A stretch of DNA of 64,000 bases. Source: Nonomuraea sediminis (lineage in GTDB: Bacteria > Actinomycetota > Actinomycetes > Streptosporangiales > Streptosporangiaceae). Position numbers and translations under genes: made by a program. The notes below the pieces were generated by a model. That model was not told where the DNA came from, ran no database searches, and worked only from the letters and a program-made list of their open reading frames with translations. Numbering within the stretch: the stretch's first letter is position 1; each line of letters starts with the position of its first letter. Location of the stretch: NCBI RefSeq assembly GCF_018531495.1, contig NZ_JAHDTI010000017.1, positions 1-64,000 on the forward strand, in the 5' to 3' direction. Below are positions 1 to 64,000 of the stretch, in pieces.

Positions 1-282
1 CAACACCCCGCAGACCGTGGACTTACCAGTCCCTGAATTGCCCGTCACCCACACCAATGTCACGCCGCCAGCGTAGACATGACCACCCCGGGATAGTGCT
101 GTGACCGCGCAGGTTCGCGGGGTTGCGACGATCACCGTGCCTTCGTACTGCGTGACCGGCTGCTTCTCCAGTTTGATACCGGCTGCGGCGAAGGCGCGCT
201 CCGCATCTCGTGTCGAACGCGCGATGTCCGCGATCGCTCCAACGGAGTCGCTGCCGAGGAGATCCCGTCCGCTCTCCGTCAC
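1..282 (-). CDS. P-loop NTPase, 5' part only (runs off the left edge)
   Basis: An open minus-strand frame enters from the left edge. Its last visible residues contain a clear Walker A motif, GNSGTGKST, preceded by the hydrophobic strand TLVWV, so this is the start of a nucleotide-binding protein. The visible N-terminal 65 or so residues are charged and helical, and precede the P-loop domain. I chose GTG at 282 because AGGAG lies 5 nt upstream; an ATG at 312 is the alternative. Kinase, AAA and ABC-like families all remain possible because the Walker B region is outside the window. What is seen: P-loop and ribosome binding site. Function is not assignable. Confidence 0.6.
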   Translation of the reverse strand, partial: MTESGRDLLGSDSVGAIADIARSTRDAERAFAAAGIKLEKQPVTQYEGTVIVATPRTCAVTALSRGGHVYAGGVTLVWVTGNSGTGKSTVCGVL

Positions 283-570
283 ATCCACTCCTTGCGAAGC
301 TGCGGCGATCATCGCCGCAGCCCTCTACATATCGCCTACGATCCTGACCCGCCAAGCTTCGTGCCTGAGAGCAGTCCAGTGGCTTCTCTCCCTATATGGC
401 AGTCACGACTAGCCCGGCGATCCTAACGCGCCGCGCAGGCTCTTGAGCAGGGCTAGCGGGTACTCCTCAGCTGAAAGCGTTCGACTATCGTCAGCTCCTG
501 ACGAGATGGGATATGGGGCCGTCGCTGCCCATCTGCGCTGCACCCCGCCGGGGGCACTCTTCTGACCAGC
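283..570. other. Intergenic region, no gene seen
   Basis: Upstream region of the minus-strand P-loop gene. No reading frame with coding character, tRNA or repeat was recognised. It presumably holds the promoter of that gene. Confidence 0.4.
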
Positions 571-595
571 AGCCCAGGCCTTGGCCTGGGCTTTC
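571..595 (+). terminator. Rho-independent terminator-like hairpin
   Basis: Perfect 10-bp inverted repeat (571-580 with 583-592), a 2-nt loop, then a short T-rich run. No complete gene ends just upstream on the plus strand, so it may close an RNA or a decayed gene. Confidence 0.6.
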
Positions 596-670
596 TCATT
601 TCCGTTGCATCACGCCGTAGGCAGCCGAGAGCAGCCGTATGCAGCCGTAGGTCAATGATCGCGATACATG

Positions 671-724
671 CTCGATATGATCTTGATGGCGTTTCCGCAG
701 GTCAGTCCTCAAGATCTCGATATG
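671..724 (+). promoter_or_regulatory. Candidate operator upstream of the HAD gene
   Basis: The 8-bp inverted repeat GATCTTGA (679-686) and TCAAGATC (709-716) is overlaid by two direct copies of CTCGATATG (671-679 and 716-724). It ends 17 nt before the HAD start codon. A regulatory role is inferred only from symmetry and position. Confidence 0.35.
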
Positions 725-740
725 GATAGGCTCCGATAGC

Positions 741-1382
741 GTGCAGCGACTTGCCCTATTCGATCTCGACAACACCCTCATCGACCTGGACGCCGCGTTC
801 GCCGTCTGGGCGCGCGAGTTCGCGGAGGAGCACGGACTCGGCCGCAAAGGCAAGGAGTGGCTCATCTCCCTGGACCAGAATGGCGTACCCCATAGGGAGT
901 TGTTCTTTACCAAGGTGCGCGACCGCTTCAAGCTGTCTGCGCCGGCGCCCAGGTTATGGAGCGAGTACCGCGCGCGGATGCCACATCTCGTTACGTGCCG
1001 CCCTGAGGTGATCGCTGCACTGTCCAGCCTGCGCCTGGAGGGATGGCGGGTTGGGATCATCACCAACGGCACCCCAGACAACCAGCTCGGGAAGATCAGT
1101 GAGACGGGACTGATAGACGTCGTCGACGGCTACGCCCTTTCCGGCGCCGAGGGCATTCGCAAGCCCGACCGCCAGCTCTTCAACATCGCCGCCCACCGTT
1201 GCGGGGCATCCTTGGGCGACGGCGGATGGATGGTCGGCGACAACCTCGAAGCGGACATCAAAGGCGGTTGCATGGCCGGGCTCCGCACAATCTGGATCAA
1301 TAGACGCAGCGGCACCAGCCCGGCACTGGCAGATCACGTCGTCACAGACGTGTTGGAGGGCATTGCCCTCCTGCGTACATGA
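741..1382 (+). CDS. HAD-superfamily hydrolase (phosphatase)
   Basis: A 213-aa haloacid dehalogenase-type phosphatase. All four motifs are visible: motif I DLDNT near residue 8 (nucleophile and acid-base aspartates), motif II TNG near residue 111, motif III lysine in RKPD, and motif IV GDNLEAD near residue 170. The helical insert between motifs I and II is a subclass I cap, as in phosphoglycolate phosphatase and other small-metabolite phosphatases. Length is normal. The start is GTG at 741 with a modest purine stretch upstream. It stands alone and ends at a strong hairpin. The substrate cannot be deduced from sequence. Confidence 0.9.
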   Translation: MQRLALFDLDNTLIDLDAAFAVWAREFAEEHGLGRKGKEWLISLDQNGVPHRELFFTKVRDRFKLSAPAPRLWSEYRARMPHLVTCRPEVIAALSSLRLEGWRVGIITNGTPDNQLGKISETGLIDVVDGYALSGAEGIRKPDRQLFNIAAHRCGASLGDGGWMVGDNLEADIKGGCMAGLRTIWINRRSGTSPALADHVVTDVLEGIALLRT

Positions 1383-1384
1383 GA

Positions 1385-1411
1385 GCGGCCCCGATCATCG
1401 ACCGGGGCCGC
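1385..1411. terminator. Bidirectional terminator hairpin
   Basis: Arms GCGGCCCCG (1385-1393) and CGGGGCCGC (1403-1411) lie directly after the HAD stop codon and before the convergent integrase remnant. Confidence 0.7.
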
Positions 1412-1425
1412 GGTGCCGCGCGTTA

Positions 1426-1686
1426 CTACTCGTCGAGGGCTCTGTTGATCTTCTTGTTAACGGCCTCGCGCTGGCCGTCGAGGCACTTGGCGTAGGTGCG
1501 GTGTAGCACCTCAACGCTGTTGCCCGCCCGTTTCGCGACCTCAGGGGCAGCCACGCCGGCGTTCAGCCACAGTGACAAGGCAGCATGCCGCAGGTCGTAC
1601 GGCCGTGCTGCCAGCAGGGACCGGACCTGCGCCTTGGTGAACGCCAGCTTCCGACTCCGCCTGACCGCGAGCCGAAACACAATCAC
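1426..1686 (-). pseudogene. Tyrosine recombinase/integrase, C-terminal remnant
   Basis: The 86-aa frame matches the end of an actinomycete tyrosine integrase: RPYDLRHAALSLWL carries the second catalytic arginine and the adjacent histidine, and HRTYAKCLDGQ carries the nucleophilic tyrosine. The N-terminal core-binding domain and the first catalytic arginine are missing upstream in all frames, so this is a stump of a gene normally 350 to 450 aa long. A second stump of the same family lies at 31.3 kb on the same strand, suggesting past integration of conjugative or phage-like elements at both ends of the accessory zone. Confidence 0.8.
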
Positions 1687-2002
1687 GCCGGTGATGCGCG
1701 CCTACCCGACCGCGCAGCGGCGCGAAGCGTTCCTGACGCGGTTGCGGGCAGCGCGGCGCAATCGGTCGACGGAGGCAGAGCGGGCGGCCTCTCCGTGGCG
1801 AGCCGGGCGCCGGACTTGGGGTCTCAGTAGTCCTGACGAAACTTTCGTCGGATATGCCATTTACCTGCGACAATGAGGGTCAATGCCGGGGTTTTGAGAT
1901 CGTTTCCGCTTCGTTCTGTTCCGGTTTGCCCGGTCTGGAGTGTGGTGACCCGTGACGGCGGGCCATTGTCACCGACTCGCCCTACTACTTGTCCGCCGCG
2001 TG
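1687..2002. other. Intergenic region without intact gene
   Basis: No credible coding sequence. Upstream integrase sequence expected on the minus strand is not recognisable here. The region contains the left arm of the long inverted repeat described separately. Confidence 0.5.
1827..1858 (+). repeat. Left arm of 32-bp inverted repeat flanking the peptidase E gene
   Basis: Thirty-two bases are identical to the reverse complement of 2807-2838, and homology continues imperfectly on both sides. Each arm contains an internal palindrome, GACGAAA-C-TTTCGTC, so each could be a hairpin or protein-binding site by itself. Confidence 0.85.
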
Positions 2003-2692
2003 TCAGGTGCGGATCGAGGTCGGTTCAAAGGGAAAGAACCTCCACTTGCCCTCGGAGACGACCTCGACAGTGCCGTCGACCACCTTGATGGCGGTGTCGT
2101 CATCGATCGCATACGCCGGACCTGGGATGAGGGCAGCCCACCTCTCCGCGTCGGCCATGGTGTTCTTCGGCAGCAGTTCGTGATCCACGTGCGGGAAGAT
2201 CGAGAAGTCGACGATCCCCAGCGCGCTGTCGTCACCGGTGGGGGGCTTCCACTCGACGAAGTACTCCCCGATCCGCGGGGTCATCACCATGCTCCCGGCG
2301 CTCAGCCCCACCCACACCTTCTCGCCCAGCGACGGCAGCAGGTCCGCGAGACCGGACTGCCGCATCCAGTGGCACAGATACAGCGCGTCGCCGCCGTTCA
2401 CCAGCAGCACATCCGCCTCTTCGACCCAGGGGACCCAACGCTCTGCACCGATGCTGGGCAGCGCGGTCAACTCCAGCACTCCCACGGACCCCCACCCCAG
2501 CCCGGACATGGGCAGCGGGGACTGTCCGGAGATGAACCGCCAGGGCCCGTCCGGACTGCTCATGGGGTGCCCGTATGCCGCGGTCGGGATGCACAGGGCG
2601 TTGGACTCGGCGATCGGCTTGTCCAGCAGATCGACCAGCGCGTTGTGGATGCTCAGATTCTTGACGCCCGCCGACGTGAGTAGCAGCTTCAA
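2003..2692 (-). CDS. Peptidase E-like (S51) / class I glutamine amidotransferase-like protein
   Basis: A 229-aa protein of the S51 dipeptidase E family. The beta strand starting KLLLTSAG, the VNGGD loop and the nucleophile elbow GLSAGSM (serine near residue 128) are all present, and the C-terminal HVDHE segment fits the family. The family cleaves N-terminal Asp-X dipeptides or acts on related small peptides. The start is TTG at 2692, chosen because AGGAGG lies 4 nt upstream; a longer frame to 2911 has no such site. The gene lies exactly between two inverted 32-bp repeats and is surrounded by recombinase relics, so it was probably mobilised as cargo. Confidence 0.85.
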   Translation of the reverse strand: MKLLLTSAGVKNLSIHNALVDLLDKPIAESNALCIPTAAYGHPMSSPDGPWRFISGQSPLPMSGLGWGSVGVLELTALPSIGAERWVPWVEEADVLLVNGGDALYLCHWMRQSGLADLLPSLGEKVWVGLSAGSMVMTPRIGEYFVEWKPPTGDDSALGIVDFSIFPHVDHELLPKNTMADAERWAALIPGPAYAIDDDTAIKVVDGTVEVVSEGKWRFFPFEPTSIRT

Positions 2693-2806
2693 GACGCCTC
2701 CTGTTCGAGTGCGATGGAGCGGTGTGACTTGTAGACCTGAGATCACCGCGAGACTCATCGCTGTTGAACGGCCCAATTCCCGAAGCGTGCCCCGCCGCAG
2801 GTCAAG

Positions 2807-2838
2807 GGCATATCCGACGAAAGTTTCGTCAGGACTAC
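2807..2838 (-). repeat. Right arm of 32-bp inverted repeat
   Basis: Reverse complement of 1827-1858 with no mismatch over 32 bases. The arms lie about 1 kb apart and enclose the peptidase E gene. Confidence 0.85.
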
Positions 2839-2937
2839 GAAGACCCCGACTTACCGGCATGAACCGAACCTTGGCCTCTCTACGCCTCCGCCAGGGCCGA
2901 TCACGATGCATTTCGGATGCGTGCTCGGTGGGTGCTC

Positions 2938-2997
2938 GGACGTCAAGAACTGGACGAGCACGAGGGCAGACGGGCCAGCCCGGGAATCAGCGGAGGC
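2938..2997 (+). repeat. Diverged direct repeat, copy A
   Basis: Shares the blocks GGACGTCAA, CGAGCA, GGCCAG and GGGAATCAG followed by GGAGGC, in the same order, with 5409-5456; copy A carries 12 extra bases. Read in one frame both encode a similar tail ending near ARESAEA or ERESVEA, so they may be the ends of related lost genes. Confidence 0.55.
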
Positions 2998-3163
2998 GCG
3001 GACGAAACGGCATGAATGAGCAATTTAGATCACAGGGCAAACCAGAACTAAACGGATGATCGTTAATCAAAATCAGCGGTTCTGGGCTGCCGGGCGCTCT
3101 CAGGGCAGAACCTGGGCAGGTGGAGAAACTAGCCTCCGTTGGGAGCCGGGGCGCGCAGTGCCT

Positions 3164-3214
3164 CATCATGTTCGAAGCTGCATCGCGTCGAAGGTCATGG
3201 AGTCTGATCGGTGG
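3164..3214 (-). pseudogene. Tyrosine recombinase scrap
   Basis: A short stretch reads PPIRLHDLRRDAASNMM, resembling the catalytic-arginine box of phage-type integrases (IRLHDLRH...). The flanking residues in this frame are not recombinase-like, so only a scrap survives. The match is short and therefore tentative. Confidence 0.4.
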
Positions 3215-3276
3215 GGCGGGATCGTTCGTTCCGCTGTATCCGCCTGTACGGCGGTGCCGCACTAAGATCGCGTCTC

Positions 3277-5052
3277 GTGCCTTCGGAGAGTTTCTGGCGG
3301 ATTGTCAGGATTGGCTTAGTCGGTCTGGTCCTTGCGGCGGCGGTCGCGGGCTTGGTGCTCGGCGACGCCTGGCTCTGGACGGCCGTCGAATGGTCGCCGC
3401 CAGCCCATGCAGAGTTCTACGCGCCCGGCGGGTTCGACAGCCCCACGACTGTGGCGCTGCTCGTGGCCGCCCTGGTGAAGGCCGCGCTCCTGTGGCTGAT
3501 CCTGCGTGCCCCCGCGCCGGGACCGCTGGACCGCCGGGCAAAGGCGCTGCGGCGACTGCTGTATCTGGCGGTGGCGCACACCCTCGTGCTGTGGTACCCG
3601 ATCGGGCTGCTTCCCGACGCGGTGGACGCGGCGTTCCAGCTCGCGCTGTGGACCGCGATCGACGTCCTCTACCTGCTCGTTATCCGCTGGCGGTCGCGCG
3701 TGCTGCGGGCGGCGGCCGCAGCGATGTTCGCGGTCGAGCTGGCCGGGATGGCCAACGAACTGCTCGACGAACTGAATCTCCCAGAGCTTGGCTCGGGCGA
3801 CATCGTCGCACTGGTCTTGATGCTGAACGGAGTGGCGGCGACCATCATCACGGTTGTCGGGCAGCGGCGCGACGGCCGGTGGAGCCGCGGCACGCAGGCC
3901 GCCGGGTGGTTGTCGCTGGGTGTCTACGCGCTGGTGCTCCCGCTCAACGTTCTCTTCGGAAGGATCCCCAGCGCGAATCTGGCGATGCTGGTCATGGACG
4001 CGGTGGGGCTCGTCAGCACCGTGTGGATCGCGGCGACCGCCCGTGAACTGCCCGCTGAGCACCATCGGGCGGACCTTCCGTCCGCGCGGCGGCCCGTGAT
4101 ACGCGTCGCGGTGGCGGCCATGGCCGTACTGCCGATGATCGCGCTGATCCACCCGGAGCAGGCCGCGCACCTTACCTACACCGGCTGGTCGACTGACTGC
4201 TATGACCGGCCCAGCTTCGGCGACTTGAAACCTGCGGAACGCGACGCCGCGTTCCTGTGCCGGGCGCGGAGTAGAGAGGGCGGAGTCTCACCCATGTTCC
4301 CGGACAGCCTGTCGGACCAGGCGATCCTCGCGTACGGGCGGACGCTGTGCCGGTCCAAGGACCGCGACGAGCAGAAGGAGATTTTGACGCGGGCCGGGAG
4401 CGCGCGGCCCGCCTGGGGCGCGGACCCGTGGGACCTCGTCTACGTCTGCCCGGAGATCGTCGGCGCGACCCATCCCGAGCTGCTGCAGTCGGCCACGGAT
4501 ACGCAAGCGGCGAACGACGCCTACATCGCCGAGGGGAACGCGAAGTGCCGCGACCCGTGGCCGCGGATGAAGGGTGTCGTCCAGGCCACGGCTAAGTACT
4601 TCCTGTTCGTCGACGGCGATCCCGGCTATCTGGTCCACGACCCCGAAGACGAAGCGGTCGACGAGGCGGCGGAGCGGGCGATGGACAAGGTCTACGACGA
4701 CAGGACCCTCATCGGGGTGAACGGCAGCGCGGTGCTCATCGGTCACGTCGCAGACATCGTTGATCTGTGCCTTACCGTGAAGGCCTTCCGTACGGCGCCG
4801 CCACAGCGGACAGCGGGATGGGATCAGGTCAACGAGGTGTCGATCGTCAGCCGCAGCGGCCAGCTCACGGTGCCGTACATGGGCGAGGGGGGAGAGGTGG
4901 GCGCGGGTGCCCCGATGCCGAACCTGGCGATCGGCGGGAAGGGCCGCTACCGGCTGCGTGTCTACGTGCGGGTCGACGATGGCGGGGAGGAGCAGCACCT
5001 GGTCGTCGTGTTCCCGGGTGCGTCGAGGAAGAGGCTCAAGCTGAAGTCGTGA
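3277..5052 (+). CDS. Polytopic membrane protein with C-terminal extracytoplasmic domain, unknown function
   Basis: A 591-aa protein starting at GTG 3277; an in-frame ATG at 3211 would add an arginine-rich, unlikely leader. The first 300 residues hold about nine hydrophobic helices (for example near 10-30, 58-75, 95-115, 178-200, 240-262 and 280-298). The remaining 290 residues are soluble with scattered cysteines (STDCYDR, AFLCRAR, RTLCRSK, YVCPE, AKCRDPW, DLCL), which suggests a disulfide-bonded extracytoplasmic domain. No catalytic motif is recognised. It is monocistronic, with mobile-element debris on both sides. The protein is clearly real because codon bias persists over its full length, but the function is unknown. 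Confidence 0.75.
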   Translation: MPSESFWRIVRIGLVGLVLAAAVAGLVLGDAWLWTAVEWSPPAHAEFYAPGGFDSPTTVALLVAALVKAALLWLILRAPAPGPLDRRAKALRRLLYLAVAHTLVLWYPIGLLPDAVDAAFQLALWTAIDVLYLLVIRWRSRVLRAAAAAMFAVELAGMANELLDELNLPELGSGDIVALVLMLNGVAATIITVVGQRRDGRWSRGTQAAGWLSLGVYALVLPLNVLFGRIPSANLAMLVMDAVGLVSTVWIAATARELPAEHHRADLPSARRPVIRVAVAAMAVLPMIALIHPEQAAHLTYTGWSTDCYDRPSFGDLKPAERDAAFLCRARSREGGVSPMFPDSLSDQAILAYGRTLCRSKDRDEQKEILTRAGSARPAWGADPWDLVYVCPEIVGATHPELLQSATDTQAANDAYIAEGNAKCRDPWPRMKGVVQATAKYFLFVDGDPGYLVHDPEDEAVDEAAERAMDKVYDDRTLIGVNGSAVLIGHVADIVDLCLTVKAFRTAPPQRTAGWDQVNEVSIVSRSGQLTVPYMGEGGEVGAGAPMPNLAIGGKGRYRLRVYVRVDDGGEEQHLVVVFPGASRKRLKLKS

Positions 5053-5118
5053 GCGGTGGCCCGGGGGCTCCTTCTACGGGCGGCCCGGAGATAGCCACCG
5101 GGACAGGGCTTGCTTGGT

Positions 5119-5274
5119 CAGGTTGAGGGCCGCACCGCCGGGACGGCGCTTGACTGGCTGGACGCGCGCGGCGCGGTGTGGAAAGGCCAGCTGGCCTACG
5201 TCGCGATCGACATGTGCACGATCTTCGCTGCCGCACTGGTGCAGTTGGCCAACGCCATGGTGACCGAGGTGCGC
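5119..5274 (+). pseudogene. ISL3-family transposase remnant with internal deletion
   Basis: The frame reads VEGRTAGTALDWLDARG, then AYVAIDMCTIFAAA, then directly LVQLANAMVTEVR. In intact ISL3 (IS204/IS1001/IS1165) transposases these blocks occur in this order, but the third is separated from the second by a segment ending in VVDHFH that carries a catalytic aspartate. That segment is missing, so the copy is dead. Only about 50 codons of a protein normally above 400 aa remain. Confidence 0.7.
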
Positions 5275-5367
5275 CTTTTCATCAGGTCAGTAACGGGTTC
5301 CTGCTCGGTCGCGAGGGCTCGCCGAGCCAGGGTCGGGCGCGGATTTCAGGCCTCGCCAGGTGATCAA

Positions 5368-5397
5368 CGACGTGCATGTTTACGAACATGCACGTCG
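5368..5397. repeat. Perfect 13-bp inverted repeat (hairpin)
   Basis: Arms 5368-5380 and 5385-5397 pair perfectly around a TACG loop. No T tract follows, so this is more likely a protein-binding or recombination site, or a structured RNA element, than a classical terminator. Confidence 0.75.
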
Positions 5398-5408
5398 GAC
5401 GGGTACTT

Positions 5409-5456
5409 GGACGTCAACGACTGTGCGAGCAGGCCAGAGCGGGAATCAGTGGAGGC
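5409..5456 (+). repeat. Diverged direct repeat, copy B
   Basis: Counterpart of 2938-2997 with the same block order. It lies just after the perfect hairpin and about 140 bases before the first tRNA-like gene. Confidence 0.55.
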
Positions 5457-5599
5457 ATGACGCCGGCGCCCTTGGTTGGGTCCTTCGCGGTGCATCGTCG
5501 CTCCAAGATCGGTGCGGAGCCAATCCTTGCTGCTGCCCTACTCCCGCGATACTCGCTGGAGGGTGGTCTCGTGCGTCAGTTAGGGTGAACAAAACGGAT

Positions 5600-5671
5600 C
5601 ATGGAGTAGATCAGCGGTAGATCACCCGGCTCGGGACCGGGAGGGCGCAGGTTCGAGTCCTGCCTCCATGT
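5600..5671 (+). tRNA. tRNA-like gene, anticodon CGG (Pro)
   Basis: A complete 72-nt cloverleaf can be drawn. The acceptor stem pairs CATGGAG with CTCCATG, the D arm is GATC-AGCGGTA-GATC, the anticodon stem is CCCGG/CCGGG with loop CTCGGGA, and the T arm is GCAGG-TTCGAGT-CCTGC. Odd points: the first pair is C1-G72, the discriminator base is U, CCA is not encoded, and the body is nearly identical to the next tRNA-like gene, which has a different anticodon. Normal tRNA-Pro identity elements are therefore doubtful. It may be a mobile-element tRNA or a tRNA-like RNA. Confidence 0.75.
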
Positions 5672-5692
5672 CGACGGCCTGACAAAGCCGGC

Positions 5693-5764
5693 CCTGAAGT
5701 AGATCAGCGGTAGATCACCCGGCTCTTACCCGGGAGGGCGCGAGTTCGATCCTCGCCTTCAGGT
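5693..5764 (+). tRNA. tRNA-like gene, anticodon CTT (Lys)
   Basis: A second 72-nt cloverleaf lies 21 nt after the first. The acceptor stem pairs CCTGAAG with CTTCAGG, the D arm and anticodon stem equal those of the first copy, the anticodon loop is CTCTTAC, and the T arm is GCGAG-TTCGATC-CTCGC. It again has C1-G72, a U discriminator and no encoded CCA. The pair looks like a duplication in which acceptor, anticodon and T stem diverged with compensatory changes, so the structure is under selection. The next coding start is 16 to 28 nt downstream. Confidence 0.75.
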
Positions 5765-5792
5765 CTTCACGAGTCACATCATGGGGGTCGTT

Positions 5793-8141
5793 GTGTCGGA
5801 CGAGCCGCGGTTCACGGCCTCGCCGGGGTACGCCTTCGGGCAGCTTCAGCGGGCGCTGGAAAAGGCCGTCTCCGAGGAAGACTCCCCGGCGCGAGAGCGG
5901 GCTGAAGCCAAGGTGGTGGCGTGGCGGGCGGTGCTGGACGGTATGCACACCGGCCAGCTGACGGTCGGCTCGCGCACGCCAGTCGCCGACACACCCGCGT
6001 GGGTGACGCTCGAAGTCGCGCACGGTGGATTCGCCACCGGCCGATATCTGGCCGAGGCGCCGCTTGGTGACGACGACGTCGCTCGCCTACGGGCGTTGCC
6101 GCAGAATGCGCCGGGGGAAACCAACCGCGAACGGCTCAACCTGTTCTCTCTCAGCGACACCGGCCAGGCAGAACTCTGCGCGGCTTTGGCATCGGGGAGC
6201 TATCGGATCGACGTTCCAGAGGATGCCGCCATGATGGTGGTCGCGTGGTTGCTCGATCGCGGGCACCATGCAGCGGCGCTCGATCTGGTGGTTCGCCTTC
6301 GGCCGTTGATGCACCGGTTACGGATGACTCCCCGGTTGGCGAAGGCCATCACACCATCCGCCGCGACAGTACGGCTCGCGCCGGTGGGAGAGATCAAGAC
6401 GGCCCTGCGCTCGGCCACGGTCAACTCGAAGATCGCGACGATGCTGGAGACGCTCCGGATCTGGCTGCCGCTGTATGACCGGTTGGTGGCGCTGTGGTGT
6501 GACACCGTCGATGAGGATCTCCCGAACCTGTCCGACACCGGGACCGTGGAAGGCGGGTGGCCGTGCCGAGTGTGGCCGAGTGACTGGACACAGCGGCGCG
6601 GCCAGTGGCTCGCCGACTATCGGCGAGCGCGCGAGCAGCACACACTGGCCTCCGGCCACACCCATCCCAAGAGCAACTTCGACCGGCTGCACCGGGCGCT
6701 GGAGGCCTGCACGCACGACAGCCGCACCCTCTCGAGCCGCGAGGTCGGCTGGATCCGCCGCGCGCTGGCCAACACGGTCAGCAGACACGGCGCTCCGGGC
6801 TTGGAGGAACGCGCTGCTCTCCGCAGTGCGCAGGCCGTAGTGGCGGCCCGGCCGACCCACGCCTCACTGGCCGCCGTCCTGGCAGCGCGACTGGACCGCT
6901 ATCCGGAGGACGGCGGCATCCCCGCGATCGAACCGCTCGCGGGAGAGACCACCGCGGACGAACTGCCGGAGGCGACCGGAGGCCATCCGATCCCGCCTCA
7001 TCTGCTCGCCAAGGCCACCCGGGCGTTGGAAGCGCCGGTCGACGAACTCGTGGCCTGCGGCGTGATCACCTCCGGAGAGGTGCTGGCCCAGGTTCTGCCA
7101 CAGATCACCGCGCACGTTCTCGCCGCGAACGTCGATGACGAGCAGCTTGCGGGACTCTACGCCCAGACCTACGGCGCGTTTCGGCGGCGCCGCAGTCTGC
7201 TGTTGCTCAACCTGGAACATCAGATCCGATTCGACGAACTGCCCTGGATCGGCGCGCTGCGCTCCTTCCACTCGCCTCGCCCCGATACCGCTCGTACCGC
7301 GCGGCGCACGTTGGAACAGACGACGATGCTGACGCTGAGCGCCTTTCCCCAGGCGATCCTGCCCAATCCGCTGGTCCGCGAGCTGGGCGCCCTGGCCAGG
7401 CAGGCTGATCTGCCGATGCCGCTGGTGGAGGAGGTGGCCGCCGACATCTTCATGGGCACGTTCACCGACAAATGGCGTGCGGCGGCCGAGATCACGAGCC
7501 GGACCATGGCGGGCACCTTGTATGCCCGCTACTACGACCTCCCTGATGCGGCCGCATGGGTGGCGCCATCGGAGCAGCGTGCCAGGCGTATCGGCAGGTG
7601 GGAGAAGCGAACCGCCGAAGATTTCGCCACCGCCTGCGCCGCACGCGCCAAAGAAGCCCAGACCGGACGCGCCAACAGCTACGTCGCGAGCAACGGCACC
7701 GTCCTGGAACAGAGCCAGATCCTGACCACCCACAACCTGGCCCTCCTCGTCGAGGCTCTCCACCTGCAGGATCGCCTGCGCGACCAGGGGCCCGACCTCG
7801 TCGACCGCACCTTTACGTGGATCGTGGCCCGCCAGGCCATGCGCATCTCGAATCACCGCGCCCGCCTGCAAATGATCAAGAATGTGGCGTACGCCTGGCG
7901 GCAAGCGATCTTCTATCTCAGCTTCTGCGACCAGCGCCAACAGCATGCCGCGGTGAACCGCCTACGCCAGCAGGTCGCTGATGCCGGCCTCAGCGACCGC
8001 TTCGGACCTGCTGTCGCGGGGCTCGCGCATGTCATCAACGGCGGGTACTTCGACAAAACCGGAACCGTCCGGGGCAGCCGCGGGCGGCGTTTTCTCGGCT
8101 GGACCACCGGCACGCACTGGTGCCTTCCCCTGAACGCATGA
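5793..8141 (+). CDS. Large hypothetical protein following the tRNA-like pair
   Basis: A 782-aa protein of unknown family. I prefer GTG at 5793 because a GGGGG run lies 6 nt upstream; ATG at 5781 is the alternative. It has no signal peptide or membrane segment. The N-terminal 100 residues include AWVTLEVAHGGFATG; the middle is alanine- and leucine-rich helix; the C-terminal third contains RLQMIKNVAYAWRQAIFYLSF, an arginine- and tryptophan-rich helical block that could bind nucleic acid. No Walker, nuclease or methyltransferase motif was found. The tRNA-like genes end directly before it, so they may share a transcript. A role in tRNA or translation biology is only an inference from this adjacency. 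Confidence 0.75.
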   Translation: MSDEPRFTASPGYAFGQLQRALEKAVSEEDSPARERAEAKVVAWRAVLDGMHTGQLTVGSRTPVADTPAWVTLEVAHGGFATGRYLAEAPLGDDDVARLRALPQNAPGETNRERLNLFSLSDTGQAELCAALASGSYRIDVPEDAAMMVVAWLLDRGHHAAALDLVVRLRPLMHRLRMTPRLAKAITPSAATVRLAPVGEIKTALRSATVNSKIATMLETLRIWLPLYDRLVALWCDTVDEDLPNLSDTGTVEGGWPCRVWPSDWTQRRGQWLADYRRAREQHTLASGHTHPKSNFDRLHRALEACTHDSRTLSSREVGWIRRALANTVSRHGAPGLEERAALRSAQAVVAARPTHASLAAVLAARLDRYPEDGGIPAIEPLAGETTADELPEATGGHPIPPHLLAKATRALEAPVDELVACGVITSGEVLAQVLPQITAHVLAANVDDEQLAGLYAQTYGAFRRRRSLLLLNLEHQIRFDELPWIGALRSFHSPRPDTARTARRTLEQTTMLTLSAFPQAILPNPLVRELGALARQADLPMPLVEEVAADIFMGTFTDKWRAAAEITSRTMAGTLYARYYDLPDAAAWVAPSEQRARRIGRWEKRTAEDFATACAARAKEAQTGRANSYVASNGTVLEQSQILTTHNLALLVEALHLQDRLRDQGPDLVDRTFTWIVARQAMRISNHRARLQMIKNVAYAWRQAIFYLSFCDQRQQHAAVNRLRQQVADAGLSDRFGPAVAGLAHVINGGYFDKTGTVRGSRGRRFLGWTTGTHWCLPLNA

Positions 8142-8432
8142 TCCCTTGGCGTCCCAACCATGCCTGGCCTATCGAAGGCGCGAGAGGGCACCGCGTTCTT
8201 GCAGCGCGTGGATGTGTTCAGCAGCACGCCGGTGGCCTACCGAGCACACGGAATAATCTTGAGCGCGTTTGCCCAGGTCAAGACGAACCCCCAGCACACC
8301 CCCAATGGACGTAGGAACCACTCGCTCGTATCGATCACCAGCGTGAGCCGTGCCCGGTTAACCACACGGACGTGGGGATCTCATGACCGCCTGAGCGAAG
8401 CTCAGAAAGGCCGCCGGTTCACCTCGCCGTTC
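8142..8432. other. Intergenic region, no gene seen
   Basis: Short frames here lack ribosome binding sites and recognisable family features. Nothing is annotated before the terminator. Confidence 0.5.
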
Positions 8433-8460
8433 GGCCCCGGTCCAACAATCGGGGCCTTCT
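8433..8460. terminator. Terminator hairpin
   Basis: GGCCCCG (8433-8439) pairs with CGGGGCC (8450-8456), followed by TTCT. It lies between the plus-strand 782-aa gene and the convergent OmpA-like gene. Confidence 0.6.
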
Positions 8461-8603
8461 GCATGACGTTTCTCTCCACCCTGGACACCAAGGCGGCCCG
8501 CCGATGTGGTGGTGCGATCTGTCAGGTGTGAGCTCCCAAGATCGCCTCCTTGCGCGAGCGGGCCAGGCTTGGGGTACGGCGGTGCGAGCCGTACCCCTGA
8601 CGG

Positions 8604-10163
8604 CTACTGGATGGGAACCTGGAGATCGCGGAAAGTGGCGATCTTGACCTTAAGAGACCTAGTGGCGTCGGGGAGGGCGAACAGACCCCAGAACTCACGG
8701 GTCTGGCCCGGGGCGAACTTCTCGGTGCTGATGCGTACGCCGGAGAGTCCGGTGCAGGCGCAGTAGTAGTCCGCGTCGTCGCCCGTCGGCACCTCCAGGC
8801 GGCCCGGCAGGTACTGGCGGTGGGCGGCGGTGTCGGTCAGCCGGACGTTGCTGGCGGCCTGGTACTTGTAGCTCTCCCAGTCCTGCGCGTGGTGCAGGTC
8901 GTTGTACGTGGTCTCGGCCGACCCCTCGTTGGTGACGGTGTACGTCAGGAGGCCGATCCCACCCGGCAGCCGTCGCAGGCCGGTGATCTCCATGGCGATC
9001 GGCTGGCCCTCGGCCTCGCCCGTGGCCTTGAGCTCGCCCGCCTCGGGCGAGAGCGTCTGCACGACGTCCCCGGCCGGATCTGCCTGCTTGGGCGTGGGCT
9101 TGGCGAAGGTGACGGTCACGCGGCGGTTGCGGCGCTTACCTTCGTCGGTGTCGTTGCTGTACAGGGGGCGGCGCGAGCCGTACCCGCGAGCCTGGAAGCG
9201 CACGCCGTCACGGGTCAGCAACGCCGTCAGGGCGCGCTGCACCGCCTGGGCGCGGCGCTGCGACAGCGGGTCGTTGATGGTGTCGTTGCCGGAGGAATCG
9301 GCGTGACCTTCCACCTTGACCACCGCGGCGGGCGATGCGTCGATGAGCTTGGCCGTACGGGCCAGCACTGCCTTGGCCCTGGGGGTGAGCGTGGCCTCGT
9401 TCACCGCGAACAGCACGTCGGAGGAGAGGTTGACCTGCAGGTCCTTGCCGTCGTCGGCGGTTTCCTCCGACTTGTCCAACGACTCGGAAGGCAGCACGAG
9501 GCGGCGAGCGACCGGGGTGACGGGCTCGGCGTCGGGATCGGGGAAGTCACCCGCGGGCGGTTCGTCACTGATGGGCACATTCAGCATGGGCGGGCCCACC
9601 GGGGTGACGACCGTGGTGGTGGAGGGATTTCCCGACGGAGCGGGCAGCACCGCGTACACGGTGATCGACCGGCCGGGCTCGACGAAGTAGCCGAGATCGT
9701 CGCGCTCCTGGTCGCTGCACAGGCAGGGTGAGCCGTTCGGCTTGTACGGCAGGAGCCACACGCGGGCCGCCGCGTCCAGGACGCCGATACCCGACGCCCA
9801 CAGGATCCGGCCGAGCGGGCGGGTGTCGTCGCCTATCTCGCCGGTCCACGGCAGGTCCTTGGTGCCGGTGTTGGACAGGCGGATCTGGACGACCAGATGT
9901 TTGCCCTTGACCCGGTTGAGCCCGACGACCTCGAGCTTGAGGTTCTCGGTCATGGTGCTACGGGTCTCGGCCAGGGCCGGGCGGGTGTCCTCGGCCGGCG
10001 CCGTGGTGGCCGGATCGCTGGAGGCGGGTGCGCTGGGGGTCGAGGCGCTGGAGGATGGCGAGGGCTCGGACGACGGGGGTAAGGCCTGCCTCTTCGGCAG
10101 CACCCCACATCCGGTCGCTGCGATGGTGAGGGCGGCTGCCAGGGCCAGGATCCGGTTGGGCAT
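8604..10163 (-). CDS. OmpA/MotB-domain lipoprotein
   Basis: A 519-aa secreted protein. A signal peptide from ATG 10163 ends in the lipobox ATGC, giving a lipidated cysteine near residue 19, and is followed by a Pro/Ser/Ala-rich linker. The OmpA C-terminal peptidoglycan-binding domain spans about residues 240-355, with SDVLFAVNEATL, VEGHADSSG, LSQRRAQAV and RRNRRV. A further beta-rich domain of about 150 residues follows. The family anchors the envelope to peptidoglycan. It is monocistronic. ATG 10202 is an alternative start that would bury the signal sequence. Confidence 0.85.
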   Translation of the reverse strand: MPNRILALAAALTIAATGCGVLPKRQALPPSSEPSPSSSASTPSAPASSDPATTAPAEDTRPALAETRSTMTENLKLEVVGLNRVKGKHLVVQIRLSNTGTKDLPWTGEIGDDTRPLGRILWASGIGVLDAAARVWLLPYKPNGSPCLCSDQERDDLGYFVEPGRSITVYAVLPAPSGNPSTTTVVTPVGPPMLNVPISDEPPAGDFPDPDAEPVTPVARRLVLPSESLDKSEETADDGKDLQVNLSSDVLFAVNEATLTPRAKAVLARTAKLIDASPAAVVKVEGHADSSGNDTINDPLSQRRAQAVQRALTALLTRDGVRFQARGYGSRRPLYSNDTDEGKRRNRRVTVTFAKPTPKQADPAGDVVQTLSPEAGELKATGEAEGQPIAMEITGLRRLPGGIGLLTYTVTNEGSAETTYNDLHHAQDWESYKYQAASNVRLTDTAAHRQYLPGRLEVPTGDDADYYCACTGLSGVRISTEKFAPGQTREFWGLFALPDATRSLKVKIATFRDLQVPIQ

Positions 10164-10201
10164 GGCAGAGATTGCGCCAGGCCCGAAATGCGGGAAGACC
10201 A

Positions 10202-10480
10202 TCAGCCGCACGCACCGGCGATGACGGCGGTGGCTTCGACCTCCACCAGTTGGTCGATCAGCGACGCGCCCGCTCCCTCCAGCGCCGTCACGAGATTGCA
10301 CATCATCTGGTGGGTCTGGCCCGCGTAGTCGCCGACCGCGACAGTCTCGCCGTCGAGATCGAGCGGGCAGGCGCCCGCCACCCAGATGGAGCGCACGGGC
10401 GCGTCAGCGATCGCGGCGTAGGCATAATCCACCTTCTGCGTAAGCCGATCGTTGCGGATCAATCTGACACCGTTACTCAA
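10202..10480 (-). pseudogene. RidA/YjgF-family protein with internal deletion
   Basis: The 92-aa frame has the N-terminal half of RidA (imine/enamine deaminase fold) up to LVTALEGAGASL and then jumps straight to the last strand, QLVEVEATAVI. In normal RidA proteins of about 125 to 130 aa some 35 residues lie between these blocks, including the trimer-interface and substrate-binding arginine region. The reading frame is kept, and a good site (GAGGAG, 6 nt before TTG 10480) remains, so a small protein could still be made, but deaminase activity is unlikely. It lies beside a decayed MFS gene. Confidence 0.75.
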
Positions 10481-10536
10481 GGCAGGCTCCTCAGGGCTAT
10501 GACCTCACACAACTTCTAGCGCGAAGACCATTTTGT

Positions 10537-10575
10537 AAGCATATGCATATAATCTATATGTGCATATTGTTGTTT
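10537..10575. promoter_or_regulatory. AT-rich dyad operator between decayed divergent genes
   Basis: An AT-rich island contains overlapping palindromes built from GCATATGCATATA and TATATGTGCATAT, followed by TTGTTTGTCAACAA. It separates the RidA remnant from the plus-strand MFS remnant and looks like the former shared promoter/operator of a divergent pair. Confidence 0.5.
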
Positions 10576-10591
10576 GTCAACAAGTACCTAC

Positions 10592-10678
10592 AGCGGGGTG
10601 CTCTCGCTGGCTGCGATCCTGCCCTTCATCCACGGTCTCGAGGAGATCGCCAAGTACGGCGGGCCCGGATACCAGTGA
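10592..10678 (+). pseudogene. MFS (DHA2-type) transporter scrap
   Basis: Twenty-eight codons read SGVLSLAAILPFIHGLEEIA and end at TGA 10676-10678. This resembles the central transmembrane segment of drug:H+ antiporter-2 (EmrB/QacA-like) transporters, where LSLAAILPxIYGLKEIA is typical. Nothing before or after in any frame continues the protein. It is a decayed remnant. Confidence 0.55.
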
Positions 10679-10706
10679 GTGGGGTTCCCGGCCCACTCCC
10701 CTGAGC

Positions 10707-11819
10707 TCAGGCTCCCCGCGAGTCGACCCAGCCGGCCTGGACAATCGTGACGGAGTTCCAGACGGTGCCCGGCTCGAAGCCCTGCTGGAAACCGCCGGGT
10801 TTGACCACGACGCTCTCCCGCGCCAGAGCCGCGCCGCTGTCCTCGTCGATGATCAACTGATCCTGCAGCACACCCTTGTCGCCCATCTGGGTCAGCGAAT
10901 CGGTCTCGATGGCGACAGCCGTACCAGATCGGCCCTGAGCGTCGGTGACCTCCCCCGCAGTCGTCACCGAAGGCAGGTCGGCCAGCATACGGAAGGCCGC
11001 GGCGCGGACCTTGGCGCTGACCGGCATGTCGGTGATCAGCCCGGCGGTGGTCTGGAACAGCCAGGCGTCCTGTCCCATGGACCGGTCGGACTCGGTGTCG
11101 TGGCCCTTGTAGTACTGCAGCAACCACTTCTTCAGCGCGGACGGGGCATCGGGCAGGTTCCGCAGGTCGGCCATGGTGACGCTGCGGCCCAGCCAGAAGA
11201 TCTCCTCCCCCGCGAGATGGCCCGAGGAGGGCTTGCCTGCCTCGGTGGGCAGGGTGACCTTCCCCTTGCCGGGCACCTCCACTTCGATCTTCTGTGGCGC
11301 TCCCACTTCCTCCCACTTCGCGCGGTCGGCATCGGAGGCCGGCTTCACACCGAGCGACTGGGTACGGCTCCACTGACCGCGTGCGGAGACCCAGCTCTGG
11401 ATGCGGGTCCCCTGGGTCACGAAATATCCGGTAGCGGCCTTGGTCAGGGTTTGCTGCACGGATTCGATGTGCCAGTAGGCCCCCGAGCTCGGCGGCTGCT
11501 TCTCCGCCGAGGTCGCAGCGACCAGGAGCACCTGCTGGGCAGAAAGCTCGACCGGCGCATGCTTGACGGTGGTGGAGGAGGCCGAGGGCGCGCGGGGATT
11601 CACCCCGCCGCCCAACGTGCCGCTGACCACCGCAACAGCGGTTACGGCGGCCACGGCTCCGGCCAGACCCAGTACCCACACAGGGCGACGGGTCCTCCTG
11701 CGCACCGGCACGCCCTGGGACATGGCGTAAGCCAGCTCAGCCTGCCTGGTGCGCTCGTCCACAGACAAGTCGGCCAAGTGGGCGGGCTGGGCGGCCCGAA
11801 GTTCGTCGATCGGGTTCAA
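10707..11819 (-). CDS. CU044_5270-family membrane-anchored protein, partner of the upstream sigma factor
   Basis: A 370-aa protein with a cytoplasmic N-terminus of about 45 residues, one transmembrane helix (VWVLGLAGAVAAVTAVAVV, near 47-66) and a large extracytoplasmic domain. This architecture and the sequence match the actinobacterial CU044_5270 group, usually encoded just after an ECF sigma factor; these are thought to act as anti-sigma or signal-sensing partners. The start is TTG at 11819 with GGGAG 5 nt upstream; it overlaps the sigma stop codon (TTGA), indicating translational coupling. An anti-sigma role is an inference from the operon. Confidence 0.85.
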   Translation of the reverse strand: MNPIDELRAAQPAHLADLSVDERTRQAELAYAMSQGVPVRRRTRRPVWVLGLAGAVAAVTAVAVVSGTLGGGVNPRAPSASSTTVKHAPVELSAQQVLLVAATSAEKQPPSSGAYWHIESVQQTLTKAATGYFVTQGTRIQSWVSARGQWSRTQSLGVKPASDADRAKWEEVGAPQKIEVEVPGKGKVTLPTEAGKPSSGHLAGEEIFWLGRSVTMADLRNLPDAPSALKKWLLQYYKGHDTESDRSMGQDAWLFQTTAGLITDMPVSAKVRAAAFRMLADLPSVTTAGEVTDAQGRSGTAVAIETDSLTQMGDKGVLQDQLIIDEDSGAALARESVVVKPGGFQQGFEPGTVWNSVTIVQAGWVDSRGA

Positions 11820-12334
11820 GACGGCTCCCTGGACAGGTCGAACCGGGACATGGCGGCAGCGACGGGCTCCATCTCCTGCTGGAGTCGCTTGCGCGCCCGG
11901 TGCAGGCGTACTCGGAAGGCAGGCACGGAACAGCCGACGACCCCGGCCGCATCGCGCGGGGAAAGCCCCTGCCAGGCGACCAGCATGAGCAGCTCCCGCT
12001 CGTCCTGGGTGAGCCTGGCCATAGCCTTCAGGACTCCCAGCCGCTCGGCCACCTGCTCGGCGACGTCGCCCGACACCCACTCGCGCAACTCCTGGTTGAG
12101 CCCCTCGCGGCGGGCCTCCTCCCTGATGTTCTCGCGGAGGACGTTCCTGGCGATCCCCAGCAGGTACGGCAGCGCGTTCGCGGGCATCTCGTGGAACTTG
12201 CGCCAGGCGATGGCGAACGTCTCGCTGACCACCTCGTCCGCCACCTGCCGCCCCGCACGGCTGACCACGTAGGCCCAGACCCGCTGTCGGTGTTGGTCGT
12301 ACATGGTGGTGAACCGCTGTCGATCGTGCGTCAC
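11816..12334 (-). CDS. ECF RNA polymerase sigma factor
   Basis: A 172-aa sigma-70 family protein consisting of region 2 (VWAYVVSRAGRQVADEVVSETFAIAWRK split over residues 20-46, with the DEVVSETF core-binding helix) and region 4 (ERELLMLVAWQGLSPRDAAGVVGCS, helix-turn-helix, near 115-150). There is no region 1 or 3, as expected for ECF factors. It is the first gene of a two-gene operon with the CU044_5270 protein and probably directs transcription of its own operon, although no clear -35/-10 pair could be fixed by eye. Confidence 0.93.
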   Translation of the reverse strand: MTHDRQRFTTMYDQHRQRVWAYVVSRAGRQVADEVVSETFAIAWRKFHEMPANALPYLLGIARNVLRENIREEARREGLNQELREWVSGDVAEQVAERLGVLKAMARLTQDERELLMLVAWQGLSPRDAAGVVGCSVPAFRVRLHRARKRLQQEMEPVAAAMSRFDLSREPS

Positions 12335-12452
12335 CGCCTCAGCTCCTCATGTCCCGGATACGGACTGACAATAGGAAGTGGTTGGAGGCGACCATAAATT
12401 ACAGACGAGTTCTTGATCGCGGGCGGCGTGAGCCGCACATGACGACTCTTTC

Positions 12453-13165
12453 GTGTCCTCGCAGGTCCTGGCGATGCGCTCGAAGATTGTGCTGGGGTGC
12501 GCGGATGGCAAGGACAACCAGCAGATCCCCGCGGAGTTGCGGGGTGCACCCGGACACGGTCTCCAAATGGCGTTCCCGGTTCCTGCGATTGCGGCTGGAG
12601 GGGTCGACGAGCCCCGGCCGGGCCGGCCGCCATCGATCACACGGACCAGGTCGAGGAGGTGGTGGTGGCCACGCTGGAGGAGACGCCCAGGAATGCCACG
12701 CACTGGTCGCGGGCTTCGATGGCCAAGCGCAGCGGCTTGTCCAAGTCGACGATTGGGCGGATCTGGCGCGATTCGAGTTCAAGCCGCACCGGGCCGACAC
12801 CTTCAAGCTGTCGGCCGACCGTTGTTCATCGAGAAGGTCGTCGATGTCGTGGGCCTGTATCACAACCCGCCAGAGCGGGCGGTGGTGCTGTACGTGGATG
12901 AGAAGTCCCAGATCCAAAGCGCTGGATCGCTCCCAGCCGGTGTTACCGATGATGCCCGGGATGCCCGAACGGCGCATGCATGACTATGTCCGAACGGGAG
13001 CACCAGCCTGTTCGCCGCCTTCAACATCGAAGACGGCACCGTCATCGGCCAGCTGCACCGCCATCACCGCGCCGCCGAGTTCAGAAAGTTCCTGGCCACG
13101 ATCGACAAGACGGTCCCGGCCGCGTTGGACATCCATCTGATCTGCGACAACTACGGCACCCACAG
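12453..13165 (+). pseudogene. IS630-family transposase, multiply frameshifted
   Basis: Successive pieces of one IS630 transposase appear in different plus-strand frames: the N-terminal helix-turn-helix ([15 protein letters not shown], then [13 protein letters not shown] in another frame), the catalytic region [12 protein letters not shown] with the first Asp-Glu, and then FNIEDGTVIGQLH and HLICDNYGTH with the second aspartate. At least four frame changes are needed and the C-terminus with the last catalytic residue is lost, so the element is dead. It lies between the ECF operon promoter and the 3' end of drmB. Confidence 0.85.
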
Positions 13166-13474
13166 GATGCGGTCATGCTGCCGCGCCGCTTCCGTGCTCG
13201 GGCCTTGGGCCTGCGCTTCGGACCGGCCTGCCATCGAGCAGCTCATGCGGTCCGCTCCTCCAGTGCTGCACGAGCACAAAGGACTGGGTTGCCCATCAGA
13301 AATACTCGGCACGTTAGACCGCCGCAACGCCTTCGATTTCTGGCGCTCATTGCCGATCAACCCCTCGCGCCTGCTGGCAAGACCGGACCCGCCCCCGAGG
13401 GTTCGGTAATTCCTCCGCGTCGTACCCACGTTTCCAAGCGTGCCCAGCCCATTCACACCCCTTGTGCGCGGCTC
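13166..13474. other. Gap between IS630 remnant and drmB
   Basis: About 300 bases with no recognisable gene, possibly unalignable remainder of the insertion sequence. The end of the defence operon starts at 13475. Confidence 0.4.
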
Positions 13475-15289
13475 TCACTCCGATCGTGCTGTAACGGTTG
13501 CCTGGCGTACTTCTGCCAGAACACCGTCCCAAAAACCGACGACGTTTCCTCCTCCGAGCACCAGCTGGCGGTCGAGCAGCCTGTTGCCGGTCTCGCACGA
13601 GGTCTCGCTCACAAGCGAGCAACCATGGCATGCAGACAAATTGAGTTGGGACGAACCTTGCCTGTCTCTTTCGATGCACACCGGGTCGTTCGAGCAGACA
13701 TCCGCGTCGTCGAGCGCTGAGACGAGCAGCGGGATCAGCTTCCCAGGATGTCCCAGCCGAGCTAGTCCTCCAAGGGTTCCCTGAGCATCTCCTGCCGCGG
13801 TGTAGATCAGAATCCCGGCAGTCTTGTCCTTCCGGTCGGAGTTCGCATAGATCCGTTCCCGCAGCGACGCTGATGCATATCCGCTGGCGAACGCCAGCCT
13901 GCGGATGAGCAGGTGCGACAACGTGTGCAGAGCGATGTAGCGCGGCTCCGGAACGTCGAGCCGGTCCGCCCATGGCGTGCCCGCGCGGCGCTTCAGGAGG
14001 ATGCCTGCCCGCGCCTGGACGCCCGGCTGCGCCTCCCATTGTGCGAGTTTGTCCTCATCGAACCTCAGGAAGATTCCCTCGCCGAACATTTCCATCGCCG
14101 GATAGGTGGGGAACCCTTTCGGTCCGAGATCAGCAGTGATCAGATCGGCCTCCGCGCTGTGGCGCCTGAAGCCCCGCAAGGCAGTCACCTCGCGTACCCG
14201 GTGCACCTGTCCGACACCAGCGATCCGGCTGACGAGACTCTCCGGTCCCGAGGTTGTGTCCCGGCTCCATCCGTCGACGACGAAGTCCCCACCGGTACGG
14301 TCTCGTCCACCCTCGAGCTTCTTCAAGAAAGCGGCCCACTCCCCATCCTTGAGGTCGAGAAGCACGTCGTCAGCCGAGGCCTCGTCTCCTGCCGCGACCT
14401 CGCGCACGGTCTCCGGAGACACGCCTAGCTCGCCGGCTATCCATCCCGCAATCACCTCCGCCTGAGGTCCGCCGTTGTCCGCCATGAGCTTCTCGAAGAA
14501 GACATGACCACGGATCTTGTCGGCGATCTCCGCAGACTGCGGGCGTTCTTCGGGGATGTCGAGCGCGGAGATCCGATCGGCGATGTAGTTCCCTGTCGCC
14601 CCCCGCTGGACCGCTACAAGACGATGGTTGCACGGCTTCTTCACGGAACTTTCCGGCTCCCACGGCTGCCGACCGACACAGTGGAGGCCGTCGCGGTGCA
14701 GGGTATCCCTCGTCACGAGCTCCGCCAGAGAACGGCTGTGCCCACATCCGTAGCACTTGACCCGGAGGGAGGCCAGGCCCTCGCCCTGACCGGACACCCT
14801 CTCGAACCGGAGCTCCTTATAGGCCTTACAGAAGCGAACAGCTTCGTCGAGGGTCGCACCGTGGCCCCTGTGCGCCCACTTGAACCACGGGACGTCCTGG
14901 GCGTGACTGCCCTGTTCGCAGATCGCGATGTAGCGCATCGGGACGAGGAACCCTCCGCACTCACAGGTGTTGCTCCACTTACCTTTTTTCTTCCCTGTCA
15001 GCTTGGAGAGCTTTGAGCACCTCTCGCAGAACCGCCAGGCGGGAAAGCGCCAGTAGAGCAGTGCCGGTGTGTCCTTCCCCGCATGGCCTGCATGAGTCGG
15101 CGGCTGCCTGAGAACTCCCGCGCCGAGCCTGGCGAGGAGTCGCTCACAGCTGATCTCATGGGCGTACTTCTTGTCCCACCACGAGGTGTCCGGCGCGATC
15201 AACGACTCACCTCGGATGTCGACGATCGCTCCAACACCGAAGGGTGTGATCGTCTCCGACAACCGCAGGTCATGCCTGATCTTCTCCAC
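13475..15289 (-). CDS. drmB: DrmB, DUF1998-domain DISARM protein
   Basis: A 604-aa protein matching DrmB in size, position after drmA and features. The N-terminus ETITPFGVGAIVDIRGES is typical. Cysteine pairs near 88-116 (CERC, CECGG) and CYGCGH near 179 suggest zinc sites. The DUF1998 region contains LHTLSHLLIRRLA (near 470) and ends in the cysteine-rich ACHGCSLVSETSCE. In DISARM, DrmA and DrmB form a complex that loads on and restricts unmodified phage DNA. Start GTG 15289 has AGGAGG 6 nt upstream and overlaps the end of drmA by 20 bases. Last gene of the four-gene operon. Confidence 0.88.
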   Translation of the reverse strand: MEKIRHDLRLSETITPFGVGAIVDIRGESLIAPDTSWWDKKYAHEISCERLLARLGAGVLRQPPTHAGHAGKDTPALLYWRFPAWRFCERCSKLSKLTGKKKGKWSNTCECGGFLVPMRYIAICEQGSHAQDVPWFKWAHRGHGATLDEAVRFCKAYKELRFERVSGQGEGLASLRVKCYGCGHSRSLAELVTRDTLHRDGLHCVGRQPWEPESSVKKPCNHRLVAVQRGATGNYIADRISALDIPEERPQSAEIADKIRGHVFFEKLMADNGGPQAEVIAGWIAGELGVSPETVREVAAGDEASADDVLLDLKDGEWAAFLKKLEGGRDRTGGDFVVDGWSRDTTSGPESLVSRIAGVGQVHRVREVTALRGFRRHSAEADLITADLGPKGFPTYPAMEMFGEGIFLRFDEDKLAQWEAQPGVQARAGILLKRRAGTPWADRLDVPEPRYIALHTLSHLLIRRLAFASGYASASLRERIYANSDRKDKTAGILIYTAAGDAQGTLGGLARLGHPGKLIPLLVSALDDADVCSNDPVCIERDRQGSSQLNLSACHGCSLVSETSCETGNRLLDRQLVLGGGNVVGFWDGVLAEVRQATVTARSE

Positions 15290-18200
15290 GGTGCACCTCC
15301 TCCTGAGGTTCCTGGACGTTCACGGCCACGTTCGGTTCGACCGACCTCATCGAGTCGCCGACGAGCCAGCCTTCCGCGAGCTGTCCGAATCTCTTGACCA
15401 GCGCTTTTTCGATCTTGGCTGACCGCTCGTAGCCCAGCGTCTCGTCCGCTTCGCGGGCCGCACTCGCTCGACGGTCCCAGTCGCGCAGAAGGCTCCAGGC
15501 CGCCTGTCGCGTCTCCTCCGCCTCGATGTCGTCGGCCCGAGCCACATATCCGAGGAAGCGGTCGACAATATCCGCCATAGCATCACTGAGTGCCATGTCA
15601 TCGAGGTCGAACCGTCCTGCTGTGTCATTGTCGGCCAGCGGGGCGAACGATTGCCGCACCAGCGCCACGAGCGCCCCGGCCAGCGAGCGCTCCCGCGAGG
15701 CCAACGACCAGGGAGTCACGCTCGTCGGTTCGACGCTGCGGTAGAGCGCCTCGTGGTATGCACGGAAGGTCTCGAAGTGCGACCGGTCCCGCGCACGACT
15801 CGACCTGAAGAGCGTCACCACGATGCCGTTGGTGTCGCCACGTCCGACACGGCTCGTCGCCTGGATGTATTCCGCGGTCGTCTTCGGCTGCCCGACCATG
15901 AGCATCAGGGCGAGCCTGGGGATGTCGATGCCGACGGAGAGCATGTTCGACGACAGGACGACGTCGATTGCTTCCGAGGACTCGTCCACACGGACCCGAA
16001 GCGCTCGAAGGTCGCTCGGCAGTTGCTCCGCTCCCCTTCGGCTCGTCAGCTCCAGCACACGCTCCGCCCTGACCATTCGCGACGGCAGGCCCAGACGTTC
16101 CGCGCGGGGCTCGAGTCGGGCCCGCACGTCGTCGACGACGAGCGTTCCGGTACGTCCGAGTTCCCGGAGAGAGTTGTGGTACATGACCAGCGTCCAGTAG
16201 GCGTCTTTGGGTACGACGGTGTCGCCGCGGGCGGAGAGGACCTCGGGTATCTCGATGAGCGGGGTGACCGCGGAGATGACGGCCGAGGGCTGGGACACCG
16301 ACTGAGGCATGAGCCCGATGTAGAGTCGCCCTTCCTCGTTCGTGACAGGCCGAGAGAAGAAAGTCCGGTCGTCGTCGAGCCCGGACGGCGGGTAGTGCGC
16401 GACCTTGCGCCCGTACAGCCCCTGCACCTGTTCGTCCGAAGCACGGATGGTCGCGGTGGAGGCGACGATCTTAGGACTCGTACCCATCCGGCTCAGCAGG
16501 AGCTGAATCACAGCGTCGAACACCGCGACGGTGGTGCCCAGCGGCCCGGACAGAAGATGGAGCTCGTCCTGGATGAGCATGGAGGGCTGCTTGAACGTGG
16601 TTCCGAGGCCCAAGAGCCTTCCCGCCGTGGGCTTGAACTGGAGGCGGGCGAACTTGTCGACGGTCGCCAGAAGGATCGTGGGCGGATCGTCGTACAGGAC
16701 CTCGTCGACGACGGCGAGCGGCAGTTCGTCGCTGAATCGACACGAGGTGTCAACGCAGTGCAGCACGATGTCCTTGCCGAGCAGGCGCATGCCGTAATCC
16801 TTCGACTGCGTGCTCTTGGACTTGGGCACCAACGGTGTCAGGCACCAGGGGCAGCTCTCCACCTGGAACTGATTGGCCTCTTCAGGTCGTGCCGCCTTCA
16901 ACAACCGGTCCAGCGCCGCTTTCGCCTCCGAGCGGCTGTTGGGAGTGACATCCTTCCCCACCCACAGGCCGATCGTGAAGGGCGTCATACCCTTCACCCG
17001 AGGATCTGTGCCACGCAGCAACTCCATGGCACAGATCAGCGCTGCCGCTCGCTGGAACTGCTGGGACGTCAGGAGCCGGAGTGTGTATCTGGTGATCACG
17101 GCGGTGCCGCCGCCCGCCGTGCCGTGAACCAGTCGCCGGCGAAAGATCTCAATCGCCGCGAGACCTAGGTACGCCTCGGTCTTGCCACCGCCAGTCGGGA
17201 ACCAGATGAGATCGACGAGGTCACGATCACCATGCTTCTCGTCGACTGTGGAGGCGAGCGAGACGAGCAGGAACCCGAGTTGGAAAGGCCTCCAACGTGG
17301 TTCCTCCGAACCGGCCTCAGGACCACCACGGTTGATCGAGGACTGACACATCTGCAGACGCATCGCCGCCATGCCCAGAGCGAATGCCGTACGAAGGCGT
17401 CCCTGAGATGGATCACTAAGCAGCGCCACGCCTGCCCGCATCCGCTCGACCGCGTCCTGGGAGCGGCCCGCAATTCGCCGAGCGACCCCGGCCTCGTCAC
17501 CGAACCCTTCAGCCCGCCATGTCTGTTCGTCCACCCACTCGGCGAACGCATCGGCGAACGCATCCAGAGACCGGAGCACCGGCTCCGGGTCCGAATCCAA
17601 TCTCATGAGATGTGCGAGCTCCAAGGACTCCGCTTCAGGAGTGCCCTTCGCAAAGCCCGTGGTCTCGACAGCGGGGACGACGAAGGCCGGTACCGGATCG
17701 AGGAAGACCTCAGTACAGCGACCGTCCGTGAAATCCCAATCGGCGGCCATCCCGTGACCGACCGCGTAGACCTTGCGGTTGCGGTACCTGAGCCGGAGTT
17801 CGGCCGTCTCTTGATCCCCGCCGGACAAACGGGTGGTGTCATACTCCATGAACTGCGCACCCGCGGCTGGACTGACTGACAGCCCTACCTGGAAGAGCAT
17901 CTGAGGGATGTCGAGACGATCGTCTCCGGTGGACTCAGACATCACCCTGACATGAACCGTGACCAGGGAGTTCCCTCTGAAGTCGCGCCAGCGCGACCCG
18001 ATCTCCACGGGCACGTCGCCCACTGTGAGAAGCTCCGGACGCCAGCCTCTCGTAAGCAAGATCTTGCCCGAGGCGAACGGCCTACGACGCCACTTAGGCG
18101 GCCCGTCAACCGACTCCTGCGAGTACGTACCGCACGAGAATTTCGCCTCCACTGAGGCGCCGTCGGTGACGAAGGAGATCGCGACGGACGAAGGGCGCCA

Positions 18201-18446
18201 GTCCTCGGCCAACGGAACCGCGGCACCGTCCTCCTCGAGATCCCCCTCCGGTACGTCCGCCGAGACCTCGTCCTCGGGCTCGGCCTGAGGCCTGCTATCG
18301 GCCTCCGGAGGGGCGGGGAACAACATCCCGACGGCGTACTGCCGATGCGGAAGGTTGCGGGTCACTTCTTCCTGCCCCCCGTCCGGCCCGACGTAGGTGT
18401 CCCGGAGGTGCTGCAGTGCGGCACTCTGTGCCTCGGTGAGGTTCAC
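15270..18446 (-). CDS. drmA: DrmA, DISARM SF2-type helicase
   Basis: A 1058-aa helicase. Walker A FPTGGGKTEAYL lies near residue 417, the DExx box IQDELHLL near 624, the SAT motif (VASTATIRA) follows, and the C-terminal helicase block has SVGIDIPRLALM and QATSRVGRGD near 867. Residues 1-400 form the long N-terminal region typical of DrmA. A CPWC...C pattern near 530 may bind zinc. Size and order (drmA then drmB) match DISARM. The start codon is GTG 18446, overlapping the previous stop in a GTGA junction, so translation is coupled. Function inferred from the family: DNA translocation and phage DNA recognition. Confidence 0.9.
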   Translation of the reverse strand: MNLTEAQSAALQHLRDTYVGPDGGQEEVTRNLPHRQYAVGMLFPAPPEADSRPQAEPEDEVSADVPEGDLEEDGAAVPLAEDWRPSSVAISFVTDGASVEAKFSCGTYSQESVDGPPKWRRRPFASGKILLTRGWRPELLTVGDVPVEIGSRWRDFRGNSLVTVHVRVMSESTGDDRLDIPQMLFQVGLSVSPAAGAQFMEYDTTRLSGGDQETAELRLRYRNRKVYAVGHGMAADWDFTDGRCTEVFLDPVPAFVVPAVETTGFAKGTPEAESLELAHLMRLDSDPEPVLRSLDAFADAFAEWVDEQTWRAEGFGDEAGVARRIAGRSQDAVERMRAGVALLSDPSQGRLRTAFALGMAAMRLQMCQSSINRGGPEAGSEEPRWRPFQLGFLLVSLASTVDEKHGDRDLVDLIWFPTGGGKTEAYLGLAAIEIFRRRLVHGTAGGGTAVITRYTLRLLTSQQFQRAAALICAMELLRGTDPRVKGMTPFTIGLWVGKDVTPNSRSEAKAALDRLLKAARPEEANQFQVESCPWCLTPLVPKSKSTQSKDYGMRLLGKDIVLHCVDTSCRFSDELPLAVVDEVLYDDPPTILLATVDKFARLQFKPTAGRLLGLGTTFKQPSMLIQDELHLLSGPLGTTVAVFDAVIQLLLSRMGTSPKIVASTATIRASDEQVQGLYGRKVAHYPPSGLDDDRTFFSRPVTNEEGRLYIGLMPQSVSQPSAVISAVTPLIEIPEVLSARGDTVVPKDAYWTLVMYHNSLRELGRTGTLVVDDVRARLEPRAERLGLPSRMVRAERVLELTSRRGAEQLPSDLRALRVRVDESSEAIDVVLSSNMLSVGIDIPRLALMLMVGQPKTTAEYIQATSRVGRGDTNGIVVTLFRSSRARDRSHFETFRAYHEALYRSVEPTSVTPWSLASRERSLAGALVALVRQSFAPLADNDTAGRFDLDDMALSDAMADIVDRFLGYVARADDIEAEETRQAAWSLLRDWDRRASAAREADETLGYERSAKIEKALVKRFGQLAEGWLVGDSMRSVEPNVAVNVQEPQEEVHRGEDQA

Positions 18447-19960
18447 TTCCCGACCTGCTTCCGGACGAGTTCCTGGAGCCGCTGCTTGTCGTTCTTGGAG
18501 GCAACGACATGCAGCGTGACCCGTGGTCTGGTGACGGCGACGTAGAACCCGGCGAGCCCGTGCTCGTCATACACCTCGGGCAGGTCGCAGACGATCACGT
18601 GCTCCGCCTCCAGCCCCTTCGCAAAGCGTGGGCTGGTCACGGTGAAACCTGCGGCACTCCGAACGGGAGCGGCGTCGGACATGGCTCTGATGATCCAGAT
18701 GCTTTCACGACGGGCGCCGTCGTCGACGAGCTCACGTGCCACGCTCTCCGCGGCGGCTACATCGGCCTCCGCGTCGGCCCATCTCCACTGCACTCGCTCA
18801 CCATTGACGATTCCAGGATCTCCGATGTCAGCCCCCAGGTACTCCTGGACGACGTGGACGATCGCCCTGGTGTTGCGGACATTGCGGTTGAGGTCGAGGA
18901 GCAACGCCTCGTCTGACACAAGTTCGTAGACATCCTGGTCGAAGGAGCCGTCCACATGCGCCTGGTTGTTGGGATCGAGAAACATCCGCCAGCGTCCTTT
19001 CGCGCGTCCTCCCTTGATGACGGCGTCCAGCGCGTCCATCCCGTCGGCGTTCATGAGGTCTTGCGCCTCGTCGACGAGAACGGCGTCGTATTTCTTCTCT
19101 CCGTCGAGTTCGGAGAAGGGGCGTAGGTCGATCGCACGGCCTGTGATGCGTGGTGAGAAGAAGCCGACCAATGCCGGCGAGTGGAAGGTGATCAGGACGG
19201 ATCTACCCTCGCCGGTCTCTTGTTTCGCGGCCTCGGCCAACACGAGGGACTTCCCGGTACCCGCCCCTCCGATCACCATCATGCGCTGGTTGCGTGCGAG
19301 CGCGGACAGCACACGCGCCTGGTCGTCCGTCGCGCGGTTCTGCTCCTCGATCACGGCCCCGCGCTGAGCGTCGATCACCGGCACCCGTGTGAACTCGCCG
19401 AAAAGACGCGCTCGCAAGAGGTCGGGACGCGCGATCTTCACTCCATGCGGCGCCGTTCTCGTTCCACCGACAACGGTCTTGAACGCTGCGGTCATGGCCG
19501 CGACGGTCATCTCCTCCTTGGCCCACCAGTGGCTGCCTTTCCACTCGACGGTCGGAGGAGGGGCATCTATGTCAGGCGTGATGACGACTGCCTCACTTGC
19601 GTACCAACCGATGCCTTCTTCGGTGAAGATCGCTCGTAATGCGTGCATGGCCGACTGGGCCTGCCGCATCGGGGATTCACGAAGCCTCTTCCAATCGCCG
19701 CGTCGGTCGACGGTGTACCAGAGGCCGTCGTGCTTGCTCACTCCCCCGCCCTTGACCTCGACCAGGATGACGACGTTCTCCCACAGGACGACGAAATCCG
19801 CCTCCGCCTGTTGCTTGGTCTCGTGGGTTCGGAGCGAGACCGAGTGGAACGCGACGGCTCCTTCTGGTCCCTCGATCGCACTCAGGACACGCGCGACACG
19901 GCGCTCGGCACCGCTCGTGGCCGTCGCCTCGATGTCTGCGAGGTCCGGAACAAGAATCAT
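18443..19960 (-). CDS. NERD nuclease-related domain fused to UvrD-like helicase
   Basis: A 505-aa protein. The N-terminal NERD domain (about 1-120) carries the PD-(D/E)XK-like set in AEADFVVLWENVVILVEVKG: aspartate, then E-V-K. A P-loop GGAGTGKS lies near residue 235, the Walker B VDEAQD near 300, and C-terminal superfamily I elements (LEAEHVIVCDLPEV, then FYVAVTRPR) near 460-485. NERD-helicases combine DNA end processing with unwinding. The start is ATG 19960, sharing ATGA with the stop of the upstream gene; the frame is open further upstream but that part lies inside the preceding gene. Not a standard DISARM component. Confidence 0.88.
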   Translation of the reverse strand: MILVPDLADIEATATSGAERRVARVLSAIEGPEGAVAFHSVSLRTHETKQQAEADFVVLWENVVILVEVKGGGVSKHDGLWYTVDRRGDWKRLRESPMRQAQSAMHALRAIFTEEGIGWYASEAVVITPDIDAPPPTVEWKGSHWWAKEEMTVAAMTAAFKTVVGGTRTAPHGVKIARPDLLRARLFGEFTRVPVIDAQRGAVIEEQNRATDDQARVLSALARNQRMMVIGGAGTGKSLVLAEAAKQETGEGRSVLITFHSPALVGFFSPRITGRAIDLRPFSELDGEKKYDAVLVDEAQDLMNADGMDALDAVIKGGRAKGRWRMFLDPNNQAHVDGSFDQDVYELVSDEALLLDLNRNVRNTRAIVHVVQEYLGADIGDPGIVNGERVQWRWADAEADVAAAESVARELVDDGARRESIWIIRAMSDAAPVRSAAGFTVTSPRFAKGLEAEHVIVCDLPEVYDEHGLAGFYVAVTRPRVTLHVVASKNDKQRLQELVRKQVGK

Positions 19961-22900
19961 GCGCCGTGCTCCCGCCAGAGCTGTTCGTACTCCCGATATC
20001 CGAGGAAGTCGTTGACCGCACCGAAGTTGTCGGCGATATCCACGATCAGGCACTCCTCCTTGCCGCCGTTCTCCGGGCCGCGAAGACCACGCCCTGCCAT
20101 CTGGATGTAAGCGCTCGGGCTGAACGTCGGGCGCGCGATGTAAAGAGCACGGACGCCAGGAGCGTCGAATCCCTGGATCAACAGGTCGCAGTTCGCGAGC
20201 ACACGGATCTCTCCCGACTTGAACTGCTCGATGACCTCCCGACGCTCCTGCCGACCGGTCTGGCCGCTCACCGCGGCGGCCTCGACCTTGCGATAACGCA
20301 GGGTCGCCGCGAGTACCTGTGCTGACAGCACGTTCGGGGTGAACACGAGGATCGGCCATTCCGGATCCTGCTGCATGATGTGGTCCACGAGGACCGCCAT
20401 ACGTGCTTGGTCTCGACCGATGCGATCGAGAACCTGTGGTTCGAGCTTGCGCTGATTCCGAACGTTGGCCAACTCGCCGGCGTTCAGAACGACGTCAATC
20501 CCCGGAAGCACTTCGTGCCGGACGCGAGCGAGCACACCCATCCGGGACAGTTTCCGGTAGGCCTCGCCCCCTTCAAAGGCCTTGATCATGCGACGTCCGA
20601 AGCGCGCAGCCAACTCCTTCGTCTGAGTGTCGTTGCCCACCGAACCCTTGAACGGCGTCGCGGAGAGGCCGACGAGAGGCCGCTCCCAACTGCGCCCGTC
20701 CACACCGAGCCATCTGAGGATTTTCGTGTATCTCGGAGAGCTACCCGCGCGATGGGCTTCGTCGACGATCACCACGGACGCGTTGCTCAACCACGCATAT
20801 TCCGGGCGGTCGATGATCTTGTCCAGCTTCGCATCTGTGGCGACGACGACGCCGAACTGCGTGTCAGGCTCATGCACCGAATTGTTCTCCCAAAGCCTGC
20901 CGATCGTCAGTGGTCGTTCGTCAGCCAGGCCGCGCCACACCATGCTGAAGGTCTGCACCGCCTGTTCACAGAGCTCGGCGGACTGCGCGATCCAGAGCAC
21001 CGGTCCGCTCAGGGCACCGTCGATGAACAGCCGCAGCACCGTCTCTGTCGCCACGCGAGTCTTCCCTGCGCCGGTGGGGAGCTCGACCATGGCCTTGAGC
21101 GCGTTGCCGTTCGGCTCCTTAAGGATCAGGACGTCCCTCAGACGGGCGCTCAGGTCTTGCTGGAAATCGTGTAGGGGGTTCAGCTTGATGGCTCCGGGAA
21201 CGACGAACTCGTCGTCCTGACGCTCGTTCCGTTGACCGGCGTACTCGGCCCCGAACCCCATCTTCCGAAGCCAAGTGATCGTCGGCGCCCCGCCAGCCCA
21301 CGTCGTGGGGACGTCCGTATATCCCTCGCCGCGGAACTGGTCGGCGAGCAATCGAATCGAATCGCTTCTGTAAACGGTGAGAAAGAGTTCCGCGACAGAG
21401 GTCGCGTCGTTCACCAGGCCTTGTCTCTCGAGTGCCGACCAGAGGCCCTTGGGCAACGCCTCCCGGAGAGTGTCATCCCCGAAGAACACCTCCAGACGGT
21501 CCACATCGGTGACGGCCGCCTTGGCGGCTTGGCGCTGCTCCTCGAGACGCTGGTCCAGCCCTGCCTTGAGTACTTCGCTCAGCTGGGCGTTGTCCAATCC
21601 CAGGCCGAACGCCTTGTTGACGACATCCAGGACTTCCCGCTCTCCGAGGTCTGCCCGTACGGTCAACGCATATCCGTCGAGGTACCTGTCGAGCGACTGG
21701 TCCTCCACGCCATCCTCGGTGGTCACGCGTTTGGCTATGTGCACCGCCCTCGCCACCGTGGCGTTCATGACCTTGTCCGCCACGTAGGTCGAGCGAAGTC
21801 CCGTGTACAGGTCGATGATGCGTTCACCGTCCTGCTGCCCCTCGATCAACATGGAGAAGGAGAAACTGTCCTCGAACCTACGGCATCCTACGACCTCGAC
21901 CAGAGTGGAGACCTCGTCACTGTTCGCCCTGAGATAAGGCTTCTGCCGAGACGCCAGGAAGCGCTGCTCCTCGTCGGTGGTCGCGATGTAGACCGTGTCC
22001 GGCCGCCGAGATTCGACGCCCTGCCCGAGACGGGCTGGGATGCGTGACGGATGTCCTTGCGAGAAGACGAGTCTGCTCGCGGCAATGACGAACGCCGTCA
22101 AGGTGTGGTCCTTGACGCGTGGTGGGAAGATCTCCGCCTCGAGAGCTTCCCGCAGTACGTCCGACGGCACCTGAGCCAGCTCGCGGGGCAGGTTCAGTCT
22201 GTGCTCGACGTGTCGGGGACCTCGGTACAGCGGAAGCAGGTCCTCGTACTCGACCAGGGTTGCCGACACGATCTTCTGCGGAGATCTGCGGCCCCTGGTC
22301 GAAGGAAGCACGCCTGCTCGGTCAACCGCCCATCGAAGCGGTGAGGTCACCCGATAGATCTGACGGGAATCGAGGTCCTCAACGGTCCAGGGTTCATCCT
22401 CGAACCCCAACAGCTGCGTCGTCCATCTCTCTCGCATCTGATCGGGCGCGGCTGCGTCCCGCAGCATGATGAGGACCGAGAACGGACCAGGGCCCGCGTT
22501 CTCGACGAACTCGATGCGCTCGATCTCCCGTTCGCCCGGCCCTCGCCGGGTGTTGAGAAAGTCCCTCACCCACCGGCAGTAGTCCCCGAAGAAGACCTCG
22601 TCCTCGGTGGGGTACTCCTTCACGGGGTCGTGGACGACGCCGACTGCGTGAGCCACCTGTGGGACGCATCGGGATCGGTCCAGCAGGCGCCCGCCGAACT
22701 CATCGCCGAGGCCGTCCATGTCCACGACCTGGCTGGGCCATGACCACTTACCGTCACGGGTCGGTACCCTGATGTGTCCTGATGTGTCCTTCGACAGCAT
22801 CCTCACGGCTTCTGACGGCGAAACGTTGAGGACCGCGTCCCAGAACCTGGTCAGGGCCTCGTCGTCAGAGTTGACAGAGAGCTTGTTGAGACGTGCTCGC

Positions 22901-24672
22901 AGGATGGCAAGGGGATCCAGGTCGCGGAACCCCTCACGGCGTAGATGCTCGTCGATCTTCGGGATTGCGAGAAAGTCCTCGGCGACGAACCGTGCGCCCT
23001 CGATGTCGACGTCGTCGACCCGCCTCAAGAAGACGTTGCTCCGGTCCTTCAGAGCGCACATACCATCCGTGGTCGGGATCACCCGTGCGGTCTGGATGCC
23101 CTCGATGGCCGGGTGGTTGACGACAAAGGCGAAGGCTTTCGCTGCCGAACTAGGATCCGTGCCCTCGGCCCACTCGCGCAACCACGTGATGATGCCGCGT
23201 TTTGGCATTGCCTCAAGAGCTCGCTTCTCGTCCCGGGCGTTGATCTCCAACTTCTCGGCGACGCTGAAGACACAGAGCTGCCGCAGACGGGCGATTCTCT
23301 GCTGGATGGCGTAGCAGCGCCAATGCGGGACGTCGTCGCCCGTGTTCGGGGAATTGATCCAGTCCTTGTGGTCCTGCTCCGAGACACCGCTGACCATGAA
23401 GTCGAGCGGGCGAAGCTCTCCAGCGATCCTCAGTCTGCCCGTCGCGTCTGGAACAATCTCACGCTGGGCCGCGATCCTCGGCACATGTGTGGAGAGAATG
23501 TCGTCACCGAACGAGAGTGCCTCACGACCACGCGCAGGCATGTACTCAAGGTGGGCGGCAGGGTCGTCACTCGACGCGACCTTGGGGAGCATCCCTACGA
23601 ACATCTCGGAGAGAGCTTTCAGGATTTCCCGGTTGTAGGTGTTCTTGAGCAGCGTCGTCCGGTCGTCGTTGACGCTCCAGGGGGCATTGAACAGCGCCGA
23701 GGCAGTGGTCTCGTCCTGCAAGGGGAAGTATGACCAGAACTCTCCGGTCTTGAGCCGAGCCTGGCGGGACGGCATCGCAACTGTGACCTTGACCTGATCC
23801 CGCGAAACCGCCTCTCCGACCTCGGCCCGAGCCTCATGGGACGGAGAGTGCATCCGATGCTCCACGACCCACTCGTCGCCGGACCCGTCCGGGCGCTCAA
23901 TCCTGAAGCAACCGTCGCCGTGGTCTCGGGATATGTGGCTCGTGCTGTACGACTCCTCGGCCCCGATGACACGAAGCCGCACCTCGCGCACCTCCGTGAC
24001 GAACAGGAGGAATTCCGACCGGAACTTACGGATCTCCCGATTTAAACGTTCCAAGTTGGAAGCTCGTGGCAGCTTGACAACCGTCGTCGCCCACTCGGCC
24101 AACTCGGCGAGCATCGGGTCTTCCTCGAACGCTGCCTCAGCATCGATCAGGGTGGCGGTCCGCAGCGCAGGGAGCCTCTTCATAGGCGCTCGGACAGCAC
24201 CGATCGCCGCCTTTGCCTTGTCCGAGTTGAACTCGAAGGAAACCGATCGGCTGTATACCTGCGGGGCATCAGTCACCGCCAGGACCGACTTGAAGCCCAG
24301 TCCAAAGCGCCCAATCTCGTCGCCGCGCTTGCCGCTGAGGTGGGCGTGTGCGATCGACGTCAAGCCGCTCTTTGAGAACGGGCGTCCAGCATTGGCGCAG
24401 TACAGCGTCGCTGACCGCATGTCGAGGACGATCTCCACCCGCCCCACGCCGAAATGGTCCAGGTGCCCACCGGACATTGCGTCCGCCGCGTTCTGCACCA
24501 GCTCAAGGAGCGTGCGGTTGGCGTACCCACCGACCCGGATCGACTCTTCGTGGTTCGCATGCTCGGTGATGAGGTTGGGATTTGCCTGGTACGACGCGAT
24601 CGCTCGATCGAACTGTTTCTCGACTTCTTGTATGAGTCCGACATCCGGGGTCCAGTCCTGCCGCCTCGCCAT
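19957..24672 (-). CDS. GHKL (HSP90/sacsin-like) ATPase fused to SF2 DEAH helicase
   Basis: A 1571-aa protein. The N-terminal GHKL ATPase has the N box ELVQNAADA near residue 58 and the glycine box GRFGLGFKS near 125, with a sacsin/MORC-like layout. A long middle region (about 300-1150) has no recognised motif. A C-terminal SF2 helicase follows: Walker A VELPTGAGKT near 1195, DEAH in VIVDEAHRAG near 1290, LVGLSATPF, and motif VI QMAGRGLRGPE near 1540. The dual ATPase architecture resembles GHKL-helicase proteins found beside restriction-modification genes. It is the first gene of the operon, with an 811-bp upstream region. A DNA-clamping plus translocating motor is the inferred role. Confidence 0.88.
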   Translation of the reverse strand: MARRQDWTPDVGLIQEVEKQFDRAIASYQANPNLITEHANHEESIRVGGYANRTLLELVQNAADAMSGGHLDHFGVGRVEIVLDMRSATLYCANAGRPFSKSGLTSIAHAHLSGKRGDEIGRFGLGFKSVLAVTDAPQVYSRSVSFEFNSDKAKAAIGAVRAPMKRLPALRTATLIDAEAAFEEDPMLAELAEWATTVVKLPRASNLERLNREIRKFRSEFLLFVTEVREVRLRVIGAEESYSTSHISRDHGDGCFRIERPDGSGDEWVVEHRMHSPSHEARAEVGEAVSRDQVKVTVAMPSRQARLKTGEFWSYFPLQDETTASALFNAPWSVNDDRTTLLKNTYNREILKALSEMFVGMLPKVASSDDPAAHLEYMPARGREALSFGDDILSTHVPRIAAQREIVPDATGRLRIAGELRPLDFMVSGVSEQDHKDWINSPNTGDDVPHWRCYAIQQRIARLRQLCVFSVAEKLEINARDEKRALEAMPKRGIITWLREWAEGTDPSSAAKAFAFVVNHPAIEGIQTARVIPTTDGMCALKDRSNVFLRRVDDVDIEGARFVAEDFLAIPKIDEHLRREGFRDLDPLAILRARLNKLSVNSDDEALTRFWDAVLNVSPSEAVRMLSKDTSGHIRVPTRDGKWSWPSQVVDMDGLGDEFGGRLLDRSRCVPQVAHAVGVVHDPVKEYPTEDEVFFGDYCRWVRDFLNTRRGPGEREIERIEFVENAGPGPFSVLIMLRDAAAPDQMRERWTTQLLGFEDEPWTVEDLDSRQIYRVTSPLRWAVDRAGVLPSTRGRRSPQKIVSATLVEYEDLLPLYRGPRHVEHRLNLPRELAQVPSDVLREALEAEIFPPRVKDHTLTAFVIAASRLVFSQGHPSRIPARLGQGVESRRPDTVYIATTDEEQRFLASRQKPYLRANSDEVSTLVEVVGCRRFEDSFSFSMLIEGQQDGERIIDLYTGLRSTYVADKVMNATVARAVHIAKRVTTEDGVEDQSLDRYLDGYALTVRADLGEREVLDVVNKAFGLGLDNAQLSEVLKAGLDQRLEEQRQAAKAAVTDVDRLEVFFGDDTLREALPKGLWSALERQGLVNDATSVAELFLTVYRSDSIRLLADQFRGEGYTDVPTTWAGGAPTITWLRKMGFGAEYAGQRNERQDDEFVVPGAIKLNPLHDFQQDLSARLRDVLILKEPNGNALKAMVELPTGAGKTRVATETVLRLFIDGALSGPVLWIAQSAELCEQAVQTFSMVWRGLADERPLTIGRLWENNSVHEPDTQFGVVVATDAKLDKIIDRPEYAWLSNASVVIVDEAHRAGSSPRYTKILRWLGVDGRSWERPLVGLSATPFKGSVGNDTQTKELAARFGRRMIKAFEGGEAYRKLSRMGVLARVRHEVLPGIDVVLNAGELANVRNQRKLEPQVLDRIGRDQARMAVLVDHIMQQDPEWPILVFTPNVLSAQVLAATLRYRKVEAAAVSGQTGRQERREVIEQFKSGEIRVLANCDLLIQGFDAPGVRALYIARPTFSPSAYIQMAGRGLRGPENGGKEECLIVDIADNFGAVNDFLGYREYEQLWREHGA

Positions 24673-25483
24673 TACGACCTCACGCCTCTCTCGTCTGGCC
24701 CTGAAAGGCTGCCGCCACCCTCGGCATCACAAAATACGCTTGGCACACCCACTGCCGCATTCATGCCGCATCGCACATAGAGCGGTCAGATCAGACCTAT
24801 GGTCACGAGGGGGTGTCGCCGACATCACCGGCGCAATGATAGACCCGACTACCTCCGTGGTGGCAAACACGAAAAATCCTCCCGTTCTAGTGCCAGCAAT
24901 CACACGTCCTAGGCGCACGCCGCCCGCTACTGTCGACGACGCCTATCTCCGCGGTTCTCGATGCTCCCCCGCCGATCGGCCGCGTGAACCTCCCGACCGC
25001 TTCGGGCACAGCAATCGCGCTACCGAGCCAAGGCCGATGCTTGCCCAGAGGCAGGACGCAAAGGACTAAGCGGGATCCTTACAGAAGCGATCCAGGGCAA
25101 AACTTCACAGACGGTTCCAAATGGCTGCCCCTTCCCGGGGCAGCCCTGCGCCACTGATACCGACTCTCAGATGTACGCAAAACAGCCGTGCCCTGACTGA
25201 GTCGGGATCAAATCAAGCGTCGGTTGCCTGCCATGCATTGCTTCATTAGCCTGCACGCTGCAATGCGTCCGAAGACGATGTTGATTCTGCTCATATCGCC
25301 CAGAAGGCAGCATCAAGAAACATGGCTCCCGCCGCAACTCACACGACTCTCTTACGGGACGATCAATCGACGGACGGCAACGGCGGTCAGCGCTCCCGTG
25401 GACATCATTCCGCAACCACGGCCAGCATTTCCATCCAACAATCCCTGCCGAAAATGTCAAGCGTACAGCTCTGTCGGCAGGAA
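24673..25483. other. Long intergenic region upstream of the defence operon
   Basis: An 811-bp region with no credible gene on either strand. It must hold the promoter of the GHKL-NERD-drmA-drmB operon (near the 24.7 kb end) and the 3' region of the NaeI-like gene. A strong hairpin is listed separately. It could hide a small RNA or regulator-binding sites. Confidence 0.5.
25123..25145. terminator. Strong GC hairpin
   Basis: GGCTGCCCC (25123-25131) pairs with GGGGCAGCC (25137-25145) around TTCCC. On the minus strand it is followed by ATTT, so it may terminate the NaeI-like transcript about 340 bases after its stop codon. Confidence 0.5.
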
Positions 25484-26464
25484 TCACTCCCCAATGCCAT
25501 AGCGAGGCGTGACGGGACAAGAAGCCTCGTCGTGGCGCGCCTGAACGTAATACCCGCCCTGAATCATGGCCGCAGGGCGGGTGTCCCCAAGCGGGCGAGG
25601 CACTACGCGCGCACTGATCCACTCGCTCTGTCGGGGAATCGCGAGTTCGAGAGCGCGTGCAATCTCGGGATGGCCGTCGCGGTAGCCGAGAATGATGATT
25701 CCCTGGACGGCCAGCGCCAGTCTCGCATCGCGTACGCGTTTCGGGCCGTCGTGCTGTTGCGCTACTGTCGTCACAGTTCGCCTGTAGATGATTCTGCCCT
25801 GCACGAGACGGAAAAGCTGATTGACACGTTCCTGCTTGGACAGGGCGGGATCGAAGATCGCGCGCAGGGCAGCCGGCGGCAGCCGCAGCAGTTGATTCTC
25901 CGGAAGCTTTCCCTTGCGCACCAACCATCGAACACGAGAACGGCCGATCGCGCTGATGGTCCTCTTGCCGTCCTGGTTCGACGACGCATTGAGAATCTCC
26001 GGCGTCACATGTACGAGTCCAACCGAGAATTCTGCGGTCTTGTCGGAGGCATGCATGATTAAACAGATGTGACCTACCGCCTCGCGAGGAATCTCCTGCC
26101 CCAAGAGCGCGCGCATCGAAAACTTGGCATCCACGTCATATCCAGCGACGGAATAATCCATCTTCCGCCCGCGGTCCAGGTGAAACTCGTCCTGGCAGAT
26201 GATCTCAACTTTGGTACCCAAGTACGTCCGTTCGGTCTTCGCCACCACGCCGTCGGCGTAGATGTCGAACCGCGCAGTGCGCTGCCCGTCGAGGACTTCG
26301 TCGATGGCTTGACGGAAGATCTGACCGAAGCGCTCCTCCATCTTCGACTGGCTGCGGAACCAAGACTCCACCGCGTCAAGTGCCTGGTCGCCCGCGGAAC
26401 CGGCCGCGGCTTCTCCTCGCGCAGGCTTGGGCTCTGGGAACTGGAGATCAAGAGTGTCGGCCAC
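25484..26464 (-). CDS. NaeI-type type IIE restriction endonuclease
   Basis: A 326-aa protein aligning along its length with NaeI (about 317 aa). The catalytic set is present with NaeI spacing: E87, D103, D112 and K114 in KMDYSVAGYDVDAKFSMR, equivalent to NaeI E70, D86, D95 and K97. Other shared blocks are EVLDGQRTARFD, GHICLIMHASD, QGRIIYRRTVTTVAQQ and GIIILGYRDGHPE (part of the C-terminal Topo/CAP-like domain), and ARVVP. NaeI cleaves GCCGGC and needs a second effector site; the same specificity is only an inference. The residue equivalent to NaeI L43, which controls the endonuclease versus topoisomerase switch, is V57. The C5 methyltransferase lies two genes upstream. Confidence 0.9.
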   Translation of the reverse strand: MADTLDLQFPEPKPARGEAAAGSAGDQALDAVESWFRSQSKMEERFGQIFRQAIDEVLDGQRTARFDIYADGVVAKTERTYLGTKVEIICQDEFHLDRGRKMDYSVAGYDVDAKFSMRALLGQEIPREAVGHICLIMHASDKTAEFSVGLVHVTPEILNASSNQDGKRTISAIGRSRVRWLVRKGKLPENQLLRLPPAALRAIFDPALSKQERVNQLFRLVQGRIIYRRTVTTVAQQHDGPKRVRDARLALAVQGIIILGYRDGHPEIARALELAIPRQSEWISARVVPRPLGDTRPAAMIQGGYYVQARHDEASCPVTPRYGIGE

Positions 26465-26694
26465 AGGCGGAGTCTAGGGGTTTTATCAGAAGCTCTGTAG
26501 ACCTGATCCCCACGGTCTCGAACAGACAATTCACCATTCAGTGGAGCATGCCTTGTCCGCTGGGAGCCGGCCGTTCGTCGCTCTTCCCTCAGCTTCCAAG
26601 GCGAGGCCTCGGGGCGGGCGCCGTCCCATGGATCGAAGCGTGATGCCTCAGATCGATGTGGCTGTATGGAAGTGCTGCACACCGCCGCCGACGT

Positions 26695-27998
26695 TCACTC
26701 GAGGAGGATCTCCTCAGGACGACGATTGGTGATCGTTGTGGCTGTGCTCGCGATGATGTGGTCGAGGCATGCCGACAGGTCACCACCGTGGTCGTCGCGG
26801 GCGATAGCACGCAGTTCCCTGATCAAATCCATGTCGTTGATCAGGACGATCGGGTGCTGATCTTCGACCATCTCCAATTGGGCGGGTTCAGAATACGAGC
26901 CTGTGGTGACGGAGACGCCGATCCAGCAGCGGCGCAGTCTTGCGACCACTCCGGCAATCTGTTCTGCAGAGACTAGGCTGTCGGGTTTGATGCATTTGGC
27001 CTGCCCAAGCACGACCAAGCTGGTGCCGGCAAGTCCGCTGCCCAGATCGAGGCGACCGACGAAATCGGCACCGCCGTCGCCAGATCGACGGGTGAGCCAG
27101 CCGTCGGTGTAGCGCTGATCAGAACCCCGTAGTACACGAGCAGCCACGGTGGCTGCCACGGCTTCGAAGTCATGTTTGTTGCCGGCGAAGCGCTTGTAGA
27201 CCGCCTTGAGGTCGGTAGCCTCTGGGCTGCCTGCGACTGGCCTCTGGTCCTTTACCTTGGTGATCCGAGCCTTGGCAACACGGCGTCGGAGTCGCGGGAG
27301 CGCTGAGTTGCCATCCTTGACCCACGTCCGCCATGCACGTGGAGCTGCCGTAAGGACCTGAGCCGCGGTAAGCGATGCGTCTCGCCGGGCGTGTATCCAG
27401 TCCCAGGACACCGCATCGCCCTCGTCCGTGAGATCGATCAGCGCGATGTCGTAGACGTAGTTGGTGAAGGTCGTGTGCTTCGGCCCTCCCCACTGCACCA
27501 CTCGCTCTGCGCGTTCCACCAGACCGAGCCCGCAGAACTCCACATATCCCTTCGGCCGGCCATTGCGCGACACAGCCGGAGCAACAACAGCGGTGTTGCC
27601 GCTGCGCGCTCTGCCGGCGTCGCAGCCTGATGACCGTTGAACGCTTCCAGCAGCGCAGCGTTGCCTGTGGTTGTTCCGGGAGCGACCTTCTGCCCTGCTT
27701 TGTGATTGCCGAAGTATCGGACGTGGCCATGGTCCATGTCGAACACGTCATGCCAGGGAGTCTCCGTAGAGCTTGCCTTCCACGGACTTGACCGAATCAA
27801 GATTGCGGGCCGGCGTGTTCTGTCAGGCCCGACGACCTTTGCCATTCCGTTGATGCCTTTTTCCAGCAATGCACGCGGCGAACCAGGTGAATGGGTCGCA
27901 TGGTGAAAATTGTCGTAGTCGTCTAACAGTGCTGGTACGGGGTCCTTGCCGCTGGCATACCGGAACACCTGCCCCACACGCAGTTGTCCGCCGACCAT
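26695..27998 (-). pseudogene. AspBHI-like modification-dependent restriction endonuclease, one frameshift
   Basis: Two overlapping frames join into one protein of about 434 aa. The 5' frame starts at ATG 27998 (AGGAA 5 nt upstream) with MVGGQLRVGQVFRY and reads an AspBHI-type N-terminal (SRA-like) region to AAATPLLLLR; the 3' frame picks up as AVSRNGRPKGYVEF. Adding one G in the GG run near 27577 restores continuity. The C-terminus has an Mrr-like nuclease core: GDGGADFVG, then LGQAKC (D...QxK). The family cuts DNA containing 5-methylcytosine in preferred contexts. As read, the gene is broken; a sequencing error cannot be excluded. Confidence 0.8.
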
Positions 27999-28117
27999 AG
28001 CGTTCCTCCACATGTATCGGGCTCAAGATAATGCTACGTGCGTAGGTAGATCCGGCTCGATCCAGCCAGATTCAACCGATTGAGAGGCGGCAATCGCCAG
28101 AAGTACACCCGGTAAAA

Positions 28118-29215
28118 TCAGGCATATTCCACTTCCGCCAGGACGGCATTGTCGATGTCTTTCGACTCTGAAGCTTCTACAGACCTCCAGGTCCTGAGGC
28201 TCTGCAGCAGGTCATCGTCTGGGGGATTCCAGCCGAATGCAACACAAAGGATGTGCATGGCCAATCGAGGAGGGACAGCATTTCCGATCTGCTGGCTCAC
28301 ATCCCCTCCGGACCACGGATAGTCGACAGAGAAGGTCTGGAGACAGCCCGCTTCCGCCAGGGAGAAGCGTTCCAGTTCAGCGCCGTCCAAGGAGACGACA
28401 CGGTTGCGGGAGATTTTTCCGGTTACCGTGGCCGAGGGCTCCCAGGAGGCGCGTCGACCGCGAGCTTTAGGGTCACCGCCAGTGCCGTAGTTCGAGATCA
28501 CTTGGAATTTCTGCTGTCGTTCAAGCACTTCTCCCATGGTCCTCCATGGCAGAAGCTCCTGATCTCCGGCATCCCGCGGGACTCCCTTGCGGTACGGCCG
28601 ATGCGTAGGCCGAGGCAGAGTCACTTGTTCATCGCCTATGCGCGCGATCAGTACTGCCCTCTTACGTGTCTGTGGAACGCCGTATTCCTCCGTACGCAGG
28701 ATGCCGCAGTCCACGGAATAACCTTCGCCCTGCAAGGCCGCTGCATAGGCTTCCCATACCGGAAGCACGGCCGGGACTTGCTCAAGAACGATCGCCCGGT
28801 AAGGAGTGTTCTTGTCGTCGATCGCTTCAAGTGCCCAGCGGAGAGGTTCCAGGACCAGGCCGGTTCGCTCGTCCTCCAGCATGGCAAGATCTCGATCGAT
28901 CTCTTCTCGATCTTCCCGGGCGACCATACGCTTGACGAAGCGCAATACTTCATCGAGTGCCCTGCGACCGGCTCCGGTGCCTGCGACGGTGAAGGTCTGA
29001 CACGGTGGGCCTCCCGCCAGTACGTCCGCTTCAGGAAAGTCGGAAGGGCCGTAGCTACGCACGTCGCCTTCCACCGTGTCCAGGCCGGCGGCCCGGCGCG
29101 TCTTACAAGCCGAGGCGTCCCATTCCACACCCACCGTCATGACACCGAGTTTCTCCGCTGCCACGTCGAGCCCACCAGGACCGGCGAACAAGTCAACAAT
29201 CTTGGCAGGGTGCAC
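28118..29215 (-). CDS. DNA (cytosine-5-)-methyltransferase
   Basis: A 365-aa C5-methyltransferase. Motif I is DLFAGPGGLD (residues 8-17), motif IV is GGPPCQTF with catalytic C72, motif VI is EQV in place of the usual ENV, motif VIII is QTRKRAVLIA, and motif X is QIGNAVPPRLA. The variable target-recognition region between VIII and X is about 90 residues. GTG 29215 has GGAG 5 nt upstream. It is the first minus-strand gene of the restriction cluster and diverges from vsr. It is the probable protecting methylase for the NaeI-like enzyme and could also play the DrmMII role of class 2 DISARM. Confidence 0.93.
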   Translation of the reverse strand: MHPAKIVDLFAGPGGLDVAAEKLGVMTVGVEWDASACKTRRAAGLDTVEGDVRSYGPSDFPEADVLAGGPPCQTFTVAGTGAGRRALDEVLRFVKRMVAREDREEIDRDLAMLEDERTGLVLEPLRWALEAIDDKNTPYRAIVLEQVPAVLPVWEAYAAALQGEGYSVDCGILRTEEYGVPQTRKRAVLIARIGDEQVTLPRPTHRPYRKGVPRDAGDQELLPWRTMGEVLERQQKFQVISNYGTGGDPKARGRRASWEPSATVTGKISRNRVVSLDGAELERFSLAEAGCLQTFSVDYPWSGGDVSQQIGNAVPPRLAMHILCVAFGWNPPDDDLLQSLRTWRSVEASESKDIDNAVLAEVEYA

Positions 29216-29479
29216 TTGGTCTCCACTGGTGTGTCGTGCGGGACGAAGCTGCCACAGTCACCATGATCGGTTGGCACCAGAGGCAGCAAGCTGGCCGATG
29301 CGCACACAGCGTACTGGCGGCCACCGACAGTATGGAGAGTCACAGACGATGCGTTCTGAACCTGACCAGCTTGAAGGCTCTGCTCCTGGCACTGCTGCGA
29401 AGACCGCCGCGCCTCGGTCGCCGGGGGCACAGTGGCGTCAGGGGTTGCCGACGAGATATACCGTTATTCCGTGGCCCCC
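29216..29479. promoter_or_regulatory. Divergent promoter region of methyltransferase and vsr
   Basis: The 264-bp region between the two divergent genes must contain both promoters. No strong operator symmetry was seen. Confidence 0.4.
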
Positions 29480-29917
29480 ATGCCTTCTCCCAGTTCGGCC
29501 GGCGTGTCGGCGCGGATGAGCAAGCAGCGTCGCAGGGACACCGCGCCTGAGACCTCCGTGCGGAAGCTACTGCACGCTCGTGGGCTGCGGTACCGAGTGG
29601 CCTGGCCAATACCTGGCATGAAGCGCCGAACGATCGACATAGCCTTCACACGAGCTAAGGTCGCGGTGTTCATTGACGGGTGTTTCTGGCACTCCTGCCC
29701 TGAGCACGCCACACGTCCTGCTGCGAACGACACATGGTGGTCAGAGAAGCTGGCGAAGAACATCGCCCGGGACGTTGCCACGAACGAGCACCTGCATCAG
29801 GCAGGGTGGCGGGTCATTCGTATATGGGAGCATGAGGATCCGTCGGAAGCAGCCGATCGCATCGTCGAGGAACTCATGCGGCCCGGGCACACAGTCCGTG
29901 CATCACCGCGGGCATGA
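29480..29917 (+). CDS. vsr: Very short patch repair endonuclease (Vsr)
   Basis: A 145-aa Vsr. The core reads MSKQRRRDTAPE, then RRTIDIAFTRAKVAVFIDGCFWHSC, with metal-binding D53 and the conserved FWHxC..H that forms the zinc site and intercalating aromatic wedge, and ends with WRVIRIWEHE. Vsr nicks 5' of the T in T:G mismatches arising when 5-methylcytosine deaminates, so it pairs with the divergent C5-methyltransferase. ATG 29480 and ATG 29516 are both possible; neither has a strong ribosome site, and the conserved protein would fit the later start. Confidence 0.9.
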   Translation: MPSPSSAGVSARMSKQRRRDTAPETSVRKLLHARGLRYRVAWPIPGMKRRTIDIAFTRAKVAVFIDGCFWHSCPEHATRPAANDTWWSEKLAKNIARDVATNEHLHQAGWRVIRIWEHEDPSEAADRIVEELMRPGHTVRASPRA

Positions 29918-30187
29918 ACCACGCGCTCGCTCAGCACCGGGGTCACGTCCACGGATGTAGTGTGTGAATCGATCTTCGCGTGATCCTTTTTCTGCAGGTT
30001 GAGCAGTAAGCGGCCGTATGCGGGTCGGCCTCCACAGCCACCTTCCGTCAGGCGGCGCACTGCGGAGCGGTCGCAGCAGACGATGGACAATTGCGAAGCG
30101 GCGCTCGTCCTGGTCCGCTTCACCGATCAGAGCGGCTGACGGCGATCTGGCAGCGATCTGTCAGGCCACTCGCCCAAGGTGTGTCCC

Positions 30188-31270
30188 ATGTCCATCAAGG
30201 AACGTATCTTCGCCCGCCCACCCGCGCCCGGCCCGATCCATTTCGATGAGCGGTTCGGCGCGTGGATGGTTTCCCGGCATGCTGATGTCCGCCGGATCCT
30301 CAGCGACCACGGCACCTTCTCCTCCGACGAACTGGCCCACAGCGCGCATCCGGCACCTCACCACGACAACCCAGTACTGCGCAGCCTGCCGTCGCTGGAC
30401 CCGCCCCGCCACCACGAGCTACGCCGCCTGGTGGCCAGGGCCTTCACTCCCCGCGCGATGTCCGCCCTGGAGTCCTCCATCGCCGAGACCGCGAGGAAGC
30501 TGCTGACCAACGGATCCGGCGAGGTGGTGGACGCGTTCGCTTCACCACTGACGGTCGCCACGCTCGCCGGACTGCTCGGCATCTCACCGGCGCGCAGGGC
30601 CGACTTCGTCCGCTGGACGATCACCATCTCCGAGTTCGCCGACGCTTTCGCCGAGGATCCGGTACGGCGAGCACGCTTCTACGAAGAAGTGGCAGAACTG
30701 CGCACCTATATTCGCGAGGTGGTCGCCGACCCGGGCGGCGGCATGATCCCAGCCCTGGCGACGGCGCTCGACGAGAGCGAATTGCTCGATCTGGTCACCA
30801 CGCTGATCGTCATGGGCCACGAGACAACGACCAGGCTGATCTATCACGCGGTGCTGTGCCTGGAACGCTTTCCCGCTGCGCCCGCAGCGGGCCTGGTGGA
30901 GGAGGTGCTGCGGTACGTGCCGCCGGTGAGCGCCATCGAGCGCTTCACGATCACCGGGGTGAACCTGGATGGCGTAGTGCTCCCTGCCGGCGCTCGGGTC
31001 GTGGCCTCCATCCGCCGCGCCAACCGGGATCCACTCGTATTCGCCGACCCCGACACGTTCGACGCCACGCGCGATCCCAACCCTCACCTGTCCTTCGGCA
31101 CGGGCATCCACGTCTGCTTGGGCCTCCGGCTGGCCACCATCCAGGCGAGCATCGCGATCCAGGCACTGCGGGAGGCCTTCCCCGGCCGCTGGCACGTGCC
31201 CGAGGACGGTCTGGAGGCCACGATCTCCCCCGTAGGGGTCGACATCCAGCGGATGCGCCTGATCACTTAG
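30188..31270 (+). CDS. Cytochrome P450
   Basis: A 360-aa P450. Visible motifs are the I-helix oxygen-binding segment VMGHETTT, the K-helix ExxR in VEEVLRY, and the heme-binding loop FGTGIHVCLG with the cysteine ligand near residue 310. At 360 aa it is shorter than the usual 400, mainly because of a short N-terminus, but no core element is missing. ATG 30188 has AAGG 8 nt upstream. It is soluble, as usual for bacterial P450s. No ferredoxin, reductase or biosynthetic gene is adjacent, so the substrate is unknown and partners must be encoded elsewhere. Confidence 0.93.
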   Translation: MSIKERIFARPPAPGPIHFDERFGAWMVSRHADVRRILSDHGTFSSDELAHSAHPAPHHDNPVLRSLPSLDPPRHHELRRLVARAFTPRAMSALESSIAETARKLLTNGSGEVVDAFASPLTVATLAGLLGISPARRADFVRWTITISEFADAFAEDPVRRARFYEEVAELRTYIREVVADPGGGMIPALATALDESELLDLVTTLIVMGHETTTRLIYHAVLCLERFPAAPAAGLVEEVLRYVPPVSAIERFTITGVNLDGVVLPAGARVVASIRRANRDPLVFADPDTFDATRDPNPHLSFGTGIHVCLGLRLATIQASIAIQALREAFPGRWHVPEDGLEATISPVGVDIQRMRLIT

Positions 31271-31290
31271 CACGCCGCGGGCAAAGTCTG

Positions 31291-31640
31291 TCAGTTGATC
31301 TTTCCATTGATGTGGTCTCGCTGGGCGTCGATGCACTTGACGCAGACGCGGAGCAGGACGTACACGCCGTGACCAGCGCGCTTGGCCACGTCAAGCGCTG
31401 GCATCCCAGCGTCGAGCCAGAGCGAGACGGGCGCGTGCCGCAGATCGTACGGCCGGGCGGCGACCATCCGCAGCTACGCCATACTCCTCAACCCCCGAGA
31501 GCCGCCTCCTCCTCAGGACGAAGGGTCGCGTAGTAGACGCAGGCAAACAGCGCGCGAACCGCGCCTGCGCCCGACCTTGGCCACCGCATCAAGGAGGTCG
31601 CGTGCCGTTCGGCCACCACCGCCTCCTGCAGCGCGCCCCT
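31291..31640 (-). pseudogene. Tyrosine integrase remnant, frameshifted and deleted
   Basis: The C-terminal part (31291 to about 31470) reads RPYDLRHAPVSLWLDAGM and then GHGVYVLLRVCVKCIDAQ, where the catalytic tyrosine of the RxYAKC box has become cysteine. Further upstream in another frame is VRALFACVYYATLRPEEEAAL, the region around the first catalytic arginine, preceded in a third frame by ARDLLDAVAKVG. The segment between the two arginine boxes is missing. It is homologous to the stump at 1426-1686 and on the same strand. Confidence 0.8.
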
Positions 31641-32270
31641 GGAAGCCTCCCCCGAGCCTGAGCAGGCGGACCTCGTGCCAGCGGTTATCGCGGTGGGACC
31701 AGGGGCCGTACCTGCTGAGCTTGGGCGAGTCGATGAGGCGCGGGTAGGCAGCGTGCATACGCACGATGCCGCGCCCCATCGCGGGGGAGGCAGTAATGCT
31801 GGCACCGAGCACGCACCGTGAAGTTGGGGGCCTCATTTGATCGAACACACGGCAGTTCGACAGCGCTTTCGCCCGCGCCGTGGGGCGACGCCTCCTTCTC
31901 AATTGGCGCACCACTGGCGGGTCCGACGCCCGATCGCCGGGCTGTCTGCACCCGCCCAGCGTTGCAGGTGCTTGCATGGTGATGCGATTACTGGTGGTGC
32001 TCTGCCACAGCCGTGGTCAGTAATGCCCAGGCGACAGGGCGGGTTGCGGGCCTGTGTACGGGAAACGGCCGCCGCCGTTCGGCAGCGCGACAATGTCGAG
32101 AGGCGGGTACAGCGTGCGGCGATACGGGCGATCCTCCGTGAGGCCCACCAGCACACGCTCGACCGACCAGATCGCAATCGCCGCCGTCGCGGCTGCCGCA
32201 GTAGACCTGGAGCTCGCGGCCGCAATGCGCCTCGGATGTCAACCGGCCGCTGTCATGCGCGCATAGGAAA
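31641..32270. other. Degenerate region, no intact gene
   Basis: About 630 bases with no supported gene. Some of it may be the unrecognisable N-terminal half of the integrase remnant. Confidence 0.45.
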
Positions 32271-32588
32271 TCACAAGTAGTAGCCGAGGAAGGTGGCAAT
32301 GCTCACCCCTACCAGTGCGATTGCGGCTATACCGCTGAGTGCTGCGGCGTCCTGGTGGCCTGACCCGGCGGTTAGGGCGGCGAGCGTGCCCACAAAGGCT
32401 CCAGCGAAGAGCCAGATCACTCCGGCATTGTCCAGGTCAGCAGCCACAGCGATCACACAGAAGATCACCATGCCGCAGGTCAACACCATGGACAGGCATG
32501 CGCATCCAGCCTCAGCAGCTGGCGTGGCAGGGGGCGGATCCTCAACAGCGTCAGGGCCGGGAGAGGGAGGGTCCTCGGGGTGCATCAC
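32271..32588 (-). CDS. Small membrane protein, unknown function
   Basis: A 105-aa frame with a proline-rich N-terminus (PEDPPSPGPD) and three hydrophobic segments (near 30-48, 55-73 and 83-103) separated by short loops. The hydrophobic pattern is too regular for chance and the charge distribution fits a membrane protein. It starts at GTG 32588 or ATG 32585; no clear ribosome binding site is seen. It stands alone with no informative neighbours. Function unknown. Confidence 0.5.
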   Translation of the reverse strand: MMHPEDPPSPGPDAVEDPPPATPAAEAGCACLSMVLTCGMVIFCVIAVAADLDNAGVIWLFAGAFVGTLAALTAGSGHQDAAALSGIAAIALVGVSIATFLGYYL

Positions 32589-32880
32589 GCCACGTTAGCG
32601 CCTGACACGGAAAGTAATCTTGCCGCTAACTACGGCGACCCGGAGACAGGCTCCTATCAAGATCCCTGAATTAGCCCTCTGCACGAACGTGCCTCAGACC
32701 AACGCCAGGAATGAGCAGCTCACGCTAGAGACCGCACATAATCACGCCTGACAGGAGCAGGGCACTGTTTGTAAGTGGGATGTCGCCCTGATCATCCGGA
32801 GCAGGGTCGTAGAACCGACCGCCGCGACGATCGCGGTTCAGGCTAGGGCAATCGTCCGGTTTGGGCCTGCTAATCCGCAA

Positions 32881-33339
32881 TCACGCTCCTCGATGCTGCA
32901 GTCCGTCCCAGGACCATCGGGGGATCTGCAGGTCGTCTGGGACATCGTCGGCGGACTCGTGGTAGCGCGACATTGTCGTTGTGGTGGTCCAGGTGAAGTA
33001 GTCGTGCAATGCCTGGCGGAGTGGCTCGTCCGTGTTCAGGCCTACGTCTTCCAGGGCCTGGTCGAAGCACACGATTGCTCGATGGTTCATTTCCTCGTGT
33101 TCGCCGTTGCCGCTGTGGAGTCGGACGACTGATGTCTCGTTCCCGTAGATGCTGGAGTACGCGGTTGGTCCGCCGAGGGCCTCGGACCAGTAGGCGGCGA
33201 GTCGCTCGGTGTGTTGTGGGTGGAATCCGTGGCTGAATGCGTGGCTGACCACGTCGTCGGACATCACCCTTGAGTGCCACGCCTCGGCCAGGCGGAACAG
33301 GCCATGGCTGCCACCTGCGGCCTCGTACACGCTCTTCAT
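32881..33339 (-). CDS. Truncated haemoglobin (globin group II-like)
   Basis: A 152-aa globin. MKSVYEAAGGSHGLFRLAEAWH forms the A/B helices, a histidine-rich segment VSHAFSHGFHPQHTERLAAYW contains the proximal-side histidine region, and the tail LQIPRWSWDGL is characteristic of actinobacterial trHbO-like proteins. Length is typical for a 2-on-2 globin with a C-terminal extension. The family binds O2, NO or CO and is linked to nitric-oxide or redox protection. It is monocistronic, with its 5' end next to a region of unknown function. Confidence 0.85.
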   Translation of the reverse strand: MKSVYEAAGGSHGLFRLAEAWHSRVMSDDVVSHAFSHGFHPQHTERLAAYWSEALGGPTAYSSIYGNETSVVRLHSGNGEHEEMNHRAIVCFDQALEDVGLNTDEPLRQALHDYFTWTTTTTMSRYHESADDVPDDLQIPRWSWDGLQHRGA

Positions 33340-33509
33340 GCTTCTGAGGATGCCAGGGGTGGCGCAAGGACCACACGTGGTTCAGGTCGGCTGCTTCGGA
33401 GGCCCTCCGCAAGTGGTCACGGTTGAAGGCCACCGCAATGCTCCTGGCCCGAGCGGGGCCGCCACGTGTGGGATGGCGGAGGCCGCCGACAGCGCGGGGA
33501 TGATGCGTT

Positions 33510-34343
33510 TCAGGCTGGTGCTCGGACCCGACGGCTTCGGACGGCGTCGTTGTGGCTCCATACGAGGGGGCAGATGTCTTCCGGATGGGTGGGCGTATCG
33601 GCGGTGGCCAGGAGCTCGCGGCGGGAGATCTTGGCGACCGATACCTGCTGGTGGTAGTCGGTGAAGGTCTGTACCTCGCCGTCGGCGCGGCACAGTTCCC
33701 AGCGGGGACCGTGCAGTTCGGTGTAGGACATGCCGTGGTGTGAGTAGTCGCCCATGGTGGTCGTGTGGACAGCCCATTGGCGTAGGAGCGATGGTGAGGC
33801 GCGCAGGCTCAGCAGGTTGCCCTGCTGGGTGATCTCGGCTCTGCGGGCGTCGGGTTCGGGGTGGAAGTGGCGCCACCAGGTGCCGGCCGATCGCTGCGTG
33901 CGCCACTCGTGGGCGGCCAAGTCCAGGCCCCATGTGTGCCAGCGGATGGTCCCGGCTGGTGGGACCACAAGTCGGCTGAGTCGGTTTGCGGTTCGCGCGG
34001 GCAGGTGGGTCAGGTTGGCGGGGATCAGTGCGATGGGGTCGCCCGGTTCGGCGTCGAAAGGGTTCGGGTCGATGAAACGGCGGTCGATGAGGACGACGGT
34101 GCCGGGTTGCCGTTGGTAGGACAGGCCCCAGAGGAGGCGGCTGAGCAGGAGGGTGCCGTGCGGGTCGGAGAGGATGTGCCAGGTGTCGTGGTAGAAGTTC
34201 GTGGAGAATCGGGCCCGGGTCCCGGGGCGCAGAGTGATCAACCGGTAGTCCCGGCCATCCATGCGTACGAGGTTCCGATGGAGTTTGAGGCGATCACCGG
34301 CCTCACGGGCGTTGGACGGCCGCGGCTGCTTATGCTCTGGCAC
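33510..34343 (-). CDS. Hypothetical protein, 277 aa
   Basis: A soluble 277-aa protein starting at GTG 34343. It is rich in Trp, His and Arg: NFYHDTWHILSDPHGTLLLSRLLWGL near 50-75, IRWHTWGLDLAAHEW near 135, and GTWWRHFHPEPDARRAEI near 155. The N-terminus suggests a beta-rich cupin-like fold (LVVPPAGTIRW), but no metal-ligand set can be assigned. No signal peptide is present. I do not recognise the family. Codon bias is normal for the window, which supports a real gene. Confidence 0.6.
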   Translation of the reverse strand: MPEHKQPRPSNAREAGDRLKLHRNLVRMDGRDYRLITLRPGTRARFSTNFYHDTWHILSDPHGTLLLSRLLWGLSYQRQPGTVVLIDRRFIDPNPFDAEPGDPIALIPANLTHLPARTANRLSRLVVPPAGTIRWHTWGLDLAAHEWRTQRSAGTWWRHFHPEPDARRAEITQQGNLLSLRASPSLLRQWAVHTTTMGDYSHHGMSYTELHGPRWELCRADGEVQTFTDYHQQVSVAKISRRELLATADTPTHPEDICPLVWSHNDAVRSRRVRAPA

Positions 34344-34796
34344 GGTTCACCATGATTTTGCTCATGTCCTATGCAAGCGCGCTTCGTCTGGCGCTCTCAA
34401 CGCGATTTTCTGCCACCACTCAACGGCAGCGCCAAACTGGATGAGTGACTTCCACCGGTTCCTCCAGGGATGGGCACGCCCACTCGCCAGCCCTCTCCGC
34501 CGTAGATCAACCACAAGGTGAGGGATCAGCCGGCCCAGTGGAGTCGGCTGGATGGCCACGGCTAGGGCTGCTGCTTCTTGGCCAGGTTCTCCGGTACGGG
34601 GCAGCGGGTGCCGGGCCGTAACCCCGCTCCAATCATCTTCCCGGTGGAGAGCCCCAATGGAACGGCTCGCCTTTCGCGGGTAAAGCACCATGACTAATCT
34701 TTGATGACCATGTGATGCGGCCCGACGGGCTTCCGTGCTGGACAGCGGATACGCCCCCACCCGCACGAGCTATCTCGTGCTGCCTGGGGGAAGTCT
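34344..34796. other. Intergenic region, no gene seen
   Basis: About 450 bases. Short frames on both strands are interrupted and match nothing recognised. The GGGGGAAG site before the DUF2075 gene is at its right end. Confidence 0.45.
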
Positions 34797-36707
34797 GTGA
34801 CGGCGCTGCGGCTGTCTGTCGAGAACCTGCTCGCGTCTCCCAACGAGGCCGCCCTGGCGGAGGTGATCGCCGAGCACGTGCGCGCCACCACCGGCCGCCG
34901 CCCCTCGCCCTCGGAGATCAGGTCCTGGCAGCGCAGCCTGCCGGCCCTCGCCCGTGATCTGGCCGACGCGGGGCTGCACAGGGTCGAGATGCTCGTGGAG
35001 TACAAGCTGCCCCTGACCAGCAAGCGGGCCGACGTGGTCCTGGCCGGGGTGCATCCGCGGACGGGCGAGGACTCCTACGTCGTGGTCGAGCTCAAGCAGT
35101 GGAGCCGCGCCGAGCCGTCCGAGCTGGGCGAGCACCTGGTGATCGTCGACGGCATGCCGGGCGGCGAGCGGCTGCACCCGGCCGAGCAGGTGCGGCGTTA
35201 CTGCGAGTACCTGCGCGACTTCCTCGGGATCTTCCACGGCAAGGCCGACAACGTGTACGGCGCGGCGTACCTGCACAACGCCATGGACCTGGACGTCGAC
35301 GGGCTGGCGGAGCAGGTCAGGGACGAGCGCGGCCGGCTGTTCACCAAGCAGCGGCGCGGCGAGTTCCTGCGCTACCTGAGCGAGCGCCTGTCCGACAAGC
35401 CGGGCGCCGACGCGGCCGACCGTCTGTTGCGCAGCGCGGTCGCGCCGAGCAAGCAGCTCATGACCTACGCCGCCAAGGAGATCCGCGAGCGCGAGCAGTT
35501 CACCCTGCTCGACGGCCAGCAGGTCGCCTACGAGCTGGTCATGGGCGCCGTCGACCGGGCACGCCGCGCCGACTCCAAGCAGATCGTCATCGTCACCGGC
35601 GGCCCGGGCAGCGGCAAGAGCGTCATCGCGCTGTCCCTGCTCGGCGAGCTGTACAGGCAGGGCCGTACGGCGCTGCACGCCACCGGCTCGCAGTCCTTCA
35701 CCCAGACCATGCGCCGCTATCCCGGCCGGGGCAGCACCCGGATCAAGAACCTCTTCCGGTACTTCAACAGCTTCACCGACGCCGAGCAGAACGGCCTGGA
35801 CGTGCTGATCTGCGACGAAGCCCACCGCATCCGCGAAACCTCCACCAACCGCTTCACCCCCGCCGCCAGGCGCACGGGACGCAGCCAGCTCGACGAGTTG
35901 CTGTCCGCGGCGCGGGTGCCGGTCTTCCTGCTGGACGAACACCAGATGGTACGGCCGGGCGAACTCGGCACCGTGGCGAGCATCGAACGCTACGCCCGGG
36001 CGAAGGGGTACGACGTCCGCTTCGTCGCCCTCGACGAACAGTTCCGCTGCGGTGGCAGCCGCACGTACGAGCAGTGGGTGCTGCGCCTGCTGGGCCTGGC
36101 CGAGGGCGGGCCCACGGTCTGGGAGGGGGACGAGGACTTCGAGGTACGGGTCGCCGGCTCGCCGTACGAGCTCGAGGCCTTTCTGCGCGCGCAGGACGGG
36201 ACGGCGCGCATGACGGCCGGTTTCTGCTGGCCGTGGAGCGATCCGCGGCCCGACGACACCCTGGTCAACGACGTCGTCATCGGCGACTGGGCCCGGCCGT
36301 GGAACGTCAAGAAGGACCGCGCCGTGGGCGACCATCCGCCGAGCATGCTGTGGGCCAGCGAGCCGAACGGTTTCGGCCAGGTCGGCTGCATCTACACCGC
36401 CCAGGGCTTCGAGTACGACTGGAACGGGGTCATCCTGGGCCCCGACCTGACCGTCCGCGACGGACGGCTGGTCACGGTGCGCAACGAGAACAAGGATCCC
36501 GCCTTCATGAGCCGCAAGTCCGTCCCGGACAGTGACTTCGACCAACTGGTTCGGAACGTGTACAAGGTTCTGCTCACCCGCGGCATGCGGGGGACCGTGA
36601 TCTACGCGGTGGACCCCGAGCTACGGGACTTCCTCAGATCAGGCGGGCTGGTCCCAGATGTTGGGCGGCGTGGCGTCGTGGCGTACGACCGGCCAGTCGA
36701 GGGCTGA
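34797..36707 (+). CDS. DUF2075 (Schlafen-type) DNA/RNA helicase with N-terminal nuclease-like region
   Basis: A 636-aa protein. The N-terminal 130 residues contain LTSKRADVVLAG and SYVVVELKQWSRAEP, a D...ExK pattern like a PD-(D/E)XK nuclease. The DUF2075 ATPase follows: Walker A VTGGPGSGKS near 262, Walker B LICDEAHRIRE near 338, LLDEHQMV, DEQFRCGGS, then YTAQGFEYDWNGVILGPD and VYKVLLTRGMRG of the C-terminal helicase part. GTG 34797 has GGGGGAAG 4 nt upstream. The family is often found near defence genes but its role is uncertain. Its last 69 bases overlap the convergent ACT-domain gene. Confidence 0.88.
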   Translation: MTALRLSVENLLASPNEAALAEVIAEHVRATTGRRPSPSEIRSWQRSLPALARDLADAGLHRVEMLVEYKLPLTSKRADVVLAGVHPRTGEDSYVVVELKQWSRAEPSELGEHLVIVDGMPGGERLHPAEQVRRYCEYLRDFLGIFHGKADNVYGAAYLHNAMDLDVDGLAEQVRDERGRLFTKQRRGEFLRYLSERLSDKPGADAADRLLRSAVAPSKQLMTYAAKEIREREQFTLLDGQQVAYELVMGAVDRARRADSKQIVIVTGGPGSGKSVIALSLLGELYRQGRTALHATGSQSFTQTMRRYPGRGSTRIKNLFRYFNSFTDAEQNGLDVLICDEAHRIRETSTNRFTPAARRTGRSQLDELLSAARVPVFLLDEHQMVRPGELGTVASIERYARAKGYDVRFVALDEQFRCGGSRTYEQWVLRLLGLAEGGPTVWEGDEDFEVRVAGSPYELEAFLRAQDGTARMTAGFCWPWSDPRPDDTLVNDVVIGDWARPWNVKKDRAVGDHPPSMLWASEPNGFGQVGCIYTAQGFEYDWNGVILGPDLTVRDGRLVTVRNENKDPAFMSRKSVPDSDFDQLVRNVYKVLLTRGMRGTVIYAVDPELRDFLRSGGLVPDVGRRGVVAYDRPVEG

Positions 36708-37073
36708 GAGTGCGCTCTCCATGTCGTCGGTGGCGATGACGATCTTCACGCCGCCGAACGTGGTGTAGGCGAGTTCGATGTTGACGTTGGCGTCGGCGAG
36801 TTGGCGGGCCAGCTCGCCCAGCGTCCCCGGCCGGTCCTCGACGTTCACCACCAGGACGGGCCGCTCGTCGGCGATTCCCATTCCGGCGGCATCGAGAGCC
36901 TGCCTGCATCTGTCCACGCTCGCGTCGTCGACGAGGACGTGGACAAGGCCTTTTCCATCGCCGGTGAAGGCCGCGAACCCTTGGATGTTCACACCGAACT
37001 GCCCGGTGGCCTCCCCTAGCCGAGCGAGCTCACCGGGTTGATCGTTAAGAATCACCGTGATATCCGTCGACAT
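36639..37073 (-). CDS. Tandem ACT-domain protein
   Basis: A 144-aa protein with two ACT domains. The first begins TDITVILNDQPGELARLGEA with the typical strand-helix; the second is VLVVNVEDRPGTLGELARQLADAN with VNIELAYTTFGG. ACT domains bind small ligands, most often amino acids, and stand-alone tandem-ACT proteins are regulatory. There is no catalytic partner domain. It is convergent with the DUF2075 gene and overlaps its 3' end, so each message could affect the other. Confidence 0.85.
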   Translation of the reverse strand: MSTDITVILNDQPGELARLGEATGQFGVNIQGFAAFTGDGKGLVHVLVDDASVDRCRQALDAAGMGIADERPVLVVNVEDRPGTLGELARQLADANVNIELAYTTFGGVKIVIATDDMESALSALDWPVVRHDATPPNIWDQPA

Positions 37074-37372
37074 CTCACACCAATCGTCTCATTTGGCGCG
37101 TAATGCGACAATCCTTCGTCCAGTCATGGCATGTGTTGTTGCTTACGCGCCAGATGATGCGTTTGTCGCACGAGGTGAGATCGGACTTCGCTCCGACTGC
37201 CCTCTCCAGACCGAACGGTCACATCCTGGTCGCGACCAGGGCCGACGGGACTATGCGGCCCGTGTCGGGCGGCACGCTGTCGCAGGCCGAGTAAATGCAG
37301 GTATATCCCCAGCATGAGATGCGCGGGTTGAGCTCAGGCACCTCCCCGCCGCCGCTGGGGCGTGCTCGTACC
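37074..37372. other. Intergenic region, no gene seen
   Basis: No reading frame with coding character. It contains the promoter of the ACT gene at its left end. Confidence 0.5.
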
Positions 37373-37402
37373 GCGTCAGGCTCAGTGCGATGAGCCTGAC
37401 GC
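37373..37402. terminator. Perfect 12-bp hairpin after the coiled-coil gene
   Basis: GCGTCAGGCTCA (37373-37384) pairs with TGAGCCTGACGC (37391-37402) around a 6-nt loop, 20 nt beyond the stop codon of the minus-strand coiled-coil gene. Confidence 0.65.
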
Positions 37403-37422
37403 TGGATGGGGATTCTTTGGGG

Positions 37423-37695
37423 TTAGTTGATCGGTTCGGGTTCGAGAGGGTCGGGTTTCTGTTGCAGCTCGGACAGGATGGAGTTGAGCTGCTCGTTCAT
37501 GTGTCTTCGGAGGCCTGCCAACTCGTCGCTGAGGGCTCCGAGGTCCTGTCTTAGTTCGGTCCGCATCTCGGAGATGTCGGTCATCAGTTGGGCGATGCCG
37601 ATTACCGTGGCCATGCTGCTGTCGCCGGCACGAACGCTCCCTTCAAGCGTCTGCACCCGCGACAGCAGGTCGAGGATCTGCGCCTCTACGTCCAC
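37423..37695 (-). CDS. Small coiled-coil protein
   Basis: A 90-aa protein. I place the start at GTG 37695 because AAGGA lies 4 to 5 nt upstream; the frame extends to 37767 without a better signal. Residues 1-85 show heptad-like spacing of hydrophobic residues (AQILDLLSRVQTLEGSVRAG, then IAQLMTDISEMRTELRQDL) and a short acidic-proline tail PDPLEPEPIN. Probably a dimeric or oligomeric helical bundle. No enzymatic motif. Function unknown. Confidence 0.6.
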   Translation of the reverse strand: MDVEAQILDLLSRVQTLEGSVRAGDSSMATVIGIAQLMTDISEMRTELRQDLGALSDELAGLRRHMNEQLNSILSELQQKPDPLEPEPIN

Positions 37696-37877
37696 GTGTT
37701 CCTTCCTCTGTGGCACGAGGGAGGGGATCCCCGCCGCAGTCCCGCCGAGGCCCCATTGCGTGAGCACACAGTGACAGAAAGTAGGCTCCCGCGCAGGTCA
37801 TCGCCCCCAGCCAGGGCGTAGTTCTTTCTTCCGGCGTTCAAGTCCGTCCACCCCAGGGCGCGATCATGCGCCAAGTC

Positions 37878-37925
37878 TTGTCAGGCTAGATTGACACCGA
37901 TTCGCGTGTCAGTCTAGCCTGACAA
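37878..37925 (+). promoter_or_regulatory. 20-bp inverted-repeat operator overlapping a leaderless promoter
   Basis: Arms 37878-37897 and 37906-37925 match in 19 of 20 positions around an 8-nt spacer. Within the arms lie a TTGACA -35 (37891-37896) and TAGCCT -10 (37914-37919), 17 nt apart. Transcription would start at or next to the ATG at 37928, so the mRNA is likely leaderless and a repressor bound here would block the promoter. Confidence 0.75.
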
Positions 37926-37927
37926 AC

Positions 37928-38650
37928 ATGAAGACTCTGATCCCACCCAACCCGGCGCCAAGGCCGGGCTCCAAGGGCAGGCCGGCGAAGTGGTTACTGC
38001 GCTGCGGGGTAGTCGCAGGGCCGTTGTTCGTGGTCGCGTTTCTCATCGAGGGCGCCACGCGCGGCCACTACAACCCGCTACGTCATCCCGTCAGCTCGCT
38101 GGCACTCGGCGAGTACGGCTGGACCCAGACGGCGAACTTCATCGTCGCCGGACTCCTGACACTCGCCTTCGCATTCGGAGTACGGCAAGCACTCAAGGCG
38201 GAAGGCGGCACCACCCGAGGCACCCTGTGGGGACCGATCCTGGTAGGAGCCTGGGCCGTCATGCTCATCGGTGCAGGCATCTTCACCACCGACCCGGTCA
38301 GCGGCTATCCACCGGGAACCGCCGCCATGCGAGCGGAGTACACCAACCTGGCCGCAGAGCTGCACGACCTCATCTCCCTGCCAGGCTTCATCGCCCTCTT
38401 CGCGGCATGCATCGTCTTCGCCATCCGGTTCGCCCGACTACGACAGCCCAGCTGGGCCATCTACTCAGCACTCACCGGAGCGGCGTTCCTGACCACATTC
38501 ATCCTGGCCACCCTGGCCTTCAGCCAGAACCCATCGCTGGTCGCCTACGGCGGACTCTTCCAACGAATCGCGATTACCAGCGGATGGCTCTGGCTCACGC
38601 TGCTGGCAACACGGCTGCTGCGGCAGAGCCATGACACAAGGCCGGAGTGA
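37928..38650 (+). CDS. DUF998-family integral membrane protein
   Basis: A 240-aa membrane protein with six hydrophobic helices (near 25-43, 67-85, 100-120, 145-168, 178-198 and 210-230) and the DUF998-type block HYNPLRHPVSSLALGEYGW after the first helix. Members of this family have no established function. There is no Shine-Dalgarno sequence; the operator and promoter run right up to the ATG, which fits a leaderless transcript tightly controlled by a TetR-like repressor encoded elsewhere. The gene is followed by a strong terminator. Confidence 0.85.
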   Translation: MKTLIPPNPAPRPGSKGRPAKWLLRCGVVAGPLFVVAFLIEGATRGHYNPLRHPVSSLALGEYGWTQTANFIVAGLLTLAFAFGVRQALKAEGGTTRGTLWGPILVGAWAVMLIGAGIFTTDPVSGYPPGTAAMRAEYTNLAAELHDLISLPGFIALFAACIVFAIRFARLRQPSWAIYSALTGAAFLTTFILATLAFSQNPSLVAYGGLFQRIAITSGWLWLTLLATRLLRQSHDTRPE

Positions 38651-38652
38651 GG

Positions 38653-38688
38653 CCTGCTGACGGCCGGGGGTGCCCGGCCGTCAGCAGG
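38653..38688. terminator. Perfect 16-bp bidirectional terminator hairpin
   Basis: Arms 38653-38668 and 38673-38688 pair perfectly around GGTG, between the convergent DUF998 gene and the secreted hydrolase gene. Confidence 0.8.
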
Positions 38689-38694
38689 ATGCAT

Positions 38695-40875
38695 CTATGG
38701 GGTGTCGGTGCGGGCTTCTATTTCGTCGGTGAAGGACCAGGCGCTGCTGGCCGGGGTTGCCGTGATTTTGATGTAGCGGGCGGAGGTGTTCAGGCCCAGT
38801 AGGCGGTACTTGTGGGACTGGTCGGTTGAGCCGACTGCGGGGGCGGTTACGGTTCCTGCCGTGGTGAATGAGGTGCCGTTGGTTGAGAGGGCGTAGGTGA
38901 TGGATGAGGGGAGGAAGATGTAGACGCCCTTGACCTGGAGCCAGTCGCTCGAGAGTTCCTTGATGAGTTTGGTCGTGCCCAGGTCGACGGTGAAGGAGTA
39001 CGGCGAGGCGGTGTTCCTGCCTTGCCAGGCGGCGTCGCCGTAGGACGTGGTGCCGTAGGTGCCGTTCGTCAGCTCAGCGGTGCCGGTGTCCGGGTAGGAG
39101 GCGTCCGCGGGCATGGATGACGTGTAGGGCTTGGCGGAGGCCAGGTTGATGGGGTTGTTGGGGGCCGCGGGGGTGGTGGCCGAGGCCGTACCGCTGGAGC
39201 CGGAGACGTTGCCTGCCGCGTCGAAAGCGGCGATCGAGTAGGTGTAGGCGGTTGAGGGGTCCAGGCCGGAGTCGGTGAAGGTCGTGGCCGTGCCGTACAG
39301 GGTCTTGACGAGGGTGCCGTTGCGGGTGAGCCGGTAGCCGACCGCGTCCGAGGGGCCTGTCCAGGAGAGGTTCACTGTCAGCGGGTTGATGGCTGTGGCC
39401 GTCAAACCCGTAGGGGTGGCGGGCGGGGTGGATTCGACCACGCCCGAGGTCAGGTAGTCGCGGTAGGTCTGGTCGTAGGCCGGGTCGACCTGCATGGGGC
39501 TCTGGTAGTGGTCGTAGGCGAAGCTCCAGTAGCGCGACACCGAGGACTGGACGGCCTGCATGTCGGCGACGAAGTCCTTGACGCCCATGGGCTTGAAGTC
39601 CAGGTTGAACGTCTCCGTGTCGGCCCACAGCTGGGTCGCGGGGCGGGCGGCGGTGATGGCGTTCTTGGTGGCGGTGAACCAGGTCGAGAGCTGTGAGGTG
39701 ACGGCGTGGCCCGCGCCCACGCCGTCCTGGAGGGCGATGACGTCGATGGGGCTCGTCGTCAGGATCGAGGTCCACATGGACTGCCACTGAGCCGACGTCA
39801 GGCCGCCCGCGGTGTTGAAGAAGGGGGAGACGACGATGGGCTTGGGGTGCAGGTGGTTGGCGACCGTGGAGTAGAAGCCGGCCATGGCGTCCCAGCTGGC
39901 CTGGGTGGTGAAGTTCCAGTTGTCGACCTCGAAGGACAGGTACCAGCCGGCCAGCGAGGGGTGCGTGCCGTACTTGGACCACAGGTCGTCGGCCAGGGCG
40001 TTGGCCGTGGTCGCTTCGGCGTTGAGCCAGGCGCTGTCACTGGCGTACTTCTGCCACCAGTCGTTGTTGACCTGGAGGCCGAGGTAGACCTTGATGCCCG
40101 CGTTGTCGGCGGCCGTCAGGGCGCGCGAGACGACGTCGGTGGTGGTCGACTGGGTGTAGCCGGTCAGGCCTGAGGGGTAGACGGTGGTCTTGGTCTTGCT
40201 GTCGGCCGTCCACTGCAGGGCCAGATCGGTGATGCAGGCGCGGTTCAGGTACCCCAGCTCCGTGGCCCACTGGCCGGTGTTCCAGGTGTCCCCGAGGTCG
40301 GGCTGGAGGAAGGAGCCGGCGAACCGGGGCGAGGTCCCGCACGACGACGTGCCCATGGCCGCCCAGTCGTCGACGAAGCTCCAGGTGGCCGGGGTGCTGG
40401 TGACGATCATGCGGACGAAGCGGGCGGTGCGCGGCGTCCCGGGCGTGCAGGCGTACGCCTTGGCCGAGACGTCCGGAGCGGTTTGCGCCGAGACGGTACA
40501 GGCCGTGGACCAGGTCGCGCCGTCGAGCGAGTCCTGGAAGGCGACCTGGGTGGGCAGGTAGACGCCGGCGCCGGTGTACTTGAAGAAGGTGGCCGTGTGG
40601 GACGTGATCGACGACGCGGTGCCGAGGTCGGCGGTGAACTGGTAGCTGGTCGCGCCATTGCGGCCCTGCCAGGCGGGGTCGGCCAGGAGGGCGGCGGCGT
40701 GGGCTCCGTCGGTGAGTTCGCCGCCACTGTCGGGGTAGGACGCACTGGCGGCCACCGAGGCGGTGTACGTCTTGCCGAGGAGGAGGTCGGTGTCGGCCGA
40801 GGCTGGAGGCGACGGGATCCCGATCGCGCAGGCCACCACCACGGCCAGGGCTAAGAGTGTTCTCCGTACGAGCAT
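38695..40875 (-). CDS. Secreted DUF4434-type glycoside hydrolase-like protein with F5/8 and Fn3 domains
   Basis: A 726-aa exported protein. The signal peptide MLVRRTLLALAVVVACAIG ends before ADTDLL. Domains in order: a discoidin-like carbohydrate-binding domain (about 35-180), a DUF4434 TIM-barrel-like catalytic domain (about 185-465, with FAGSFLQPDLGDTWN, WYLSFEVDNWNF and WADTETFN acidic candidates), fibronectin type III (about 475-565) and a second discoidin-like domain (about 575-722). The two discoidin domains share WQGRN. ATG 40875 has GGGAG 7 nt upstream. Last gene of the sugar operon, so it probably releases the imported glycan outside the cell. Confidence 0.85.
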   Translation of the reverse strand: MLVRRTLLALAVVVACAIGIPSPPASADTDLLLGKTYTASVAASASYPDSGGELTDGAHAAALLADPAWQGRNGATSYQFTADLGTASSITSHTATFFKYTGAGVYLPTQVAFQDSLDGATWSTACTVSAQTAPDVSAKAYACTPGTPRTARFVRMIVTSTPATWSFVDDWAAMGTSSCGTSPRFAGSFLQPDLGDTWNTGQWATELGYLNRACITDLALQWTADSKTKTTVYPSGLTGYTQSTTTDVVSRALTAADNAGIKVYLGLQVNNDWWQKYASDSAWLNAEATTANALADDLWSKYGTHPSLAGWYLSFEVDNWNFTTQASWDAMAGFYSTVANHLHPKPIVVSPFFNTAGGLTSAQWQSMWTSILTTSPIDVIALQDGVGAGHAVTSQLSTWFTATKNAITAARPATQLWADTETFNLDFKPMGVKDFVADMQAVQSSVSRYWSFAYDHYQSPMQVDPAYDQTYRDYLTSGVVESTPPATPTGLTATAINPLTVNLSWTGPSDAVGYRLTRNGTLVKTLYGTATTFTDSGLDPSTAYTYSIAAFDAAGNVSGSSGTASATTPAAPNNPINLASAKPYTSSMPADASYPDTGTAELTNGTYGTTSYGDAAWQGRNTASPYSFTVDLGTTKLIKELSSDWLQVKGVYIFLPSSITYALSTNGTSFTTAGTVTAPAVGSTDQSHKYRLLGLNTSARYIKITATPASSAWSFTDEIEARTDTP

Positions 40876-41708
40876 GGGACTTCTCCCTTCCATAAGGATG
40901 CGGCGCCGATCACCCCACCCGCGGAACCAAGGGATGCGAGCCGGATCGGGACGCGATCAGGCCCGGGAAGGGCCTCGGCGCGCAGAGCGGCCGACAGCGG
41001 GTCCAGGAAGCGTGAGCCCAACCCGGTCACGCCGCCGCCGATCACGATCACGGCCGGTTCGAGCGTCGAGGCCAGCCCGCCCAGCGCACGCCCGAGCAGG
41101 GTCGCCGCCTCACGGACCACCTCGTCGGCGACCGGCCCTTCCAAGGAGCCTTGACCGCCACGGCGCAGGTACTCCGCCAGGAGAGCAGGCCCTGACGCAT
41201 AGGCCTCCACGTGCCCGACCCGACCGCAGGGGCATCGCCGGTCTCCGCCCACCCACAGGTGTCCAAGAGCACCTCCCGGCAGGACCCGTCCATCCACGAC
41301 GAAGGCCCCGCCGATCCCCGTCCCGACGGTCACCACCAGCGCGGACGTGGCCCCGGCGGCGGCACCGAACCTGGACTCCCCCTCGGCCCAGGCGTGCACG
41401 TCGTTGACCACCCGGACAGGGAGGTCGAGAGCAGCCGAGAACGCCCCGAGCAGGTCGGTGCCCGCCCATCCGGGCAGGGCGTCCGTGGCGTGGGTGACGA
41501 TCCCGGAGGCGGAGATGGTCCCGGCGCTTCCCACTCCGCATGCCACGACGCCGTCGGTGAGCAGCGAGCGCGCCAGCCGTACGGCATGATCGAGCACGTC
41601 GGCGGCGGGGGTGGCGATGACGCGGGACGACAGCAGTTCCCCGGAAGGCGACACCAGCCCTGCGGCGATCTTGGTGCCGCCGATGTCCACGCCGAGCACG
41701 GCTTTCAT
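40851..41708 (-). CDS. nanK: ROK-family kinase, probable N-acetylmannosamine kinase
   Basis: A 285-aa ROK kinase. The ATP-binding motif VLGVDIGGTKIAAG opens the protein, the sugar-binding VNDVHAW and GTGIGG follow, and GALGHLWVG carries the catalytic-region histidine. The zinc motif reads CPCGRVGHVE, with histidine in the place of the third cysteine of CxCGxxGC. The ATG at 41708 overlaps the nanE stop (ATGA). Adjacency to a NanE-type epimerase argues for ManNAc phosphorylation, although other N-acyl sugars are possible. Its 3' end overlaps the start of the secreted hydrolase. Confidence 0.85.
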   Translation of the reverse strand: MKAVLGVDIGGTKIAAGLVSPSGELLSSRVIATPAADVLDHAVRLARSLLTDGVVACGVGSAGTISASGIVTHATDALPGWAGTDLLGAFSAALDLPVRVVNDVHAWAEGESRFGAAAGATSALVVTVGTGIGGAFVVDGRVLPGGALGHLWVGGDRRCPCGRVGHVEAYASGPALLAEYLRRGGQGSLEGPVADEVVREAATLLGRALGGLASTLEPAVIVIGGGVTGLGSRFLDPLSAALRAEALPGPDRVPIRLASLGSAGGVIGAASLWKGEVPCSYGEHS

Positions 41709-42370
41709 AGCAAATGTCCTAAAGGCGTCGCCGCGACGAGCCGCTGGGTGATGGCCAGCGGATCGGTCACCGCACCGCCGATGACCACACTCCAGGCCCC
41801 TGCGGCGAAGGCGGTCGCGACATGCTCCGGGGTGCGCAACCGCCCCTCCGCCACGGTGCGGACGCCGTGCGAGGCGAGCCGTTCCACCAGCTCCAGATCG
41901 GGTTCGTCCCCTGCGCAGGGGGATTCGGCCGTGTAGCCGGACAGTGTCGTGGACACCAGGGAAGCCCCGAAGTCCCAGGCCCGTAACCCCTCGTCGAGGG
42001 TCGAGACGTCGGCCATGACCGGCACGCCCAGTTCCGCACGGACGAGCTTGACAAGGGATGCAGAGGAGGTGGCCTCGACGGCGACCAGGTCGGCCCCCGC
42101 CGCGACCAACTCCGAGGCCAGCTCCAGCGTGGGAGTGATCAGGGGACGCGCCTCGGGCCGCGCCACCTTGGTCAGCCCGATGACGGGCACCCGCACCAGG
42201 GCCTTGGCCGCGCGCACGTCGTCGGGATGGTTGATCCGCACCCCCACGGCTCCCCCGCGCTCGGCGCACTCGGCCAGCAGCGCGATGACAGAGGTACGGC
42301 GCAGCGGATGCCCCTCGGGCGCCTGGCAGGAGACGACGAGCCCGTCACGGATGGCTTCCAGAACCCCCAT
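41705..42370 (-). CDS. nanE: Putative N-acetylmannosamine-6-phosphate 2-epimerase
   Basis: A 221-aa TIM-barrel protein of the NanE family. Characteristic blocks are GGAVGVRINHPDDVRAAK, VIGLTKVARPE (active-site lysine), VMADVSTLDEGLRAWDFGA and VAEGRLRTPE with VVIGGAVTDP (phosphate-binding). It converts ManNAc-6-P to GlcNAc-6-P, feeding NagA/NagB. ATG 42370 overlaps the preceding stop by one base (TGATG), so the two genes are coupled. Confidence 0.9.
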   Translation of the reverse strand: MGVLEAIRDGLVVSCQAPEGHPLRRTSVIALLAECAERGGAVGVRINHPDDVRAAKALVRVPVIGLTKVARPEARPLITPTLELASELVAAGADLVAVEATSSASLVKLVRAELGVPVMADVSTLDEGLRAWDFGASLVSTTLSGYTAESPCAGDEPDLELVERLASHGVRTVAEGRLRTPEHVATAFAAGAWSVVIGGAVTDPLAITQRLVAATPLGHLL

Positions 42371-43293
42371 CACCGGGTCCGGTCCGCGATCAGGTCCTGG
42401 TAGCGCCGGTAGAGCGCCTGCGCCGACGGCCACATCGAGTTGGGGCTCATGAAGTGCGGGAACTCGAAGGTGATGATCTTGTCGACGTACGGCTGGACGG
42501 TGTCGAGCCGGTGCGCCAGCTTCCGCCAGTCGGTGGGCGGGAAGCGGATCGGCATGTCGCGGTCGAAGGTCTCGGCGTTGGACCAGATCGCGATCCCGGT
42601 GCCGCGCGCGGCCTCGACGGTGGCCTTGGTGTACTCCTCGAGCTGCAGCAGGTCGGTGGTGGCGTCCTGAAAGGCGCAGGCGTCGACCAGCCCCTGGTAG
42701 CGGCCGAAGATCTCCTCCCAGATCCGCCGGTGCTCCTCGGGGGTGCGGACAGGCTGGGCGCCGGCGATGTCCTTGCGTCCCATGTAATAGGGAGAGATCA
42801 GCACAGGCAGGCCGGTCGAGGATTTGGCCTGCTCGGCCAGGGTGGTGTTGATGTCCAGGATGCGCAGGCTGGAGTCGGTGGTCTCGTGCGGCAGGTACCA
42901 GCCGCGGAAGGCGGGCGAGTCGCCGTAGCGTTCCCACATCTCGGCGATGAAGGCCCGGTTGATCTCCACCTCGGTACGCCAGTCGTGGCGGTACCAGAAG
43001 TGGTTGGAGTCATACAGACCCAGGTAGAAGCCGATGCCGCGGGCCTCGGAAAGGTCGAGGAAGAGGCGCACGAGGTCGACGTACACCGGCAACGTCGCGA
43101 CCCGGTCGGAGACCGCCTTGGACGGGCAGGCCAGCCGTTCGCCGCAGCCCGCCCTGATGAGCACCACGGTGTCGAGCCCGGCCTCGGCGAAGGTGTCGAA
43201 CTCGCGCTCCCACTCCTGCGGACCCCAGTTCTGCGACGGGATGTCCACGGTGATCTCATCGATAAACGTGCCAGTTATCTTCTTGTATGTCAT
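42370..43293 (-). CDS. DUF4434-family intracellular glycoside hydrolase-like protein
   Basis: A 307-aa protein starting at ATG 43293, without signal peptide. GTFIDEITVDIPSQNWG at the N-terminus, DTVVLIRAG, FYLGLYDSNHFW, FRGWYLPHETTD and IAIWSNAETFD follow the same TIM-barrel layout as the catalytic domain of the secreted neighbour (GSFLQPDLGDTWN, YLSFEVDNW, ADTETFN). The shared acidic positions in HET/FEVD and AETF/DTETF are candidate catalytic residues. It lies between the permease genes and nanE, so it probably trims the imported oligosaccharide in the cytoplasm. Confidence 0.8.
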   Translation of the reverse strand: MTYKKITGTFIDEITVDIPSQNWGPQEWEREFDTFAEAGLDTVVLIRAGCGERLACPSKAVSDRVATLPVYVDLVRLFLDLSEARGIGFYLGLYDSNHFWYRHDWRTEVEINRAFIAEMWERYGDSPAFRGWYLPHETTDSSLRILDINTTLAEQAKSSTGLPVLISPYYMGRKDIAGAQPVRTPEEHRRIWEEIFGRYQGLVDACAFQDATTDLLQLEEYTKATVEAARGTGIAIWSNAETFDRDMPIRFPPTDWRKLAHRLDTVQPYVDKIITFEFPHFMSPNSMWPSAQALYRRYQDLIADRTR

Positions 43294-43304
43294 GAAATAT
43301 CCCT

Positions 43305-44135
43305 TTATTTGAGGCCGCTGGTCGCGATGCCGTCGACGAAGTAGCGCTGTCCCAGCACGAAGATCACCAGAGCAGGCGCGGCGAACATCAGGCAGGCCGC
43401 CATGAGCGGCCCCCACGCCACCCCATGCTCGGAGAAGAAGTTGTAGAGCCCGATCGAGAGCGTGTACTGGCTGGTGTCGTTGAGGTAGATGAGCGGCGAC
43501 AGGAAGTCGGTCCAGGTCCAGACGAACTGGAACACCGCCACGGTGATGAGCGCGGGCCGGGTGAGCGGCAGCACCAGCCGCCAGTAGATGGCGAACTCCG
43601 AGGCCCCGTCGATGCGGGCGGCCTCGAGCAGCTCGTCGGGCACGTTCATGAGGAACTGCCGCAGCAGGAAGATGAAGAACGGCGTGCCGAGGAAGCTGGG
43701 CACCACCAGCGGCCAGTACGTGCCCGCCAGCCCCAGCTTGTTCCACACCAGGTAGACGGGGATCAGCGTGACCTGGGGCGGCAGCATCATGGTCGCCACG
43801 ACCAGGAAGAAGACCACCCCACGCCCGCGCCAGCGCAGCTTGGACAGCGCGTAGGCGACCAGCGGGCACGACAGCACCGAGCCGGCCATCGTCACCGCGC
43901 ACAGCCACACCGTGTTCAGCAGGTAGCGCCAGAACGGCATGACCCGCGTGGCCTCGGCGTAGTTGTCGCTCACCCAGTGCTGGGGCAGCAGCCGGGGCGG
44001 GAAGGCGAAGACGTCCTGCGGCGACTTGAACGAGGTCGCCACCATCACGACGAACGGCAGCAGGAACGCGGTCGCCATGATCGCCAGCCCGGTGTAGCCG
44101 CGGACGGCCGGCCGTACCGCGCTAACGGAGGCCAT
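43305..44135 (-). CDS. Sugar ABC transporter permease (MalG-like)
   Basis: A 276-aa inner-membrane permease with six transmembrane helices. The EAA loop that contacts the ATPase reads ELLEAARIDGASEFAIYWRLVLPLTRPAL in two parts near 180-210 (EAARIDGAS then LPLTRPAL). The N-terminus AFLLPFVVMVATSFKSPQDVF is typical of carbohydrate uptake 2 (CUT1) permeases. Overlaps the upstream permease by 14 nt. No ATP-binding subunit is encoded in the cluster; a shared MsiK-type ATPase elsewhere is expected, as is common in actinomycetes. Confidence 0.92.
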   Translation of the reverse strand: MASVSAVRPAVRGYTGLAIMATAFLLPFVVMVATSFKSPQDVFAFPPRLLPQHWVSDNYAEATRVMPFWRYLLNTVWLCAVTMAGSVLSCPLVAYALSKLRWRGRGVVFFLVVATMMLPPQVTLIPVYLVWNKLGLAGTYWPLVVPSFLGTPFFIFLLRQFLMNVPDELLEAARIDGASEFAIYWRLVLPLTRPALITVAVFQFVWTWTDFLSPLIYLNDTSQYTLSIGLYNFFSEHGVAWGPLMAACLMFAAPALVIFVLGQRYFVDGIATSGLK

Positions 44136-45027
44136 AGTGCACCCACCTGCGGGACGACAGGATGATCACCGCGGTGATCGCCATCGTGCCGACGAACAGC
44201 ACCCAGGCCATGGCCGAGGCGTAGCCCATCTTGAGGTGCACGAAGGCGTTCTGGAACAGGTACATCGAGTACGTCAGCAGCGAATCGCCGGGACCCCCGG
44301 AGGCCTGGTTCATCCTGGTCTGCGCGATCAGGAACGGCTGGGTGAAGATCTGCAGGTAGGCGATGACCCCGGTGATGAGCTGGAAGAGCGTCACAGGCGT
44401 GAGCATGGGCACGGTGATCCTGCGGAAGCGGGCCCACCATCCGGCGCCGTCGACCTCGGCCGCCTCGTAGTACTCGCGCGGCACGTCGCGCAGCGCCGCC
44501 AGGTAGATGACCGTGCTGCTGCCGATGCCCCAGATCCCCATGAGCAGGATCGCGGGCCTGGTCCAGGTCGGGTCCTCCAGCCAGGCGGGGCCTTCCACGC
44601 CGAGCCAGCCGATGGCCTTGTTGACGTAGCCGTACTGGGCGTTCATCAGCCAGCGCCAGACGTAGGTGGTGACCACGATCGGCAGGATCGTCGGCAGGTA
44701 GACCACGGCGCGGAACAGCGGCTGGCCGCGCAGCGGCAGGTTGAGCAGCATCGCGCAGGCCAGCGACAGGATCAGGCTGAGCGGCACGCCGATCAGCGTG
44801 AGATAGGCGGTGTTGGCCAGGCTGGTCCAGAACCGCTCGTCGCCGAGCATCTCGCGGTAGTTGTCCAGCCCGACGAAGTTCGGCTCCTGGAAGAGGTTGA
44901 AGTCGGTCAGGCTGTAGACCGCAGATGCCAGGATCGGGCCCGCGATCAGCAGGCAGAAGCCGAGCAGCCACGGCGAGGCGAACGCCAGCCCCAGCAGGAG
45001 CTGGCGTCGCTTCGTGCTAACGCGCAT
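44122..45027 (-). CDS. Sugar ABC transporter permease (MalF-like)
   Basis: A 301-aa permease with six helices. N-terminal LGLAFASPWLLGFCLLIAG and YSLTDFNLF are typical of CUT1 MalF/UgpA-type subunits. The EAA loop is EYYEAAEVDGAGWWARFRRI, followed by VPMLTPV. It starts at ATG 45027, overlapping the solute-binding protein stop codon by 11 nt, and ends overlapping the second permease, so the three transport genes form a coupled unit. Pairs with the MalG-like permease to form the membrane channel. Confidence 0.92.
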   Translation of the reverse strand: MRVSTKRRQLLLGLAFASPWLLGFCLLIAGPILASAVYSLTDFNLFQEPNFVGLDNYREMLGDERFWTSLANTAYLTLIGVPLSLILSLACAMLLNLPLRGQPLFRAVVYLPTILPIVVTTYVWRWLMNAQYGYVNKAIGWLGVEGPAWLEDPTWTRPAILLMGIWGIGSSTVIYLAALRDVPREYYEAAEVDGAGWWARFRRITVPMLTPVTLFQLITGVIAYLQIFTQPFLIAQTRMNQASGGPGDSLLTYSMYLFQNAFVHLKMGYASAMAWVLFVGTMAITAVIILSSRRWVHYGLR

Positions 45028-46309
45028 AGGACCCGGCCTTGCCCGCCACGTCGGCCAGCGCCTTGTCCGGCGCCGCCGTGCCGCGGAGCACCTGGTCGAA
45101 GGCCGCGTTCAGGTCGGTGCTGTACTGCTGCGCCCACGGCGTGCTGGCCTGCACCTTGACGTTCTTCGACTTCAGCGCGTCCAGCCAGTTCTTGAACTGC
45201 GGGATGTCGGCGAACTTGGGGTCGTCCAGCAGCGACAGCCGCGACGGCAGGTTGCCCAACGCGTAGGTGAAGTCGAGCATCGCCTTCTTGTCCATCATGA
45301 ACTTCATGAACTCCCACGCCTCCTGCTTGTGCGCGGAGTTGCGCGGGATGAACAGCGTGCTCGCCGTCAGCTGCGTGGTGCCCTCCAGCTGCGGCTGGGA
45401 CGAGGGGTACGGCAGCGCCGCCACCCCCCACTCGAGCTTGGGGGCGTTCTGCGCGATGAACCGCGGCTGCCACTCGCCGTCGATCACCATCGCGACCTTG
45501 CCGATGTAGAACGGGTTCTGCGGCGAGGCGTACTCGCCGAAGCCGGAGGTGAACTTGAGCACCTTGTCGGCGCCGTACTTGGCGGTGACGTTGTCGGTGT
45601 AGAACTTCAGCGCCGCCAGGTTGCCCGGGTTGGTGGGGGTCGCCTTGCCCGAGCCGTCGAACCAGTCGCCGCCGAACTGGTAGGCCAGCGTCGAGAACGT
45701 GCTGCCGCTGTCAGGGTTGCCCAGGCCGAGCTGGGTGAGGTTGCCCGCGCCGTCGGTCTTGGTGAGCTTGGCGATCGCGGCGGCCCACTCCTCGGTGGTC
45801 TTGGGCGGCTGGTCGATGCCGGCGTCCGCGAACAGCTTCTTGTTGTAGAGCAGCTGGTAGGAGTGCACGGCGATGGGCAGCGAGTAGGTCTTGCCCTCGT
45901 ACTTCATCTGCTGCAGGGCGGCGGGCACGAAGTCGGAGGTGTCGACACCGTCCTTGGCCAGGTAGTCGTCGAGCGGTTCGAGGATGCCCTTGGCCGCCCA
46001 GGAGCCGACACCGTTGCCGAAGTTGTCCGAGATGTCGAAGGCTCCCTTGGAGCCCGACATCGAGGCCAGCTGCTTCTGGAAGTCGGGGCTGGACACGCCC
46101 TTGACCACGATCTTCTTCTGGCCGGCGTTGAACTCGGCGATGATCTTTTCCAGCGCCTGGGCTTCGGGCCCGCCCCACAGGTACGAGAACGTGATCTGTA
46201 TTGGGCCGCCCTTTCCTTCATCGGATGAAGAGCTGCCGCACGCCGCCGTCACCGCTACCAGTGTTAACCCTGCGACCGCGCCGAGAGCGCGGGGGAATGG
46301 TCGCATCAT
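45017..46309 (-). CDS. Sugar ABC transporter solute-binding lipoprotein
   Basis: A 430-aa extracellular lipoprotein. The signal peptide ends at the lipobox VTAAC near residue 24 and continues GSSSSDEGKGG. The body has cluster B (CUT1) solute-binding features: ITFSYLWGGPEAQALEKIIAEF split near 38-60, SPDFQKQLASMSGSKGAFDI, and a C-terminal WEFMKFMMDKKAM. ATG ATG at 46309/46306 follows GGAGG at good spacing. First gene of the operon, 100 bases from the divergent GntR gene. Probable ligand: an amino-sugar oligosaccharide, inferred from nanE and nanK. Confidence 0.92.
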   Translation of the reverse strand: MMRPFPRALGAVAGLTLVAVTAACGSSSSDEGKGGPIQITFSYLWGGPEAQALEKIIAEFNAGQKKIVVKGVSSPDFQKQLASMSGSKGAFDISDNFGNGVGSWAAKGILEPLDDYLAKDGVDTSDFVPAALQQMKYEGKTYSLPIAVHSYQLLYNKKLFADAGIDQPPKTTEEWAAAIAKLTKTDGAGNLTQLGLGNPDSGSTFSTLAYQFGGDWFDGSGKATPTNPGNLAALKFYTDNVTAKYGADKVLKFTSGFGEYASPQNPFYIGKVAMVIDGEWQPRFIAQNAPKLEWGVAALPYPSSQPQLEGTTQLTASTLFIPRNSAHKQEAWEFMKFMMDKKAMLDFTYALGNLPSRLSLLDDPKFADIPQFKNWLDALKSKNVKVQASTPWAQQYSTDLNAAFDQVLRGTAAPDKALADVAGKAGSYAR

Positions 46310-46327
46310 GTCCACCTCCACGTTGCT

Positions 46328-46343
46328 ATTGGTATAGCCCAAT
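46328..46343. promoter_or_regulatory. DasR/NagR-like operator
   Basis: ATTGG-TATAGC-CCAAT is a 16-bp inverted repeat between the divergent solute-binding protein and GntR/HutC genes. Its TGGT-like half sites resemble HutC-subfamily (DasR, NagR) operators, so it is the likely binding site of the adjacent regulator. Confidence 0.6.
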
Positions 46344-46409
46344 CTCGAAAGTAGCGTCAAGATGCCGTATGGTTGGCGGGAAAGAGGCGGACGACGACCT
46401 GAGAGCTCG

Positions 46410-47153
46410 GTGATTGGTGTGGACCAAAACGGCTTGGCAACGGCTCCACGGCAACCGACCAAGACCGATCAGCTCAAGGAGCACCTCTACCGCCTGATCA
46501 GCAATCAGCTCCGGCCCGGCGACAAGCTGCCGACCGAGCGCGACCTGGCCGAGGCGTTCGGGGTCAGCAGGCTCACGGTACGGCGGGCCATCGACCGGCT
46601 GGAGAGCGACCGCCTGGTCTTCCGCGTGCAGGGAGCGGGCACGTTCGTCAGCGAGCGGCCGATCACCAAGACGATCGACTTCACCTCGTTCACCGAGGAC
46701 ATGCACAGCCGTGGGCTGGCGCCCGGGTCCCGGCTGCTCGACGCCGTGGAGGTGCCTGCCGGGGCGCGCATCGGGTTCGCACTGTCGATCAGCCCGGCGG
46801 ATCCGGTCGCGCGCATCCGCCGCGTCAGGATGGCGGACAACACCCCCATGTGCCTGGAGACGTCCCACGTACCGCTCGCGCTGGCGCCCGGCCTGCTCGA
46901 CCTGCCGCTGGACGGCTCGCTGTACGCGTTGATGGAGTCGCAGTACCGCATCCGCCCCGAGCGGGCCGACCAGACGATCCGCGCCACCGTCCTGGAGCCC
47001 GAGGAGGCGGAGCTGCTGCAGACGATGCCGCTCTCCCCCGCCCTCCTGGTCGAGCGGACCGCCTTCGACCAGCGCGGCCGCGCCATCGAGGTGGCCAAGT
47101 CCCTCTACCGCGGCGACCGCTACTCCTACCAGATCGCCATCGAACGCGCCTGA
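46410..47153 (+). CDS. GntR/HutC-family transcriptional regulator
   Basis: A 247-aa regulator. The winged helix domain (about 20-90) has LISNQLRPGDKLPTERDLAE and GVSRLTVRRAIDRLESD with the G-AGTFV wing. The UTRA effector domain (about 100-245) has RIRRVRMADNTPM, VLEPEEAELL and AIEVAKSLYRGDRYSY. HutC members bind phosphorylated amino sugars, consistent with GlcNAc-6-P or ManNAc-6-P as effector. I use GTG 46410; the frame is open to 46362 without a better start. Divergent from the sugar operon and the probable repressor of it. Confidence 0.9.
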   Translation: MIGVDQNGLATAPRQPTKTDQLKEHLYRLISNQLRPGDKLPTERDLAEAFGVSRLTVRRAIDRLESDRLVFRVQGAGTFVSERPITKTIDFTSFTEDMHSRGLAPGSRLLDAVEVPAGARIGFALSISPADPVARIRRVRMADNTPMCLETSHVPLALAPGLLDLPLDGSLYALMESQYRIRPERADQTIRATVLEPEEAELLQTMPLSPALLVERTAFDQRGRAIEVAKSLYRGDRYSYQIAIERA

Positions 47154-47169
47154 TCCCCCGAGCCTGGAT

Positions 47170-47562
47170 TCAGGGGCTGACCAGGCGGCATTCGGCGAAG
47201 GACAGGCAGCCACAGCCGGCGCAGGTGGTGAAACGGGCGCGGACGTCTTCCAGGCGCTCGATGCGCTCGTCGATGTCCCGGCTCCAGCATTCCGACGCGC
47301 GCTGCCACACCTCCTTGCCCGGCGCCACGTCGTGCGGGACGTACTCCAGGACGCCCTCGATCACCGACAGAGGGATGCCGACGCCCTGGGACGCGCGGAT
47401 GAACGCCAGCCGGCCCAGCGTGCTGTCGTGGTAGCGGCGCTGGTTGCCCGCGGTGCGGCGGCTGGCGATGAGCCCCTTGCGCTCGTAGAACCGCAGCGCG
47501 GAGGCGGGCACGCCGCTGCGCGCGGACAGCTCGCCGATGGTCAGCTCCTCCGAAACCAGCAT
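47170..47562 (-). CDS. soxR: Redox-sensitive transcriptional activator SoxR
   Basis: A 130-aa MerR-family protein. The helix-turn-helix is TIGELSARSGVPASALRFYE, followed by GNQRRYHD. The C-terminal iron-sulfur motif is CAGCGCLSFAEC, the CX2CXCX5C arrangement of SoxR [2Fe-2S] sensors. In actinomycetes SoxR responds to redox-active metabolites and switches on oxidoreductases and exporters. It diverges from an SDR gene, which is the obvious target. ATG 47562. Confidence 0.93.
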   Translation of the reverse strand: MLVSEELTIGELSARSGVPASALRFYERKGLIASRRTAGNQRRYHDSTLGRLAFIRASQGVGIPLSVIEGVLEYVPHDVAPGKEVWQRASECWSRDIDERIERLEDVRARFTTCAGCGCLSFAECRLVSP

Positions 47563-47576
47563 GCCGCCAACCTAGC

Positions 47577-47607
47577 TTGACCTGAACCGCGGTTTAACGC
47601 CGAGCCT
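47577..47607 (+). promoter_or_regulatory. Candidate SoxR-controlled promoter
   Basis: TTGACC (47577-47582) is followed by a palindrome AACCGCGGTT (47585-47594) inside the spacer, the position where MerR-type activators bind. It lies between soxR and the SDR gene. The -10 is weak, as expected for a MerR-type stretched spacer. Confidence 0.45.
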
Positions 47608-47643
47608 GGTCCCGGCAAGCACCATCACCACCGGGAAGGCATC

Positions 47644-48393
47644 GTGAACGCACTCATCGGCAAGACCGCGCTCGTCACCGGGGCGAGCAGGGGTATCGGA
47701 CGGGCAGTCGCGCGGCGCCTGGCGCGCGACGGCGCCCGCGTCGCCGTGCACTACGGCGGCAACGAACAGGCGGCGAAGGAGACGGTCGCGGCGATCGAGG
47801 AGGCGGGTGGCGAGGCGTTCACGCTGCGGGCCGAGCTGGGCCACGACGGGGACGCCGAGCGGCTGTGGCAGGAGTTCGACGCCCGATCCGACGGGCTGGA
47901 CATCCTGGTCAACAACGCGGGGATCCTGAGCGACGAGCCCGGCATCGAGCACGTGACCAGGGAGCAGTTCGAGCGGATCTTCGCGGTCAACGCGACCGCT
48001 CCGTTCTTCGTCACCAAGCTCGCGCTGCCCCGGCTGCGTGACGGCGGCCGGATCGTCAACGTCTCCACCATGTTGACCCGCGGCTCGGCGATGCCCCTGT
48101 CCATCAGCTACGCGATGTCCAAGGGCGCGCTCGACGTGCTGACCTCGACGCTGGCCAAGCAACTGGCGCCCCGGGCGATCACGGTCAACACCGTGGCGCC
48201 CGGCGTCATCGACACCGACATGCATCAGGGCAGGCTCGTCGGCGAGGCGCTGGCATGGGTGTCGTCGCTGTCGCCCATGGGGCGGGTGGGGACGCCCGAG
48301 GACGTCGCGGACGTGGTGGCCTTCCTGGCCTCCGACGACAGCCGCTGGGTGACGGGTCACTGGCTGGACGCCTCCGGCGGGACCTTGCTCTGA
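47644..48393 (+). CDS. Short-chain dehydrogenase/reductase
   Basis: A 249-aa classical SDR. The NAD(P)-binding motif TGASRGIGRAVA lies near residue 12, NNAG near 89, the catalytic serine in VSTML, and YAMSK (YxxxK) near 158, followed by the PG motif VAPGVIDTDM. GTG 47644 follows GGGAAGG. A hairpin follows the stop codon. Located immediately divergent from soxR, so probably induced by redox-active compounds; likely a quinone or carbonyl reductase. Confidence 0.9.
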   Translation: MNALIGKTALVTGASRGIGRAVARRLARDGARVAVHYGGNEQAAKETVAAIEEAGGEAFTLRAELGHDGDAERLWQEFDARSDGLDILVNNAGILSDEPGIEHVTREQFERIFAVNATAPFFVTKLALPRLRDGGRIVNVSTMLTRGSAMPLSISYAMSKGALDVLTSTLAKQLAPRAITVNTVAPGVIDTDMHQGRLVGEALAWVSSLSPMGRVGTPEDVADVVAFLASDDSRWVTGHWLDASGGTLL

Positions 48394-48396
48394 GTC

Positions 48397-48415
48397 CACA
48401 TCCTTCAGGGATGTG
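48397..48415. terminator. Hairpin at the SDR end
   Basis: CACATCC (48397-48403) pairs with GGATGTG (48409-48415). It also covers the stop codon of the convergent phosphotransferase gene. Confidence 0.5.
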
Positions 48416-49340
48416 AGCTCAGCGTGGCCAGCGCCTCCGTCAGGCGGCGCGGGGTCGGCAGCGTGTCGAGCGCCTCGTCGATCTCCCGTTCGGCGAACTC
48501 GCGATGCTCGGGATCCTGTACGGCGCGCGTCTGGACCAGCAGGAAGTTCAACCGGCACGCCAGCATCATGGTGAAGTCCGCGAGCGTGACGATCCGCCCC
48601 GGCCCGCCGTCGCGCACGTAGGCCTGGTACATGCGGCGCATGCCGTCCAGGTCGTCCCCGAACCAGTCGAACAGCGCCCGGCCGAGCTCTCTACCGGGTT
48701 CGGCCGGGCCGAGGTTGTCCCAGTCGAGCACCACCAGCGCACCGCCGGGATCGGTCTGCACGTTCTCCGGGTGCAGGTCCCGGTGGCACAGAATCGACCC
48801 GGCGGGATCCGCCGGCGTGACGGCCGCGCACAGCTCTGGCAGCGTGGCGAGCCGCTCCTTCAACCTCGGCGCCCACGCGGCGTCCGACTCGGCCGCCTCC
48901 GCCCATGCGTGCCCCGCCGGGACGCGGTCGTACCACCGGGCGGGCGGCCCGCCCTCGACCTCCCGCCCGAGCGCGGGCGCACACCGATGCATCCGCGCCA
49001 GCAACCCCCCGACGTCCTCCGGCTCGACCGCGGCGGCCCGCAGCTCGACCCAGTCATACAGCCGCACCCACGCCCCACCGGGAATCTCGACCAGATACCG
49101 CCCCTCCCGAGAGGGATGGGCCCCCGGCATCCGCACCCCGGCCGCGGCCGCCCTGCGCGCGAACCCCAGCTCCGCCTCGATCAACGCCGGGGACGGCGGC
49201 TCGAAGAAGATCTCCTTGAGCGCGTACCGCGCCACCCCGGCCTCCACCCGCCAGATCCGCCCCAGCGCCCCGCGCGGCCCTTCGGTCGCCACGACATCGG
49301 AGGGCCAGCCGTAGGCCTCACGCACGAAGTCGAGATCCAT
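48405..49340 (-). CDS. Phosphotransferase of the aminoglycoside phosphotransferase (APH) family
   Basis: A 311-aa kinase-like protein. The catalytic loop reads ILCHRDLHPENV (HxDxxxxN) near 188, and the metal-binding VLDWDNLGPAEPGREL near 210. The N-lobe has ALGRIWRVEAG and ALKEI with the ATP-binding lysine. Substrates of this family range from aminoglycosides to homoserine and choline, so the target is open. ATG 49340 shares TGATG with the response regulator stop (GTG 49343 is possible). It ends a four-gene operon with a two-component system and a small membrane protein. Confidence 0.85.
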   Translation of the reverse strand: MDLDFVREAYGWPSDVVATEGPRGALGRIWRVEAGVARYALKEIFFEPPSPALIEAELGFARRAAAAGVRMPGAHPSREGRYLVEIPGGAWVRLYDWVELRAAAVEPEDVGGLLARMHRCAPALGREVEGGPPARWYDRVPAGHAWAEAAESDAAWAPRLKERLATLPELCAAVTPADPAGSILCHRDLHPENVQTDPGGALVVLDWDNLGPAEPGRELGRALFDWFGDDLDGMRRMYQAYVRDGGPGRIVTLADFTMMLACRLNFLLVQTRAVQDPEHREFAEREIDEALDTLPTPRRLTEALATLSSHP

Positions 49341-49969
49341 CACGGTTTGAGGAGGCCGCGGCTGAAGGCTTCGGCCACGGCGGCGGCGCGGTCCTTGACG
49401 CCGAGTTTGGCGTAGATGTTGAGCAGGTGGGTCTTGACCGTCGCCTCGGTGATGAAGAGTTGGGTCGCCGCCTCGCGGTTGGTGGTGCCCGCGGCGACGA
49501 GTTCGAGGACTTCCAGTTCGCGGTGGCTGAGGGGGCTCGCGATGGGGGTGCGGACCCGGTTCATGAGGCGGGCGGCGACGGCGGGCGACAGGACCGCCTC
49601 GCCGCGGGCCGCGGAGCGTACGGCGCGCAGCAGGTCGGGGCGGGGGGCGTCCTTGAGGAGGTAGCCGGTGGCGCCCGCTTCGATGGCCGGCACGACGTGG
49701 CTGTCGGTGTCGTAGGTGGTCAGGACGAGGACGCGCGCGGGGTTGCCGCGGGCGGCCAGTTCGGTGATGGCGCCGACGCCGTCCATGCCGGGCATGCGCA
49801 GGTCCATGAGGATGACGTCGGGGTGCAGGGTCTCGGCGAGCTGGACGGCCTCGGCGCCGTCGCCGGCCTCGCCGACGACCTCGAACTCCGGGTCGCGGGC
49901 CAGCATGCTGCCGAGCCCGTCACGCACGACGGGATGGTCGTCGACGATGAGCAGCTTGATCCGGGTCAT
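49340..49969 (-). CDS. NarL/FixJ-type response regulator
   Basis: A 209-aa response regulator. The receiver domain has the acidic pair VDD at 9-11, phosphoacceptor D56 in ILMDLRMPG, conserved T and K (LTTYD, YLLKDA). The LuxR-type helix-turn-helix is SHRELEVLELVAAGTTNREA with TEATVKTHLLNIYAKLGV. Its ATG at 49969 shares ATGA with the histidine kinase stop codon. Cognate regulator of the upstream kinase. Confidence 0.94.
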   Translation of the reverse strand: MTRIKLLIVDDHPVVRDGLGSMLARDPEFEVVGEAGDGAEAVQLAETLHPDVILMDLRMPGMDGVGAITELAARGNPARVLVLTTYDTDSHVVPAIEAGATGYLLKDAPRPDLLRAVRSAARGEAVLSPAVAARLMNRVRTPIASPLSHRELEVLELVAAGTTNREAATQLFITEATVKTHLLNIYAKLGVKDRAAAVAEAFSRGLLKP

Positions 49970-51150
49970 AACAGTGCCTCCGCGGGGACGCTGGCCGAGA
50001 TTCCCGTGCCCGCGCCGGGTTCTGACTCGATCTGGAGCGTGCCGGACAGACCCTCGACGCGCTGGCGCATCGCTATGAGACCGAAGCCGGAGGACCCGTC
50101 GGCGGGATCGAATCCCTTGCCGTCGTCGCGCACGTCCAGTGCCACCGAGTCCTCCATGTACGACAGCGTCACCCCGACCCGGCCGGCCTGGGCGTGCTTG
50201 GCCACGTTGGCCAGCGCCTCCTGGGCGGTGCGCAGTAACGCCACCTCGACCTCCGGCGGCATCGGCCGCGGCGTGCCCGTCGTGGTGAGCGCGACCTCCA
50301 GCCCGTGCAGGGCCGACCAGCGGCCGGCGACCCCGGACAGGGCATCGGCCAGGCGGCCGGTCTCCAGCGGCGCGGGCCGCAGCGCGTGCACGGAACGGCG
50401 AGCCTCGGACAGGCTCTCCCTGGCCAGCCCGGTGGCCAGGGAGAGGTGCCGCTGCCAGGCGGCGGGATCGTCGGTGGCCTGCTCGGCCGCCTGCAGCTGG
50501 GCGATGATCCCGATCAGGCCCTGGGCGAGGGTGTCGTGGATCTCGCGCGCCATGCGCTGCCGCTCGTCCAGCACGCCGGCCTCCCTGGCCTGGGACAGCA
50601 GCCGCTCGTGCAGGTCGGCGTTGACGGCCAGGGTCGCCTCGAGTCTGCGGTTGGCCTCGCTGAGCTCCAGCATCGTCCTCTCGCGCTCTTCCTCATGCTT
50701 GGCGCCGCGCTGGAGGAACCAGGCGAACAGACACATCGGGCCCACGTTCGCGGCCAGCACCCCGATGTACGACAGCAGTCCGAACAGCGTGCTCTTGTCC
50801 ACCGCGGTGGCCTGCGCGGTGCCCGCGATCACGGCGACGGCGGCCACGCCGACCAGCTCCCACGGCCAGCGCAGCACGCGGAAGGCATAGATGAACCCGG
50901 CGGGTGTGAGGCACCCGAACCAGGGATCCCTGATCACCAGGACGAGCATGATCCCCAGCAGCGCCCAGAAGAAGACCGGCTTGAGCCGGGCCAGGAGCAT
51001 CGACACCGCTGCCAGGCCGCACAGGAGCAGGTCGAGCAGCAGGGACGCCCCGTCCGCCCACTTCGTGATCATGGTGTAAGCGACCAGGACCGCCAGTAGC
51101 ACATAGGGCCCGATAGCGAACACCGGATGCCACTGCCGCTCCATGTCCAT
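49966..51150 (-). CDS. Sensor histidine kinase (HisKA_3 type)
   Basis: A 394-aa membrane kinase. The first 170 residues hold five or six hydrophobic helices with little extracytoplasmic loop, so it senses something in or at the membrane. A short coiled coil (EEERERTMLELSEANRRLE) leads to the HisKA_3 domain, RMAREIHDTLAQGL with phosphoacceptor histidine near 212, and an HATPase domain with ALANVAKHAQA and DVRDDGKGFD. ATG 51150 overlaps the stop of the small membrane protein (TGATG). Confidence 0.93.
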   Translation of the reverse strand: MDMERQWHPVFAIGPYVLLAVLVAYTMITKWADGASLLLDLLLCGLAAVSMLLARLKPVFFWALLGIMLVLVIRDPWFGCLTPAGFIYAFRVLRWPWELVGVAAVAVIAGTAQATAVDKSTLFGLLSYIGVLAANVGPMCLFAWFLQRGAKHEEERERTMLELSEANRRLEATLAVNADLHERLLSQAREAGVLDERQRMAREIHDTLAQGLIGIIAQLQAAEQATDDPAAWQRHLSLATGLARESLSEARRSVHALRPAPLETGRLADALSGVAGRWSALHGLEVALTTTGTPRPMPPEVEVALLRTAQEALANVAKHAQAGRVGVTLSYMEDSVALDVRDDGKGFDPADGSSGFGLIAMRQRVEGLSGTLQIESEPGAGTGISASVPAEALL

Positions 51151-51524
51151 CAATGTATCTGGCTGAACTCGGCTCGCAGCTGCCTGCCGTTCACCAGAAT
51201 GACGACGCCAAGCAGCGCGAGGCCGCACACGCCCTGCTCGATGCGCAGCCAGAGGGGGAACAGGCCAGGAAGCCAGATGATGACGGCGATGGCGACCAGC
51301 ATGGCGGCCGAGACGATCCGCAGCCGGAGGAAGCCGCGCTGCGAGCCGCTGGCGGCCTGGCGGGTGAACAGCAGGGTCAGCAGGGAGCTGAGGACGACGA
51401 TGGTCGCCCGCACCCACGCGGCGTCGGTCACGATCGTGTGGTTGTTGCGCAGCAGGACGATCGCGGCCAGGGTGAGGACGCTGAGCGCTACGTAGGCGCC
51501 GACGAGGAGCTTCACGGTTCGCAT
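51150..51524 (-). CDS. Small four-helix membrane protein, first gene of the kinase operon
   Basis: A 124-aa protein from ATG 51524 (GAGG 8 nt upstream). Four hydrophobic helices (about 3-25, 35-53, 70-90 and 92-112) with short loops rich in arginine. Its stop codon shares bases with the start of the histidine kinase, so the two are translationally coupled and probably interact in the membrane. No family is recognised. Confidence 0.7.
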   Translation of the reverse strand: MRTVKLLVGAYVALSVLTLAAIVLLRNNHTIVTDAAWVRATIVVLSSLLTLLFTRQAASGSQRGFLRLRIVSAAMLVAIAVIIWLPGLFPLWLRIEQGVCGLALLGVVILVNGRQLRAEFSQIH

Positions 51525-51612
51525 GAAGGAAGCCTCGCAACCGGGGCCCCACCTGCACATCGCCCGATCGCAGGGACCGGAGGATGAGACGAAGATCCAC
51601 CGATCGGTTGAT

Positions 51613-53484
51613 TTACTCCGGCCGGTTGATGGTCTTGTGGCCCACTTGGAAGGGCGAGTGCACGCCCTCGTAGGCCAGATGCATGACCATCCCCTGGAAG
51701 GCGTGCTTCAGATTGTGGCAGTGGTCCATCCACACGCCGGGGTTGTCGGCGCGGAAGGCGACCGTGTAGGTCTGCCCGGGCAGAATCTCCAGCGAATCGG
51801 TCCACCACGATCGTACCGGCACGCCGTTGCGCGACAGCACCAGGGCATGGTGGCCGTGCAGGTGCATCGGGTGGTCGTTGTGGCCGCGGTTGACGAAGGT
51901 GGTCTCGACGGCGTCGCCCTGCCTGACCATCAGCATGGGCGTGTCGGGGAAGAGCAGGTTGTTGATCGTGGAGGGGAAGCTCAGCGACCCGTCGTAGAAG
52001 GCGGGCCCGTCGTCGAGGATCAGCTTGAAGCGCCGGTCGAAGGACTTGAACGGGCTGGGCACACCCGCGCCGTAACCGGCAGGATCGAAGTCGGGCAGGT
52101 CGGAACGCACCGCGGGCGCCGGCCCGTCGCCGAGCAGCAGGCCGCCGCCGGGGTCGGCCAGGTCGGTCAGCCGGACGGGATGATCGGGCATGGTGAACGT
52201 CAGGTCGTAGCGCCCGCCGACGCCCATCGGCAGCCGCACGTCCGTCAGCGGCGTGGGCCCGACGAGATCGGCGCCGTCGATGGCGGCGACCGTGAAGGGC
52301 GTGCCGGTGAGCACGAAGGTGCGGGGGTCCTTGTCGGCGGCGCCCCAGACGGTGTTGTCGCTGGTGTTGATCAGCCGCAGCCGCACCGGCGTGCCCGGCG
52401 CGACCGCCACCCGCCGCAGCGTGTCCGACGCGCCGAAGGCGGTCCTGACGCCCTGGGGCGTGGTCCACTCGTGGGCCATGACCGGGATGTCCAGCCCCTT
52501 GGCCTCCGGCGGCAGCACGGTCAGCGGCCCGAACAGTCCCCGGTCGACGGCCAGGTAGGAGTCCTGGTGGGTGTGGTACCAGAAGCTGCCCGCCTGCGTG
52601 GCGCGGAAGCGGTAGACGTAGGTACCGCCCGGCCGTACCGCGTCCTGGGTGACGCCCGCGACGCCGTCCTCGGCGTTGGGCACGTCCAGGCCGTGCCAGT
52701 GCACGGTCACCCCCTCGGACTTCAACTGGTTGACGAGCGTGACCTGCACCAGGTCGCCCTGGTGGACGCGGAGCTCGGGCCCCGGCACCTGCCCGTTGAA
52801 GGTCCACGCGTCCACCGTCGCGCCCGAGCTCAGCGTGATCCACTTCTCCTGCGCCACCAGCGTGAACGCCGCGTCGGGCCGCTCGCTCGGCCCGGTCAGG
52901 TCGGTCACGTTCCGCATCGCGTGCTCGTGCCCCATGCCCACCGGCCCGCCGCCCCAGTCGAGGTCGGTCATCGAGGCCATGTCCACCCGGTCGGGCAGCA
53001 CGCTGGCGCGCTGCAGGTAGAAGACCGCCCCGCCGAGCACCACGACCACCACCGCCAGCACCGGCAGCGCCCTGATCCTGCCCTGCCGCCACCACAGCAG
53101 CCCCGTCGCGCCGAGCAGGATCGCCCACAACACGATCACGTTCACCGTGTACGGCGGAGCGGGCCGATCCACGAAGACCACGTAGAAGTCGAGCAACGCA
53201 CCCACCGCGGCAGCATGAATGGGCCAGCGTGGCTCCAACCGGGGCAGGCTCACCACGACCACCGCGACCGCGGGAGCCAGCATCAGCGGCAGCGCGAGCA
53301 CGACCCGGTTGGACACGTAGTCCCACCCCGTCGGCCAGGTCAACCCGACGAGCACCACCTGGACCACCACCGCCACCAGCCCCAGCCCGACCAGGACCCG
53401 GCCCGGCCGGCGGGCGGCCAGCCCCCACAGCAGCGCCAGCACGGCGCCGAGCACCTCGGTGAAGTTCGTCGCGATCTCCCACAT
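51613..53484 (-). CDS. Membrane-anchored multicopper oxidase
   Basis: A 623-aa protein. Residues 1-165 form about six transmembrane helices, then a soluble cupredoxin region. Copper-binding motifs are all present: HWHGLD near 260, FWYHTHQDSY near 300, HPMHLHGH near 545 and DHCHNLKHAFQGM near 598 (type 1 copper Cys-His-His plus Met; type 2/3 histidines). This is a laccase-like oxidase held at the outer face of the membrane, unlike the usual secreted enzymes. Possible roles are copper detoxification or oxidation of phenolics. It lies directly downstream of a two-component system on the same strand. Confidence 0.9.
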   Translation of the reverse strand: MWEIATNFTEVLGAVLALLWGLAARRPGRVLVGLGLVAVVVQVVLVGLTWPTGWDYVSNRVVLALPLMLAPAVAVVVVSLPRLEPRWPIHAAAVGALLDFYVVFVDRPAPPYTVNVIVLWAILLGATGLLWWRQGRIRALPVLAVVVVVLGGAVFYLQRASVLPDRVDMASMTDLDWGGGPVGMGHEHAMRNVTDLTGPSERPDAAFTLVAQEKWITLSSGATVDAWTFNGQVPGPELRVHQGDLVQVTLVNQLKSEGVTVHWHGLDVPNAEDGVAGVTQDAVRPGGTYVYRFRATQAGSFWYHTHQDSYLAVDRGLFGPLTVLPPEAKGLDIPVMAHEWTTPQGVRTAFGASDTLRRVAVAPGTPVRLRLINTSDNTVWGAADKDPRTFVLTGTPFTVAAIDGADLVGPTPLTDVRLPMGVGGRYDLTFTMPDHPVRLTDLADPGGGLLLGDGPAPAVRSDLPDFDPAGYGAGVPSPFKSFDRRFKLILDDGPAFYDGSLSFPSTINNLLFPDTPMLMVRQGDAVETTFVNRGHNDHPMHLHGHHALVLSRNGVPVRSWWTDSLEILPGQTYTVAFRADNPGVWMDHCHNLKHAFQGMVMHLAYEGVHSPFQVGHKTINRPE

Positions 53485-53559
53485 GGCCCGGACATTACGA
53501 ACCAGACCAGGGGTCGCGAATCCGTCCGGCGACGACGGCCTGCTACGTAAATCCCGGTA

Positions 53560-54201
53560 TCAGACCAGCCCCATCTCGTAGGCGATGACGACCAGCTGCG
53601 CCCGGTCACGCGCGTCGAGCTTGATCATCGCGCGGCTGACGTGCGTGCGGGCCGTGGCCGGGCTCATGTACAGCTCGCGGGCGATCTCCTCGTTGCTCAG
53701 CCCCCTGGCCACCTGCGCCATCACCTCCCGCTCCCGCTCGGTCAGCCGGGCCAGCCGCTCGGGGTCGGCCCGCCTGCGGGCGTCACGCCTGACGAACTCG
53801 GCGATCAGGCGGGCGGTGATGCGCGGCGCGAGCAGCGCCTCTCCCCCGGCCACGACCCTGATCGCCTGCCGCAGGTCCTCCGGCTCGACGTCCTTGGTCA
53901 GAAAGCCGCTCGCGCCCGCGCGCAGCGCCTCGAAGACGTACTCGTCCAGGTCGAACGTGGTGAGCACGACGACCCTGGCGCCCATGGCGGTGACCAGGCG
54001 GGTGGCCTCCAGGCCGTCCATGCCCGGCATCCTGATGTCCATCAGCACCACGTCCGGCGCGAACTGCCTGACCAGGGCCACGGCCTGCGCGCCGTCGGCG
54101 GCCTCCCCCACCACCTCGATATCGCCGGTGGCGTCGAGCAGGCCGCGGAACCCGGCCCGCACCAGGCGCTGGTCGTCGGCCAGCAGCACCCTGACCGTCA
54201 T
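53560..54201 (-). CDS. NarL/FixJ-type response regulator
   Basis: A 213-aa regulator. Receiver: ADD at 8-10, phosphoacceptor D55 in VVLMDIRMPG, LTTFD and FLTKDV. LuxR-type DNA-binding helix-turn-helix: LTEREREVMAQVARGLSNEEIA and SPATARTHVSRAMIKLDA. The ATG at 54201 shares ATGA with the kinase stop. With the kinase it forms a two-component system next to the multicopper oxidase gene, which is a plausible target. Confidence 0.94.
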   Translation of the reverse strand: MTVRVLLADDQRLVRAGFRGLLDATGDIEVVGEAADGAQAVALVRQFAPDVVLMDIRMPGMDGLEATRLVTAMGARVVVLTTFDLDEYVFEALRAGASGFLTKDVEPEDLRQAIRVVAGGEALLAPRITARLIAEFVRRDARRRADPERLARLTEREREVMAQVARGLSNEEIARELYMSPATARTHVSRAMIKLDARDRAQLVVIAYEMGLV

Positions 54202-55250
54202 GGTTCACCCTCCCGGACGGGCAGCCTGGCGCGCACCAGGAACCCGCCGCCCGGCGCGGGTCCCGCGGTCAGCTCGCCGCCGAGCGCCGCCGCTCTCTCG
54301 GTCATCCCGGCGATGCCGTTGCCCGGGACCGCCGCGCCGCCGCGCCCGTCGTCGGTCACGTCGATCAGCAGGTGTCCCGGCTCGCGGCGGATCTCGACCG
54401 ACACCGTGCTCGCGCGGGCGTGCCTGATCACGTTGGTCAGCGACTCCTGCACGATCCGGTAGGCCCCCACGGGCAGCGGGCCGTCGGGGACCGCCGACTC
54501 CACGCGCAGGCCCGCCTTCTCCGCCGCCTCCAGCAGGCCGCCGATCGGGCGCTGCTCGCCGTTCCTGATCATGTCGATCACGCAGCGCAGCTCGGTCAGG
54601 GCGTGCTTGCCCGCCGTGCGGATCTCCCGCAGCGCCTCGTGCGCGCGGTCGGGGCTGCGGTCCATGACGTCGTCGGCGAGCGCGGCCTGGACCGTGATGG
54701 CCGAGATCGACTGGCCCACGGTGTCGTGCACGTCGCGGGCGATGCGCAGCCGCTCCTCGGCCAGGCGGCGGGCGGTCTCCCTGACCAGGCGCAGCCTGCG
54801 GTTCCTGACCGTGTCGCCGAGCAGCACCAGCGCCACCAGGGCCAGGGCCCGCTCGGCCACGAACGTCAGCAGCGGCAGCGGCGGCTCGTGCCGGTTGACC
54901 ATCGGCACGTACACGTCGGCGGCGACGAAGAAGGCGATCACCGGGATCGTCCAGCGCACCCGCCCCGCCTCGGCCGCGCTGTAGAGCGCCCCCGCCAGCG
55001 GCAGCACCGGCGCGATGCCCACGTATCCCACGCTGTAGTACACGAGCAGCGCCACCGTGGTGGCCACCAGCACACTCAGCGGCCACCGCCGCCGGACCAG
55101 CAGCAGCCCGCCCATGAGCAAGGCCAGCCCGTAGGCGTACACGTCGCTCGGCCGGGAGCCGGGCTCCACCCCCGAGGCGATCGCAGCCGACACCAGGGCG
55201 GCCGTCCCACCCGCCATGGCGACGTCAGCGACTATCGCGGGGACCCTCAT
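54198..55250 (-). CDS. Sensor histidine kinase (HisKA_3 type)
   Basis: A 350-aa membrane kinase. Four or five hydrophobic helices occupy residues 1-130, followed by HisKA_3 with RIARDVHDTVGQSISA (phosphoacceptor histidine near 172) and an HATPase domain with SLTNVIRHARA and DVTDDGRGGAA. The short extracytoplasmic loops suggest membrane or cell-envelope sensing. Operon with the following response regulator. Confidence 0.92.
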   Translation of the reverse strand: MRVPAIVADVAMAGGTAALVSAAIASGVEPGSRPSDVYAYGLALLMGGLLLVRRRWPLSVLVATTVALLVYYSVGYVGIAPVLPLAGALYSAAEAGRVRWTIPVIAFFVAADVYVPMVNRHEPPLPLLTFVAERALALVALVLLGDTVRNRRLRLVRETARRLAEERLRIARDVHDTVGQSISAITVQAALADDVMDRSPDRAHEALREIRTAGKHALTELRCVIDMIRNGEQRPIGGLLEAAEKAGLRVESAVPDGPLPVGAYRIVQESLTNVIRHARASTVSVEIRREPGHLLIDVTDDGRGGAAVPGNGIAGMTERAAALGGELTAGPAPGGGFLVRARLPVREGEP

Positions 55251-55268
55251 GACGGGTCCACCGTAGCG

Positions 55269-55997
55269 TCAGACCACCGGCCTGTAATGGGTCGTGATGC
55301 GGTTGTCGTCGTCCAGGACGTGGAAGGCGAGGGCGGGGGGCAGGTCCAGGTGGATCAGGGCGTCGGTGCCCTCCCACGGCAGCGTGGTGGTCGAGACGAC
55401 TCCGGGCGCGACGAGCAGGGGTTTCCCGGCGAACGTGGTGGCCGCGGGCGTGTGGGCGTGCCCGGCCAGGAACGCGACCAGGTTCGGGTGGCGGGCGGCC
55501 AGGTCGGCCAGGCGCTGCTCGCCGTACTGGCGGATGCCGTCGACGTACGGCGAGCACAGCGTGGCCGGCGGGTGGTGGAAACCGACCAGGACCGGGGCCG
55601 GGTCGTCGAGCACGTCGTCGAGCCAGGCGATGGTCTCGTCGTCGAGCTCGCCCTGGTCCTTGCCGGGGATCGAGGAGTCGCACAGCGCGAGGGTGAACCC
55701 CGGGGCCCGGTGCACCTGGTTGATCGGGCCCGCCGCCGGTGGCTGCCCGAGGAGGTGCTCGCGGAAGGCGGCGCGCTCGTCGTGGTTGCCCGGGCAGATC
55801 AGGGTCGGGTGGCGGGAGGCGAGCAGGCCGCGGGCCTGCTCGTACTCGGCGGGCAGGCCGTGGTCGGCGATGTCGCCGGTGACCAGCACGAGGTCCAGGT
55901 CGTACGGCAGGCCGTCGAGGTAGTCCATGACGGCCTTGGTGCGTTCGGTGGCCCGGTCCGTCAGGTCGAGGTGGGTGTCGCTGAGGTGCGCTATCAC
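55269..55997 (-). CDS. Metallophosphoesterase (cAMP phosphodiesterase CpdA-like)
   Basis: A 242-aa calcineurin-type phosphoesterase. The five metal-binding blocks are HLSDTHLD, VTGDIADHG, CPGNHDER, FHHPP and LAGHAHTPA. This subgroup resembles Icc/CpdA cyclic nucleotide phosphodiesterases, though other phosphoesters are possible. GTG 55997 has AGG 7 nt upstream; upstream in-frame starts are weaker. Divergent from the MocR gene with a 53-bp gap that must hold both promoters. Confidence 0.88.
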   Translation of the reverse strand: MIAHLSDTHLDLTDRATERTKAVMDYLDGLPYDLDLVLVTGDIADHGLPAEYEQARGLLASRHPTLICPGNHDERAAFREHLLGQPPAAGPINQVHRAPGFTLALCDSSIPGKDQGELDDETIAWLDDVLDDPAPVLVGFHHPPATLCSPYVDGIRQYGEQRLADLAARHPNLVAFLAGHAHTPAATTFAGKPLLVAPGVVSTTTLPWEGTDALIHLDLPPALAFHVLDDDNRITTHYRPVV

Positions 55998-56050
55998 GAT
56001 CACACCTGCCAATGTAGGCGTGGACCGGACCAAGGGTAAGGTCCGGTTCC

Positions 56051-57421
56051 GTGGTGAATTCCTGGTCCAGTTCGCGGGTGGATCTTCTGCTCGATCTGCG
56101 CGGGCCGCGGCGGTCCGGCCTGGAGTCGGCGCTGCGCGAGGCGATCAGGGGCGGGCGGCTGGCGGCTGGGACGCTCCTGCCCTCCACGCGCGGGCTGGCG
56201 CGGGAGCTGGGCCTCGCGCGCGGGACCGTGGTGGCCGCCTACGACCAGCTGGCCACCGAGGGCTACCTCACGGTGCGCCCCGGCTCGGGCACCCGCGTCG
56301 CCGAAGTACCGCCCGGCCCGGATCTCACGGATACGTCCGGCACGTCGCGCGAGCCGCTGTACGACCTGCGCCCGGGATGCCCCGACGTCAGCGCCTTCCC
56401 CGCCCGGGCCTGGCTGGCGGCCACCCGTCGCGTGCTCGGCCGCCACGCCGTCGGCCGCGGCGACCCCCAGGGCACGCCGGAGCTGCGGGCGGCGCTGTGC
56501 GACTACCTCGGCCGCACCCGCGGCGTGCGCGCCACGCCCGCCCAGGTCGTCGTCACCTCCGGCTACTACCAGGGCCTGGTCCTGCTCAGCCGCGTCCTGT
56601 CGTCCTGCGGCGTCGGGGTCGCCGCCTTCGAGGACCCGGGCCACTCGGTCTACCGGGACGCGGTACGGCGGGCCGGCCTCACCGTGGTCCCGCTGCCGGT
56701 CGACGCCCACGGCGCCCGGGTCGACGCGCTCCCGTCCGATGCCGGGGCGGCCTTCCTCACGCCGGCGCACCAGTACCCGATGGGCGTGCCGCTGCACCCG
56801 GCCCGCCGCCAGGCCGCCTGCGCCTGGGCCCGCGCCACGGGCGGGATCCTGGTGGAGGACGACTACGACGGTGAGTTCCGCTACGACAGGCAACCGGTCG
56901 GCGCCCTGCAGGGCATGGCACCCGAGCACGTCGTCTACGGCGGCACGGTCTCCAAGACCCTCGGCCCAGGCCTGCGTCTCGGCTGGCTGGTCCTGCCGCC
57001 GTGGCTGGTCCCGGCCGTGGTCAGGGCCAAGGAGGAGGCGGACTTCTACACCGAGACGCTCAGCCAGCTGGTGCTGGCCGACCTCATCGCCACCCACGCC
57101 TACGACCGTCACGTCCGCGCGGCCCGCCTCCGCTACCGGCGCCGCCGCGAACTCCTGGCCTTCCGCTTCCCTCTGGAAGGCGTCCCGGCGGGCCTGTCCG
57201 CTCTCTTCCTGATGCCCGAGGGCGAAGCGGAGGTGCTGTCCGCCTGTTCCCGCCGCGGTCTGGCCCTGCGCGGTCTCACGGAGCTCCACCACGATCCCGC
57301 GGGCCGCTCTCAAGGCCTGCTGATCGGCTTCGCCGCCCCCTCGGAGTCCGACTACGCGACCGCTCTGCCCCTCCTCACCGAGGTCATAGGCGGTCGACGC
57401 GTTGGAGGAGGCCGTAGATGA
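56051..57421 (+). CDS. MocR/PdxR-type regulator (GntR helix-turn-helix with aminotransferase domain)
   Basis: A 456-aa fusion. The GntR-type winged helix spans about 15-85 (GGRLAAGTLLPSTRGLARELGLARGTV in two parts, then GSGTRVAEVP). The type I aminotransferase-like domain spans about 110-445, with EDDYDGEFRYD and the PLP-binding lysine in GTVSKTLGPGLRLGW. MocR proteins use PLP as effector and regulate vitamin B6 or amino-acid genes. GTG 56051. Its 3' end overlaps a convergent gene by 38 bases. The target is probably the divergent metallophosphatase or itself. Confidence 0.9.
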   Translation: MVNSWSSSRVDLLLDLRGPRRSGLESALREAIRGGRLAAGTLLPSTRGLARELGLARGTVVAAYDQLATEGYLTVRPGSGTRVAEVPPGPDLTDTSGTSREPLYDLRPGCPDVSAFPARAWLAATRRVLGRHAVGRGDPQGTPELRAALCDYLGRTRGVRATPAQVVVTSGYYQGLVLLSRVLSSCGVGVAAFEDPGHSVYRDAVRRAGLTVVPLPVDAHGARVDALPSDAGAAFLTPAHQYPMGVPLHPARRQAACAWARATGGILVEDDYDGEFRYDRQPVGALQGMAPEHVVYGGTVSKTLGPGLRLGWLVLPPWLVPAVVRAKEEADFYTETLSQLVLADLIATHAYDRHVRAARLRYRRRRELLAFRFPLEGVPAGLSALFLMPEGEAEVLSACSRRGLALRGLTELHHDPAGRSQGLLIGFAAPSESDYATALPLLTEVIGGRRVGGGRR

Positions 57422-57923
57422 AGCGGGCGCGGTGTGGCGTGCCGTCGTGGGTGAAGTCGACGGACCAGTGGTGCGGGGCCGAGCCCTCCAGCTGGGTGGC
57501 GCCGGGGAAGCTGTTCACGACGTCACCGACGACGCAGCCCCAGGGCTTCATGGCGGAGAAGGCGAGCTCGGCAGCGCTGGAAGGGCGGACGAACCACTGG
57601 TTCCACAGCTCGCCGCCGGGGCCGAGCAGGGCCTCGAACTCCAGGTCCGGCCAGGACGGCAGGCGCCAGCGGACCAGCTCGCAGGTGAGGCTGCCCGCCG
57701 GTTTGGCGCCACGGCAGGCGGGCGGGCCGAGGGCCATACGGAGGGCGGAGATGCCCTTGGGAGCTTTGCGCGAGTACGACATGCGGGTCCACTGCGAGTG
57801 CGCGGCGCGGAGCTCGGCCCGGGTGGCGTGCATCTCCGCCAGCGCGTCCTCGACCCGCTCGGGGTTGAGGTCGCGCATGCGGTGCATCAAGGTCAGCTCG
57901 AACTGGCGCACCCCGAATCCCAT
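57384..57923 (-). CDS. Conserved hypothetical protein, 179 aa
   Basis: A 179-aa soluble protein from ATG 57923. The N-terminal MGFGVRQFELTLMHRMRDLNPERVEDALAEM is helical, the middle has MSYSRKAPKGISALRMALGPPAC, and the end is HHWSVDFTHDGTPHRARFIYGLLQRVDRL. Tryptophan-containing strands suggest a beta-rich core. I do not recognise the family. Codon usage matches neighbours. It overlaps the 3' end of mocR convergently by 38 bases. Confidence 0.65.
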   Translation of the reverse strand: MGFGVRQFELTLMHRMRDLNPERVEDALAEMHATRAELRAAHSQWTRMSYSRKAPKGISALRMALGPPACRGAKPAGSLTCELVRWRLPSWPDLEFEALLGPGGELWNQWFVRPSSAAELAFSAMKPWGCVVGDVVNSFPGATQLEGSAPHHWSVDFTHDGTPHRARFIYGLLQRVDRL

Positions 57924-58058
57924 GCCGGCCACCGTACCTAGTACGGCAGGTAGTAGGTGAGCAGAGCGTCCGGAACAGCTCCTCGTCCACCTCACCGCCG
58001 TCGCGACCCAGAACACGATCACCGTCCACCGTTACGGCCTGGGTGTGTTCGTCAGGTC

Positions 58059-58448
58059 CTATCGACCGGGTTCAGCCCCGGGCGGCGCGCGATGAACACG
58101 ACGTCGACCTACCGGTAGAGCCCGTCGGGCAGGTGGGAGGTCCCTCGAGTCGCCGAGCGGGTCCTCGTAGGGTGCCTCGCTCGCCACGAACACGCGGATG
58201 TCCTCGGGAAGTCTCCCGTCCAGCTCGTACATGCGAGTCACGAGTGCGTCGAAGTGGCGGCGATCCTCGTCGCGGATGTCCCTGAGCAGCGCCGGCAGTT
58301 CCTCACCGGCCAGACCGGCGCAGGCGGCACTCAGGATCGTGTAGTGGTAGACGGCGGCCAGCTCGGCCTTCGCGGCCGCCGTCAGTCCGGCGAGCAGGGC
58401 CCCTACGTCGAGGCCCGCCCGCTCGACGCTCTCCCGCGCGGTCATCAT
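58059..58448 (-). CDS. Truncated ferritin-like protein
   Basis: A 129-aa frame. Residues 20-95 match the first half of a ferritin-like/Dps-like four-helix bundle (AAAKAELAAVYHYTILSAACAG, EDRRHFDALVTRMYELDG, LPEDIRVFVAS), with a glutamate and an ExxH-like pair that would bind iron. In the family, a second helix pair with the remaining ligands (EAE...E..H) follows the YEDP region. Here the frame instead becomes an Arg/Pro-rich tail (PPARRALPVGRRRVHRAPPG). So half of the bundle is lost, probably by deletion. It starts 2 nt after the aquaporin stop, so the two are co-transcribed. Confidence 0.65.
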   Translation of the reverse strand: MMTARESVERAGLDVGALLAGLTAAAKAELAAVYHYTILSAACAGLAGEELPALLRDIRDEDRRHFDALVTRMYELDGRLPEDIRVFVASEAPYEDPLGDSRDLPPARRALPVGRRRVHRAPPGAEPGR

Positions 58449-58450
58449 GG

Positions 58451-59474
<1,024 letters not shown>

Positions 59475-60968
59475 GTGAGAAAAAGACTCTGGTTACTGAC
59501 GGCCGCCCTGGCACTGGTCCTGCCGGCGGCCCCCGCGGCTGCGCGGACTCCGGTCGCGGAGTTCGCCCCATGCGTGATCCCGGGGTTCGAGAACCTGGAC
59601 TGCGCCAAGATCGACGTGCCCGTGGACTACCGGCGGCCCGGCGGTCCGAAGATCAAGGTCTCCGTGGCCAGGCGCAAGCACACCGTGCCTGACGACCAGT
59701 TCCAGGGTGTGCTGCTGGCCAATCCCGGCGGCCCCGGCGCCTCCGGGCTTGGGTTCGCCCTCGGCGTGCGCGGTATGGACCCGGCCGTGGCCGCCTCCTA
59801 CGACCTGATCGGGTTCGACCCGCGCGGCGTCGGCACCAGCGAGCCCGCGGTGGCCTGCTCGGGCGACTACCTGACGCCGGTCAGGCCCGACTACGTCCCC
59901 GCCGACAGGAGTGCCGAGCGGGTCTGGGTCGACAGGGCCCGCCGGGTGGCCGAGCTGTGCCGTCAGAAGTACGGCTGGCTGCTGCCCCACCTGACCACGG
60001 TCAACGCGGCCCGCGACCTGGACGTCATCCGGCAGTCGCTGGGCCAGGACCGGATCAACTACCTGGGCTTCTCCTACGGCACCTACCTGGGCGCCACCTA
60101 CGCCACGCTGTTCCCCACGCACGTGCGGCGGCTGGTGCTCGACAGCATCGTGCGTCCGAGCGGCATCTGGTACCAGGACAACATCGACCAGAACCACTCC
60201 TTCGAGGCCCGGATCCACGACTACTTCGCCTGGGTCGCCCGCTTCGACGCCACCTACCATCTGGGGACCACCGAAGAGGTCGTGGAGAAGGCCTACTACG
60301 ACCTGCGCGCCAAGCTGACCGCCGCGCCGGCCGGCGGCGTGGTCGGGCCCGACGAGCTGGACGACACGTTCCTGGCCAACGCCTACCGGACGAGACTCTG
60401 GCCGATCCTCACACCGGCGTTCGCGGGCGGCTCGGCCGACGCGCTGGTGGACGCCTTCCAGAACTTCGGCGCGCAGGACGACAACGCCTACTCGATGTAC
60501 CTGTCGGTCGAGTGCTCCGACGCCAGGTGGCCGCGGGCGTGGCCGGTCTGGCACCGGGACATGACCGAGTCGTACAAGACCGCGCGCTTCGCCACCTGGA
60601 ACAACGCCTGGTTCAACGCGCCGTGCGCGTTCTGGCCGGTGCACGGGCAGCAGCCGCTGCCGGTCAAGGGACGGCCGGGGCTGCCTGACGTGCTGTTCCT
60701 GCAGGACGTGTCCGACGGGCCGACGCCGTTCCCCGGTGGGGTCGAGGTGCACGGGCTGTTCCCCAGCTCCCACCTGGTCGTCGAGCAGGGCGGCAAGACG
60801 CACGGCCTGATCGGCAGGGGCAACGCGTGCATCGACGGCGTGTTCAACGCCTACATGCGTGACGGCACCGTGCCCGGCGACGGGGCGACCTGCCCGGGGA
60901 CACCGGAGCCGCAACCGCAGGCCGTACAGAGGCTGGAGGAGCCCGAAGGGCTTACCATCCGTCCATGA
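59475..60968 (+). CDS. Secreted S33 peptidase (tripeptidyl aminopeptidase-like alpha/beta hydrolase)
   Basis: A 497-aa exported enzyme. The signal peptide from GTG 59475 is RKRLWLLTAALALVLPAAPAAA. The alpha/beta hydrolase core has the oxyanion loop LLANPGGPGASG, nucleophile serine in GFSYGTYLGATYA near 202, and a C-terminal TAP-like domain with the acid near LQDVSDGPTPF and histidine in KTHGL. Actinomycete members of this size remove N-terminal tri- or dipeptides from extracellular peptides. The stop codon shares ATGA with the STAS gene. Confidence 0.88.
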   Translation: MRKRLWLLTAALALVLPAAPAAARTPVAEFAPCVIPGFENLDCAKIDVPVDYRRPGGPKIKVSVARRKHTVPDDQFQGVLLANPGGPGASGLGFALGVRGMDPAVAASYDLIGFDPRGVGTSEPAVACSGDYLTPVRPDYVPADRSAERVWVDRARRVAELCRQKYGWLLPHLTTVNAARDLDVIRQSLGQDRINYLGFSYGTYLGATYATLFPTHVRRLVLDSIVRPSGIWYQDNIDQNHSFEARIHDYFAWVARFDATYHLGTTEEVVEKAYYDLRAKLTAAPAGGVVGPDELDDTFLANAYRTRLWPILTPAFAGGSADALVDAFQNFGAQDDNAYSMYLSVECSDARWPRAWPVWHRDMTESYKTARFATWNNAWFNAPCAFWPVHGQQPLPVKGRPGLPDVLFLQDVSDGPTPFPGGVEVHGLFPSSHLVVEQGGKTHGLIGRGNACIDGVFNAYMRDGTVPGDGATCPGTPEPQPQAVQRLEEPEGLTIRP

Positions 60969-61258
60969 CGTCCGATGAGCTGGCCATCTCGGTGGATCAC
61001 CTTCCCGAAGGGATGGTGATCCACCTCGGCGGCACCCTCGACACCCGCACCCACCACCTGCTCGACGACGTCGACGTGGCGGGCAGGCGGGTGGTCCTGG
61101 ACGCGAGCGGGCTCAGCTTCTGCGACTCCAGCGGCATCAGCGCCCTGCTCGGCCTGCACAAGCGCGCCGAGAGCCTGACGCTGCGCGGGGTGCACGGCGT
61201 CCTGGCCCGCGTGCTGCGTGTCACCGGGCTGGACGCCCTGTTCGAGGTCGAGGGTTAA
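60965..61258 (+). CDS. STAS-domain anti-sigma factor antagonist
   Basis: A 97-aa STAS protein. VIHLGGTLDTRT opens the domain and VVLDASGLSFCDSSGISALL carries the conserved serine (DSSG) phosphorylated by anti-sigma kinases. Such proteins release sigma factors by partner switching. ATG 60965 is coupled to the preceding peptidase (ATGA). Convergent with the ECF41 sigma gene, with overlapping stop codons; no anti-sigma kinase gene is adjacent. Confidence 0.85.
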   Translation: MTSDELAISVDHLPEGMVIHLGGTLDTRTHHLLDDVDVAGRRVVLDASGLSFCDSSGISALLGLHKRAESLTLRGVHGVLARVLRVTGLDALFEVEG

Positions 61259-62112
61259 TCGAGTACCGCCAGGTCGAGCCGGCGCAGCCGCTCGGGGTCG
61301 GCCAGGATGTCGATGGCCGTGATCCTGCCGTCGGTGATGGTGAAGCTCATGACCGACATCGGCTCGCCCGCGGTGGCGTTCACCACCCCGGCCATGCCGT
61401 TGACCAGCGCGGGATAGGTGCTGAACCGATCGTGGAAGCGGCGGAAGAGCAGCGCGTTCCCGGCCACCTCGTCCGCTCCGCGGATCTCGGTCCGCTGGGT
61501 GCCCGCGTCCGCGCGCAGCACCACGTCGGGAGCCAGCACCGCGACCAGCCCGGCGAAGTCGCCGTCGCGCGCGGCCGCCAGGAAGGCGTCCACGACCTCC
61601 CGCTGGCGTCGCGTGTCGGGATCCGGCACCGGCGCCGCCCCCTGGACGCGGCGGCGCGCCCTGCTGGCCAGTTGCCTGGTGGCGATCGTCGAGCGTCCCA
61701 CGACGGGGGCGATCTCCTCGAACGGCACGGCGAACATGTCGTGCAGCACGAACGCCAGCCGCTCAGCCGGTGTCAGCGACTCGAGCACTACCAGCAGCGC
61801 GAGCCCGACCGAGTCGGCCACCAGCGCCTCCTGCTCGGGATCGATCCCCCCGGGGCGGCTGACCACAGGATCGGGCATCGGGGTTTCCTGCCGCGCGGTG
61901 CGCGTGCGCAGCATGTCCAGGCACACCCGCCCCACCACGGTGGTCAGCCAGCCGCCCAGGTTCTCCACACCGTCCGCATCGGCGCGGCTGAGCTTGATCC
62001 AGGCCTCCTGCACCGCGTCGTCGGCCTCGCTCAGCGAGCCGAGCATCCGGTAGGCGACCCCCTTCAGGTGCGGGCGGTGTGCCTCGAAACGGTCCGCCAG
62101 GTACTGATCCAC
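61255..62112 (-). CDS. ECF41-group RNA polymerase sigma factor with C-terminal SnoaL-like domain
   Basis: A 285-aa ECF factor. Region 2 has YRMLGSLSEADDAVQEAWIKL and region 4 has LTPAERLAFVLHDMFAVPFEEI with GRSTIATRQLASRARRRV. The C-terminal 110 residues form a SnoaL-like domain (DGDFAGLVAVLAPDVVL) ending in DILADPERLRRL, the position of the regulatory NPDKL-like motif in ECF41 factors, where this extension tunes activity. GTG 62112 with GGGGAGAA upstream is preferred; ATG 62139 is the alternative. Preceded by its own ECF41-type promoter. Confidence 0.9.
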   Translation of the reverse strand: MDQYLADRFEAHRPHLKGVAYRMLGSLSEADDAVQEAWIKLSRADADGVENLGGWLTTVVGRVCLDMLRTRTARQETPMPDPVVSRPGGIDPEQEALVADSVGLALLVVLESLTPAERLAFVLHDMFAVPFEEIAPVVGRSTIATRQLASRARRRVQGAAPVPDPDTRRQREVVDAFLAAARDGDFAGLVAVLAPDVVLRADAGTQRTEIRGADEVAGNALLFRRFHDRFSTYPALVNGMAGVVNATAGEPMSVMSFTITDGRITAIDILADPERLRRLDLAVLD

Positions 62113-62147
62113 GTCACGTTCTCCCCTCACGTCCTTCATGTAGTACT

Positions 62148-62174
62148 GACGGATCCGCGCGGACCGATGTGACA
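62148..62174 (-). promoter_or_regulatory. ECF41-type autoregulated promoter
   Basis: On the minus strand TGTCACA (62174-62168), a 16-nt spacer and CGTC (62151-62148) match the ECF41 consensus. The predicted transcript starts about 62141, just upstream of the sigma gene. Confidence 0.7.
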
Positions 62175-62281
62175 GGTGCTGTGAGCTGGATCACCGTTGA
62201 GGTTGACCTCGGGTCAGGGTGGAAGCTCGTCGCGGCGGCACGACGCCGCCCGGACAGCACAGATTCGAGGAGCGGACCACC

Positions 62282-63781
62282 ATGTCCATCACCCTTTCCG
62301 ACCAGGACAAGAGCACCCTGCGGACCGCCGCGTACGGCGCCGTGGCGCTGATGGCCGGCGCCACCGGTTCGCCCCACAACACCGCCATGAATGCCACCGT
62401 CGCCCTGAGGTCGGCGACCGGCCTGGTCGGGCATGTACTCGCCGCGAACGCCAAGGACATCGAACTGAAGGGCAAGACCGTCGCCGAACTCGCCGACCGG
62501 GTACTGCCGGCCCTGACCGAAGCCATGAAGCTGCTCGGCAGGCAGGCTCCGGCAGAAGCCGACAACTTCCGCACGACCGTCCTCCTGGCCACCGAAGCCG
62601 CCCAGGTCCACCCGGACAGGCCCAGCACCACGGCCGAGATGGCCCGCAAGATCACCGCCGCTCTCGACGCCGCCGGGCAGGATCGCCCGGAGCTGCAGAA
62701 GGCGATCGAGGAGATCGTCGATTCCGGTTTCGTCGGGGTGTCGCTGCGCGTGCACGACGAGCGGGGCGAGTGGGTCGGCAGCGCCGGGGCGGCCGAGCTG
62801 GGCGGGGCCGCGAAGCCGCCGACGAACGGGCATGTCCGGATCGGCAGCAACACCAAGACCTTCACCGCGACCCTGGTGCTGCAACTGGTGGCCGAGGGCA
62901 AGATCGAGCTGGACACCCCGGCGGCGCACTACCTGCCCGAGTTCGGGCTGGACGAGCGGATCACGGTGCGGATGCTGCTGCAGCACACCAGCGGGGTGTT
63001 CAACTTCAGCGGCGAGGTCGACAACGACGGGACGGTCACGCTGGGGATCCCCATCCCCTACAGCACCACGGGCAAGGAGTGGGTGGACAACCGGTTGAAG
63101 ACCTACCAGCCGGAAGAGCTGGTACGGCTGGCGCTGTCGAAGCCGGCACGGTTCGAGCCGGGGACGGGCTGGAGCTACTCCAACACCAACTACGTGCTGG
63201 CCAGGCTGCTGATCGAGAAGGTCACCGGCCGTTCGGTCGCCGAGGAGATGCGGCGGCTGATCCTGGAGCCGCTCGGTCTGTCGGGCACCGTGGTGCCGGA
63301 CGCCTCACCGGAGATCCCCGAGCCATACGCCCACGCCTACTACCGGTATGAGGACGCCGGCGAGCAGAAGACGATCGACATCACCCGCCATAACCCCTCC
63401 TGGATCTCCGGCGGCGGCGACATGATCTCGACCGCCCAGGACCTGCACACGTTCATCTCCGCGCTGATGGGCGGCAAGCTCCTGCCGGCCCCGCTGCTGG
63501 CCGAGATGTGCACCCCGCACCCGACGGGCATCCCGAACATGGACTACGGCCTGGGGGTGTTCGTGGTGAAAACGGACGGCGGCGGCACCGTCATCTCCCA
63601 CAACGGCGCCACCGTGGGCCACGCGGCGCTGATGTACAGCACACCCGACGGCCGCAAGACCCTGACCGCCGCGCTGAACTGCGTGGACGACGCCGACCTG
63701 TCCATCGCGGCAGCATTCCAGAACGCCCAGCAAAGGCTCGTCAACGAGGTGTTCCGCAGGCCGGTTCAGCCGACGGACTGA
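62282..63781 (+). CDS. Serine hydrolase (class C beta-lactamase-like) with an N-terminal helical domain
   Basis: A 499-aa protein. Residues 1-135 (LRTAAYGAVALMAGATGSPH, ATGLVGHVLA, VAELADRVLPAL) resemble a small actinomycete protein normally encoded alone. Residues 150-490 are a beta-lactamase/DD-peptidase fold: GVSLRVHDERGEWVGSAG, SNTK (SxxK nucleophile), YSNTNY (YxN) and HNGATVGH. There is no signal peptide, so it acts in the cytoplasm or leaves by another route. ATG 62282 follows GAGGAG. Class C-like hydrolases include esterases and peptidases. The fusion is described as a finding. Confidence 0.85.
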   Translation: MSITLSDQDKSTLRTAAYGAVALMAGATGSPHNTAMNATVALRSATGLVGHVLAANAKDIELKGKTVAELADRVLPALTEAMKLLGRQAPAEADNFRTTVLLATEAAQVHPDRPSTTAEMARKITAALDAAGQDRPELQKAIEEIVDSGFVGVSLRVHDERGEWVGSAGAAELGGAAKPPTNGHVRIGSNTKTFTATLVLQLVAEGKIELDTPAAHYLPEFGLDERITVRMLLQHTSGVFNFSGEVDNDGTVTLGIPIPYSTTGKEWVDNRLKTYQPEELVRLALSKPARFEPGTGWSYSNTNYVLARLLIEKVTGRSVAEEMRRLILEPLGLSGTVVPDASPEIPEPYAHAYYRYEDAGEQKTIDITRHNPSWISGGGDMISTAQDLHTFISALMGGKLLPAPLLAEMCTPHPTGIPNMDYGLGVFVVKTDGGGTVISHNGATVGHAALMYSTPDGRKTLTAALNCVDDADLSIAAAFQNAQQRLVNEVFRRPVQPTD

Positions 63782-63801
63782 GCACAAGGCAGGCTGAGCA
63801 G

Positions 63802-64000
63802 ATGAGGAACGGAGTCACGATCGGGCAGGCGGCGGCATTCGTCGGCGTCACGGTGAAGACGGTGCGGCACTACCACAAGCTCGGCCTGGTCAAGGAGCCG
63901 GAACGCGACAGCTCCGGCTACCGGCGGTACGGATCGGCCGATCTGTTGCGGCTGGTGCAGGTCCGGACGCTGGCCGCCGCCGGGGTGCCGCTGGCCGAGA
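63802..64000 (+). CDS. MerR-family transcriptional regulator, 5' part only
   Basis: The first 66 residues of a gene running off the right edge. GVTIGQAAAFVGVTVKTVRHYHKLG is the MerR winged helix, followed by GYRRYGSADLLRLVQVRTLAAAGVPL. AGGCTGAGCAG precedes ATG 63802. The effector domain is outside the window, so the signal is unknown. It starts 20 nt after the serine hydrolase stop and may share its transcript. Confidence 0.85.
   Translation, partial: MRNGVTIGQAAAFVGVTVKTVRHYHKLGLVKEPERDSSGYRRYGSADLLRLVQVRTLAAAGVPLAE

What the first reader, a model, noticed from the sequence alone, without database searches (positions are those of the whole stretch)
5600..8141. Two near-identical odd tRNA-like genes read directly into a 782-aa unknown protein
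The two cloverleafs share D arm and anticodon stem but have different anticodons (CGG, CTT), with compensated acceptor and T stems. Both have C1-G72, a U discriminator and no encoded CCA, which suits neither normal tRNA-Pro nor tRNA-Lys. The second ends 16 to 28 nt before the start of the 782-aa gene, so the RNAs may be processed from its leader, act as decoys or sensors of tRNA cleavage, or be substrates of the protein.
Basis: partly seen in the sequence, partly recalled or inferred. Interest (0 to 1): 0.75.

Follow-up and report, generated by a model that had tools for sequence, protein, structure and literature searches.

The report
tRNA-shaped RNAs paired with unknown protein
An uncharacterised bacterial protein gene is preceded by one to three small RNAs shaped like transfer RNA whose anticodon changes quickly while the rest stays fixed, which points to an unrecognised RNA-protein system in soil bacteria.

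Summary
Two tRNA-shaped RNAs (5600-5672, 5693-5765) precede a 782-aa gene (5793-8141) that matches no family searched. I examined 82 homologous loci in Actinomycetota. The gene's 5' end is present in 79, and all 79 carry one to three such RNAs upstream on the same strand; one is degenerate, in a decayed gene. In 10 gene-bearing genomes the 16 best hits of an RNA model all lie at this gene; 6 related genomes without it have none at that score. Stem pairs and tRNA elbow contacts covary. In 51 of 58 loci the start codon lies 2-4 nt after the RNA, without a Shine-Dalgarno site, though not in the window. In 18 independent sister pairs the anticodon differs at 25 of 54 sites, the rest of the RNA at 31 of 1026, fourfold synonymous sites at 26%. 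Best reading: a mobile RNA-protein module whose protein holds the constant RNA body and leaves a changeable anticodon exposed. What it acts on is unknown; defence or toxin-antitoxin roles are inference.

The parts
5581..5586 (+). candidate promoter -10 element (TAGGGT), 13 nt before the first RNA
   Evidence: read; a TANNNT ending 4-16 nt before C1 occurs in 45 of 58 first copies against a shuffle mean of 3.7 and maximum of 9; inferred
5600..5672 (+). tRNA-like RNA 1, anticodon loop CTCGGGA, C1-G72, U73, C74
   Evidence: ARAGORN, Rfam RF00005 66.5 bits, cloverleaf fold, RNA model R1 83.3 bits
5693..5765 (+). tRNA-like RNA 2, anticodon loop CTCTTAC, C1-G72, U73, C74
   Evidence: ARAGORN, Rfam RF00005 65.6 bits, cloverleaf fold, RNA model R1 77.4 bits
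5783..5787 (+). possible Shine-Dalgarno stretch (GGGGG) before GTG 5793
   Evidence: read; duplex energy with the anti-SD sequence -7.9 kcal/mol in the 14 nt before the start (row L001)
5793..8141 (+). 782-aa partner protein, mostly helical, no known family (alternative start ATG 5781)
   Evidence: homologues; no match in Pfam, NCBIfam, PADLOC, PHROGs or PDB sequences

Best explanation
This is a self-contained, horizontally moving RNA-protein module. One transcript begins at or just before the first tRNA-shaped RNA, carries one to three of them, and ends with the mRNA of the protein. Shown: the RNAs and the gene are inherited together; the RNAs are selected to fold as L-shaped tRNA mimics; outside the window's clade the start codon sits directly behind the RNA with no Shine-Dalgarno site; the anticodon triplet turns over fast while the body and the C32-U33 loop start are fixed; and the protein shows no matching fast-changing patch. 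Inferred: tRNA-processing nucleases cut the RNA out, which makes the mRNA leaderless and ties protein output to RNA maturation; the protein binds the constant body (acceptor stem, elbow, T arm) and leaves the anticodon loop exposed to a third party; that third party differs between strains, as in a genetic conflict (phage, plasmid or toxin), so the RNA works as an exchangeable recognition or gating element on the protein, much as Y RNAs gate Ro60.
For: Linkage: 79 of 79 loci with the gene's 5' end; the 16 hits of at least 77 bits in 10 gene-bearing genomes are all at the gene and the best elsewhere is 71.1 bits, while 6 gene-less same-genus genomes have none. Shape: 134 cells with changes on both sides of a pair against 33 in shuffles; U8-A14 66 of 66, G19-C56 65 of 66, G18-U55 (6) switching to A18-G55 (60), U54-A58 (10) switching to G54-G58 (56). 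Layout; no SD in 0 of 48 abutting loci against 46 of 120 neighbour genes. Anticodon turnover 25/54 against 31/1026 and 26% at fourfold sites; C32 and U33 in 75 of 75 seven-base loops; no protein hotspot. Mobility: window protein 53-57% identical to Nocardia and Pseudonocardia homologues but 40-43% to those of its own family; 25 of 65 genomes of one genus; 6 plasmid records; no neighbour family in more than 8 of 30 loci.
Against: No RNA, complex or phenotype was observed. The protein models are poor (mean pLDDT 50 and 62) and match no fold, so RNA binding is unsupported by structure. Fast anticodon change could be simple lack of constraint, since fourfold sites in high-GC genomes are themselves constrained. 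In the window's own clade the RNA lies 26-169 nt before the start and three of four loci have an SD site, so a leaderless mRNA is not universal. Defence context is clear in the window but weak elsewhere: a few restriction-modification genes near 20 other loci and none near 20 control regions, while other PADLOC models hit both sets.
Confidence: 0.45

Rival explanations
1. Processing signal only. The tRNA shape is a target for RNase P and RNase Z that trims the transcript and gives a leaderless mRNA; the excised RNA has no further role and the anticodon is free to drift.
For: Start codon 2-4 nt after the RNA in 51 of 58 loci, no SD in those, promoter just upstream, C74 present in 82 of 82 as in the ordinary tRNAs of this genome.
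Against: Window-clade loci keep one or two RNAs although the gene starts 26-169 nt later, three of four with an SD site. Loci have up to three RNAs. C32, U33 and the link between bases 36 and 37 (G36 then G37 in 41 of 41) are kept. Elbow contacts are kept through compensating change.
Confidence: 0.2
2. RNA antitoxin. The protein is toxic and the RNA binds and silences it, as in type III toxin-antitoxin pairs where RNA repeats precede the toxin gene.
For: Same order of RNA then protein, one to three RNA units, patchy spread and plasmid copies, no intact gene seen without RNA while decayed genes with intact RNA exist (L160, L162, L106).
Against: The protein is about four times the size of ToxN-like toxins (recalled) and matches none in Pfam or PADLOC. 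A 2-4 nt gap leaves no room for the terminator that sets the RNA excess in type III loci. Nothing in the protein changes with the anticodon.
Confidence: 0.2
3. Bait for anticodon nucleases. The exposed loop is cut by phage or rival tRNA-cleaving enzymes and the protein responds to, or is released by, the cut RNA.
For: Loop starts like a real anticodon loop and the triplet turns over fast. For YrlA, a role as competitive inhibitor of an anticodon nuclease has been proposed (PMC7790460, passages seen).
Against: 19 of 75 seven-base loops carry anticodons absent from the tRNA set found in this genome, two of them stop anticodons, so they do not copy cellular tRNAs. In the same paper YrlA itself was not cut.
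Confidence: 0.12
4. Special decoding tRNAs that serve translation of some message.
For: Cloverleaf with tRNA-like loop and L-shape contacts.
Against: Most lack the T54-T55 of tRNAs (75 of 82); anticodons differ between close relatives and include TCA and CTA; the genome holds ordinary tRNAs for Pro and Lys codons.
Confidence: 0.03

Closest known systems
Ro60/Rsr with bacterial Y RNA (YrlA)
   Same: An RNA with a tRNA-like part is encoded next to a protein gene; in 7 of 8 rsr loci fetched here a YrlA-like RNA lies upstream of rsr.
   Different: No TROVE match (profile comparison probability 0.2%). The RNA is a plain cloverleaf without the Y stem; YrlA scores 23 bits against a cut-off of 69. The gene-bearing genomes can carry a separate TROVE gene (own genome).
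Type III toxin-antitoxin (ToxIN and kin)
   Same: RNA units precede the protein gene, RNA and protein may share a transcript, spread is patchy.
   Different: Cloverleaf instead of pseudoknot repeats, far larger protein, no space for a terminator between RNA and gene in 51 of 58 loci.
tRNA-Pro
   Same: C1-G72 and a G-T-A-G-C turn from base 7 as in this genome's tRNA-Pro(CGG); CGG is the commonest triplet (16 of 75).
   Different: U73 or G73 instead of A73, changed D and T loops in most, variable anticodon. By plain identity an ordinary tRNA-Met is a little closer to the window's RNAs (0.67 and 0.64) than tRNA-Pro(CGG) (0.63 and 0.53).
tRNA-shaped mRNA leaders (yjdF riboswitch; ThrRS operator)
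   Same: A tRNA-like fold ahead of a start codon. For yjdF only the start of the abstract was seen (PMC9142559); the ThrRS operator is recalled.
   Different: Here a complete cloverleaf in up to three tandem copies, kept also where it is not next to the start codon.

Membership tests
canonical tRNA | cloverleaf with tRNA tertiary contacts | tested here: met
canonical tRNA | T loop with T54-T55-C56 | tested here: not met
   T54-T55 in only 7 of 82 copies, although both window copies have it; ordinary tRNAs of this genome: GTTCRA in 70 of 70
canonical tRNA | fixed anticodon within an isoacceptor lineage | tested here: not met
   25 of 54 anticodon sites differ in 18 independent pairs
canonical tRNA | aminoacylated and used by ribosomes | not testable with these tools
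   needs charging assays or sequencing
YrlA / Ro60 module | YrlA covariance model above Rfam cut-off | tested here: not met
   23 bits against 69; none reported in 9 homologous loci at E up to 1
YrlA / Ro60 module | TROVE domain protein | tested here: not met
   no Pfam match up to E = 1; hhalign probability 0.2%, on a 3-sequence TROVE profile. A fold-level relation stays open
type III toxin-antitoxin | RNA repeats directly upstream of the toxin gene | tested here: met
   one to three RNA units upstream
type III toxin-antitoxin | terminator between RNA and toxin gene | tested here: not met
   2-4 nt between RNA and start codon in 51 of 58 loci
type III toxin-antitoxin | ToxN/AbiF/TenpN-type toxin | tested here: inconclusive
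   no Pfam or PADLOC sequence match; folds too uncertain to decide
tmRNA | mRNA-like tag reading frame within the RNA | tested here: not met
   ARAGORN reports tRNA, not tmRNA, in window and loci

The most novel reading that the evidence does not exclude
An undescribed class of RNA-protein immune or competition module in which a tRNA-derived RNA with an interchangeable, fast-evolving anticodon loop serves as the specificity element of a new protein family, and tRNA processing turns the shared transcript into guide-like RNA plus leaderless mRNA.
Probability: 0.3. Interest if true: 0.95.

Novelty: categorically new. Interest (0 to 1): 0.82.

Why it matters
Annotation pipelines would take these RNAs for tRNAs with odd anticodons (ARAGORN labels them tRNA-Pro, tRNA-SeC, tRNA-Pyl and others), so a gene-linked RNA family would pass unseen. 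If the module works as inferred, it shows a tRNA gene turned into a partner RNA of one protein, with the anticodon freed from the genetic code and changing about as fast as, or faster than, synonymous sites. That makes a clear bench question: what does the exposed anticodon loop touch?

Tried and rejected
Ordinary tRNAs beside a gene by chance: rejected by the linkage and by 20 control regions of 10 kb in the same genomes, where ARAGORN finds one tRNA and one tmRNA.

Fold recognition: two AlphaFold2 models from only four sequences were poor (mean pLDDT 50.3 and 61.6). Foldseek found no PDB match at E up to 0.001 for either and no viral match for the second; VIA-align gave at most Z 7.0 and 5.5, within the range of common helical arrangements. 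No fold is claimed. The N-terminal half was not folded alone.

Ro60 kinship: rejected at sequence level. Copying of cellular anticodon loops: some loops equal ordinary ones (for example CTCATAA, CTCTCAA, CTTGGGA), but 19 of 75 have no counterpart triplet, so not supported. Protein regions changing with the anticodon: none stood out. Defence-island enrichment: R-M models hit 2-3 of 120 neighbour proteins and none of 119 control proteins, mad3 hits 2 and 4; only 25 of 49 families were shown for the neighbours; too weak to use. Homologues in phage records or viral contigs: none. Ten literature searches listed no paper on this family; the library lacks most subscription journals and preprints. Only PMC7790460 was opened (passages); all others were seen as listings.

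Limits of the counts: the cloverleaf matcher demands at least 19 of 21 pairs, and the filter demands C1, G7, G72 and a D-arm motif, so 99.9% pairing and C1-G72 in all 82 copies are partly built in. Of 95 raw hits 13 were dropped (listed); none has the tRNA-like D-arm motif and none is the RNA beside the gene. Alignment A3 used 66 of 75 distinct RNAs; 9 irregular ones were left out. One search drops 4 of 22 pairs whose loops differ in length or are not seven bases. L019 equals L033, and L080-L109 include repeats of loci already held; repeats were not counted twice. One fragment at a contig edge (G062) was not examined. In three of the 82 loci the gene's 5' end is missing (L159, L168 truncated, L165 at a contig edge). 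A third copy beside the gene in G164 scores 61.1 bits, within the range of ordinary tRNAs, so the 77-bit line misses some true copies.

Full report
Observation. They are 79% identical and lead into an ORF of 782 aa from GTG 5793 or 786 aa from ATG 5781. The protein has no match in Pfam or NCBIfam up to E = 1, in PADLOC or PHROGs up to E = 5, or, as a 28-sequence profile, in PDB sequences.

Homologues. They occur in 57 of 297 genomes sampled from the window's order, 27 of 394 from the class and 4 of 396 from the phylum, one of them in another class. They are patchy even inside a genus (25 of 65 genomes). Six plasmid records of Streptomyces, Embleya and Curtobacterium carry one; no phage record does. 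Three named genomes came from a pattern scan: Nocardia jejuensis, a Pseudonocardia and Nonomuraea antri. The window's protein is 53-57% identical to the Nocardia and Pseudonocardia proteins but 40-43% to the homologues of its own family in the alignment, which indicates horizontal transfer. The Nonomuraea antri protein is 74% identical.

Linkage. I examined 82 loci. Among the first 58, every one has at least one tRNA-like RNA upstream on the same strand: 82 copies, with 40 loci holding one, 12 two and 6 three. Fourteen further loci all have one. Of ten loci chosen because the gene looked broken or lay near contig ends, six have an RNA, one decayed gene has a decayed RNA (loop base U33 changed, T loop one base short), and three lack the gene's 5' end. 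That is 79 of 79 loci with a 5' end. A covariance model built from 66 of these RNAs was run over 16 genomes: all 16 hits of 77 bits or more are at the gene in the 10 genomes that have it; the best hit elsewhere is 71.1 bits; the 6 gene-less genomes of one genus have none at 77 bits. One degenerate third copy at the gene scores 61.1 bits. Twenty control regions of 10 kb hold one tRNA and one tmRNA by ARAGORN.

Shape. On the 66-sequence alignment 13 of 21 pairs show changes on both sides, in 134 cells, against 6.4 pairs and 33 cells in shuffles; sliding the partner by up to three columns gives at most 3 pairs and 8 cells. Because copies were chosen by a pairing rule, the share of paired cells (99.9%) is partly built in. 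Contacts outside the stems are not: U8-A14 in 66 of 66, G19-C56 in 65 of 66, G18-U55 in 6 and A18-G55 in 60 with no mixed case, U54-A58 in 10 and G54-G58 in 56 with no mixed case, G15-C48 in 52 and A15-U48 in 6 with 8 others. These switches follow clades, so they count few events. The RNA is under selection for the L shape of tRNA, while 75 of 82 copies have lost T54-T55.

Layout. In 45 of 58 loci a TANNNT motif ends 4-16 nt before the first base of the first RNA, usually 9-10 nt (shuffle mean 3.7, maximum 9 of 500 runs); only 4 of 24 later copies have one. Transcription therefore probably starts within a few bases of the first RNA. The start codon lies 2-4 nt behind the last RNA in 51 of 58 loci (one search prints 52; one of these, L031, is an ATG out of frame with the gene). 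None of the 48 loci classed as abutting has a predicted anti-SD pairing of -5 kcal/mol or better, against 46 of 120 neighbour genes at their first start codon. In the window's clade the gene starts 26-169 nt after the RNA, and three of four loci have an SD-like site. So RNA and protein stay together even where the RNA cannot act through a shared start site.

Anticodon. Seven-base loops (75 of 82) begin C32-U33 without exception; base 34 is a pyrimidine in 72 (the loci include more G34); bases 35 and 36 take all four letters, giving 19 triplets. Base 37 follows base 36: G36 then G37 in 41 of 41, A36 then G37 in 12 of 13, U36 then A37 in 7 of 8, C36 then A or U. In 18 independent sister pairs the triplet differs at 25 of 54 sites, the rest of the aligned RNA body at 31 of 1026, and fourfold synonymous sites at 1910 of 7442 (Fisher P about 1e-20 and 0.0014). 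Sites in a triplet are not independent and fourfold sites in high-GC genomes are constrained, so the second P value should be read with care; lack of constraint explains the data nearly as well as diversifying selection. Triplets include TCG (11), TCA (6) and CTA (2), which no tRNA found in this genome carries. No protein region diverges more in pairs with different anticodons than in pairs with the same one. In loci with several copies 15 of 18 have all triplets different, about what random draws would give.

Reading. The RNA body and the protein are a fixed pair and the anticodon is the free variable. I therefore propose an RNA-protein module in which the protein grips the body and the loop faces something else. 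Excision by tRNA-processing enzymes would yield the RNA and a leaderless mRNA at once. The module is probably part of a genetic conflict: it is patchy, moves between orders, sits on plasmids, has no steady neighbours (no neighbour family in more than 8 of 30 loci), decays often, and in the window borders a defence island. These last steps are inference; around 20 other loci the defence signal is weak.

Origin. C1-G72 and the commonest triplet CGG resemble this genome's tRNA-Pro, but by plain identity a tRNA-Met is as close or closer, so descent from tRNA-Pro is only a suggestion.

Known systems. Bacterial Ro60 (Rsr) with its Y RNA is the nearest in kind: in 7 of 8 rsr loci from related genomes a YrlA-like RNA lies upstream, below Rfam's cut-off. 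The present protein has no TROVE match and the RNA is not YrlA. A proposal that YrlA might compete for an anticodon nuclease is in PMC7790460 (passages). Type III toxin-antitoxin loci share the order of parts but not the RNA fold or the spacing. Ten literature searches listed nothing on this family.

Noticed in passing
window 8604-27570: Defence island beside the gene: ZorB/OmpA-like, DrmB, DrmA, NERD-UvrD-like, TmtA-like and type II methyl-directed restriction proteins by PADLOC and Pfam models.
   Followed up: partly
L114 (own genome contig C11:404800-405900): A cluster of divergent second-copy tRNAs (ARAGORN and Rfam, several with low scores) away from the usual tRNA genes, like the tRNA arrays of mobile elements.
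   Followed up: no
L151-L158, upstream of rsr: YrlA-like RNAs upstream of TROVE (rsr) genes in 7 of 8 related loci, all under Rfam's cut-off (30-51 bits against 69): a divergent actinobacterial Y RNA set.
   Followed up: partly
L033:4675-7815: The Nonomuraea antri homologue (1047 aa) carries in-frame low-complexity inserts of over 100 residues that the other homologues lack.
   Followed up: no
L063, L065, L068 upstream regions: In three relatives with three RNAs each, the first copy keeps the loop CTCATAA while copies two and three change triplet, so copies may have separate roles.
   Followed up: no
L161:4712-5200: A decayed gene (stop, internal deletion) whose RNA has also decayed, with U33 changed and a short T loop; a natural control for the fixed loop bases.
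   Followed up: partly
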